A stretch of DNA of 27,814 nt. Source: a virus. Positions 1 through 27,814 of the stretch are shown piece by piece; position 1 is the first letter of the stretch, and each line of letters begins with the position of its first letter. The notes under the pieces were generated by a model. It was given only the letters and a program-made list of their open reading frames with translations. It made no database searches and had not been told where the DNA came from. The translations under genes and the position numbers were made by a program. The stretch is taken from IMG/VR virus record IMGVR_UViG_3300047392_000154, positions 1 to 27,814 of that record. One strand, written 5' to 3'.

Positions 1-190
1 CACCGAATCCGCAAGCTGCGTCTTTGATGTCTACGTTAGCACCTAAAATGTTGATTGCAGTTGTTCCTGCAGTTAAACCAGCTTTAACAGTTAAATTGTT
101 AACAGTTTGTGGTTTTAAAATCGCGCGCGTAATCAAATCAGTTGATAACTGGTCAGTATACGCTGGTAATCCTGATAAATTAAATGACAT
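1..190 (-). CDS. Major capsid protein, N-terminal fragment (runs off window)
   Basis: The ATG is at 188-190 and the first 63 residues are visible before the window ends. The reading begins MSFNLSGLPAYTDQLSTDLI and continues with TRAIL and a Gly/Thr/Ala-rich stretch. This resembles the N-terminal arm of major capsid proteins of Bacteroidota tailed phages, which form the icosahedral shell in the HK97-type fold. The gene follows the scaffold gene after about 30 nt, the usual scaffold-to-capsid order. The same GLPAY..DQ and TRAIL words occur inside the protease-like protein at 953-2563. The identification is by motif and position; most of the protein is unseen. Confidence 0.75.
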   Translation of the reverse strand, partial: MSFNLSGLPAYTDQLSTDLITRAILKPQTVNNLTVKAGLTAGTTAINILGANVDIKDAACGFG

Positions 191-220
191 AATTTTTAAA
201 TTTATTTTTTTGGTTAGAGA

Positions 221-811
221 TTATTTTCTCAAAGATTTAATGAATTCGATTTTAGCATCGATTCCACCGAACTCTTCATTAGAAATGTTTGTTACTTTTG
301 GAGCAGCAGTAGCAGCTGGCATTTTTGCAAATTTCTCCATTTTGGTTCTCATTGCACCCATTTCTTCTTTAATAGAAGAAACTTCTTTTGCAACTTCTTC
401 AACAGCTTCGAAAACTGCTTTCATTTTCTCAGCAACTTTTTCAGTTACTTTTTCAATGATTGCTTCTTCCATCGCCACGTCCATTTTAGGTTCAGGTGCA
501 GCTTCACCAGAAACTTCAACTACTGCTTCATCAGAGATTGGTGCCTCATCTTCGATTTCTGCTTCTTCTGAAGAGATTTCTTTGATGATACCTTGAGCAT
601 CAACCTCGATTACAGTACCGTCTTCTAAAGTGTGGTAACCTTCAGGAGCTGGAGTTTTAGTAGAACCATCTTCAGAAACTACAAACACAGGCATTCCTGG
701 CTCTAATTTCTCATACTCAACAACAGTTACGCCGTCTTGTAATTTAGCTGATTCCAACCTAACTTCCATCCCTAAAATTTCACGCACTTGATTCAATTTT
801 GTTACGTACAT
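221..811 (-). CDS. Capsid scaffold / assembly protein
   Basis: The product has 196 residues. Residues 1-80 look beta-rich and contain a segment with LEDGTVIEVD near residues 62-71. Residues 83-115 are strongly acidic and Ala/Pro-rich. Residues 115-160 form a predicted coiled coil rich in Glu, Lys, Val and Met (EKVTEKVAEKM). The C-terminus (FGGIDAKIEFIKSLRK) is basic. An acidic linker, a helical coiled coil and a charged tail fit a scaffold that nucleates capsid subunits and is later removed by the head protease. It sits between the protease-like gene and the capsid gene, the expected slot. A terminator and an AT-rich leader precede it, so scaffold and capsid may be transcribed as a separate strong unit. 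No enzymatic motif is seen. Confidence 0.72.
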   Translation of the reverse strand: MYVTKLNQVREILGMEVRLESAKLQDGVTVVEYEKLEPGMPVFVVSEDGSTKTPAPEGYHTLEDGTVIEVDAQGIIKEISSEEAEIEDEAPISDEAVVEVSGEAAPEPKMDVAMEEAIIEKVTEKVAEKMKAVFEAVEEVAKEVSSIKEEMGAMRTKMEKFAKMPAATAAPKVTNISNEEFGGIDAKIEFIKSLRK

Positions 812-837
812 AATTTTTAGTTATTTTTAAATTAGTT

Positions 838-852
838 AGTGCAAATTGCACT
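838..852. promoter_or_regulatory. Perfect inverted repeat in scaffold leader (operator candidate)
   Basis: AGTGCAAATTGCACT has two 7-base arms around one central base and lies 26 nt upstream of the scaffold ATG. In RNA it could form a short hairpin; in DNA it is a dyad for a dimeric protein. Its place between a terminator and a highly expressed capsid unit suggests a regulatory role, but there is no direct evidence. Confidence 0.35.
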
Positions 853-898
853 TGATATTTATAAATATTATTTTATTATGCTATGACACATCTACGCA

Positions 899-930
899 TA
901 AAAAAACCTAGCCCGTTTAAAAGCTAGGTA
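899..930 (-). terminator. Rho-independent terminator after the protease-like gene
   Basis: On the minus strand the stem ACCTAGC/GCTAGGT (arms 923-929 and 906-912) closes a 10-nt loop and is followed by about seven T residues. It lies about 25 nt past the stop codon of the 536-residue protein and ends the upstream transcript before the scaffold leader. Confidence 0.8.
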
Positions 931-952
931 AAAACATTGTTTTTGGCACAAC

Positions 953-2563
953 CTATATATCGTTCGTGCCTAAAATCTTTTTAATTCTTTCATATGTTTT
1001 AAACGATTCAAGTTCTTCAAGATCTACAAGTATACCTTCGATAGAAAATCCACGCAATTCACCAGCTTTAACTCTTGCCCAAGTTTCTGCATCTTCAACC
1101 TTCACAGAAATCATCCATGATCCAATGGGCACGTTGTAACCATATAGCGTATTTGCTTTATCATCTACAGTTTCGACTAACCAGGACTCAAATATGTATG
1201 CACCAGCAGTATTCTCTTCGTGATCTGTATTTAATTCATGCACTCTACCTTCTTTAAAATACTTTAAAGCAATTTCTTTAATGGTTTCTGGTGAGAATTT
1301 AACAAAATACTTTTGACCGTCTTCATCTACTCTCAAGATTTTCATAGAAGGTATCATACAAGGACCTACTAAAATTTGTTGTTCTTCAGCAGCAAAACTA
1401 AAAATAGATTCATTAATAGTGTTATAATAACCATTTTTAGCCATATCTTTAGGTTTAATTCCAGCAGTACCAGCTGCAGGTCCTAAATCTTGTATGTATA
1501 TTTTACCATCTTTAGTAGATTTAACTAAAAAGTCATTCCATCTGTGTTTGCAATTTGGCCCGCCTTTATATTTAAAAAGACTATATGAAGCACCATTATG
1601 ACCAAATCCTGGATTAGCTATTAAACTGTCAAAAGATTGTATTTGTTGTTTAGTATAATATAAATCAGCACTAACCATTTGTCTACAAAAACTTCTTGAA
1701 TCAGCTCCAATATCACCCATATATTTGTAAAGTATCAATTCTCTATCTTTAGTTTGTGAAGCTTCAGCTGGATTTGTACCTGGTGTAATTGCTTGTGCAA
1801 ATTGCATATCAAATAGTTTACCTAAATCTTCTTCTTTAGTACCTATTTCTTTTGCCACTGCAACAATAGTATCTACTACGTATTGATCTTTGGTCCAAGA
1901 ATTGTCGCACTCAGACTGCGCTAAAATAGCTCTGGTAACAATATCTTTTTTCTTTTTAGGTATTTGATCTACATATGCAGGTAATCCAGTTACGTTAATA
2001 TCAAACTTCATACCTATTTCACCTATTGCATCTATCACATCTTGGTTGTTATCATAATGTTTTTGTATGCCAAGTTCTTTGATCTTCTCTATTTTAGCCT
2101 CATTGCTTCCAGTAGCAAATACTTTTGATGGATCTATACCTAATTCTTTGACAATTGGCATAAACTCATCTTTGTTTTGACCAGCAGAAATAACATAAAC
2201 TATTTCACCTTCTGTGATTGCTTTCTTGGCTAATTCTTTACCTCTTTCAGTATTTAAAGTATCATGATAATCAAATGAAACTTTAACTCCAGCCATTTTT
2301 TCATCCCAATATGAATAACAAATAGCTGCAGCTTGTGCTTCATCTTTACCTTCGTTAATTACATATGGTATACAACGACTAATAAACTCTTCTTCTGATT
2401 CACCAGAGCTTGGATTTACAAACTTTTCAACTTTTTGTGTATTAAAATAGTGAAAGTCCAGCATGATTGCTGGTTCTTCAACTAGCGAAATCTTTTTAAC
2501 ACCAGAAATTTCATCAGTTTCTAGAATACCAAGATCTACAATTTTCTTTTTATCTTTTTCCAT
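953..2563 (-). CDS. Composite XkdF-type prohead protease with HAD and MuF-like inserts
   Basis: This 536-residue head protein has a mosaic structure. Residues 20-47 (ISLVEEPA) match the start of XkdF-type phage head proteases. Residues about 385-515 match the rest of that family: VGPCMIP, ILRVDEDG, a His near 447, ESW at 459-461 and GFSIEG at 505-510. Between them lie about 340 inserted residues: a Cys motif (RC at 63-64, ICY at 81-83); a HAD-like phosphatase fold with FDYHDTL at 97-103, Ser125, Lys157/160 and Asp171; a GLPAYVDQ/TRAIL segment at 193-214 echoing the capsid N-terminus; and a Mu-F-like minor head segment at about 289-342 (SFCRQM, then GGPNCKHRW). The second Asp of HAD motif I is His100, so phosphatase activity is doubtful. 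It precedes scaffold and capsid, as a maturation protease should. Confidence 0.72.
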   Translation of the reverse strand: MEKDKKKIVDLGILETDEISGVKKISLVEEPAIMLDFHYFNTQKVEKFVNPSSGESEEEFISRCIPYVINEGKDEAQAAAICYSYWDEKMAGVKVSFDYHDTLNTERGKELAKKAITEGEIVYVISAGQNKDEFMPIVKELGIDPSKVFATGSNEAKIEKIKELGIQKHYDNNQDVIDAIGEIGMKFDINVTGLPAYVDQIPKKKKDIVTRAILAQSECDNSWTKDQYVVDTIVAVAKEIGTKEEDLGKLFDMQFAQAITPGTNPAEASQTKDRELILYKYMGDIGADSRSFCRQMVSADLYYTKQQIQSFDSLIANPGFGHNGASYSLFKYKGGPNCKHRWNDFLVKSTKDGKIYIQDLGPAAGTAGIKPKDMAKNGYYNTINESIFSFAAEEQQILVGPCMIPSMKILRVDEDGQKYFVKFSPETIKEIALKYFKEGRVHELNTDHEENTAGAYIFESWLVETVDDKANTLYGYNVPIGSWMISVKVEDAETWARVKAGELRGFSIEGILVDLEELESFKTYERIKKILGTNDI

Positions 2564-2570
2564 AGTATAT

Positions 2571-3053
2571 TTACTTTAATTTATCGGTCTCATTTTTGAT
2601 GTCTTTAGCTCTTGCTGACAATTCTTTAAAGTAATCCCAGAAGCCCTTCTTTTTAACTGCTTTAAAGTTTTCATCAATTGAAAATAATTCGATTGAGATT
2701 AATGTTAAAGCAACTAATTTAGTAGCTAATAAAGGAACGGTAAAGAATTGTTGAATGATGTCATTTAAAATAAATTTATCAACAGCAAAAATTAGAATTA
2801 CAGTTGCTTGATATAAAAACATCTTTGAGATGATCTGACTCAATTTTCTGGAGGTAACTGTTTCTTTTAGTTTTTTGGCTTTCCAAACGCCCATAATAGT
2901 ATCTGCAATAATACAAATACCAACTGTTATCATTATACCATGAATTGGTACTAAAAAAGCAGCTATTGCCATCATAATTCTATGTGCACTACTTTGTAAA
3001 GCTAATGCTAAATATTTTAATTGTTCCATAAAGCAGGCGTACAAGGTTTCCAT
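2571..3053 (-). CDS. Holin-family-like membrane protein
   Basis: The product has 160 residues with an N-terminal amphipathic segment and three to four hydrophobic segments: about 27-52, 78-97 and 104-122. The stretch between the first two (DTIMGVWKAKKLKETVTSRKL at about 46-66) resembles the toxin-secretion/holin family common in Bacteroidota phages. The C-terminus is charged (KKGFWDYFKELSARAKDIKN). Its ATG overlaps the tape-measure stop as TAATG, so translation is probably coupled. It could form the lysis pore. No endolysin is visible next to it, so another membrane role in infection is possible. A second Met at residue 9 is an alternative start. Confidence 0.55.
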   Translation of the reverse strand: METLYACFMEQLKYLALALQSSAHRIMMAIAAFLVPIHGIMITVGICIIADTIMGVWKAKKLKETVTSRKLSQIISKMFLYQATVILIFAVDKFILNDIIQQFFTVPLLATKLVALTLISIELFSIDENFKAVKKKGFWDYFKELSARAKDIKNETDKLK

Positions 3054-5458
3054 TATATTTTTGCTAAATCTGTGATACGTTTATCAGCTTCTTGTTGCGA
3101 TGTCATATCACTTGCGACAACATATGTTTTGAAGATAGGTGCTGCGTTATTGCCACCTCCATTTTCTGTTTGTATTGGTGCTCCACCACCTGCTTGATTA
3201 ATTTGATTTAATAAACCACCAAACATTGCAGTTGAATTTGCATTTATAACTGATTCACCATTTGATAACATAGCAGGAATAGAGTCAGAAACTCCAGTAC
3301 CAGCTCCAGATACGTAACCACCGCTTGCAAATTTACTTGCACTTGGTTTTGCTGCTGCACCTCCACCTCCACCACCAGAAATATTTCCAGTTGGTGTTTG
3401 CACTGACATAATCTTTTTAACGTTCATTAAACCACCAGCGATAGCCACACCCGCAGCAACTGCCGCTAATGCAGGACCAATAATTGGAATACCTACTAAT
3501 GATTTATAGGCTTTAGTTGCTGATTGATACGTATCAATAGTAGTACCAGCGATTGCAATTGCTTTACCAGCTACTGTATCTTGACCTGCTAAAGCAGATG
3601 CATTTTGTAATAATCCACTAATAGCATTCAAGTTAGCTTCTTTAGCTGCAGCAGCTGCATCATCAATGTCTTTTCTGGCTTTTGCATTCTCTGCTAATGC
3701 CATTGTTCTTTGATTTTCATTCTCAAAGGTCATGTTAGTGATGATGGCTTGATTAGCATCGTTTAATGCAATCTTTTCTGCATATGTAGTATCTTCTTGT
3801 TGGATTTGCCATTGATTGAAAGCCAATTGGTCTTCCATATCTTTTTGTTTAAATCCAGCTTCTAGTTCTTTAAATTTAGCATCATTAACTTCTTTAACTG
3901 CAGCAATCTTTTGACCTTTCTCTTGTTCAGATAATTCAGATGAATTAATTTCTGCAATTTGTTTGTTTAACTCTACTTCTAATTCTTGTCTAGCTCTTTC
4001 ACGAAGATTCTCAATACTCATTAAATATGAAGTATTCTTGATCTCTTCAAGTTCCTTTTGGAATGTAGCTTCTTTTTCTTTTTTATTTTCAGCTTGAGTA
4101 TCTAAAAGGTTTTGAGTCTCTTGAGCTTGTGTAGTATCTAATTGCTTTTGTTGCTCATATAAAGATTTTAGGTATCTTTGTTCTTCAATTGACAAATTCT
4201 TTTTCTTGGCATATTTGTCAATCTCAATCTGTAATAAAGCATCAGCATTCTTTTGTTGAATCTCTAATTCTTTTTGAGCTTTTAGATCTGCATCTTTAAT
4301 AGCATCAATCTCAGCTTTTTGCTTTAACTCTAAAATCTTTTTCTCAGACTCTACAGTTTTATCTTGTATTTCTTTTAAATGCTCTGCATATTTCTCTTTT
4401 CTTTCCTTCTCTTTTTCAGCAGCTTTTGCGTTTGCTTCTTTTTGTTTATCAGCCTTTTGTTTATCAAATTGAGCTTGATCAATTAGGGCTTGATTATTTA
4501 AATCTGCAACAGCAGCTTGAAGTTCTGCTAATTTCTTTTTCTTGTCATCATCTAACTCACCATCAATCTGTTGTAATTTTAATAATTGATTGATAGCTGC
4601 TGTTCTAGATGCAACTTCTTCAGCGTTAATCTTTTTCTTTTGTGCAAGTAATTGCTCTTCAGTTGCACCTTGTGCTTCCATTAGGGCTAATCTTCTTTTA
4701 CTTGCAGAAATCATTTTATTTTGAGCAGAACCTACATCATCTAATGCTGAAATAGTTTTCTCAGCGTTATCTCTTGTTTTAGCTGTTGAAGCATCGTCAA
4801 TTAAACCAAATGTTAAAAGAGATGCAAGATCTCTGGCTTTTGCAATAACAAAATCTATAGCTTCACCAAGTGGTGCAAATGCTGCACCAAACTTTTTAAC
4901 TGCTCCAATAGCAACTGTTACACCTAATACTAACGCAGCAAGTGCAGTTACAATTAGACCAATTGGATTGGCAGATAAAATAGCATTGGTAATTAAAGCC
5001 TCTTTACCAAAAAGTCTAGTTGCAACCGCTGCAGCCTTTTCAGTTGTAGTTCTCAATGCCACTGCTGCATCTACTTTTAATTCTGCAATTTGTCTAGCAT
5101 TCAACGCTGCGGTGATTAACCCGTTCGCTGTGGACGAGATCGTTCCTAAAGCTTTAGATTCTACTCCAAAACTTTTTAGAGCTCCTTCAGCAACATCAAA
5201 TGAGCCTGAGATACCACCTGCAAGATCATTGAACTGATCTTTTACTTCTTTGGTTCTTGTATCGTTTTTGAATTCTTTAACAGCAGCTTTGGCTTGTTGA
5301 ATTCTACCTACTATTTCTTCATAGGCAGCACTACCATAATCGGCACTAGCTGCTTCTTTAGTTAAATCTCTAATGGCACCTTGTAATTCAGTCAAAGATT
5401 TGACCGTCTGTTCGACACCATTTACTTTTATCGAGAAACCTACTTCGTTATTTGCCAC
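3053..5458 (-). CDS. Tape measure protein
   Basis: The 801-residue product has a typical tape-measure layout. The N-terminus (about 1-150) has repeated helical Ala/Lys segments. A hydrophobic region lies at about 155-190 (NPIGLIVTALAALVLGVTVA). A very long Lys/Glu/Gln-rich coiled coil spans about 230-620. A second hydrophobic segment lies at about 665-685, then a Gly-rich linker near 700 and a globular tail ending DLAKI. Such proteins fill the tail lumen, set tail length and exit into the cell envelope. The length fits a tail of roughly 120 nm, using the family rule of about 0.15 nm per residue. The only sensible start is GTG at 5456-5458. A hairpin and a TATATTTA motif lie just upstream. No sheath or tube gene is recognisable in the window. 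Confidence 0.85.
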   Translation of the reverse strand: MANNEVGFSIKVNGVEQTVKSLTELQGAIRDLTKEAASADYGSAAYEEIVGRIQQAKAAVKEFKNDTRTKEVKDQFNDLAGGISGSFDVAEGALKSFGVESKALGTISSTANGLITAALNARQIAELKVDAAVALRTTTEKAAAVATRLFGKEALITNAILSANPIGLIVTALAALVLGVTVAIGAVKKFGAAFAPLGEAIDFVIAKARDLASLLTFGLIDDASTAKTRDNAEKTISALDDVGSAQNKMISASKRRLALMEAQGATEEQLLAQKKKINAEEVASRTAAINQLLKLQQIDGELDDDKKKKLAELQAAVADLNNQALIDQAQFDKQKADKQKEANAKAAEKEKERKEKYAEHLKEIQDKTVESEKKILELKQKAEIDAIKDADLKAQKELEIQQKNADALLQIEIDKYAKKKNLSIEEQRYLKSLYEQQKQLDTTQAQETQNLLDTQAENKKEKEATFQKELEEIKNTSYLMSIENLRERARQELEVELNKQIAEINSSELSEQEKGQKIAAVKEVNDAKFKELEAGFKQKDMEDQLAFNQWQIQQEDTTYAEKIALNDANQAIITNMTFENENQRTMALAENAKARKDIDDAAAAAKEANLNAISGLLQNASALAGQDTVAGKAIAIAGTTIDTYQSATKAYKSLVGIPIIGPALAAVAAGVAIAGGLMNVKKIMSVQTPTGNISGGGGGGAAAKPSASKFASGGYVSGAGTGVSDSIPAMLSNGESVINANSTAMFGGLLNQINQAGGGAPIQTENGGGNNAAPIFKTYVVASDMTSQQEADKRITDLAKI

Positions 5459-5482
5459 TTTGTGTAAATCTTTTTATAATTA

Positions 5483-5490
5483 TAAATATA
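5483..5490 (-). promoter_or_regulatory. TATATTTA promoter-like element before tape measure gene
   Basis: TATATTTA on the minus strand ends 24 nt before the GTG start. GTTCAA lies 13 nt further upstream, the same arrangement as before the 14141 gene. It resembles the Bacteroidota -7 element TAnnTTTG. It is a candidate only, since the region is AT-rich. Confidence 0.4.
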
Positions 5491-5519
5491 AAGAAGAGGC
5501 ATTTTGAACACCTCTTCTT
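5491..5519 (-). terminator. Hairpin between the 1792-residue protein and tape measure
   Basis: The arms 5511-5519 and 5491-5499 (AAGAAGAGG/CCTCTTCTT) form a perfect 9-bp stem with an 11-nt loop. The following minus-strand sequence is TTTATATTTAT rather than a clean T-run, so termination may be partial. It overlaps the promoter-like element, which may re-initiate transcription. Confidence 0.55.
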
Positions 5520-5527
5520 CAAGTTTT

Positions 5528-8500
5528 TTAACAGTAATTAATTTCTGTTATAGTATATGGACCTGTTACGTTTAATGTATTTAAATCTATACAACTATAA
5601 CCTATTGGATAATTGTTAGCTCCAGCAGGAATTGTACCGAATATTAAATTACCTATTCCACAAGTTTGTGCGTTCCAGTTTATATCATAACCTGCGTCAT
5701 TTCTAACAAAAACACCTGCACATAATTCTGGTAAAGTACAATCTTCTTCACACAGACCAAATTGATCTACGTAACCATTAGCGCCTACATGCAGTGCAGT
5801 TAAGTTGAATGCATACCAACCTTGAGGCGCTGGTGTAGTACCTGTTGCATCTGCATACAATAAAACATTACCGCTCCAATTAGGGTAAATACCATACACC
5901 GTTTCTAAACTTGGTACACCTTGACCACAAGCTACACATTCATTTGTTGCACTATAAAATACATCAAATGGATATAAAGTATTACAATTACAAGAATTAA
6001 TATCTGTATAACTAATAATAACTCCATTGCCATCTACTTGTGCAATTGTGGCGCCATCAGAATACCAACCAGCTGCAGCAAATGCACTACCAGTAGAGTT
6101 TGCATATAATACAGTAGAAGTAACTAAACTTGTGTTATTACCATAAATTATAGTCGTATATGGTCTTGCACAATATGCAGCACATGGAGATTCATTACTA
6201 TATGAAATATCAAGCTGATATGTGGTTGGTGGTGTTAAATAGTTAACTTCTTCTAAAGTATAAACATAATCTGTATTAGGTGTATTTTCAAATCCAGCAC
6301 CTACATTAAAAGAAGTAATTGGACTACCATCTGTCTTGTTTATTTTAACTAAATTATTAGCTGAGAAACTTCTATAGGTTGCAAATCTACCCCATACGTA
6401 TAAACCACTTGCAACAACTTTTAAATCTATTCTATTAGTCGAAAATGGTGTAAATGGATTAGTTGAATTATTAAATGTAGTATCTAATGTAGCATCAAAG
6501 CCTAATTTAGCAACTCTATGTGAAGTTGTACCTTTATATGATGAGAATTCACCAGCTAAATATAAACCGGTTGAATCAACTTGTATAGTTTCAACGTCTT
6601 GGTTAAAACCATTACCTGCGGCTGTTGTAAATGTAGTATCTAATGAACCATCTAAATTTAAAGCACAAACATTAGATGTAAAAGTTGTGCCTTTCCATGC
6701 ATATGAACTTCCACCAGTACCAGATAAAGTATAATATAATTTATCATTGTATAACGCCATATCTAATACTACGGTATTAAATCCACCAGTAAATCCAGTT
6801 CCTACATTAAATGATGTGTAAATACTACCATTTGAATTTATTGCAATTGCTCTTCTAGCATTCCCAAATGGCGCAGAAATATCATTATAACGAATAAATG
6901 CACCCGCTACAAAAAGTTTTTCATCACCTGATATGGTTTTAAATTGAATAGATGTAATATAATCGTTAAAACCAGTGCCTGTAACAAATGAAGTATCTAA
7001 TGTACCATTTAAATTTAATCTAAATATTCTGCCTATTATTGTAGTTCCATTAAATGTAGAAAATGTACCAGTCACATATAATTTGCCAGTCGGCGACATG
7101 TATAATTTACCTTGTGGAAAATTAGGATCTGTGTTTGCTGATAAACCTGTGCCTACATTTGTGTTAAAGGTAGTGTCTAATGAACCATCTAAATTTAAAC
7201 ATGCAATTCTGTTTGCAATAGAATTACCTTTATATTGATTAAAGATACCTAACACATAAATTTTATCATTATATGTAACTATTGATTCTACTCTAGCTAA
7301 ATTAGGGTTTGTACTATTTGTAAAACCACCAATAACATCAAAACTAGTAGATAAATCTGCTATTGCAGTTAAACCAGCGATATCATTTAATCCAGTTGTA
7401 GTTTTATATTGTGTATATTGACCTCCAACTGCTAAAATTGAAGTTGTAGGTACTACATCTCCTCCAGTTACTAAATTATTAAACTCATATGTGTATATTG
7501 CATTAGTTGTAGAAGGTATTGTTAACGTTACAGTTGCAGGTGTTTGTGCAACTGAATCTTCGAATATGTCTAAATTAATTAAATAATTTGTTTGCATATC
7601 GCCATTAACAGTTGTTGTAGAATTAATAGCTCTCAATCTAACATTTTCTTCACAACTAAATATAACAGACTTTTCTGTATCATCTGGATCTAAAGCTTCA
7701 ATAGTTACTGTAACTACATCTACCCAAGTTGCTCCATTATCAAAAGATTTTTGAACTGTTGTTGAAGTAGTATAACCTGCTTTTTGAGATGATACATTTA
7801 CAGTACCGCTAACAGGTCCAACTAGACAAGTTGGACAACCAGAACAAGTACCAAATGCTGTTATATCACCTACCATACCAGTAACTTGTGCTACCGTAGT
7901 CGAATTAAATTTATACCATCCAGCAGGTGCATATGACGGTGTTTGACCAGCTGGTGGATTTGCACCTGTATTATCTAAATAAAGATTTGTATTTGATGCA
8001 AATGTTGGATTACTACCCCAAACTGTAGTAGTACCATTTGGACAACAACAAGCGTCACATAAAGTACTTGATTTACAAACAGTAAATGGATAATAAACTG
8101 TACAAGTACAATTTGAGCACAAAAAGTTATTAACTACTGAACCATTTGGCGTAACTTGTAAAGCTGTTGTAGCTCCAGTTTGTTTATAGAATCCTGCTGG
8201 ACCTGGTATTGTTAATCCAGAGTTAGTCCAAAATGAACTATTGCCTATAAAATTATTAGGTCCTACTGAGCCATACACTGTAATTAATGGTCCATTATTA
8301 CAACAAACATCACAACCTGTAGTATTTAAATGTACAGTATATGGATATGAAACTGGAGTACAGTTACAAGCTGATGTGTCTTGTACTAGTATTGCACCAT
8401 TAGAATTAACATAGATAGTACCAGACTGATCTGCATAATATCCAGGTGCAGCAATAATACCACCATTAGCATCTTGATATGCAATAGTCGAATCAACTAG

Positions 8501-10906
8501 TGTGGCACCATCTGCATAAATAATAACATTTTGAGATCCTGCGTACTGTGCACAACAATGAGCTGTACATAAATCGGTTGCACTATAACATGTATTAAAT
8601 TGTGTATATGTTGGAGGTGTAACAACTGGTAATGTAATACCAATGTTATTACCTAATTTAATTAATTGTACTCGACAGTTTGATACTTCACCAACTACAT
8701 AATCAGATACAGAGTTAACAAAATACCAAGCGTCTTTAACAAAAATATAGTCATTGAATTTTAAATCCAAGATTTCATTATAGTCTAATGCAAAATTGGC
8801 TTCTACAATTCTAGAATATGGATCGAATGTTACATCATACCATGTTTTCCAGAAAGTATTAAAACAACTAAATGCAGTTTGAGCCTTTGGATTTGTTATA
8901 GCTTGACCAATAGCATTATAATCATATAATGGCAATTCATTTTCCCAGTTTAAATCAAATGTAGTTGATGTTACTGGAAATTCTGAGTATTGACTCATTA
9001 ATGGATATTTATACATAACTTGTTCATTAACAGGCACACCACTTCCATCTTGATCAGTACCTGCGTACCATTCAATTGGTGCATTTTTTTCACCATTCCA
9101 AAAAACCAATCTCAATTTAGGTTGAATAGGTTCTCTTTTACCAACAGAAACTGCGTTAGCTCCAGTACCTTCAGATGCACCATTACCACCAGTATCTTTT
9201 GCAATATGCGGTATTAAAAACAATGCAGCTGCTTCTTCTGAGAAACCAGTACCAGGTTTTAAACCAATACCATCTAAAGGTGTTGGTGCAAATTGATCTT
9301 TATATTCTTTAGTTCCTTTGATTAATTCGTTGGTTGAGTCCAAGTTTAATTGACCAAAAGTTTGTTTGATACCTAATTGGTAGTTGTAGTTTAGATAATC
9401 TGAGTCTTCTTGATCTTTATAGATTTGGAATCTGGCTTGGTCAAAGAATAATGGTTTGATAACCATATCTTTAGACGTGTCAAGTCTAGCAGTCCAATCT
9501 TTTGATCTACCTTCTAGAATCCAATCTTTCCATGGCGTAATCGTAAAATGATTAGCTTGGAATTTAGATGGCACAAAAACTAGTCTATATCTGTTAATAA
9601 TAGACTTCATAAAATCAATCTTTCTAATGTTAGATGGCATAATACCATTAATAGACATTACATTAGGTGCATCTATACATTCAACTGCTGTATTAAAAAA
9701 TTGAATTTGTGTAGAACCAGAATAAACTGGACCAGAAATTCTAAATGTTCTAAATTCAAATTTAACACTTTGATTAGTAATTAAACTTGTATAAATTGAA
9801 GCATCTAAAGATTCTGTATTAACATATTGTGTAAAAGTCCATTGACCTACATCTAAACCAACTACTTGATTTGTTGCGATATCAATTATTTTAGCTTCCC
9901 AACCAATTATAGCATCATCTGGACTTGATCCATATAAATAAACGTCAACTTCACCAGCTGTCATTTTAAATTGATAACTACCATTTGCTGGCGCTGTGTA
10001 AATACCAGAAACTGTTTGACTTGGTGTAAAGTTATTACCTGGATCGTTAATTTCTACTGGAGTTCTCCATGGAAATTGTGCAGCAAGTACATTATATGTT
10101 ACACCTTGATTTTCTGCTCTAAATGTATTTGAGTTATCTAATGTAGCGGAAGCCACGTTATCAGATATAATATATTGATTTGTAAAAAATGAAGAATCTA
10201 AAAATGTAGAGTCATATGTGTAACCAGCTTCTTCAAAGATTTGGTCCCATAAAGCTTTAGCTCTAATTTGAGGTTTCCATTGTGTTAATCTATATGCCTT
10301 TGCAGAAGTTGGTGCTGTTGGATTTGTAAATGAATTATCAAAACCAGCAGATAATGTTGGTATATTAGGTCTATTGTTGTTGTCATATGTGTAACCCCAT
10401 TCAATTAAACCATATCTAACATCACCATTAAATAAACCGCCTTGAGTAGTCCAACTACTTGAGATGTTTTGCCATGTTTTAGAGTGGTTGTATTTGTTTA
10501 GGTTAACTTCATTCAAGAAACCACCGCCAATCTTCGAACCAAAATCTGAAGTAGAACCATAGAAAGTAATTTCGTATTCTACTGAGTTATCTTTTGAGTT
10601 AACGTTAATAGCATTTAATCTGATCGATCCATTTTCAAAAAAGATACCATTGTCAAGAATATACGCATCAGCTTTTATAGATGCATCAAAGTTTATTGAG
10701 TTAACATTAAAGACACCTTCAAAGTATGGACCATTGACAGCAGTATGAGGTACTTTAAACGTACGTGAGAATACAGAATTAGTTGCAGTAGGATCTATGA
10801 TATTAGCCACAGACAAATTTAATTTGATAGGCTCTTCAACTCTCAAATCTAATGCTACGTATTCTCCAGTGTGTTGTTGTTTTGCGTAAAGTTGTGGTTG
10901 CGCCAT
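5528..10906 (-). CDS. Giant tail/baseplate protein with Cys repeats and delta-60 beta-propeller
   Basis: The product has 1792 residues. Residues 1 to about 760 form a tail-hub or baseplate-like region (start MAQPQLYAKQQHTGEYVALD), in the style of long Bacteroidota phage structural proteins. Three Cys-rich repeats of 80-90 residues follow at about 767-1027. Each opens with a C..CC-type cluster, has an IYG/VYG strand and a GWYS/GFYK-like turn, and closes with a CxC or CxxC. Residues about 1030-1140 look Ig-like. Residues about 1186-1550 hold delta-60 repeats (LNLDGSLDTTF recurs), which fold as a beta-propeller. Two more Cys repeats lie at about 1566-1720, and a Cys-bearing tail ends the protein. 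It lies between a tail protein and the tape measure. The likely role is tail-tip architecture plus receptor or glycan binding. No enzymatic site is apparent. Confidence 0.68.
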   Translation of the reverse strand: MAQPQLYAKQQHTGEYVALDLRVEEPIKLNLSVANIIDPTATNSVFSRTFKVPHTAVNGPYFEGVFNVNSINFDASIKADAYILDNGIFFENGSIRLNAINVNSKDNSVEYEITFYGSTSDFGSKIGGGFLNEVNLNKYNHSKTWQNISSSWTTQGGLFNGDVRYGLIEWGYTYDNNNRPNIPTLSAGFDNSFTNPTAPTSAKAYRLTQWKPQIRAKALWDQIFEEAGYTYDSTFLDSSFFTNQYIISDNVASATLDNSNTFRAENQGVTYNVLAAQFPWRTPVEINDPGNNFTPSQTVSGIYTAPANGSYQFKMTAGEVDVYLYGSSPDDAIIGWEAKIIDIATNQVVGLDVGQWTFTQYVNTESLDASIYTSLITNQSVKFEFRTFRISGPVYSGSTQIQFFNTAVECIDAPNVMSINGIMPSNIRKIDFMKSIINRYRLVFVPSKFQANHFTITPWKDWILEGRSKDWTARLDTSKDMVIKPLFFDQARFQIYKDQEDSDYLNYNYQLGIKQTFGQLNLDSTNELIKGTKEYKDQFAPTPLDGIGLKPGTGFSEEAAALFLIPHIAKDTGGNGASEGTGANAVSVGKREPIQPKLRLVFWNGEKNAPIEWYAGTDQDGSGVPVNEQVMYKYPLMSQYSEFPVTSTTFDLNWENELPLYDYNAIGQAITNPKAQTAFSCFNTFWKTWYDVTFDPYSRIVEANFALDYNEILDLKFNDYIFVKDAWYFVNSVSDYVVGEVSNCRVQLIKLGNNIGITLPVVTPPTYTQFNTCYSATDLCTAHCCAQYAGSQNVIIYADGATLVDSTIAYQDANGGIIAAPGYYADQSGTIYVNSNGAILVQDTSACNCTPVSYPYTVHLNTTGCDVCCNNGPLITVYGSVGPNNFIGNSSFWTNSGLTIPGPAGFYKQTGATTALQVTPNGSVVNNFLCSNCTCTVYYPFTVCKSSTLCDACCCPNGTTTVWGSNPTFASNTNLYLDNTGANPPAGQTPSYAPAGWYKFNSTTVAQVTGMVGDITAFGTCSGCPTCLVGPVSGTVNVSSQKAGYTTSTTVQKSFDNGATWVDVVTVTIEALDPDDTEKSVIFSCEENVRLRAINSTTTVNGDMQTNYLINLDIFEDSVAQTPATVTLTIPSTTNAIYTYEFNNLVTGGDVVPTTSILAVGGQYTQYKTTTGLNDIAGLTAIADLSTSFDVIGGFTNSTNPNLARVESIVTYNDKIYVLGIFNQYKGNSIANRIACLNLDGSLDTTFNTNVGTGLSANTDPNFPQGKLYMSPTGKLYVTGTFSTFNGTTIIGRIFRLNLNGTLDTSFVTGTGFNDYITSIQFKTISGDEKLFVAGAFIRYNDISAPFGNARRAIAINSNGSIYTSFNVGTGFTGGFNTVVLDMALYNDKLYYTLSGTGGSSYAWKGTTFTSNVCALNLDGSLDTTFTTAAGNGFNQDVETIQVDSTGLYLAGEFSSYKGTTSHRVAKLGFDATLDTTFNNSTNPFTPFSTNRIDLKVVASGLYVWGRFATYRSFSANNLVKINKTDGSPITSFNVGAGFENTPNTDYVYTLEEVNYLTPPTTYQLDISYSNESPCAAYCARPYTTIIYGNNTSLVTSTVLYANSTGSAFAAAGWYSDGATIAQVDGNGVIISYTDINSCNCNTLYPFDVFYSATNECVACGQGVPSLETVYGIYPNWSGNVLLYADATGTTPAPQGWYAFNLTALHVGANGYVDQFGLCEEDCTLPELCAGVFVRNDAGYDINWNAQTCGIGNLIFGTIPAGANNYPIGYSCIDLNTLNVTGPYTITEINYC

Positions 10907-10907
10907 T

Positions 10908-12389
10908 TTAAATAGTTTGTATTGATTGCGTCATTGCTAATTTAATAGTAAAGGTACCTTGCACAAGTTTAGTTTGTCTAACATTCTTGGTTGTATAACT
11001 TGTATTTGTGACAGTACAGTTGTATGGTATATTATCAGCTTGTGTGTTATTAGGATCTTTGATATATGCCAACACTTGTGGTGATTTAACTAAACCTTCT
11101 AATAGATCTACTTGATCTTGAGTTAACCAGTCAGATTGAATTGAATACATTGTCTCTGCTGATTTAGCATATGGTTTAGTGCCACCGATAACTGTTGCAT
11201 TACCAAAAGGTACCGAGTTTGGTTGAGCTACTGGAACTGGTGTTGCAGCTGAATAATTTAACTGCTCTTGGTTATAGTTACTCTGTGTTGTATTTATACT
11301 TTTTTCTGTGAACATTGTAAAGTTTAAATAATCTCTACCACCTAAAGTATTGAACCAAGAAAGTCTAACTCTTGGGTACAAAGGCGCACAGTATTCTTGA
11401 ATTGTAAATTGTGATTTTAAAGTCGCTGGAGTGCTGAAACCACAACCAGTCGATTGGTTATATCCTTGAATAGAGATAGTCTGACCAGCAGAGACTGGTG
11501 TCCAACCAAGAGCTTGTGCCAGTTTATCAGGACTAGCCAATACATGGACTAAACTATATTTAGCATCTAATGTGGTGCCAATAGTGTTTGTACAGATTTC
11601 TCTTTGACCAAAACCAGAACTAGTTAACATTGGAACATCTGTTGTGTTTACAATTGTACCAGTTGAATCTTTTCTTTCAAATCTAAAACCAAAGATTGCA
11701 TATGGTTGTGAACCAGAGATTGGTGTCCAGTTTAAATAGCTCAAGACGATATTATCAAACTGATAAATGTCTTGATTTAATGGTGCATAATTTAAAGGAT
11801 GTGCTAAACCAATATTGTGGTCATAGTTTGTATTAGCATCGAATGGATTACCACCAAAAATACCAGATTGAAATGTAGATCTCATCTGCCATTGTTGTTC
11901 AAGGTCTGTCATTGATGCACAAAAAACTGTAACTGGTGTAGTTAGATTACCATTTTGTGTATTGCCTGAATAAAGCAAGAATGCTGGTTCACCTGCAGTG
12001 TCTGTTACACCATTGTAAATTTGTGTAATGCCGTTTAAAGTATACTCTTCACCTACTTTAATAAAATACTTTTGTGACATTAGGTTGTTATCGCTATAGA
12101 CTTTTGAGTTATCATAGTCAATCGTTAATTCACCTTGAGTCATTGCAGCGTTAACATTTGATGAATCTATGTAACCTTGTACTAGAGTCGAGATGTCAAT
12201 CATACCAAAGCCCGATGGGTTTGCACGTTGTTTGATTCTTTGGACTGCTGTTGCGTTACCTACTTCATAAATGTCAAAAACATATTTAAAGTCAGTTGAG
12301 TTTACTTTAGAACTAGCAACTGACCACACGATTGGGTTATAGGCTGGTGAAATCCAAACTGGTTTGTAGGGTACTGATGTTATCGCCAT
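10908..12389 (-). CDS. Tail / baseplate structural protein
   Basis: The product has 493 residues. It is rich in Thr, Ser, Asn and aromatic residues, consistent with beta structure. The N-terminus contains VWISPAYNPIVWSV and FKYVFDIYEV, a pattern seen in uncharacterised structural proteins of Bacteroidota siphoviruses. There is no signal peptide and no catalytic motif. It overlaps the preceding gene by 10 nt and ends one base before the start of the 1792-residue protein, so the two are probably translated together and assemble in the same tail-tip structure. An exact role (distal tail protein, hub or adaptor) cannot be assigned from the sequence alone. Confidence 0.55.
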   Translation of the reverse strand: MAITSVPYKPVWISPAYNPIVWSVASSKVNSTDFKYVFDIYEVGNATAVQRIKQRANPSGFGMIDISTLVQGYIDSSNVNAAMTQGELTIDYDNSKVYSDNNLMSQKYFIKVGEEYTLNGITQIYNGVTDTAGEPAFLLYSGNTQNGNLTTPVTVFCASMTDLEQQWQMRSTFQSGIFGGNPFDANTNYDHNIGLAHPLNYAPLNQDIYQFDNIVLSYLNWTPISGSQPYAIFGFRFERKDSTGTIVNTTDVPMLTSSGFGQREICTNTIGTTLDAKYSLVHVLASPDKLAQALGWTPVSAGQTISIQGYNQSTGCGFSTPATLKSQFTIQEYCAPLYPRVRLSWFNTLGGRDYLNFTMFTEKSINTTQSNYNQEQLNYSAATPVPVAQPNSVPFGNATVIGGTKPYAKSAETMYSIQSDWLTQDQVDLLEGLVKSPQVLAYIKDPNNTQADNIPYNCTVTNTSYTTKNVRQTKLVQGTFTIKLAMTQSIQTI

Positions 12390-13195
12390 GTTAATTTATT
12401 TTTTATTTTGGAGCTCCATTTGTCTACGATGGTTCTCTTCTTCTCTTTGTTTATTTTTTCTGTGTGCGAGGTAGTTGAAGATTCCAATAATACTAGTTCG
12501 TTCAACTTCTCCAGTTTTGGTAATATCGTCTCCTGCACAGTAGAATATGATTTTGCTCCAGTTTCTAGCAGATCTAACATGATCTGGGTCGTTAGGTCGA
12601 TCATTGCTTTCTCTCTCAGCGTCGTCTGTGGATTCTGTGTCAAAGAGCTGAGAGTAGTTTCTACGTAATACTTTGACACTGCTAAAAAAAAATTAAATGC
12701 ACCCGTTACATATTTAACAGGCAAATGCAAGAACTCTTCAGCTCTTGTCATTAATGTATCTGAGTTATAGGCTTCAACTTCCATCCACTTTTCAGTGATT
12801 TGTACTGCTGGTCTATAAAGGATTGCCATCATGATGTGCAATTTCTTTTGACTCATAGGATCTGTTTTTAAAACATCCATATCTGCAAACTCACCTAATG
12901 TAATTTTACTCATATCTAAAAAGCCATACAATTCACCTTTGTGAACAAAGTTTTTGTGAAATGGTGTTGTGTCTTCTAAATTTAAATAGTTTTCAACTAC
13001 TGCATCCCAGATAACAATAAACTGATGCTTCTCTAGCTTCTTTAATTCATTCAGGTCACACTTTGAAATGTGGCTAATGATTTCCATCTTGGCACTAAAA
13101 TCTTGACGTACAATGAGATCCTGTATGTCATAATACTGTTGGATTGTTACATCCTCTATTTTATATTCTTTGCCTGAAATTTTAAATTCTATCAT
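12380..13195 (-). CDS. Putative tail assembly chaperone-like protein
   Basis: The product has 271 residues. It starts with a small beta-hairpin-like segment (IEFKISGKEYKIEDVTIQQY). A helical body follows with ITLGEFADMD (about 98-107) and LHIMMAILYRPAV (about 119-131), a pattern I associate with proteins encoded upstream of tape-measure genes in Bacteroidota phages. The last 40 residues are Lys- and Ser/Thr-rich. Its start overlaps the previous stop as ATGA. A tail assembly chaperone is the most natural role in this slot, but two large tail genes intervene before the tape measure. No programmed-frameshift partner was found. The assignment is tentative. Confidence 0.4.
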   Translation of the reverse strand: MIEFKISGKEYKIEDVTIQQYYDIQDLIVRQDFSAKMEIISHISKCDLNELKKLEKHQFIVIWDAVVENYLNLEDTTPFHKNFVHKGELYGFLDMSKITLGEFADMDVLKTDPMSQKKLHIMMAILYRPAVQITEKWMEVEAYNSDTLMTRAEEFLHLPVKYVTGAFNFFLAVSKYYVETTLSSLTQNPQTTLREKAMIDLTTQIMLDLLETGAKSYSTVQETILPKLEKLNELVLLESSTTSHTEKINKEKKRTIVDKWSSKIKNKLTWR

Positions 13196-13674
13196 GATAT
13201 GTAATCTTTTATTGTCTCTCTGACTAAACGTTCCATTGAAACATTTAATTTGTCTTGGACTAATTTATTTACTCTACTTTCAAAACCATCCATAGCAGTC
13301 CAGTTTTGTGCTCTAATACCCATTGTACCTTTACTGTAACCCATAAAAGGCAAACCAAAGATACCATTTTGTCTAATAGTATCAAATTCATTATGTCTAG
13401 GACCAGAACCAAAGTTAGTTGCTTGTGCTCTTTTACGTACACCTGCAGGTAAAGCATCTAAATCTATAAATAATTCCCATTGGTTGTCTGCACCTTTTTC
13501 AAATTTAATCATATTAGGTGTCAAAGAACGAGCTAATTTACCTGTTGCATATGGGTTTTGTGGTGTATTACCAGGTCTTGGTACTTGTTGACGTAGACGT
13601 GGAAACATAAATTGACGAATTGAATCGCCAACTTGTTTCATTTGCATGTCTAGTATTTCTTGTATAGTTGCCAT
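13192..13674 (-). CDS. HK97 gp10-like head-tail / tail completion protein
   Basis: The product has 160 residues and is basic. It has an N-terminal helix, a segment with NPYATGKLARSL (about 41-52) and a second with GFESRVNKLVQDKL (about 133-146), followed by a helical end. The pattern of a helix, then a tGkLarSl-like turn, beta strands and a C-terminal helix matches gp10-like minor tail proteins that join the tail to the head. Starts and stops are coupled on both sides (TAATG upstream, ATGA downstream). Position in the gene order supports the role more than sequence does. Confidence 0.5.
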   Translation of the reverse strand: MATIQEILDMQMKQVGDSIRQFMFPRLRQQVPRPGNTPQNPYATGKLARSLTPNMIKFEKGADNQWELFIDLDALPAGVRKRAQATNFGSGPRHNEFDTIRQNGIFGLPFMGYSKGTMGIRAQNWTAMDGFESRVNKLVQDKLNVSMERLVRETIKDYIS

Positions 13675-14141
13675 TACGATACAGGATTATTACAATTATC
13701 TAAAGGTGATATAGTTTCTATTTGCAATTGACAAGTCCAACCACAAGTTGAGTTTTTATAACCTTCAAAAAATGGTGTTGCCACTGCAGGTAAATTTATG
13801 TTATATCGAAAATCTTTCCAAGTAGTTAATCTATATTTAGCTAAAATATCTCGCAAGATTTCCATTGTGTTTGAGTGTGTACGCTCTTCAAGATCTAATG
13901 AAGATTTAGCCAAGTCCATAACTATTAAGTCGAAGTCGTATGTTGTCGAACCTTCAGTAATAGTGGCTGGTTGTGGTATTAACATCACATATGGATATTT
14001 GGCTGAAACCTGTTGGTCATCAGTTGGAATTTCTACCATGGATTGAGGTCCACAACGAAAAGTCTTGATAGCTGGGTGGTCATTGCATATTTGTCTCAAT
14101 GATTCTACCACATTTCTATATGTTGAACTATAAACTGCCAT
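13674..14141 (-). CDS. Tail terminator/completion-like protein
   Basis: The product has 155 residues with a mixed alpha/beta pattern. It has an N-terminal helix (YRNVVESLRQICNDHPAIKTF), strands around KYPYVMLIPQ (about 68-77) and TTYDFDLIVMDL (about 86-97), and a helix at about 102-121. The order helix, strand, strand, helix resembles tail-terminator folds such as lambda gpU or HK97 gp10-neighbour proteins. It is the first gene after the element downstream of the terminase gene and opens the tail block. Its ATG has a TATATTTA motif 25 nt upstream. No defining motif is visible. Confidence 0.45.
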   Translation of the reverse strand: MAVYSSTYRNVVESLRQICNDHPAIKTFRCGPQSMVEIPTDDQQVSAKYPYVMLIPQPATITEGSTTYDFDLIVMDLAKSSLDLEERTHSNTMEILRDILAKYRLTTWKDFRYNINLPAVATPFFEGYKNSTCGWTCQLQIETISPLDNCNNPVS

Positions 14142-14166
14142 TCTTTTTAAATTTGTTTGTTATTAA

Positions 14167-14174
14167 TAAATATA
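14167..14174 (-). promoter_or_regulatory. TATATTTA promoter-like element opening the tail block
   Basis: TATATTTA on the minus strand ends 25 nt before the ATG at 14141, with GTTCAA 13 nt further upstream, as before the tape measure gene. It sits directly after a terminator hairpin, a sensible place to restart transcription for tail genes. Confidence 0.42.
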
Positions 14175-14212
14175 TCGTTTTTAGAAATTGAACGGTTACA
14201 GCGACAATAAAT

Positions 14213-14248
14213 TTAAAAAATAGTGGTGCGTTAGCAACACCTATTTTT
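14213..14248 (-). terminator. Terminator downstream of the terminase gene
   Basis: On the minus strand AAAAATAG (14241-14248) pairs with CTATTTTT (14216-14223). The stem continues through GTG/CAC with a small bulge and is followed by a T-run. It ends the terminase transcript and forms the lower-coordinate end of repeat copy A. A diverged counterpart hairpin occupies the same place beside copy B. Confidence 0.65.
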
Positions 14249-14366
14249 GGTTTATAATTCTTTTAGAATTATTTACCTGGTCCCTAGAGGACCAACCTTT
14301 AGCGCTTGAGGGACCAACCTTTAGCGCTTGAGGGACCAACCTTTAGCGCTCGAGGGACCAACCTTT
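14248..14366. repeat. Iteron-like element, copy A (3.5 units of 22 bp plus palindromes)
   Basis: Plus-strand units of GGACCAACCTTTAGCGCTTGAG begin at 14289, 14311 and 14333 (the third has CTCGAG), with a partial unit at 14355-14366. Beside them lie GGTCC/GGACC arms (14279-14283, 14289-14293) and an AT-rich palindrome (ATAATTCT at 14254-14261, AGAATTAT at 14265-14272) inside an outer GGT/ACC pair. Bases 14248-14322 are identical to 22138-22212. The terminase stop codon overlaps the last partial unit. Iterons beside an AT-rich dyad suggest a replication origin; a packaging site next to the terminase gene is an alternative. Confidence 0.85.
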
Positions 14367-15591
14367 AATCAATTGGACTACTTGCTCTACGACCATTTGC
14401 AAAGGTGTATTGTCCACCTTTTGGTTTTGAAAGTGCATAACGTATAGCATCTATTGCGTGGTTGTGTTCGTCAATAGGTTTGTCAGAACCTGGTTTCCAT
14501 GAATACAAGAATGCTTCATCGTGTAAGTCTGAACTATTAGGATGCATGTAAACTTCATACTCTTTGAGTGTGTTAATACCAGCTTGAATTGAATCTGGTC
14601 CTTTGTATGCTGGTTTAACATTAAAACCAGCTCTTTTTAGATCTTCAATAGATTTAGGTTCTGCAGAGTCTGCAATTATTTGATCTCGTGAAGTAATACC
14701 AAGCTTTTTCATTTGATCCGCCAAGTCTGCATTCGTGAGTCCTGGCGAGTAGATCAATTGCTTTAAATAAAGTTTGTTATTTTTCTTTTTAACCTCGACC
14801 AAAGATGCTGGATCATTAGAAAACCCAAAATCCAGACCGTATACTGTATCGTATTCACCTTGTGGGTCTGGTGTACCAACTTGCCAGTTCTCGAAGATTC
14901 TACCTACGATACCATCTAACCATTTGCCTTCAATATGGTGTGCATAGTATTCTGGATCTAAATCTTTCATACGTTCCCACTCTGCAATCTTTTTAGGATC
15001 TAGGTTTTCTTCGTTGTCTTTGTATGTGGTGTGAATAAACTCATGATCGTCAAACCACTTTGGGTTAGGTTGACCATCAATATAAAATCTTTTATGAATC
15101 CAATGTCTCTTTGAAGTAGGGTTAAAGAGGATAAAGACCTTTCTTTCAGAGCCTTTTGATCTAAATGAGTCATTTAATTTGATAAATTCTTCTTCTGATG
15201 GTAACTCTGTAGCTTCATCTATTAATAAATGGGTTACACCTGCTAAACCTTTACCTTTTGCAGTCATTGTACCATCTTGTAGTTTCATAGCATGTGTAAT
15301 AACCATATTGCCATTTAGGACATTGGTCATTTCATCGCCTTCGATCTTGATAAATCTTTTAATGTTCCAAGACTCAGCTAAATCAAGAATATCTCTATAG
15401 ATGGATGATTTGATTGACTTTTGGGTATAACGAGATACAACACCTCTGAAATACTCTTCGCCCATTAATCTGATTAAAAAGAATGCCGCGGCTTGCGTTG
15501 ACTTGCCTGATCCACGTCCACCAGAAATCAGATAATATGTTTTATCTGAGTGAAACATTGGTGCATATGGGTCTAGGATTTTAAAGTCCAT
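14365..15591 (-). CDS. terL: Terminase large subunit
   Basis: The 408-residue product is the DNA-packaging motor and nuclease. The ATPase has Walker A SGGRGSGKST (23-32) and Walker B HLLIDEATE (121-129), with the coupling region LFNPTS near 155-160. The C-terminal RNase-H-like nuclease shows Asp254 (YGLDFGFSNDPAS), Asp308 (IIADSAEPKS) and Asp381 (HAIDAIRYAL), the expected acidic triad. Length and motifs fit the PBSX/SPP1 type. The ATG overlaps the previous gene by 11 nt. The stop codon lies within the first unit (transcription sense) of the iteron-like element. The TerS-like gene lies about 1.4 kb upstream, separated by a sigma-like gene and small proteins. Confidence 0.96.
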   Translation of the reverse strand: MDFKILDPYAPMFHSDKTYYLISGGRGSGKSTQAAAFFLIRLMGEEYFRGVVSRYTQKSIKSSIYRDILDLAESWNIKRFIKIEGDEMTNVLNGNMVITHAMKLQDGTMTAKGKGLAGVTHLLIDEATELPSEEEFIKLNDSFRSKGSERKVFILFNPTSKRHWIHKRFYIDGQPNPKWFDDHEFIHTTYKDNEENLDPKKIAEWERMKDLDPEYYAHHIEGKWLDGIVGRIFENWQVGTPDPQGEYDTVYGLDFGFSNDPASLVEVKKKNNKLYLKQLIYSPGLTNADLADQMKKLGITSRDQIIADSAEPKSIEDLKRAGFNVKPAYKGPDSIQAGINTLKEYEVYMHPNSSDLHDEAFLYSWKPGSDKPIDEHNHAIDAIRYALSKPKGGQYTFANGRRASSPID

Positions 15592-15784
15592 TGGCTCTAA
15601 TCTCTTTTTTTAATCTAGTTATAACTTTGTTTACACACGCAGAGCAAGATGTTACTTGATCATTAGCGCCTGTAATATCATTATAAAGATCAAAGATTAT
15701 TTTAGCTTCATTTGGCGTAAAGACTTGTTTAGCTGAGATTAAAATCTTTGCATCTACTAATCTGTGTAATATGTCTTCGTTCAT
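15581..15784 (-). CDS. Small conserved-looking protein with a CxxC
   Basis: The product has 67 residues and is mostly helical. The N-terminus is LHRLVDAKILISAKQVFTPNEA, and the end holds CSACVNKVITRLKKEI, a single CxxC followed by a basic amphipathic helix. One CxxC alone could bind metal only as a dimer or with a partner. It overlaps both neighbours (ATGA upstream, 11 nt into the terminase gene), so it is co-translated with the packaging genes. I do not recognise a specific function. A role beside terminase or in head-tail joining would be guesswork. Confidence 0.6.
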   Translation of the reverse strand: MNEDILHRLVDAKILISAKQVFTPNEAKIIFDLYNDITGANDQVTSCSACVNKVITRLKKEIRANGL

Positions 15785-15972
15785 TTTGATTTATTTTGTT
15801 TGTAATCTATTATAAAGCCTATGGCGACTATAATGTTCATACCGCAGCTCATTAGAATTTCGTGTAAATCTTCATACACGTTTAACATTAAATGGACATG
15901 TCCTAAACTCCAGAATGGAATAGCCAAGTTTTGACTAATCCAAACTAAAGTCCATTTAATAAAGTGTTTCAT
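15781..15972 (-). CDS. Small membrane protein
   Basis: The product has 63 residues. A hydrophobic N-terminal stretch (WTLVWISQNLAIPFWSLG) and a second at about 44-55 (MNIIVAIGFIID) suggest two membrane passes with a Lys-rich C-terminus. Its ATG overlaps the stop of the preceding membrane protein as TAATG, and its stop overlaps the next start as ATGA. Two adjacent small membrane proteins in a late phage operon could serve lysis or superinfection control. No family is recognised. Confidence 0.55.
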   Translation of the reverse strand: MKHFIKWTLVWISQNLAIPFWSLGHVHLMLNVYEDLHEILMSCGMNIIVAIGFIIDYKQNKSK

Positions 15973-16250
15973 TAGTAGTCAAGCCATTTTTCAATTATCA
16001 GAGTGATGGCGCCGCTTGCGAACATAAAGACCAAGGAATATACACCAACCCCAGAATATAACAAGACCAATAAAGTACTCCATTGTGATAAACAAAAGCT
16101 ACAATTAAATGGCTTTCTTTCTACGTCTAGGTTTGTCAGTACTTTGAATATTTTCAGTATCTTGTGATACCACGGGTTCCGAAGCAACGACACTATGGTC
16201 AATGACGTTGATGTGCTCAAGGCTAGACTCAGTAATAATTGGTTTAACAT
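15972..16250 (-). CDS. Small membrane protein with a CxxCLSxW motif, overlapping the upstream gene
   Basis: The product has 92 residues. A hydrophobic N-terminal segment (LNQLLLSLALSTSTSLTIVSLL) is followed by a basic linker, KPFNCSFCLSQW at about 47-58, and a second hydrophobic segment (STLLVLLYSGVGVYSLVFMF). A basic linker, CxxCLSxW and then a membrane span is a pattern I recall in small phage membrane proteins of unknown function. The first 48 or so codons overlap the previous gene out of frame by 146 nt. I keep the long start because both halves fit the pattern, but no ATG lies nearer the motif, and a non-ATG internal start is possible. Its stop is coupled to the next start. Confidence 0.6.
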   Translation of the reverse strand: MLNQLLLSLALSTSTSLTIVSLLRNPWYHKILKIFKVLTNLDVERKPFNCSFCLSQWSTLLVLLYSGVGVYSLVFMFASGAITLIIEKWLDY

Positions 16251-16440
16251 TTTCTTCTGCTTTTTTTACATTTAAAAATTCAACTTCAACATCAGCGCCT
16301 ACATTATACTTCTTGCGCCAAAATTCGATGTTGCGTTCTAATCTGTTTTCGTCTGATCTAAATTCTAAATCAGTTCCTGTGAATTTCCATTGAATTCTGT
16401 TGTCGATGACGTCTTTACCGTCTACAATAAATTTAAACAT
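16105..16440 (-). CDS. Unknown protein with acidic linker and basic C-terminal tail
   Basis: The product has 111 residues. Residues 1-60 look like a small alpha/beta domain (MFKFIVDGKDVI, then QWKFTGTDLEF and RNIEFWRKKYNVGADVEVEFL). Residues 61-100 are acidic and Ser/Val-rich and probably disordered. The end is strongly basic (KPRRRKKAI). The last 48 or so codons also encode the start of the membrane protein at 15972-16250 in another frame. A folded core with a tolerant, disordered tail is what one expects where two genes overlap. It follows the sigma-like gene after 38 nt. No function is recognised. Confidence 0.6.
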   Translation of the reverse strand: MFKFIVDGKDVIDNRIQWKFTGTDLEFRSDENRLERNIEFWRKKYNVGADVEVEFLNVKKAEENVKPIITESSLEHINVIDHSVVASEPVVSQDTENIQSTDKPRRRKKAI

Positions 16441-16478
16441 AGTAATTTGGTTTATTTTTAATATTTATCCTAATTAAT

Positions 16479-16949
16479 TTATAGGTTTTGTTTGATGTGC
16501 TTGCGTACGCGTTTAATAGTTAGTGCGATTGATGTTCTGGGAATTCCCGTTTCTTTGCTGAGTGTTGAATAGTTATGATCACCTTCTGCAAAGAGTCTAA
16601 ATAATTCTCGATCATACCAAGGCAAAGAGTCTATTAAATAATTAACTTTATCTATGTCTAGTTTTGATGTTTCACTCTCTGGTTTATCATGACACTCTAA
16701 CTCTGCATGTTGTTTTACAAATTGACGATGAAATGGACCTGTTTGACTTCGCCATTGAGTCATGAGTATTCTAATCAAGTAAAATCGTGCACCACCAGAG
16801 TCTATAATATCTTGAAGATTTTTTTTAGTAGATAACTCTTCGATACCATAGTGCAGTAGATCTAATGCAAGATCATGATTACCTGTGATTTTATTAGCTG
16901 CTTCAACTAATGCATCGTAATCATTAGCAAGATATTGGTTAAAATTCAA
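16479..16949 (-). CDS. Sigma-factor-like HTH protein (TTG start)
   Basis: The product has 156 residues. Residues about 11-75 form helices resembling sigma region 2 (HDLALDLLHYGIEELS, then FYLIRILMTQWRS). Residues about 102-154 form a helix-turn-helix like region 4: LPWYDRELFRLFAEGDHNYS, then KETGIPRTSIALTIKRVRKHI. Such short sigma-like proteins occur in Bacteroidota phages and may redirect host polymerase to late promoters; a packaging-related DNA-binding role is an alternative. No ATG precedes the domain in frame: a TAG lies four codons upstream and TTG at 16947-16949 is the best start. A terminator hairpin lies just upstream, so the promoter must lie close. Confidence 0.6.
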   Translation of the reverse strand: MNFNQYLANDYDALVEAANKITGNHDLALDLLHYGIEELSTKKNLQDIIDSGGARFYLIRILMTQWRSQTGPFHRQFVKQHAELECHDKPESETSKLDIDKVNYLIDSLPWYDRELFRLFAEGDHNYSTLSKETGIPRTSIALTIKRVRKHIKQNL

Positions 16950-16972
16950 ATGTAGAAGCTATTTTTAAAACT

Positions 16973-17008
16973 AAAATGAGGCATAATGTATATATCATGC
17001 CTCATTTT
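16973..17008 (-). terminator. Strong hairpin after the TerS-like gene
   Basis: AAAATGAGGCAT (16973-16984) and ATGCCTCATTTT (16997-17008) form a perfect 12-bp stem around a 12-nt AT loop, followed on the minus strand by AGTTTTAAAAA. It lies 8 nt past the TerS-like stop and closes the portal-connector-TerS transcript. The run of A on one side and T on the other may allow use in both directions. Confidence 0.75.
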
Positions 17009-17015
17009 TTAGTTA

Positions 17016-17324
17016 TTAGTCCTCTTTTTTCGGTGGAATAATGATGTTCAAAGGACTATCTATAGTCATATCGGTTTCTGATTTCTTTGGTATCACAAAT
17101 GGTGATAGTTTAATTAGGAAATCTAGTGCACCTTTCGGATCCTCTGCTGCAGTTTGATTTAACCAGTTTTGTATGTTCTGTAAATTACCTTCTAGTAATT
17201 CTAAATAGAACTCTTTTACTCTGGCTGTACTAACATTTTTGGATCCAACTGGTCGACCAGTAGGATTACCTGAATAACCTTTAACAAAGTTAGGATTCCC
17301 CGGTCTTTTTTTGTGTTCTTCCAT
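17016..17324 (-). CDS. DUF5681-type protein, probable terminase small subunit
   Basis: The product has 102 residues. The N-terminus holds GYSGNPTGRPVGSKN (about 16-30), the hallmark of DUF5681 proteins, often encoded near phage terminases. Residues 34-75 form helices (VKEFYLELLEGNLQNIQNWL, then GALDFLIKLSPF). The end is Pro/Lys-rich (IIPPKKED). It lies between the connector and the sigma-like gene in the packaging block, and no other TerS candidate is visible, so a DNA-recognition role for packaging is likely though unproven. The start overlaps a possible 52-residue gene by 35 nt. Confidence 0.6.
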   Translation of the reverse strand: MEEHKKRPGNPNFVKGYSGNPTGRPVGSKNVSTARVKEFYLELLEGNLQNIQNWLNQTAAEDPKGALDFLIKLSPFVIPKKSETDMTIDSPLNIIIPPKKED

Positions 17325-17448
17325 GTTGATCTAAATATTGTTTTAATAGTTTCGCATTCTGTGCAGTTCTGGGATACTCTCTGCTCAGTTTAACCACTTT
17401 GCCGATAGATTTATTATCTAGAACTTTTTTGTTTGCTCTTGAGCTCAT
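17290..17448 (-). CDS. Possible small basic protein (52 residues)
   Basis: An ATG at 17446-17448 opens 52 codons, starting MSSRANKKVLDNKSIGKVVK and ending KTGES. The product is rich in Lys and Arg and looks helical (PRTAQNAKLLKQYLDQHG). It would fill the otherwise empty 135-nt gap between the connector and TerS-like genes and overlap the latter by 35 nt. In such a tightly packed genome a gap this size usually holds a gene. There is no family match and the length is close to chance, so this is only moderately supported. Confidence 0.45.
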   Translation of the reverse strand: MSSRANKKVLDNKSIGKVVKLSREYPRTAQNAKLLKQYLDQHGRTQKKTGES

Positions 17449-17459
17449 ATGTGAGTTTA

Positions 17460-18110
17460 TTAGTTTAATGGTTGATCGCAGTTACCACATGGTTGTTCAT
17501 TAACTCCATAGCCACCCCAACCACCAGCTCCACCTGGTGATGTACCAGTTCCGTATGGATAATTGCGATATTTTTTCCAGTTAAAGAACTGTGAGTTAGT
17601 TTGAATACCTGAAAAATATGGTTTCTTTGTATCTGGTGCTTGTTCACCATTTCTGGAATTCCATGTTGCGTATGCTGGATACAAACCTAAATTAAAAGCC
17701 AAATATCTTTGCATTTGCTCAACATAACTCTCAGCTACTTCTCTAACATTAGTTTGCAAGAATTTAACTTCGTCTAATTCTACCGATGGTGCATTCTCTG
17801 AGTTTGGTTTCAAGATTGATTTGTTAAAGATCTTGTAGGCCAAAAAGGGTATCGCGTGGTAAAATGAATAGTTAACTAAAATAGGACCAACAAAATCATC
17901 TAGTAACAAACGATTTGGTGCTGAAATTACATTATTTTTAATCTGTTCAACTAGTTGATTGTAGAATGTACCACCTAAATAGTTGCGCAAGTAAATTTCT
18001 TGTGCTTGTAATACGTATGGTACCAAGTCTTTAGGAGATACAGATTCATGAATTGAAGTATAACTTTTTAGCTTTTCTTCAGAGACCATTAGGACATTAT
18101 ATGATGACAT
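17460..18110 (-). CDS. Head-tail connector / adaptor protein
   Basis: The product has 216 residues and is helical. It includes QAQEIYLRNYLGGTFYNQLVEQ (around residues 31-52) and a helical core with YSFYHAIPFLAYKIFNKS (around 81-98). It ends in a Gly/Tyr/Pro-rich tail (GTGTSPGGAGGWGGYG) with CGNC near the C-terminus. The YLRNYLGG..Y..L pattern matches proteins found after portals in Bacteroidota phages and fits a head-tail adaptor with helices that pack on the portal ring. It starts 17 nt after the portal stop. The exact connector type is uncertain. Confidence 0.58.
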   Translation of the reverse strand: MSSYNVLMVSEEKLKSYTSIHESVSPKDLVPYVLQAQEIYLRNYLGGTFYNQLVEQIKNNVISAPNRLLLDDFVGPILVNYSFYHAIPFLAYKIFNKSILKPNSENAPSVELDEVKFLQTNVREVAESYVEQMQRYLAFNLGLYPAYATWNSRNGEQAPDTKKPYFSGIQTNSQFFNWKKYRNYPYGTGTSPGGAGGWGGYGVNEQPCGNCDQPLN

Positions 18111-18127
18111 CTTGTAGTTTTTATTTT

Positions 18128-19282
18128 TTATACAACTGCTTTGGCTACTTCCATTGAGGCTGCATCGATTAATTTGTTTTGTTCAATGTATAATTCAACT
18201 GTTTCATATCCTCTGTAATACATTAAAGTGTCTAATGTTTTTAACATTGTCTTTTGTAATGGTTTAATTACTGTTGAAATAAAGTGAGCGTATGCTACTT
18301 CGATCTCGTTAGCATTTGAATTAAAACCACCTGATCCACCTTGATGGTAAAGACCTAATAACAATGGACTTGTAATTCTATGACCAGTTAAAATTCTTGA
18401 GCTGATTCTAGACTCTAGGTTTACGTAGTAGTCATCATTAGCAGATTCTATTGGTGTTACAGTTGGAGCGTGATCAGCGTCATCAGAGAAAGCAATAAAA
18501 GCTTTTCCAGCATTATCAGATCCTCTGAATGACATAGTCAATTCATCATAAATAGTTTGTCTTGCTTCAGGATCAGGAATACCATTATTCATTGAGATAA
18601 ATAAACCTGGATTTAAACCATTGGCTAAATTCGATAAATGGAATTTTGAAACTTCAACATCAATCTGAATATCGTTTAATGATCCAGCGTATGAAGGTAG
18701 TGGATAAAACAATGCACCTGGTTCATAATCAAAGCAATACATAACTTGAGATGGATGTGTATCAGCACATGAAGGATCAAATGCTTTGTATTCTATAGGT
18801 CTAAACTTTCTAAATTGGTTCCAATCTGAAGAGTAATAGTAGTATTCTGGTTTATCGATATCTGGCACATGAATACCTGATCTAACCTTTGTAAAGTCCA
18901 TGTGATAGATTTCTGCAATTGTTTCACCGTCATTTGCCCATATAACATTAAATGCATAACCACCAAAGGTTAAATAGTCTAACGCAGCTTTCTCAAACAC
19001 ATCATTCCAGCTTTCAGTTGGATTTGCTCTCTTTAACAAGTAGTTGTCTTTTTCATCTTTAGTGCGAAGACCTTGACCAATTACACCATCTAATTTACTC
19101 ATGATAGCTGTACGGTTCATTGCTGACTTTTGAAACAAACCAGCTACAAAACCTGGCCAATCATTGGCTAAACCATAATCGATCCACTTTTTACCAGCTC
19201 TTTCAACAAAGATTGGTAATTCAACTTGTACTCTGTCAACGTTAAACGCGAAAAAGTTTTTATTATTTGATAATTCTGCCAT
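18128..19282 (-). CDS. Portal protein
   Basis: The product has 384 residues. It begins with a short beta region (NKNFFAFNVDRVQVELP), a helical region with FQKSAMNRTAIMSKLDGVIGQG (about 51-72) and a wing-like region with strands. Landmarks include ALDYLTFGGYAFNVIW (about 100-115), PSYAGSLNDIQID (about 196-208) and GHRITSPLLLGL (about 302-313). A long C-terminal helix follows (TVIKPLQKTMLKTLDTLM). Length and motif order match the dodecameric portals of Bacteroidota siphoviruses, through which DNA enters the head. The slot before connector and TerS genes agrees. The C-terminus stays helical and lacks an extended barrel. Confidence 0.82.
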   Translation of the reverse strand: MAELSNNKNFFAFNVDRVQVELPIFVERAGKKWIDYGLANDWPGFVAGLFQKSAMNRTAIMSKLDGVIGQGLRTKDEKDNYLLKRANPTESWNDVFEKAALDYLTFGGYAFNVIWANDGETIAEIYHMDFTKVRSGIHVPDIDKPEYYYYSSDWNQFRKFRPIEYKAFDPSCADTHPSQVMYCFDYEPGALFYPLPSYAGSLNDIQIDVEVSKFHLSNLANGLNPGLFISMNNGIPDPEARQTIYDELTMSFRGSDNAGKAFIAFSDDADHAPTVTPIESANDDYYVNLESRISSRILTGHRITSPLLLGLYHQGGSGGFNSNANEIEVAYAHFISTVIKPLQKTMLKTLDTLMYYRGYETVELYIEQNKLIDAASMEVAKAVV

Positions 19283-19304
19283 TATAATGGTTGTGTGTTT
19301 ATTT

Positions 19305-19312
19305 TAAATATA
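19305..19312 (-). promoter_or_regulatory. TATATTTA promoter-like element before portal
   Basis: TATATTTA on the minus strand ends 22 nt before the portal ATG. TTTTTG lies 17 nt further upstream, so the pair resembles the Bacteroidota consensus (TTTG, then TAnnTTTG). It is in the 55-nt gap after the small gene at 19338. Confidence 0.45.
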
Positions 19313-19337
19313 TGAATGTGCTAAACTGACAAAAATA

Positions 19338-19577
19338 TTAGAATTCTTCGTCAAAATACTGTTCAAAGTCTCTGAGGATAGTTGAAAATTCAAAAGCTTC
19401 CTCTCTAATGGTTTTAGCCATAACATAATCAAAGACTTGTCTTTGCGGTATGTCTAAATGTAGGGCTTCGTTATTAAAAAAGGCATATAAAGCATTATAA
19501 ATATCTATGCGTTCTGAGTCTGTCATACCTAGATATTGATCATAGGTAAAGTTTATTTCAAGATTAACTATTTCCAT
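19338..19577 (-). CDS. Small acidic protein of unknown function
   Basis: The product has 79 residues from the ATG at 19575-19577; an upstream TTG in frame is less likely. The protein is acidic and helical: ITYDQ-like start (MEIVNLEINFTYDQYLGMTD), then RIDIYNALYAFFNNEAL and a tail ending DFEQYFDEEF. The start overlaps the end of the preceding gene by 14 nt, so translation is coupled. No family is recognised. It is the last gene before the portal promoter-like site. Confidence 0.6.
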   Translation of the reverse strand: MEIVNLEINFTYDQYLGMTDSERIDIYNALYAFFNNEALHLDIPQRQVFDYVMAKTIREEAFEFSTILRDFEQYFDEEF

Positions 19578-20250
19578 CTTTTTTGTTTTTTTTCTCAAGA
19601 TACTTTAAACGCTTTTGTTCTAATACCTCAGTTCTTTTTGATTGATAATATGTTTGACCATATTGTTTTAAATTTTGTTCTACTATTGGTTTATTAATAA
19701 TAGACTCTAAATCTTTTGTATCTATAAACTTTAAACCTAATCTATCTGTATAAATTGTAGGTATAATGTGAGTCGTTGCCTTCTTTTCTTTGCCTCTATA
19801 CTTTAAAGTGTTTTCAGAAGATTCATACTCTCTAATTTTATTTATTACAGTTATTTCAGTATTCTCATCTACGTTAGCTAAACGACCCATTAAATACGTC
19901 CATATGAGTGTGCCTTCTAACGATAAATCATAACCTATGGTTTCTGTATACAAAGCCCTTCTGTCTACACCAGCCATACGAGATGCAGCTAGGCGTATAG
20001 TGGTTTTACTATGTACACCTTTAGCTACATCTAAAATACCAAGTGTCTTTAATTTTTTAATATCTAAATAGTTTTGACCTTGTGGTCCTGTGTGATTAAC
20101 TCTGATCAAGTCTTCGTTATAGAATTCTAAATAGGTTTCTGGTCCATATATGTAGGCTAAAGCTGTGACTAAAGCAACTGTGAGAACTTGACCTTCGGGT
20201 GGTGTACTTTGTAACCACATGGCGTAACAACTTGGAATGTATATTTTCAT
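19564..20250 (-). CDS. Unknown protein, possibly DNA-binding
   Basis: The product has 228 residues. Residues 1-100 are alpha/beta and contain ALVTALAYIYG and YLDIKKLKTLGILDVAKG, the latter resembling a winged-helix turn followed by a basic helix (TTIRLAASRMAGVDRRAL). Residues 135-228 are charged and end in a highly basic tail (RTEVLEQKRLKYLEKKNKKDGNS). A nucleic-acid-binding role is plausible from the basic tail and the helix-turn-helix-like region, but no named family is recognised. The gene lies between the HNH gene and the portal block. Confidence 0.55.
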   Translation of the reverse strand: MKIYIPSCYAMWLQSTPPEGQVLTVALVTALAYIYGPETYLEFYNEDLIRVNHTGPQGQNYLDIKKLKTLGILDVAKGVHSKTTIRLAASRMAGVDRRALYTETIGYDLSLEGTLIWTYLMGRLANVDENTEITVINKIREYESSENTLKYRGKEKKATTHIIPTIYTDRLGLKFIDTKDLESIINKPIVEQNLKQYGQTYYQSKRTEVLEQKRLKYLEKKNKKDGNS

Positions 20251-20253
20251 TTA

Positions 20254-20664
20254 TTAATTCGTTATAAAGTATTTATTCTTTCTACGAGGACCATACTTTT
20301 GGCCTTTTCTGTGACCAATGCCATCTGACCAAATTAGATTACTCACATGTGTGTTTTCTAGGTCGCCATCGATAAAAAGAACTAGTCTCAAATTTTGTGG
20401 GTTAGGGATAAAATGTTGAGCCACTAATCTGTGAATATACTCACCTGTAGGTATACACAAGTACTTTTTACTTTTACCTTTCCAGTATTGATTGACTTCG
20501 ATAGACTTGACTAATTGACCTTCAAGGTCATAGTACTCTCGTTTAACATAACCATGGTCCGAGATAAACCATTTAGTGGTGCCAAAGTGTCTATTTTCAT
20601 TGCGACCATTTTGAATCCATGGTATCTCATTAAATTGTTTCCAGTTTTCTTGTTGTGCCTTCAT
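20254..20664 (-). CDS. HNH-type protein lacking the usual catalytic His
   Basis: The product has 136 residues. An N-terminal region resembles the NUMOD-type start of phage HNH nucleases (WKQFNEIPWIQNG). The HNH_3-type core shows IHRLVAQHFIPNP (77-89), then VLFIDGDLENTHVSNLIW (95-112). His78, Asp99, Asn104 and Asn109 are where the family needs them. The family usually has NHIDG; here the central His is Phe97, so cleavage may be lost. It is free-standing between the helicase gene and the next gene (20254 to 20250). It could be a decayed homing endonuclease or a repurposed DNA-binding protein. No intron or intein is seen nearby. Confidence 0.72.
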   Translation of the reverse strand: MKAQQENWKQFNEIPWIQNGRNENRHFGTTKWFISDHGYVKREYYDLEGQLVKSIEVNQYWKGKSKKYLCIPTGEYIHRLVAQHFIPNPQNLRLVLFIDGDLENTHVSNLIWSDGIGHRKGQKYGPRRKNKYFITN

Positions 20665-20706
20665 AAATTTTAATTTTATTGTTGTTTATATTTCTTTCAA
20701 TATATA

Positions 20707-22011
20707 TTATAATCCAAATTGTACATCGTTTACTTCTAGTCCAGGACGCTGAGTCAATATATGATCTGCAGTCCAAACAAAGCTCATACGATCTCCTTTT
20801 CTCAGTTTACCATACTTTTGTTTTTGTACAGTTAAAGTATAGGTACCTAATTGAGTATTTTTATCTAATTGTTTTGGTATATCGCCTGATGGATACTGTA
20901 ATTGTACAGCCCAACAATAGTTAACGTGGTGTGTAGCTTCATATGCACCTGCAACATTGTGTAAATCTGGTGTTTGATTTGTATTAATTAGTCTATCTGA
21001 AGCCTCTCTATTTAATTGCATTGAAGTAATAACAATTTTATTTTGACTCATAGCTAATGATTTTAATTCTTGAAAGACTTTAGCTACTCTTTCCCATTCT
21101 GCTTTTAAATTACCACCAACATCTACTAGTTTAGCATAGTCAATTATAATAGCATCAAAACCAATTTCTGCTTTAGCTTCTTCTGTTTTTATTAGCTCAT
21201 TTAAAACCTCTATTTTAACACCAGCCCATTCTGCTACTATAAATTCACCATAATTATTGGCTTTTGCTATCTCTGCATATTTTTGACCTACTGTTGAGTA
21301 ACCATTAGCGATCTCTAACGCATACTCATCTTCTGACAAGCCTAAAGTCATTTGGTGTATTCTTCTAATGGTATCTTGGTGTGGCTCTTCCTGAGCCAAG
21401 AAAAGTACGTTCTGATGAGCTTTAATTAGTAACCATGACATCCAAGTTTTTAAAATGGTTTTACCTCCATTGGTCATAGTTATAAAAGCATAAAGTACTT
21501 TCTTTTTTAGAGGTACATTATTTTCTTTAAACCAATCAACTGCTAAATTGACTTCAGTCTCTTCAAGTCTTTGTAATGTCTGCCAATCTTTAATGTTAAC
21601 TGGTTTTGGCCACACAGAAGTGTCTTTCTTTAATTGTTCTAGTCTTCTTTCAAGGGCTTGAATAGTTTTTACTTCCTCTTCAGGTAAAGTACAAATCTGT
21701 TGCATGATTTTTCTAGAAGCTCTAGTTCTAGCCGCTTGTAGTTGTATCTGTTGACTAGTTAGGTCTAATTTAGAGGCTTTATTAACTTGTTTAAAAGACT
21801 CTTTAAAATGCGGTTGATCTACTTCTTTTAAAGTCTCTGTAATGGATCTATAAACTGATTCAAATGTAGGGGTAAATCCTGCCTCTTTTTGCTTTTTAAT
21901 TTCCTGTAAATGTATATGTTGATATGGATCTAATGCTTCTATAGGTATTTGATCTAACAACTCATAATTAGTGTAGGCTGCTTTGAGTAATTCTTCTGGT
22001 TTTAATGTCAT
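20707..22011 (-). CDS. DnaB-like replicative helicase
   Basis: The 434-residue product unwinds DNA at the fork. Residues 1-140 are helical, like a DnaB N-terminal and linker region. The RecA-like core has a Walker A-like ITMTNGGKT (177-185), QEEP (207-210) in the place of the catalytic Glu motif, Walker B IIIDYAKL (288-295) and TSMQLNRE (329-336), which matches the DnaB QLsR arm. The first Gly of the P-loop is Thr178, an unusual change, but the GKT part is intact. The gene follows the winged-helix gene after 17 nt and ends 42 nt before the HNH gene. It is the helicase of a compact primase-initiator-helicase module. Confidence 0.82.
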   Translation of the reverse strand: MTLKPEELLKAAYTNYELLDQIPIEALDPYQHIHLQEIKKQKEAGFTPTFESVYRSITETLKEVDQPHFKESFKQVNKASKLDLTSQQIQLQAARTRASRKIMQQICTLPEEEVKTIQALERRLEQLKKDTSVWPKPVNIKDWQTLQRLEETEVNLAVDWFKENNVPLKKKVLYAFITMTNGGKTILKTWMSWLLIKAHQNVLFLAQEEPHQDTIRRIHQMTLGLSEDEYALEIANGYSTVGQKYAEIAKANNYGEFIVAEWAGVKIEVLNELIKTEEAKAEIGFDAIIIDYAKLVDVGGNLKAEWERVAKVFQELKSLAMSQNKIVITSMQLNREASDRLINTNQTPDLHNVAGAYEATHHVNYCWAVQLQYPSGDIPKQLDKNTQLGTYTLTVQKQKYGKLRKGDRMSFVWTADHILTQRPGLEVNDVQFGL

Positions 22012-22028
22012 ATTTTTATTTATTATTT

Positions 22029-22517
22029 TTATTTGTTTCCTTGTTTTAGTTTAATTATCTCTTCAGTAGACAAGGGTTTATAGGTGTTTAGGGTAGAGAT
22101 TGAAGAAGAGTGTGATGTGTTAACATCATCACTATTCTGGTTTATAATTCTTTTAGAATTATTTACCTGGTCCCTAGAGGACCAACCTTTAGCGCTTGAG
22201 GGACCAACCTTTTGCGCTCGAGGGACCAACCTTTTTGCTACATATTTCCTAGGAATGTTACCGTTTCGTTGATAATCTCTGACTACTGCGATTAGATTTT
22301 TCTCTACTAAATAGTCTAAAGCAGATTTTAATGTCCCTCTTTTTATGTTCCAATCTTCTGCAAATTGTTTTACATATAAATCCATACCATCTGCATGTTT
22401 AGTAAAATGTATAATAGCAGATAATGCAACCCACGCTGCAGTTCTGTGACTACGTTGCAAATCTTGCAATTCTTTTAATTCCAAAAGTTTATGATCAATA
22501 GTATAATTTACGTACAT
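22029..22517 (-). CDS. Winged-helix replication initiator-like protein containing an internal iteron array
   Basis: The product has 162 residues. Residues about 25-95 form a winged helix-turn-helix: RTAAWVALSAIIHFTKHADG, MDLYVKQFAEDWNIKRGTLK and ALDYLVEKNLIAVV. Residues about 95-127 are encoded by the 22-bp repeat element and are basic and irregular (KRLVPRAQKVGPSSAKGW). The rest is Ser/Asn-rich with a short C-terminal helix (TEEIIKLKQGNK). Position between primase and helicase and the split of DNA-binding domain plus linker plus short helicase-contact-like tail recall lambda O or DnaD-type initiators. The internal repeats could be the initiator's own binding site. No sequence-level family match is claimed. 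Confidence 0.68.
   Translation of the reverse strand: MYVNYTIDHKLLELKELQDLQRSHRTAAWVALSAIIHFTKHADGMDLYVKQFAEDWNIKRGTLKSALDYLVEKNLIAVVRDYQRNGNIPRKYVAKRLVPRAQKVGPSSAKGWSSRDQVNNSKRIINQNSDDVNTSHSSSISTLNTYKPLSTEEIIKLKQGNK
22112..22132. repeat. Hairpin flanking copy B (counterpart of the terminator at copy A)
   Basis: GTGATG (22112-22117) pairs with CATCAC (22127-22132). An alternative inner pairing GATGT/ACATC also forms. It is in the same position relative to copy B as the terminator at 14216-14248 is to copy A, but has no T-run and is translated here. Confidence 0.55.
22138..22234. repeat. Iteron-like element, copy B (2.5 units, inside the winged-helix gene)
   Basis: The plus-strand order is AT-rich palindrome (ATAATTCT 22144-22151, AGAATTAT 22155-22162), GGTCC/GGACC arms, then units at 22179-22200 and 22201-22222 and a partial unit at 22223-22234. 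Bases 22138-22212 are identical to 14248-14322. The 22-bp spacing shifts frame each time: the repeats are read as RLVPRA, KVGPSS and KGWSS, so the encoded peptides differ while the DNA is conserved. Confidence 0.85.
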
Positions 22518-22523
22518 ATATTT

Positions 22524-23438
22524 TTATTTTTTATTTGTTTGACACCATGTCCAACCTTTAGTAATTGGTATAGTAATATCTTGTTTACCCGCTGCAGAGG
22601 TCATATACTGTGCACCCCATTCTATCATAGCATATGAGATGGTTTGATTTATGTCTAAACCTACTTTATTAGCATTAACACCTAATTGAAATAACCACAT
22701 ATGACCACCAGTTTGCCAAGAAGTTGTATACATGCCATGTGATTTTTCAGTCCATTTACGAGCTATCTCGAATTTTTTAGTGCTTTCCATATTTGGATTT
22801 GTTAAGACAAACGGTTTAGGTGGTTTTGGTTTCTCAATCTTTTTACCATTGGCTTTTAACCATTGACCTAACTCTTGCATACTAACACGCGAACGAACTT
22901 CAATTAACTCTTGTTCTACATAGTGCACATCAATGACTTGACCTTCATCATTTGTAACTTGGATTTCTCTCAAACCACCAGGTAATCTAGATAATTGTGG
23001 TATATGTTTAGTTCTTGGGTCAATTGGTAAACCTTTTTGGACTAAAATTTCTCTGATAGTCTTCCATAAAGTAGGTTGTATATCTTTTGGTATAGGTCTA
23101 TCAAGTCTGACAATCACATGGACAGACTTTGTACCACTCCAGGTCATAGTACTATAGGGTAAACCCGTAGCTCTGACCATACTCACTTGTGTGTCTCTGG
23201 GGATAATCTTGCCATTATCTGTTTTATCCATCTCAAACAACATCGCATATACGTGCTTGACATTCTGTTCGTTTCTTTTAGTTTCTAATGGATTGATACA
23301 GAATTTTTCAGCTGTTGAGAATAACATATCAGGCCAAACTGGTTCAGCTTTACTAGCCCAAGCATCTATTTTACCCCAAGCTGTTTTATGATCTGCATCA
23401 AATAAACATTCTAAAAACTGTTTTTTACTTGGTTTCAT
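22524..23438 (-). CDS. AEP-type primase
   Basis: The product has 304 residues. The core shows hallmark AEP patches: YAMLFEMD (64-71), where Glu69 and Asp71 take the place of the usual DxD; SGTKSVHVIV (101-110) with His107; and DPRTKHIPQLSRLPGG (140-155). Residues about 225-295 hold a helical C-terminal region (IARKWTEKSHGMY...TGGHMWLF...IEWGA) that resembles PriCT-like modules after such primases. It would make primers for the phage fork. Its ATG overlaps the previous stop as ATGA and it is 6 nt from the winged-helix gene, so the three replication genes form one unit. Confidence 0.75.
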   Translation of the reverse strand: MKPSKKQFLECLFDADHKTAWGKIDAWASKAEPVWPDMLFSTAEKFCINPLETKRNEQNVKHVYAMLFEMDKTDNGKIIPRDTQVSMVRATGLPYSTMTWSGTKSVHVIVRLDRPIPKDIQPTLWKTIREILVQKGLPIDPRTKHIPQLSRLPGGLREIQVTNDEGQVIDVHYVEQELIEVRSRVSMQELGQWLKANGKKIEKPKPPKPFVLTNPNMESTKKFEIARKWTEKSHGMYTTSWQTGGHMWLFQLGVNANKVGLDINQTISYAMIEWGAQYMTSAAGKQDITIPITKGWTWCQTNKK

Positions 23439-23893
23439 CGTTTTGTAATATTTTTAAATATTTTCAGATTAATATTAGTTTTAATCTGTTTTTGTTTTTC
23501 AGATAAATTTCTTTTTTTACCAATAGATTGATAAAATTGAAATTCCCATTCTGTAATAACATTTTTTAAAAAAAAATCATAAAGACTTCCAATATTAATT
23601 GAATAAAGTATATTATTTTTAATACCGTGTAAAATACTAGACATTTGTTTTACTTGTGGCCAAAGCGATGTATCAGACATAAATTTTTTAACACAACAAT
23701 TACCTACTTGTATTGTAAATCCATTATATATGTTTTCACATACACAAACTTCAAATATACTGTGTCCACATAAACAGTGATTACCATGTTCTTCGTATGA
23801 AGAAATATAAACCCATTCTTGTTTTGCTTGTTGCCAATTCGAGTTCATAGAACTTTCTAATACTCCGTTAATAAACTTATCTTTATAACTCAT
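23435..23893 (-). CDS. Cys-rich zinc-finger-like protein
   Basis: The product has 152 residues. A Cys/His cluster reads HCLCGHSIFEVCVCEN (39-54) and VGNCCVKKFM (63-72). C40, C42, H44, C50, C52, C66 and C67 could bind one or two metal ions. The pattern CxCGHxI, a strand, then VGxxCVKKF, recurs in uncharacterised phage and large-virus proteins. The remainder is helical and Lys-rich at the C-terminus. It is coupled by ATGA to the primase, so a replication-associated or single-strand-binding role is possible. The composition is AT-richer than its neighbours and Asn/Ile/Lys-rich. Confidence 0.6.
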   Translation of the reverse strand: MSYKDKFINGVLESSMNSNWQQAKQEWVYISSYEEHGNHCLCGHSIFEVCVCENIYNGFTIQVGNCCVKKFMSDTSLWPQVKQMSSILHGIKNNILYSINIGSLYDFFLKNVITEWEFQFYQSIGKKRNLSEKQKQIKTNINLKIFKNITKR

Positions 23894-23928
23894 AATTAAT
23901 ATTAGAATTTTTTATAATTTTTTAATTT

Positions 23929-24237
23929 TTACGAGTCTAATAAACCAAAAGGAAATTGTTCATCTGCTAATTCTTCACCATAGTTGGCTGCTTCTTGGAA
24001 GTATCTAGCCATAGCTACAATACCACTGTGAAAACCATGTTGCCAATCGCCTGTTTCTGGGTCACATAGCTGACCAACTTCGTATGTAAAGTCTTTTTCT
24101 ATTCTAAATTTGGCTTCTTTAACAGCAGGTAGATGTGCATCCGCTGGTTGACTTCTTGCATACCATAATAAACTTACATACTTGTCTTGGTGTTTTGCTG
24201 CTAATTCTAGCAGTCTTTTTTTACTACATTTTGTCAT
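23929..24237 (-). CDS. Unknown protein with a WQHGFHSGIVAMARY motif
   Basis: The product has 102 residues, mostly helical. A basic N-terminus (MTKCSKKRLLELAAKHQDKY) is followed by a helical segment and the motif WQHGFHSGIVAMARY at about 65-79, then an acidic C-terminus. Similar xGFxSGxxAxxRY motifs occur in small early-region proteins of aquatic phages, always without known function. It sits in the early accessory block between a 49-residue protein and the zinc-finger-like gene. No function is assigned. Confidence 0.65.
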   Translation of the reverse strand: MTKCSKKRLLELAAKHQDKYVSLLWYARSQPADAHLPAVKEAKFRIEKDFTYEVGQLCDPETGDWQHGFHSGIVAMARYFQEAANYGEELADEQFPFGLLDS

Positions 24238-24238
24238 A

Positions 24239-24388
24239 TTACTTTGTTTTTTTTAAAAGGGGTTTAATAATCATTTGAGTACCTTGATAGTCAGGTAAAG
24301 TAGTAGAGAATACTACATTTGGTTTTTCAAGTCCTTTAAATGCAAAAGGATCATTGATTGCTTTACGAAGTTTTTTAGTTTTTGTCAT
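24239..24388 (-). CDS. Small basic protein of unknown function
   Basis: The product has 49 residues from the ATG at 24386-24388, starting MTKTKKLRKAINDPFAFKGL and ending PLLKKTK. A longer reading from a TTG at 24437-24439 exists, but that TTG coincides with the -35-like box of the promoter, so the ATG is preferred. The protein is basic and has no recognised domain. Its stop lies 1 nt before the next gene's start, so the two are co-translated. Confidence 0.55.
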   Translation of the reverse strand: MTKTKKLRKAINDPFAFKGLEKPNVVFSTTLPDYQGTQMIIKPLLKKTK

Positions 24389-24409
24389 AATAATTGTGTT
24401 TTTATATTT

Positions 24410-24439
24410 ATTATATAATCTATTTATCCGATGTTTCAA
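24410..24439 (-). promoter_or_regulatory. Sigma-70-like promoter, TTGAAA-N18-TATAAT
   Basis: TTGAAA (24434-24439) and TATAAT (24410-24415) are 18 nt apart on the minus strand, 21 nt before the ATG at 24388. It follows a terminator, so it likely opens the early accessory/replication unit running to 20707 or beyond. A similar ATGAAA-N18-TATAAT precedes the candidate small RNA. Confidence 0.6.
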
Positions 24440-24484
24440 ATAAATTTGCTCACTTTTAAAATTATATTAATATAATATAATATT

Positions 24485-24520
24485 ATAAAAAAAGGCCACT
24501 AACAAGAGTCAATGACCTTT
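24485..24520 (-). terminator. Terminator after the acetyltransferase gene
   Basis: The minus-strand RNA arms (24508-24520 and 24491-24503) form 13 pairs including several G-U wobbles, with a UCUU loop and a run of seven T. It is 20 nt past the stop of the acetyltransferase gene. On the plus strand several of these pairs would be C-A or A-C mismatches, so it is directional. Confidence 0.82.
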
Positions 24521-24540
24521 AGTTATTAAACAAACAAAAA

Positions 24541-25146
24541 TTATGCTTCTGGAGTATACTGCATCCAAGCACCATTTACTGGCACAAAATCAAGTTCTTC
24601 ATAGAATTTACGCAAAGCTACAGTTTTAGCTATAAAGTCAAAATCACTAATAGCATCGGTTGCACATGGTAAAACTTTTAAAGTCATCTGAGCAGCATCA
24701 CATTCGTCCAAGATAATATTCATAATCTTGGTACCAAGACCTTGGTTTCTGGCTTCTTTGGCAATTTTAATAGTGTGTAATTGAGTAGTCGTTTCATTCT
24801 CTGCAATAAATTCTAATACTACAGGTCCGATTTCTGTCATAAATCTGTAATTACCTATATTAGGGTAATATTCTGCATAGTGTGTAGCTACATTTTTAAT
24901 AGTGTTAACAAACATACCATTTTTGTAAAACCACGTACATTTTTTAGCTTCTGCGTTTAGTAATTGAGACACTTGGTCAGCAACATTTTTTACTAAAGTA
25001 GCCGTAGTTAATTGACCAGGTAAGTCAAAACACTCGTAAAACTCTTCGTTGGTTTGCAATAGACTTGGTACAGTTTCATACTTTTGCATTTTAGTGTTAA
25101 ACTGGTTGATCTTGTTGATCATTTTACTTGAATTGAAAGTTTTCAT
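24541..25146 (-). CDS. GNAT-family N-acetyltransferase
   Basis: The product has 201 residues. The acetyl-CoA-binding motif A is seen at about 123-149: a beta strand (LHTIKIA), then ARNQGLGTKIMNIILDE with the R133..G136..G138 pyrophosphate loop. The C-terminal motif B region is ALRKFYEELDFVPVNGAWMQY (177-197), the usual FYxxxGF-like end of the fold with Leu-Asp in place of Gly. The first 100 residues are less typical and may contact a substrate. It stands alone between two terminators with its own promoter-like motif. It may acetylate a host or phage protein or small molecule; the target cannot be told. Confidence 0.85.
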   Translation of the reverse strand: MKTFNSSKMINKINQFNTKMQKYETVPSLLQTNEEFYECFDLPGQLTTATLVKNVADQVSQLLNAEAKKCTWFYKNGMFVNTIKNVATHYAEYYPNIGNYRFMTEIGPVVLEFIAENETTTQLHTIKIAKEARNQGLGTKIMNIILDECDAAQMTLKVLPCATDAISDFDFIAKTVALRKFYEELDFVPVNGAWMQYTPEA

Positions 25147-25171
25147 TTTGTCTTTGTTTAAATGTTATATG

Positions 25172-25179
25172 TAAATATA
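25172..25179 (-). promoter_or_regulatory. TATATTTA promoter-like element before the acetyltransferase
   Basis: TATATTTA on the minus strand ends 25 nt before the ATG, the same spacing as before the 14141 gene. No clear upstream box is seen 17-19 nt away. It lies downstream of the small-RNA terminator, where a new start is needed. Confidence 0.4.
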
Positions 25180-25255
25180 CTAAATTCTGGCGACATAAAA
25201 AAACTTTTTAGTAATTATTTTTCAACTATTTTACAACTGATTGGTTTCCAATAGA

Positions 25256-25289
25256 CATAAAAAAGCCAGGGTGATAAAACCTGGCTTTT
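25256..25289 (-). terminator. Terminator ending the candidate small RNA
   Basis: AAAAGCCAGG (25261-25270) and CCTGGCTTTT (25280-25289) form a perfect 10-bp stem with a 9-nt loop. On the minus strand CCTGGC is followed by six T. The flanking A/T runs on both sides could allow function in both directions. Confidence 0.85.
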
Positions 25290-25388
25290 ATAAAATATAG
25301 ATAAACGTTCACCAATTAAATTTCGTACACAGTGCTCAAACTGTTATAAAAAATGCCCGTCCTTTTCGAGCGTTTAATTGTGAATACT
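25261..25388 (-). ncRNA. Candidate structured small RNA between two terminators
   Basis: The 400-nt gene-free gap at 25147-25546 holds a self-contained unit. A promoter-like ATGAAA-N18-TATAAT (25393-25422) would start RNA near 25388. The 5' part TTCACAATTAAA (25373-25384) pairs with TTTAATTGGTGAA (25308-25320) as a 12-bp stem with one bulged G. Inside lie two hairpins, GCTCG/CGGGC (with a G-U pair) and ACAGT/ACTGT, giving a three-way-junction shape. A perfect terminator follows at 25261-25289. No start codon with a convincing reading frame was seen. It matches no RNA family I know. Confidence 0.5.
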
Positions 25389-25392
25389 AAAG

Positions 25393-25422
25393 ATTATACC
25401 AAGATATAATTGTTTGTTTCAT
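25393..25422 (-). promoter_or_regulatory. Promoter-like ATGAAA-N18-TATAAT before the small RNA
   Basis: ATGAAA (25417-25422) and TATAAT (25393-25398) are 18 nt apart on the minus strand, the same geometry as the promoter at 24410-24439. The -35-like box abuts the T-run of the preceding terminator. Confidence 0.5.
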
Positions 25423-25454
25423 AAAAAAGCCGTTGATCAAATTATCAACGGCTT
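25421..25454 (-). terminator. Terminator after the fibre cassette
   Basis: AAGCCGTTGAT (25427-25437) and ATCAACGGCTT (25444-25454) make a perfect 11-bp stem with a 6-nt loop. On the minus strand it ends in six T. It lies about 95 nt past the stop of the beta-helix fibre gene; 25455-25546 is AT-rich with no feature seen. Confidence 0.88.
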
Positions 25455-25546
25455 CCATAAAAACATAAAAAAATAAAAAAATGAAAATCAAAAAACCTTT
25501 AAATCTTCATAGGTATATATTAAACTTTACAAGAAAGTTTCAAAAA

Positions 25547-27247
25547 TTATGATATAGTTACAGAGTCAATCCAAATATACTTACCTGGCATTGTGGCTGT
25601 ATTTACACATAAAGCCGCAAATGAATTTAAAAACACATTAGAGTTAAATGCATTCAAACCAGTGTATGTAACATCAGTCCAATCTGTACCAACTGTTTTA
25701 TCTTCATCAGCCCAAGATAATGTAGTACTACCGCTAGTTATATTACCTGTTTTAGCATTAGGATATAAAGCAAATTTAACTGTACCTGCTATAGATGATT
25801 TACATCTAATAGTAATAGTTTTAGGTGTTATAGAATCTATAAAAATAGATTCGAATGGTGTAAATGAAGCAGCACTACTAGTTACAGCTCTAGGTTTACT
25901 CAATCTCAAAGAGTTAGTACCAGTTGATGTTTGTGTTGGATCAGCAAAAAGAATTTGACCAGCACCAAAGACAGTTTTAAAACCTTCAGAATCTTTGATA
26001 TATGCACTAGGTCGTAAAGCTGAATAACTAGTACTTGCAGCTGGTATCATTTGAGTCCAACCAGAAGTAGTAGTATCTCCTTCAACATTTTCTATATTTT
26101 GTGCTGGTGTATTAATCATTACACTACTGCCTGTACTAGGTGTCGAATAAAATAAATTAACAGCGTTGGTACCAACTCTATTTAATGAGTTAATAATAAT
26201 TACATTATTATTATTCGTTTCTGATAATGAAACACCTTCAAAAGTACTTGTATTAGGCGCAGCAAAACTAGAAATAGTTACATTACCAAAAATGTTTTGT
26301 AGACTAATATTAATACCTCCAGATGGTGGAGCAGTACCAATAGAATAACCTTTTACAAAATGATTAGTTACTTGAATAGGCGATGTTGAATTCGAAACAC
26401 CAACTAAAGCAGATCTCATAAACCAACTGTTGTTATATTTTAAAGCTGGTGTACCGTCTGCTGCAAATTGAGGTGAGTTAAAAGAACTCAATCTAGTATT
26501 AGACAAATATAAATCTTTATTAGGATATGTTGCACTAGCAATTGGATTAGCACCAAAAACAGTAGTTGAAGATGGCATATAGACAAAAGCTAGAGTACCA
26601 GGCGCCCACGTATTAATACTACCAGCAAAACCAGTAGATAAATGTGATAGCATAAAACGGTCAAAATACATACCAGCACCAGACACTGCAGTAAAACCAG
26701 TCCCAGATTGTGCAGTCGATGTAACAGTAGAATGATAATTCATAACTGTAAAACCATTTTGCTGTGTAAAGTTATTAGTCCAACCTCCTCTAATATCAAA
26801 TTGAGATTTGCCAGCAATATTAACGTTTTCAAAAGTTTGAGATGCGGTTGTTGTATAATATTGTTGTGCAGTTACTGCAATTCTAGAAATTGTTACATTG
26901 GCGTTTTCATCAAAGTTAGTAGCACCATCAGTTGTAAAGTTTGCAGCAGTTACAGAGAATACTTTATAAAAGAATTTCTGGTCACCAAAATTAGGATCAT
27001 TATAGGTAATAATATCACCAGGCGCTAATAAACCTACTAATGATTGAGACGTATTCCATGTTGTACCACCTCTTTGTGTGTGTGAACAAGTACCAGGTAG
27101 GGCAGTAAATGTTGAACCAGCTACTCTAATTTCATCACCATTAGTGCCAACGGTCATGGCTTTGTTAATAGTTTTATATGGCGTTGCAATAGTACCGTTA
27201 CCAGTAGTATCATTACCATTTATATTATCTGTATATAAAATTGCCAT
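25547..27247 (-). CDS. Beta-helix tail fibre / receptor-binding protein
   Basis: The product has 566 residues. Residues 10-30 (GNDTTGNGTIATPYKTINKA) match the opening motif of secreted and phage right-handed beta-helix proteins. The middle (about 100-450) is rich in Asn, Ser, Thr and Gly with short repeated strands typical of a parallel beta-helix. The last 95 or so residues (starting near SITPKTITIRCKSS and ending WIDSVTIS) look like a beta-sandwich carbohydrate-binding module. It follows a collagen-like fibre gene and two small proteins. It probably binds surface glycans; pectate-lyase-like catalysis cannot be judged. Terminators follow. Confidence 0.7.
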   Translation of the reverse strand: MAILYTDNINGNDTTGNGTIATPYKTINKAMTVGTNGDEIRVAGSTFTALPGTCSHTQRGGTTWNTSQSLVGLLAPGDIITYNDPNFGDQKFFYKVFSVTAANFTTDGATNFDENANVTISRIAVTAQQYYTTTASQTFENVNIAGKSQFDIRGGWTNNFTQQNGFTVMNYHSTVTSTAQSGTGFTAVSGAGMYFDRFMLSHLSTGFAGSINTWAPGTLAFVYMPSSTTVFGANPIASATYPNKDLYLSNTRLSSFNSPQFAADGTPALKYNNSWFMRSALVGVSNSTSPIQVTNHFVKGYSIGTAPPSGGINISLQNIFGNVTISSFAAPNTSTFEGVSLSETNNNNVIIINSLNRVGTNAVNLFYSTPSTGSSVMINTPAQNIENVEGDTTTSGWTQMIPAASTSYSALRPSAYIKDSEGFKTVFGAGQILFADPTQTSTGTNSLRLSKPRAVTSSAASFTPFESIFIDSITPKTITIRCKSSIAGTVKFALYPNAKTGNITSGSTTLSWADEDKTVGTDWTDVTYTGLNAFNSNVFLNSFAALCVNTATMPGKYIWIDSVTIS

Positions 27248-27249
27248 AG

Positions 27250-27429
27250 TTATTCTTTAATTTTTTTGTTGATATAATCTACACACTCATCTAATGTACC
27301 TTCAAATACAATCAAGGCTTCAAGTGTTTCAGTAGTAGTTGTATTTAATGTCACATAAAACACATCTGTGTTTTCATGTACAAGATATGTGACTTTTAGG
27401 TCTGCTGTTGTATCTGAGTAAACTATCAT
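27250..27429 (-). CDS. Small protein in the fibre cassette (59 residues)
   Basis: The ATG at 27427-27429 overlaps the preceding stop as TAATG, and the stop lies 2 nt before the next ATG. The product starts MIVYSDTTADLKVTYLVHEN, continues with Thr-rich strands and ends in a helix (CVDYINKKIKE). It is probably a small alpha/beta fold. It may be a fibre chaperone or minor structural protein. No family is recognised. The tight coupling on both sides strongly supports it as a real gene. Confidence 0.75.
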   Translation of the reverse strand: MIVYSDTTADLKVTYLVHENTDVFYVTLNTTTTETLEALIVFEGTLDECVDYINKKIKE

Positions 27430-27632
27430 TATTTAAAATTTATTTTAAAACCAGTTGTAGTCCATTTTGCTGTGCTTTCGTTCATTTGTACACCAAAGCC
27501 AGAAGTTAACCATTTAGCTACACTAGTTACTCTTTGCCATACAAGAGTAGTGCCTCTGTAAACAAAATTTACATTGGTACTACCTCTTTTTAGGTCTGTT
27601 ATACTATTTATTTGTCTTTTAATGTCTCCCAT
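27429..27632 (-). CDS. Small fibre-associated protein (67 residues)
   Basis: The product has 67 residues and is basic, beginning MGDIKRQINSITDLKRGSTN. A tandem-like pair (AKWLTSGFGVQMN and AKWTTTGFKINF) is seen near residues 39-66. The opening resembles small phage proteins that cap or follow fibre genes, with a VYRGTTLVWQR strand in the middle. The start overlaps the previous stop as TAATG. A role as minor virion protein is plausible; no function is known. Confidence 0.65.
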   Translation of the reverse strand: MGDIKRQINSITDLKRGSTNVNFVYRGTTLVWQRVTSVAKWLTSGFGVQMNESTAKWTTTGFKINFK

Positions 27633-27814
27633 TATTCAATAAAATATAATGTTGTTGCTGAATATGAACCTAAAGCTGTGTATTGTGCTTGAGTTCCACT
27701 CCAAACGTTTGTTATTGTATTAGGTCCTGATGTTGAAATAGTTCCTGATGGTGTAGTACCTGATGTACCAGCCGTTCCAGAACTACCATTCGTACCAGAT
27801 GTACCGTTTGTGCC
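27632..27814 (-). CDS. Collagen-like upper tail fibre protein, C-terminal fragment
   Basis: Only the last 60 codons are in the window; the gene is open at the right edge. The visible part begins with collagen-like Gly-Thr-x triplets (GTNGTSGTNGSSGTAGTSGT) and ends in WSGTQAQYTALGSYSATTLY followed by FIE. That ending, W.GT.aqY.alg.y...TLYFI, is common at the C-terminus of phage upper tail fibre and structural proteins. The triplets form a stalk; the end is likely an attachment or trimerisation cap. The stop overlaps the next ATG. Confidence 0.75.
   Translation of the reverse strand, partial: GTNGTSGTNGSSGTAGTSGTTPSGTISTSGPNTITNVWSGTQAQYTALGSYSATTLYFIE

Follow-up and report, generated by a model that had tools for sequence, protein, structure and literature searches.

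Previous work on T4 showed that the head protease and the internal proteins (IPs) lie within the prohead core, that a CTS peptide brings the IPs into that core, and that gp21 trims the IPs, Alt, the vertex protein gp24 (10 residues) and itself, some of the products being injected (PMC9958956). Phages that infect Bacteroidota are able to carry large protein cargo in both head and tail, as crassviruses demonstrate (PMC10172136). Polyvalent proteins and MuF fusions, in the retrieved passages of Iyer et al. (2017, PMC5512222), are multi-domain mosaics on head proteins and are proposed to be packaged and injected, and a mosaicism survey (Smug et al. 2023, PMC10684548) reported ongoing shuffling of fragments within phage proteins. 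The head protease described here is of this known kind, a mosaic head-associated protein, and it resembles the proteins of the survey in the shuffling of its fragments. What is new is that a protease is the hub, that one palette of modules sits on unrelated proteases and portals of bacterial and archaeal viruses, and that a capsid tag lies inside the protease. In architecture the protein fits the polyvalent proteins as those passages present them; it differs from the systems described there in that its module M8 is not detectably MuF and that the host protein is a maturation protease. Modules M1, M2, M3, M7, M9, M10 and M11 are not described in the retrieved passages of PMC5512222, and in a term search the main text of PMC10684548 had no occurrence of "portal" or of "protease". 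The literature searched, which covered few subscription journals, yielded no description of the palette; this is not proof of absence.

The window, by which we mean the whole stretch of DNA analysed, is a virus contig of 27,814 bases, and all features given below lie on its minus strand. The protease gene (953..2563) is a clean ORF of 536 aa with an ATG start and no internal stops, and it encodes a head maturation protease of the XkdF type, in which a module array of 353 aa lies between N-strand and core. It is flanked by a holin-like gene and, downstream, by a scaffold-like gene (221..811), which matches phrog_24921 over positions 210-310 (E 4e-4), a part that P12024-type phages have as a fusion with the protease. 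Next after the scaffold is the gene for the major capsid protein; its N-terminal 25 codons (MSFNLSGLPAYTDQLSTDLITRAIL) lie at 116..190 and it continues beyond the window edge, a full-length relative being L004:6769-7704. The XkdF protease of Nonlabens phage P12024S, encoded by that phage's first gene, has the same N-strand, core, His and Ser positions and neighbouring scaffold and capsid genes. It differs in having a 16-aa linker between N-terminal segment and core, where the window protein has its module array, and in having the scaffold fused to the protease, whereas the window has a separate scaffold gene. The gene order of the window (953-19282) is unusual: the portal (18128-19282) and DUF6712 come first, with the large terminase (14365-15591) and the genes for the tail next, and only after the tape measure and holin genes come those for protease, scaffold and capsid. 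A 1792-aa protein of the tail region (5528-10906) has repeated Cys-rich units (CNCTPVSYPY..., CDACC) beyond its N-terminal part.

The original prediction placed protease landmarks at both ends of the protein, and both were recovered. The N-terminal strand segment (residues 5-41, ISLVEEPAI; 2441..2551), with its landmark SGVKKISLVEEPAI, shares homology with the start of minimal XkdF proteins (E 1e-19 with an HMM of the N-strand), so the split of the protease is real. The catalytic core (residues 395-514; 1022..1381) is matched by a core HMM (E 7e-61) and, on residues 389-511, by Pfam PF14550 (XkdF, Peptidase S78_2; E 1.5e-16, 61 bits against a cut-off of 24). The presumed catalytic residues, His448 (NTDH; 1220..1222) and Ser507 (GFSIEG; 1043..1045), lie in conserved motifs and are invariant across 16 aligned sequences. 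We take the gene to encode a gp21-fold (XkdF/S78_2) head maturation protease, predicted to be active. That inserted domains split it, as had been proposed, is borne out by its relatives, which are usually contiguous: a scan with the contiguous form gave at least 595 relatives, and in the best 80, which belong to another lineage, the linker from N-strand to core was 12-14 aa in every case (80/80). A search of genome contigs with alignment A1 gave no match. An AF2 model of one contiguous homolog (L093, residues 1-185, 67 sequences; pTM 0.76) had pLDDT values of about 85 in the N-terminal strands, 80-94 in the core and below 50 in the linker. The solved structure most like this model was T4 gp21, with Z 8.6 over 121 residues (next best, 3.6) in an alignment that begins at model residue 26 and has the first strands outside its range. 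The model supports a picture in which N-strand and core would form one domain with a disordered, insertion-tolerant loop. For the window protein itself, AF2 with 16 sequences gave a mean pLDDT of 53 and left the N-strand unplaced, with residues 20-47 at about 24, so that the packing of these residues with the core is judged by homology only.

The insert is multi-domain, as predicted, and spans 353 aa by HMM boundaries; the single fixed insert with several roles that had been envisaged gave way to a swappable module array, in the window M1, a HAD domain, M7 and M8, in that order. M1 (residues 47-88, EEFISRCIP...AAAICYSYW; 2300..2425), two helices with Cys, corresponds to the predicted Cys motif (HMM E 5e-25). 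The predicted HAD-like domain (residues 92-182; 2018..2290) is likewise upheld, its part of the AF2 model (pLDDT about 80) resembling the solved HAD phosphatases human phosphoserine phosphatase (Z 9.4) and T4 Pnkp 3' phosphatase (Z 9.1, rmsd 2.0 over 89). Because these matches are tied with universal stress proteins (Rossmann-like), the fold call leans also on motifs of relatives. Such relatives were found in IMG/VR beside the module M3 (L061, L069, L096, L102, L108 and L113), all six with the canonical SFDFDDTL, and a tblastn search of the phage collection gave no match. The window's motif I, SFDYHDTL, departs from DxD (D98-Y-H100-D-T): Asp98 is kept and the usual second Asp is His100, so the activity of the module is uncertain. 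M8 (residues 277-348, SRSFC...YKGGPNCKHRW; 1520..1735) had been taken for a MuF-like segment, an assignment that we abandoned, as PF04233 had no match in the record at E 10 and hhalign with two true MuF sequences gave E 0.36-0.44. M8 is nevertheless a real conserved module, homologous to portal C-termini, among them the C-terminal arm of the Nonlabens phage P12024 portal. The window portal (18128-19282) is without that arm and M8 stands in the protease instead, so M8 has changed its host protein.

The original prediction missed that the major capsid protein of the same phage has its N-terminus copied at residues 185-214, here called M7 (FDINVTGLPAYVDQIPKKKKDIVTRAIL; 1922..2011). Residues 187-225 match the window's capsid N-terminus at 44% over 39 aa (E 7e-4), an HMM of capsid N-termini (MCP-N) matches the window protease (E 7e-5), and profile-profile comparison of M7 with the capsid N-terminus by hhalign, using small alignments, gave E 6e-6 and probability 85. 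Outside proteases, 28 of 29 matches of the M7 HMM were capsid-protein N-termini, the remaining one being an unrelated ORF (E 0.12); the best-scoring capsid N-termini came from distant phages (MALNVAGLSAYVDQ, E 2e-3), and five-fold shuffled ORFs gave a best E of 0.28. Many of the single capsid matches are weak and several are closely related, and it is the exclusive capsid N-terminal position that carries the evidence. M7 lies within the first 15 or so residues of the capsid protein and is a linear motif in protease inserts, where it occurs with or without a following M8 (L049, L050, L056) and so moves independently. In two clades an R/K difference (ITRAIL versus ITKAL/IL) is matched between protease and capsid protein, which may reflect a single event on the tree. 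Over M7 alone dN/dS was 0.85, a value from 32 codons, which is too small a number to judge by. The Met ahead of M7 is not conserved, and we therefore set aside the idea of a hidden separate gene with its start there.

Since M7 carries the capsid N-terminal sequence, protease and shell appear to share a recognition tag, which would serve for cutting or for docking. On the first reading, which we prefer, the active protease most likely would cut both the capsid protein and itself at M7-like tags. Some proteases of N-M3-core architecture are without M7 and yet their capsid proteins retain the motif, so M7 does not serve as the release site in every case. Alternatively, M7 could be a docking peptide that mimics the capsid N-arm and fixes the protease to the shell or scaffold, with no cleavage there. 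Docking is a possibility that we rate as less likely than not. A linear motif found at the capsid start and in protease inserts, with M8 or alone, and agreeing in its R/K variants between the two proteins, is what docking would give, but a shared cleavage site would give the same sequences, and the R/K agreement may be the one tree event already mentioned. Docking concerns the role of M7 alone and is compatible with the modules being either passengers or assembly parts, as discussed below.

Searching with only the core recovered relatives at 31 loci; those with a complete insert have M7 and M8 in common and differ in the segments ahead of M7-M8. In one of these relatives, L004 (89% identical), the position of the HAD module is taken by a Zn ribbon (M2) plus a domain of 100 aa (M3), the DNA of the window phage and L004 being 87% and 92% identical on the flanks of these non-homologous inserts. 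In L010 and L012, with flanks 99% and 97% identical, M2 is exchanged for M1; between L016 and L025 it is M8 that is exchanged, and L012 and L013 are near-identical until the core and divergent thereafter. Between the window and L004, dS is 0.10 over M7-M8 and 0.76 in the core, so the pieces have had different histories, as in a recombination mosaic. For most module pairs dN/dS is 0.08-0.31 (the M3 pair L008/L032 and the M5 pair L018/L019, aligned in the wrong register, are left out), so most modules are under selection. The insert is an exchangeable module set, not one unit. Local HMMs distinguished 22 architectures in 49 intact XkdF proteins, with linkers of 12-561 aa, in a set partly selected through M3 and hence not free of bias in its architecture frequencies. 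Among the best 80 of the contiguous lineage the modules are at the C-terminus rather than in the linker, as M3-M9 (30), M3 (15), M3-M6 (12), M3-M3-M6 (6) or M3-M3 (2), so that M3 is present in 65 of the 80, with M9 or M6 added in 48. The other 15 have no modules, either in the protease or within 3 kb of it, so the modules are dispensable for the protease itself.

The modules are not confined to XkdF proteases. By Pfam, the M3-bearing proteins longer than 180 aa (n=60) included 22 XkdF, 17 HK97-type S78 and 3 Clp-type proteases, 6 portals, and 7 with DUF5824, the named but uncharacterised family that is M6. L061 and L096 encode HAD-M3 followed by an apparent HK97-type protease, and M6 stands ahead of an S78-like protease in Salinibacter phage 1_25. 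L068 and L114 are portal-M1-M3-M8, with M1 in the portal C-terminal arm, and M9 and M6 follow the portal in DSL-LC01. Tailed viruses of haloarchaea carry the modules at up to 53% identity: gp11 of HGTV-1, a prohead protease, contains M3, and gp9 of HRTV-28 is portal-M3-M9-M1-like-MuF, the M1-like part being assigned by eye. M3 is also present in HRTV-4 gp30 and in Vibrio phage 1.122.A (gp6), where it is N-terminal in the protease/scaffold protein. Free genes exist as well, of M1+M3 (for example L047, L109 and L112), of M3 in Synechococcus phage S-CBS4 and Salicola phage SCTP-2, and of M3+M6 in Roseobacter phage CRP-823, whose gp40 lies between the portal and capsid genes. M3-like free genes (100-130 aa) occur in the chromosomes of many bacteria and are common in Rhizobiales, sphingomonads and Actinobacteria; their neighbours gave no single clear context. 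One such Xanthomonas chromosomal protein (L239:2917-3852) joins M3 to a lysine/alanine-rich tail that is weakly histone H1-like (E 0.006, below the model cut-off).

To account for these architectures, we propose that the loop between N-strands and core is a hot spot at which modules would be gained, lost and swapped by recombination. As the protease would be built into the prohead, modules fused to it would be carried in without a targeting signal of their own, and fusion to the portal likewise would place a module in the prohead. T4 cargo, IPI-III and Alt, is instead encoded by separate genes with the CTS peptide. Modules cut at M7-like tags would be freed in the head as internal or injected proteins, as T4 gp21 trims internal proteins; the shared fold was found with the contiguous homolog, and the likeness in trimming prohead-carried proteins is proposed. 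The modules could also be degraded along with the protease, and the free M3-like genes of bacterial chromosomes, which may have no tie to a phage head, count against this reading too. From these comparisons we infer a prohead location, cleavage at M7, retention or injection, and a function for each module; that the modules are passengers fused to the protease and freed in the head in this way seems to us an even call. The presence of the same modules on head proteins of unrelated bacterial and archaeal viruses suggests a shared way of loading heads. More tentatively, and with rather less confidence, we suggest that bacterial and archaeal tailed viruses draw on a common pool of "rider" modules, loaded by fusion to prohead-built proteins and, in viruses of the Bacteroidota type, freed or anchored via a peptide like the capsid N-terminus. 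If so, head maturation proteases would double as cargo-loading vehicles, and this would account for the puzzling extra domains in many long "prohead protease" and portal genes; M1, M3, DUF5824, M9 and others would be families testable as injected or head-internal proteins, for which cultured carriers exist among Salinibacter, Roseobacter, Vibrio, Halorubrum and Halogranum viruses.

The modules might instead do their work during head assembly: while still fused they would bind DNA, scaffold, shell or portal, and they would then be destroyed or discarded, with no delivery. They do sit on components of the head under assembly (three families of protease, and portals), the 53% identity of M3 between archaeal and Bacteroidota-type viruses is more like a structural role than a host-specific effector, and the lysine-rich, weakly H1-like tail of the chromosomal M3 protein hints at nucleic-acid binding. 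An assembly part should hardly differ between near-identical phages, however, or be missing altogether from 15 of 80 related proteases and their surroundings, and we regard this explanation as rather unlikely. That illegitimate recombination has built up the insert neutrally, at a loop that tolerates it, is improbable: although the contiguous homolog model shows a disordered loop where the insertion would fall and the content of the insert is highly variable, the low dN/dS of most modules already disfavours it, as does the recurrence of the same few modules on unrelated proteases, on portals and among viruses of archaea. An intein-like element that is spliced out of the protein would also sit between two halves of one domain, but with no Pfam intein match, and with inserts that are shuffled among relatives and whose parts occur at protein termini and as free genes, it is scarcely credible.

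Several further segments were seen beside the modules above. M5 (L018:81-1988, L020:2593-4500; GYCFQIAQFLFYALGG...THWYVQNKETGRIVDLS) was judged by eye to resemble a Cys-His enzyme, for example a transglutaminase or cysteine peptidase; it had no family match, and in phages it gave two weak matches only. M11 (L045:2807-5113, L050:1-2013, L056:240-1916) is Cys-rich, with the pattern CGNCAFF...GYC..FDFKCAA.RTCDAW..GGP, and could bind an iron-sulfur cluster. In L056, M9 is duplicated in tandem. Segments that by eye are TUDOR-like (Hva1_TUDOR type) adjoin M3 and head proteases (L210:2995-4299, L038:1136-3802) and are a candidate further member of the palette.

Follow-up and report, generated by a model that had tools for sequence, protein, structure and literature searches.

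The fused minor-head/head-maturation protease encoded on the 27,814 nt stretch of viral DNA analysed here (IMG/VR record IMGVR_UViG_3300047392_000154, positions 1 to 27,814; hereafter, the window) carries in an interdomain linker a short motif that resembles the N-terminal arm of the major capsid protein of the same phage. We propose, at a probability of about one half, that this motif is a mimic of the capsid arm by which the polypeptide docks inside the prohead. The proposal builds on a similarity that exceeds chance, on conservation of the motif within a linker that is predicted to be disordered, on its persistence when the neighbouring modules change, and on its co-variation with the capsid arm of the same phage.

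The protease ORF (positions 953..2563, minus strand, as are all window coordinates of features given below) encodes 536 residues and belongs to Pfam family Peptidase_S78_2. Its XkdF-type serine protease domain (1031..1399; residues 389-511) matches PF14550, the model of this family, with E=1.5e-16 and a score of 61 bits against a gathering cut-off of 24, and the same model matches all 34 aligned relatives of the protease. H448 and S507, which we take from knowledge of the S78 group to be the catalytic His and Ser, are invariant across the alignment of these relatives. The protease gene is followed by one for a scaffold-like protein of 196 residues (221..811), recognised by its position between protease and capsid and by its composition, and by the start of the major capsid protein gene (2..190), of which the first 63 residues are present before the end of the window cuts it; the gene is complete in the related locus L003. 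The gene order protease-scaffold-capsid indicates that the first of these proteins is probably a head-maturation protease. The window further contains genes for a portal and a terminase. A model of the L003 capsid protein resembles HK97-fold capsids (Foldseek E of ~1e-9, TM of ~0.5), which suggests that the window's capsid protein, represented there by 63 residues, has the HK97 fold as well. Sequence searches for solved relatives returned none that was convincing for either the protease or the capsid protein.

Three further regions are distinguished upstream of the protease domain. The first is a HAD-like alpha/beta module (2015..2290; residues ~92-183), named by eye from an FDYHDT motif, for which nothing scored above the Pfam cut-off. 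It is followed by a linker that is predicted to be disordered (1892..2044; residues 174-224), and then by an F-like or portal-C-terminal-like minor head domain (1430..1885; residues ~227-378), which matches phrog_33693 with E=3.7e-10 and resembles the C-terminal part of portal proteins of Nonlabens phages. The name "F-like" was given for an FCxxM...GGxNCxHxW pattern and denotes resemblance only, because PF04233, the Pfam model of Mu F, had no match in the window protease or in 33 relatives. A fold search with the model of the whole protease gave no significant match, as expected for a multidomain model with a pTM of 0.38.

A preliminary description of this DNA had noted that FDIN, GLPAYVDQ and TRAIL occur in the protease in the same order as SFNLS, GLPAYTDQ and TRAIL at the start of the capsid protein. 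Reading of the ORFs confirmed both sets of strings, and BLASTP aligned the protease with the capsid start with E=1e-7 and 15 identities in 32 positions. The motif core of the protease, FDINVTGLPAYVDQ (residues 187-200; 1964..2005), which is delimited by BLASTP, by PSSM ranks and by an island of conservation, aligns without gaps over 14 residues with MSFNLSGLPAYTDQ, residues 1-14 of the capsid protein; the core of the capsid arm itself, FNLSGLPAYTDQ, comprises residues 3-14 (149..184). The strings SFNLS and FDIN are therefore real, but they are better paired in the gapless register M-S-F-N-L-S-G-L / F-D-I-N-V-T-G-L. Beyond the core the protease has a Lys-rich spacer, IPKKKK, which is three residues longer than the LST of the capsid protein, and the alignment then places DIVTRAIL of the protease (residues 207-214, with TRAIL at 210-214; 1922..1945) against DLITRAIL of the capsid arm (residues 18-25; 116..139), the latter lying inside a predicted helix of residues 13-25. 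Sharing of this second half with the capsid is confined to the window's clade and the sister lineages nearest to it. The motif does lie in the interval 1932-2010 to which it had been assigned, but that interval ends inside TRAIL, which occupies 1922-1936, and the full similarity extends from 2005 to 1922. When the whole protease was compared with its own record by tblastn, the capsid start was the sole other match (E=6.8e-4).

Relatives were collected in four IMG/VR scans, one genome scan and one phage record, giving ~170 loci, many of them overlapping; in most of these, protease and capsid genes lie side by side. The bacterial genome scan yielded three distant loci only, none with the motif (0/3). 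A PSSM of 12 residues was built from the protease motifs, with the window's whole clade left out, and used to scan the ORFs of the loci in all six frames. Just 1 of 382,816 background windows scored higher than the N-terminal arm of the window's capsid protein. Of 27 distinct capsid arms, 25 ranked among roughly the best 20 background windows; the FNL[NT]TLSTFNLE arms of L084/L085 did not. The converse profile search with the capsid arm, suggested in the preliminary description and run here as a PSSM, placed the window's protease motif above every background window. These rankings put the similarity of the protease motif to the capsid arm beyond chance. Among 41 distinct motif sequences, conservation is found at positions -1 to 12 and, as K, at positions 15-18, while most flanking positions have an entropy of ~3 bits. 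The regular expression with which the motifs were collected inflates conservation at the positions that it names, but F/M at -1, V at 10 and KKKK were free of it and are likewise conserved. One might suppose that the two proteins match by chance, or that they converged on a common type of linker that has no shared function, as the motif comprises only ~12 residues, of which four to five are strongly fixed. We consider this very unlikely, since the ranks obtained in both directions are at the top of ~383,000 windows, the motif is conserved inside a disordered region, and the match is better within than between phages.

A Met precedes the motif in 12 cases. It was considered as an internal translation start and rejected as such, because there is no A-rich leader (fraction of A 0.34, versus 0.70 at real capsid starts).

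In the scan of the loci with the capsid PSSM, no third carrier stood out from the ORFs that encode neither capsid nor protease; one window alone scored high, on a short minus-strand ORF. Scaffold-like ORFs, 130 in number, scored at background, and the scaffold-like protein of the window lacks the motif. The result for the scaffolds weakens the main rival explanation, in which the protease of the phage itself recognises the motif, as a cleavage site or as an uncleaved pseudo-substrate, both on the capsid arm and within the interdomain linker. The protease would then trim the capsid protein and free itself from its N-terminal modules. Self-processing would indeed be expected in an interdomain linker, and there is a precedent in phage 80alpha, whose capsid and scaffold proteins share an N-terminal cleavage motif for the host protease Prp according to passages of PMC5744158. 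As with this CP/SP/L27 cleavage motif, which is N-terminal in 80alpha, the same short sequence occurs here in several proteins of one phage; in the 80alpha system as described in those passages, however, the scaffold shares the cleavage site, whereas here scaffold-like ORFs do not have the motif above background although the scaffold is the usual substrate. In addition, two clades of proteases are devoid of the motif (see below). We regard recognition by the phage's own protease as unlikely, though worth keeping in mind.

In the AlphaFold2 model of the window protease, based on an alignment of 34 sequences, residues 174-224, which hold the motif, have a pLDDT below 50 (32-49 for the motif itself), while their neighbours are well predicted. 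The absence of predicted order at the motif argues for a short linear motif and not for a duplicated fold. On the capsid side, the AlphaFold2 model of the L003 protein has a pLDDT below 50 for residues 1-12 and a helix at residues 13-25. The models thus suggest that the element shared by protease and capsid protein is a peptide, without duplication of a fold.

The motif is maintained while the modules around it change. In L003, L007, L012, L037 and others, the motif and the part downstream of it are kept, and are preceded by a zinc-finger + ESYNDYPESAK module or by no module. In L060 and L078 the motif precedes a different module, the F-like domain being displaced, and L080 and L085 retain the motif despite complete replacement of the F-like domain. 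The possibility that the motif is part of the F-like domain was therefore discarded; persistence through these swaps indicates that it belongs to neither adjacent domain. It is, on the other hand, always encoded together with the XkdF protease domain. This constant association would be expected if the motif bound within the same polypeptide, to the F-like or the protease domain, with the capsid arm competing for the same pocket and thereby switching the protease, and a disordered linker could fold back in this way. Yet AlphaFold2 placed the linker nowhere with confidence, and the motif persists without the F-like domain in L080 and L085, so that we hold such intramolecular binding to be quite improbable.

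Motif and capsid arm of the same phage co-vary, as was tested by comparing own-phage pairs with permuted pairs after grouping the proteases into clusters by identity, which leaves few independent lineages. At 75% identity (17 clusters), own-phage pairs scored 22.3 versus 18.8 for permuted pairs (sd 1.05, p=0.0008). At 65% identity (6 clusters) the values were 21.6 versus 16.6 (p=0.007), and at 55% identity the p value was 0.17, a test without power as only 3 clusters remain. The same statistic was run on other windows of the proteins to allow for shared ancestry and composition. By z, none of 139 other capsid windows paired as well with the motif, 0-1.1% of 88 protease-domain windows paired as well with the capsid arm, and 0.5-0.6% of 792 unrelated protease-by-capsid window pairs reached the same z. 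Matched states can also be seen directly: phages of the window's clade have GLP/TRAIL in protease and capsid alike, several sister phages have GLT/TKAIL-TKALL in each of the two, and in the distant L078 phage F replaces Y in both partners (LDPSSLPDFIDE / INVSALADFNNE). Support for co-variation of the motif with the capsid arm of its own phage is thus good but not overwhelming. Docking of the protease, put forward as a possibility in the preliminary description, gains plausibility from these data, as the motif is conserved in a disordered linker and varies together with the arm of its own capsid protein.

A strict pairing of the two elements does not hold. The preliminary description had named motif-less proteases beside arm-bearing capsids as evidence against the pairing, and these are found in two clades: the proteases of L083-L108 and of L116-L161 are without the motif and their capsids keep the arm. 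This refutes an obligatory pairing but not an optional docking motif, and docking by means of the motif would be dispensable in some lineages. On a tree of the protease domain, built from a short alignment and with long branches, seven changes are required to explain where the motif is present, and well-supported branches force four of them. Since the capsid arm is nearly universal and the protease motif patchy, it is the protease side that has been gained or lost repeatedly. In the Nonlabens phage P12024S (L005:179-1228), the XkdF-type protease continues at its C-terminus into a fused scaffold-like part, and the motif was found in neither the capsid start nor the portal; this single case is consistent with docking.

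The statement that the DNA of the two copies is quite different was borne out: the motif cores of protease and capsid are 67% identical in DNA (57-67% over the comparisons made), and among the 14 identical residues in the two compared blocks the same codon is used in six. Moreover, the consensus letters differ at the same positions, being F-N-L in the capsid proteins and I-D-T/V in the proteases. These differences in consensus and codons speak for probable convergence on a shared binding site and not for a recent copy. Of the two origins first suggested, an old duplication or convergent mimicry, mimicry is supported; an old domain duplication is not, as ~12-28 residues match and a common fold is absent. 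A more restricted form of duplication, in which part of the capsid gene start was long ago copied into the protease gene and kept by descent without need of binding, would fit the similarity in the window's clade, which spans 28 residues in the same order. It is highly improbable in our opinion, given the diverged DNA and codons, the different letters retained by the two families, and a patchy distribution for which the tree forces at least four changes.

As described in passages of the respective papers, the scaffold binds the helix of the capsid N-arm in SPP1 (PMC6813328) and in 80alpha (PMC5644958), and the extended arm before the helix of 80alpha adds a strand to the P-domain sheet and moves under the E-loop of the neighbour at maturation (PMC5744158). 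The capsid protein of the phages studied here appears to be built alike, with a predicted HK97 fold and an N-terminal segment that is extended and leads into a short helix, the region that serves as an assembly contact site in 80alpha and SPP1; in contrast, for those two phages the passages concerned do not describe any other head protein with a copy of the arm (PMC5644958, PMC5744158, PMC6813328). Furthermore, according to the same sources 80alpha proteins are cut by a host protease and SPP1 releases its scaffold, whereas the phages here encode an XkdF-type protease. In the docking model that we favour, the protease motif would be a short linear motif imitating the N-terminal arm of its own phage's capsid protein. 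It would be placed in the flexible, Lys-rich linker of a polypeptide that consists of a swappable N-terminal module, the portal/F-like domain and the XkdF-type protease, and it would occupy a site normally used by the capsid arm. Because the extended part of the 80alpha arm adds a strand to the P-domain sheet, the P-domain/E-loop face of the capsid subunit would be the favoured site; the C-terminus of the scaffold, which contacts the arm helix, would be a second candidate partner. As the motif core corresponds to the extended part before the helix, and TRAIL is present only in some lineages, docking to the shell would be the first choice and docking to the scaffold the second. The protease would stay attached to the shell up to the point at which the arms rearrange during maturation. 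That the motif binds physically, to which partner, when, and with what effect on incorporation of the protease, is what we infer from the data presented above. The likeness, which goes far beyond chance, and its recurrence in many related phages suggest that the protease may hold on inside the growing head by means of the motif.

The capsid targeting sequence of T4 is a short peptide that takes internal head proteins into the prohead; it is N-terminal, is removed by the protease, and is not a copy of a capsid protein. The motif described here would likewise be a short peptide for prohead entry, the entry being proposed, but it is internal (residues 187-200) and not N-terminal. Targeting peptides of encapsulins, as presented in passages of PMC8346489, offer another parallel, since they are short motifs that dock on the inner face of an HK97-fold shell, as is proposed for the protease motif. 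Those of Family 1 are, according to that source, mostly found at a terminus of the cargo, and the shell has no extended N-arm, whereas our motif is internal and the likeness proposed is one of role rather than of sequence. A further analogy is CpmB of SaPI1, which in the account given in passages of PMC5644958 is also a head protein that has taken over a short motif of a second one and thereby its binding site; CpmB, however, imitates the C-terminus of the scaffold, and the protease here imitates the capsid arm. That short motifs can direct proteins into phage heads, and that one head protein can borrow the motif of another (SaPI1 CpmB), is already known, while imitation of the capsid N-arm by a maturation protease was not found in titles, abstracts and passages of the open-access literature. 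Little is understood of how the prohead recruits its protease in phages where protease and scaffold are not fused, and the shared motif offers a testable answer in a group of uncultured phages. It might also serve as a peptide tag with which cargo is loaded into HK97-fold shells of this kind.

Several other features of these loci were observed. The region between the N-terminal segment of the protease and the motif is a hotspot of module swapping (window 2015-2430; L003:4078-5997; also L007, L037, L064 and L058), in which HAD-like, zinc-finger + ESYNDYPESAK and other modules alternate between close relatives. The proteases of L083-L108, which are without the capsid-arm motif, have a permuted order with the protease domain first and the F-like domain second (e.g. 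L099:5785-6843). The scaffold-like proteins end in a basic amphipathic segment, e.g. AKIEFIKSLRK, which compared by eye is reminiscent of the helix-and-hook of 80alpha. About 25-40 residues before this basic C-terminus, the scaffold-like proteins of the window (221-811) and ~60 relatives contain a conserved F-x-[KD]-x-P-[AG]-[ATGS] element, which could be a cleavage or hinge site. A sequence located after the F-like domain of the window protease (1400-1500), GPAAGTAGIKPKDM, is similar to PAATAAPK, an element of the scaffold, and the protease might process itself there. Finally, tail-fibre-like proteins rich in GTSGTSG or collagen-like GPQGPQG repeats are encoded in the window (27632-27814) and in L003 (8928-10994) and L004 (3757-5565).

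Follow-up and report, generated by a model that had tools for sequence, protein, structure and literature searches.

A putative replication origin within a winged-helix initiator gene of an uncultured phage and a second copy of the element behind terL

The DNA analysed here (the window) is the 27.8-kb record of an uncultured phage. A short tandem repeat lies inside a gene of its replication module, and a second copy of the same repeat is found behind the gene for the large terminase subunit (terL). This arrangement raises the question of whether the intragenic repeat (copy B) serves as a replication origin recognized by the product of the gene that contains it, and which function, if any, is to be assigned to the distant copy (copy A). 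The relevant features are listed in Table 1.

Table 1. Coordinates of the replication module and of the two copies of the repeat element in the window.
Feature	Position	Strand	Basis or remark
Predicted winged-helix (WH) replication initiator gene, 162 aa	22029-22517	-	DnaD-like/O-like PHROGs and structure model
Primase gene of the replication module	22524-23438	-	phrog_2597, E 2e-10
DnaB-like replicative helicase gene	20707-22011	-	phrog_19, E 1e-21; PF03796
Copy B iterons, 3 x 22 bp, AAAGGTTGGTCC core	22169-22234 (22213-22234, 22191-22212, 22169-22190)	-	Encode residues 95-117
Copy B AT-rich perfect hairpin, ATAATTCT-TTT-AGAATTAT	22144-22162	.	Folding
Copy B second hairpin (AGAATAGTGATGATGTTAACACATCACACTCTTCT), TTAAC loop	22104-22138	-	Folding
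Copy A iterons, 4 x 22 bp, intergenic	14279-14366	-	First unit touches terL stop codon (14365-14367)
Copy A AT-rich hairpin	14254-14272	.	Identical to that of copy B
Copy A second hairpin (AAAAATAGGTGTTGCTAACGCACCACTATTTTT), CTAAC loop	14215-14248	-	
Terminase large subunit gene (terL)	14365-15591	-	Upstream neighbour of copy A
Late gene, probable neck/head-completion	13674-14141	-	Downstream of copy A

The winged-helix gene and the repeat within it

The best profile match of the gene was phrog_186 ('DnaD-like helicase loader', 5e-8), and the O-like families phrog_678 and phrog_345 matched more weakly (1.7e-5 and 6e-4). The structure of the protein was predicted with AlphaFold, using the best of five models from one shallow run (a second, shallower run was poor). 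The model comprised a WH at residues ~9-94, a disordered, iteron-encoded linker and a C-terminal helix at residues 151-160, with pLDDT values below 50 for residues 98-148. The weak profile matches and the best shallow model together suggest that the gene product adopts a winged-helix fold. Foldseek searches with this model returned generic wHTH regulators only, with weak E-values. The helicase showed a distant match only to G40P of SPP1 (3bgw; E 0.0076), and sequence searches with the primase detected no similarity to any solved primase.

A preliminary description, made from the letters of the window, had reported a 22-bp repeat inside the WH gene between the primase and helicase genes, read out of frame and identical to copy A over 75 bp. 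All three statements were confirmed. Copy B consists of three units (minus-strand unit AAAGGTTGGTCCC...) in the 3' half of the open reading frame, each translated in a different frame (KRLVPRAQ / KVGPSSA / KGWSS). The 60 nt past the array have an AT content of 73% (89th percentile of the contig; 68-80% in relatives). Copies A and B show 97% identity over 100 nt, including an exact match of 75 nt (22138-22212), and no third copy of the repeat was found elsewhere in the window. Copy A had been used as a yardstick for copy B; the near-identity stood, and this role is refined in that copy A proves to be a complete duplicate of the origin-like element.

The strand also folds well as RNA (z -3.9 and -6.2), with no real match in Rfam. 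Since folding as DNA yields the same hairpins and the arrangement matches that of origins, an RNA role is possible but not needed.

Conservation of the array in other initiator genes

Related modules were sought by a pattern scan with the unit frame AAAGGTNNNTCC at ~22-bp spacing, which recovered the same primase-WH-helicase module in the distant phages L055/L056 and L051. Their WH proteins are 49% (over 109 aa) and 42% (over 141 aa) identical to that of the window, the helicases 44-45%, and the primase of L055 36%. The L055 and L051 modules carry the array in the same place together with the AT hairpin. The arrays of these modules differ from that of the window in the central unit bases (ATR, ACG, compared with TGG in the window), which are common to most or all units of each array. 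The perfect 8-bp AT-rich hairpin follows the array in window copies A and B, in L029, in L051 and in both copies of L055, with 8/8 pairs in every copy and two compensatory pairs in which both sides have changed; its covariation score was reached by 29/500 shuffles, with small counts from the three intact module members found. Most copies then show a second hairpin, with a YTAAC loop and a stem whose sequence varies among copies; the automatic fold did not return this hairpin for L051. In L029, a similar array and the following hairpins are kept as DNA with no WH domain in front. This phage contains two different arrays (447-596 and 957-1113): its initiator holds an in-frame 21-bp array of its own, and the window-type array stands without a WH gene. 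Two AAAGGTCGGTCC units 23 bp apart precede the start of a probable tail gene in L049 (1814-1848) and L052 (4254-4288), and may be due to chance in these GC-rich phages. No match was obtained by exact-pattern scans for the window array in viral contigs, by blastn of copy A or tblastn of the WH protein against phage records, or by helicase scans of viral and genome contigs.

Several of the phages with 91-94% identical TerL use different WH initiators, and all those that could be read (L014, L015, L017, L025, L029 and L030) have their own distinct array right behind the WH domain, with a spacing of mostly 21-24 bp. The strongest 19-26-bp self-similarity of the locus falls in the initiator gene in 6/6 of these cases, and the product of length fractions for the array position is 4e-10 over seven loci. 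An AT-rich tract adjoins the array in most WH initiators examined; in L014 and L015, an AT-rich hairpin and then a second hairpin lie behind the array, with sequences unlike those of the window. L014 and L015 are 85-87% identical up to the initiator start codon and again right after the last iteron, with no homology across the WH plus array. Between L025 and L030, similarity likewise resumes (92%) ~50 nt past the array. Because the breaks in homology span both elements, the WH domain and the array have moved together in these two pairs of relatives, as would be expected if one binds the other. L033 and L035, which have no WH initiator near the HNH gene, gave weak 24- and 26-bp tandem matches and were not counted as a clean negative control.

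This distribution bears on the possibility that the repeat stems from a MITE- or RPE-like element, small, palindromic and mobile, which by chance inserted in frame in the WH gene. The element is hairpin-rich, occurs twice in the window and is missing at the site of copy A in close relatives, all of which would suit such an origin. However, the window holds no further copies, the many copies at unrelated sites typical of such elements were not seen, and the core pattern in viral and genome contigs matched no further contig except that of L029. The array also occupies the same position behind the WH domain in the orthologs and in other, sequence-unrelated WH initiators, and a mobile element is accordingly very improbable.

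The earlier proposal that the DNA is kept rather than the peptide was assessed by synonymous recoding. Briefly, the peptide was recoded at the codon usage of the contig (3000 recodings), and the lag identity was scored. The window array had a lag identity of 0.93, compared with a mean of 0.57 for the recodings, and since none of them (0/3000) reached the observed value, the 22-bp repeat is not explained by the peptide. Likewise, 0/3000 recodings each matched the observed repeat identity for L055, L051, L015 and L017. Weaker results in the same direction were obtained for L014 (18/3000), L025 (3/3000) and the in-frame arrays of L029 (38/3000) and L030 (4/3000); lambda O, included as a control, gave 4/3000. 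In the three orthologs, codons for the same residue were identical at 7/10, 8/10 and 9/13 positions of the array, as against 16/41, 23/39 and 26/56 in the WH domain, counts that are small and derive from ortholog pairs that are not independent. The proposal thus held, with the refinement that conservation of the DNA unit also leaves the encoded peptide partly conserved. A conserved peptide with a drifted repeat, the counter-example named in the preliminary description, was sought and not seen: the repeat is intact in orthologs with 40-49% WH identity.

The residues common to the three orthologs (K-R-x-V-P, K-V-x-P and K-G) would also fit a protein repeat conserved for its peptide and not for its DNA. 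Such a reading is hardly credible in view of the out-of-frame period, the failure of any synonymous recoding to attain the observed identity, the higher share of identical same-residue codons in the array compared with the WH domain, and the occurrence of the array in noncoding DNA (copy A, the second copy of L055, and L029).

The second copy behind terL

Phages with 91-94% identical TerL mostly have just ~50 nt behind terL, and copy A is therefore an addition at this site. A role as packaging site was considered and not favoured, since copy A is absent from these relatives. The second hairpin of copy A could also terminate terL transcripts. A second array is present in L055 at 11093-11158, between terL and the neck/tail genes, in a position matching that of copy A and likewise upstream of a homolog of the window's probable neck gene; it is flanked by divergent gene blocks. 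L048, L053 and L057 share this stretch and appear to be the same species as L055. The interval that separates terL from the second array of L055 holds a block of small minus-strand genes (7870-10993), one of them homologous to window 24541-25146. The per-unit identity between copies is 0.84 and 0.85 within a genome vs 0.54-0.57 between the window and L055. Concerted or initiator-driven evolution would fit this pattern, as would separate duplications that entered the same junction. The second copy is not universal, as it is absent from the 24.9-kb contig of L051, whose terL-neck junction is occupied by a GIY-YIG gene, and was not found for the arrays of the six other initiators in their sequences examined.

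The terL-neck junction is an insertion hotspot, with GIY-YIG genes in L011 (3840-4380) and L051 (1773-2189), another open reading frame in L020 (2167-2912) and the origin-like copies in the window and L055. In L051 (reverse complement, 4350-5601), the terL frame is split into two open reading frames (4350-4556 and 4714-5601).

Copy A might be a non-functional or selfish duplicate in the hotspot behind terL. The ~50 nt found at its site in close relatives and the open reading frames that fill the junction in L011, L020 and L051 would agree with this explanation, yet the distantly related L055 has a second copy at the same junction. Moreover, the iterons and the AT hairpin of copies A and B are (nearly) identical, while the second hairpin has diverged and still pairs, and we regard a functionless duplicate as unlikely.

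A conserved ATATTTATWAATA-like motif lies ahead of the neck gene in the window (14155-14185) and in most relatives (L008-L026), and is possibly a late promoter. These phages also encode a sigma-70 region 4-like protein (window 16479-16949).

Alternatively, copy A, and perhaps copy B, could serve mainly as an operator, at which the iteron-bound initiator regulates its own operon as well as late transcription and thereby couples the late genes to replication, with no replication starting at copy A. The location of the second copy directly upstream of neck/tail genes in the window and L055, its placement between divergent gene blocks in L055 and the conserved promoter-like stretch just downstream of copy A argue for this possibility. 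However, the AT-rich and second hairpins are kept in both copies, beyond the needs of an operator, and a plain operator need not sit within a coding region. An operator function is possible but rather doubtful.

Proposed mechanism and relation to known origins

Our preferred reading is that copy B is very probably a replication origin bound by the WH protein. The lambda-like intragenic origin put forward in the preliminary description is well supported by the comparison, with individual arrays behind WH domains, an AT-rich tract in most cases, and arrays that travel with the WH domain. GC skew gave no origin signal.

Protein binding, melting and all replication activity are proposed here from the sequence. 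The WH protein would bind the three iterons of copy B, which would be presented on one face of the helix because they are spaced about two helical turns apart. The adjoining AT-rich hairpin region would then melt, and the DnaB-like helicase and the primase, encoded on either side of the WH gene, would be recruited. The iterons would code for the disordered linker that joins the DNA-binding domain to the short C-terminal helix, where the peptide may tolerate a sequence dictated by the DNA. Copy A would represent a second complete origin-like element and is probably bound by the same protein. It would most likely act late and be either a second origin or a fork barrier that aids the change from circle to concatemer replication, a role suggested for SPP1 oriR; the chances that copy A acts in replication, as opposed to transcription or no role, are about even. 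Less likely still, and speculative, is a self-contained two-origin replicon with two active copies. In such a replicon, the late copy, next to the packaging gene, would serve as a late origin or a programmed fork barrier, the copies would evolve in concert with the initiator, and the phage primase would use the YTAAC-loop hairpin for strand initiation.

In lambda, iterons lie inside initiator gene O behind the DNA-binding domain, with an AT-rich side and an inverted repeat beyond (PMC7466680). In the lambda sequence, the iterons were found at residues 117-145 of O with a spacing of 20-24 bp, in the order iterons, AT-rich tract and inverted repeat around GAATTC. The window shares with lambda the direct repeats within the initiator gene behind the DNA-binding domain and the adjoining AT-rich tract. 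It differs in that the sequences are unrelated, the initiator gene is flanked by primase and helicase genes and followed by a DnaB-like helicase gene instead of a P-type loader gene, a second complete copy exists elsewhere, and the AT-rich tract itself is a perfect hairpin.

The closest precedent for the two-copy layout is SPP1, with oriL within gene 38 and oriR in the late region; oriR has been suggested to halt forks and thereby set off concatemer replication (PMC6316719, PMC3485210). As compared from the papers, both phages have direct repeats plus an AT-rich region in two distant copies, of which one lies in the initiator gene and the other in an intergenic stretch of the late region, a likeness of layout. 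The copies are 7.9 kb apart in the window, compared with about 12-13 kb in SPP1, and the gene order is primase-WH-helicase and not G38P-G39P-G40P, with no G39P-type loader seen.

The oriV of RSF1010/IncQ plasmids comprises iterons of about 20 bp, an AT-rich stretch and hairpins, and these plasmids encode their own primase, helicase and initiator. The window shares all of these features, whereas the plasmid oriV lies outside the initiator gene; the window primase also lacks detectable similarity to a solved primase.

Intragenic origins in initiator genes, as in lambda, and the two-copy arrangement of SPP1 are thus already known. New to us are the sequences, the phage group, the exchange of WH-iteron cassettes and the conserved double hairpin; a search of the open-access literature gave no match for this phage group. 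The findings would bring a group of uncultured phages with unrelated sequences under the lambda/SPP1 style of origin, and in this group the DNA-binding domain of the initiator and its iterons appear to be exchanged as one cassette. They also add what seems to be an independent example of origin duplication in which one copy lies among late genes, so that the second copy as a trigger of concatemer replication becomes testable outside SPP1. In practical terms, arrays right behind WH domains may allow origins to be predicted in metagenomic phages.
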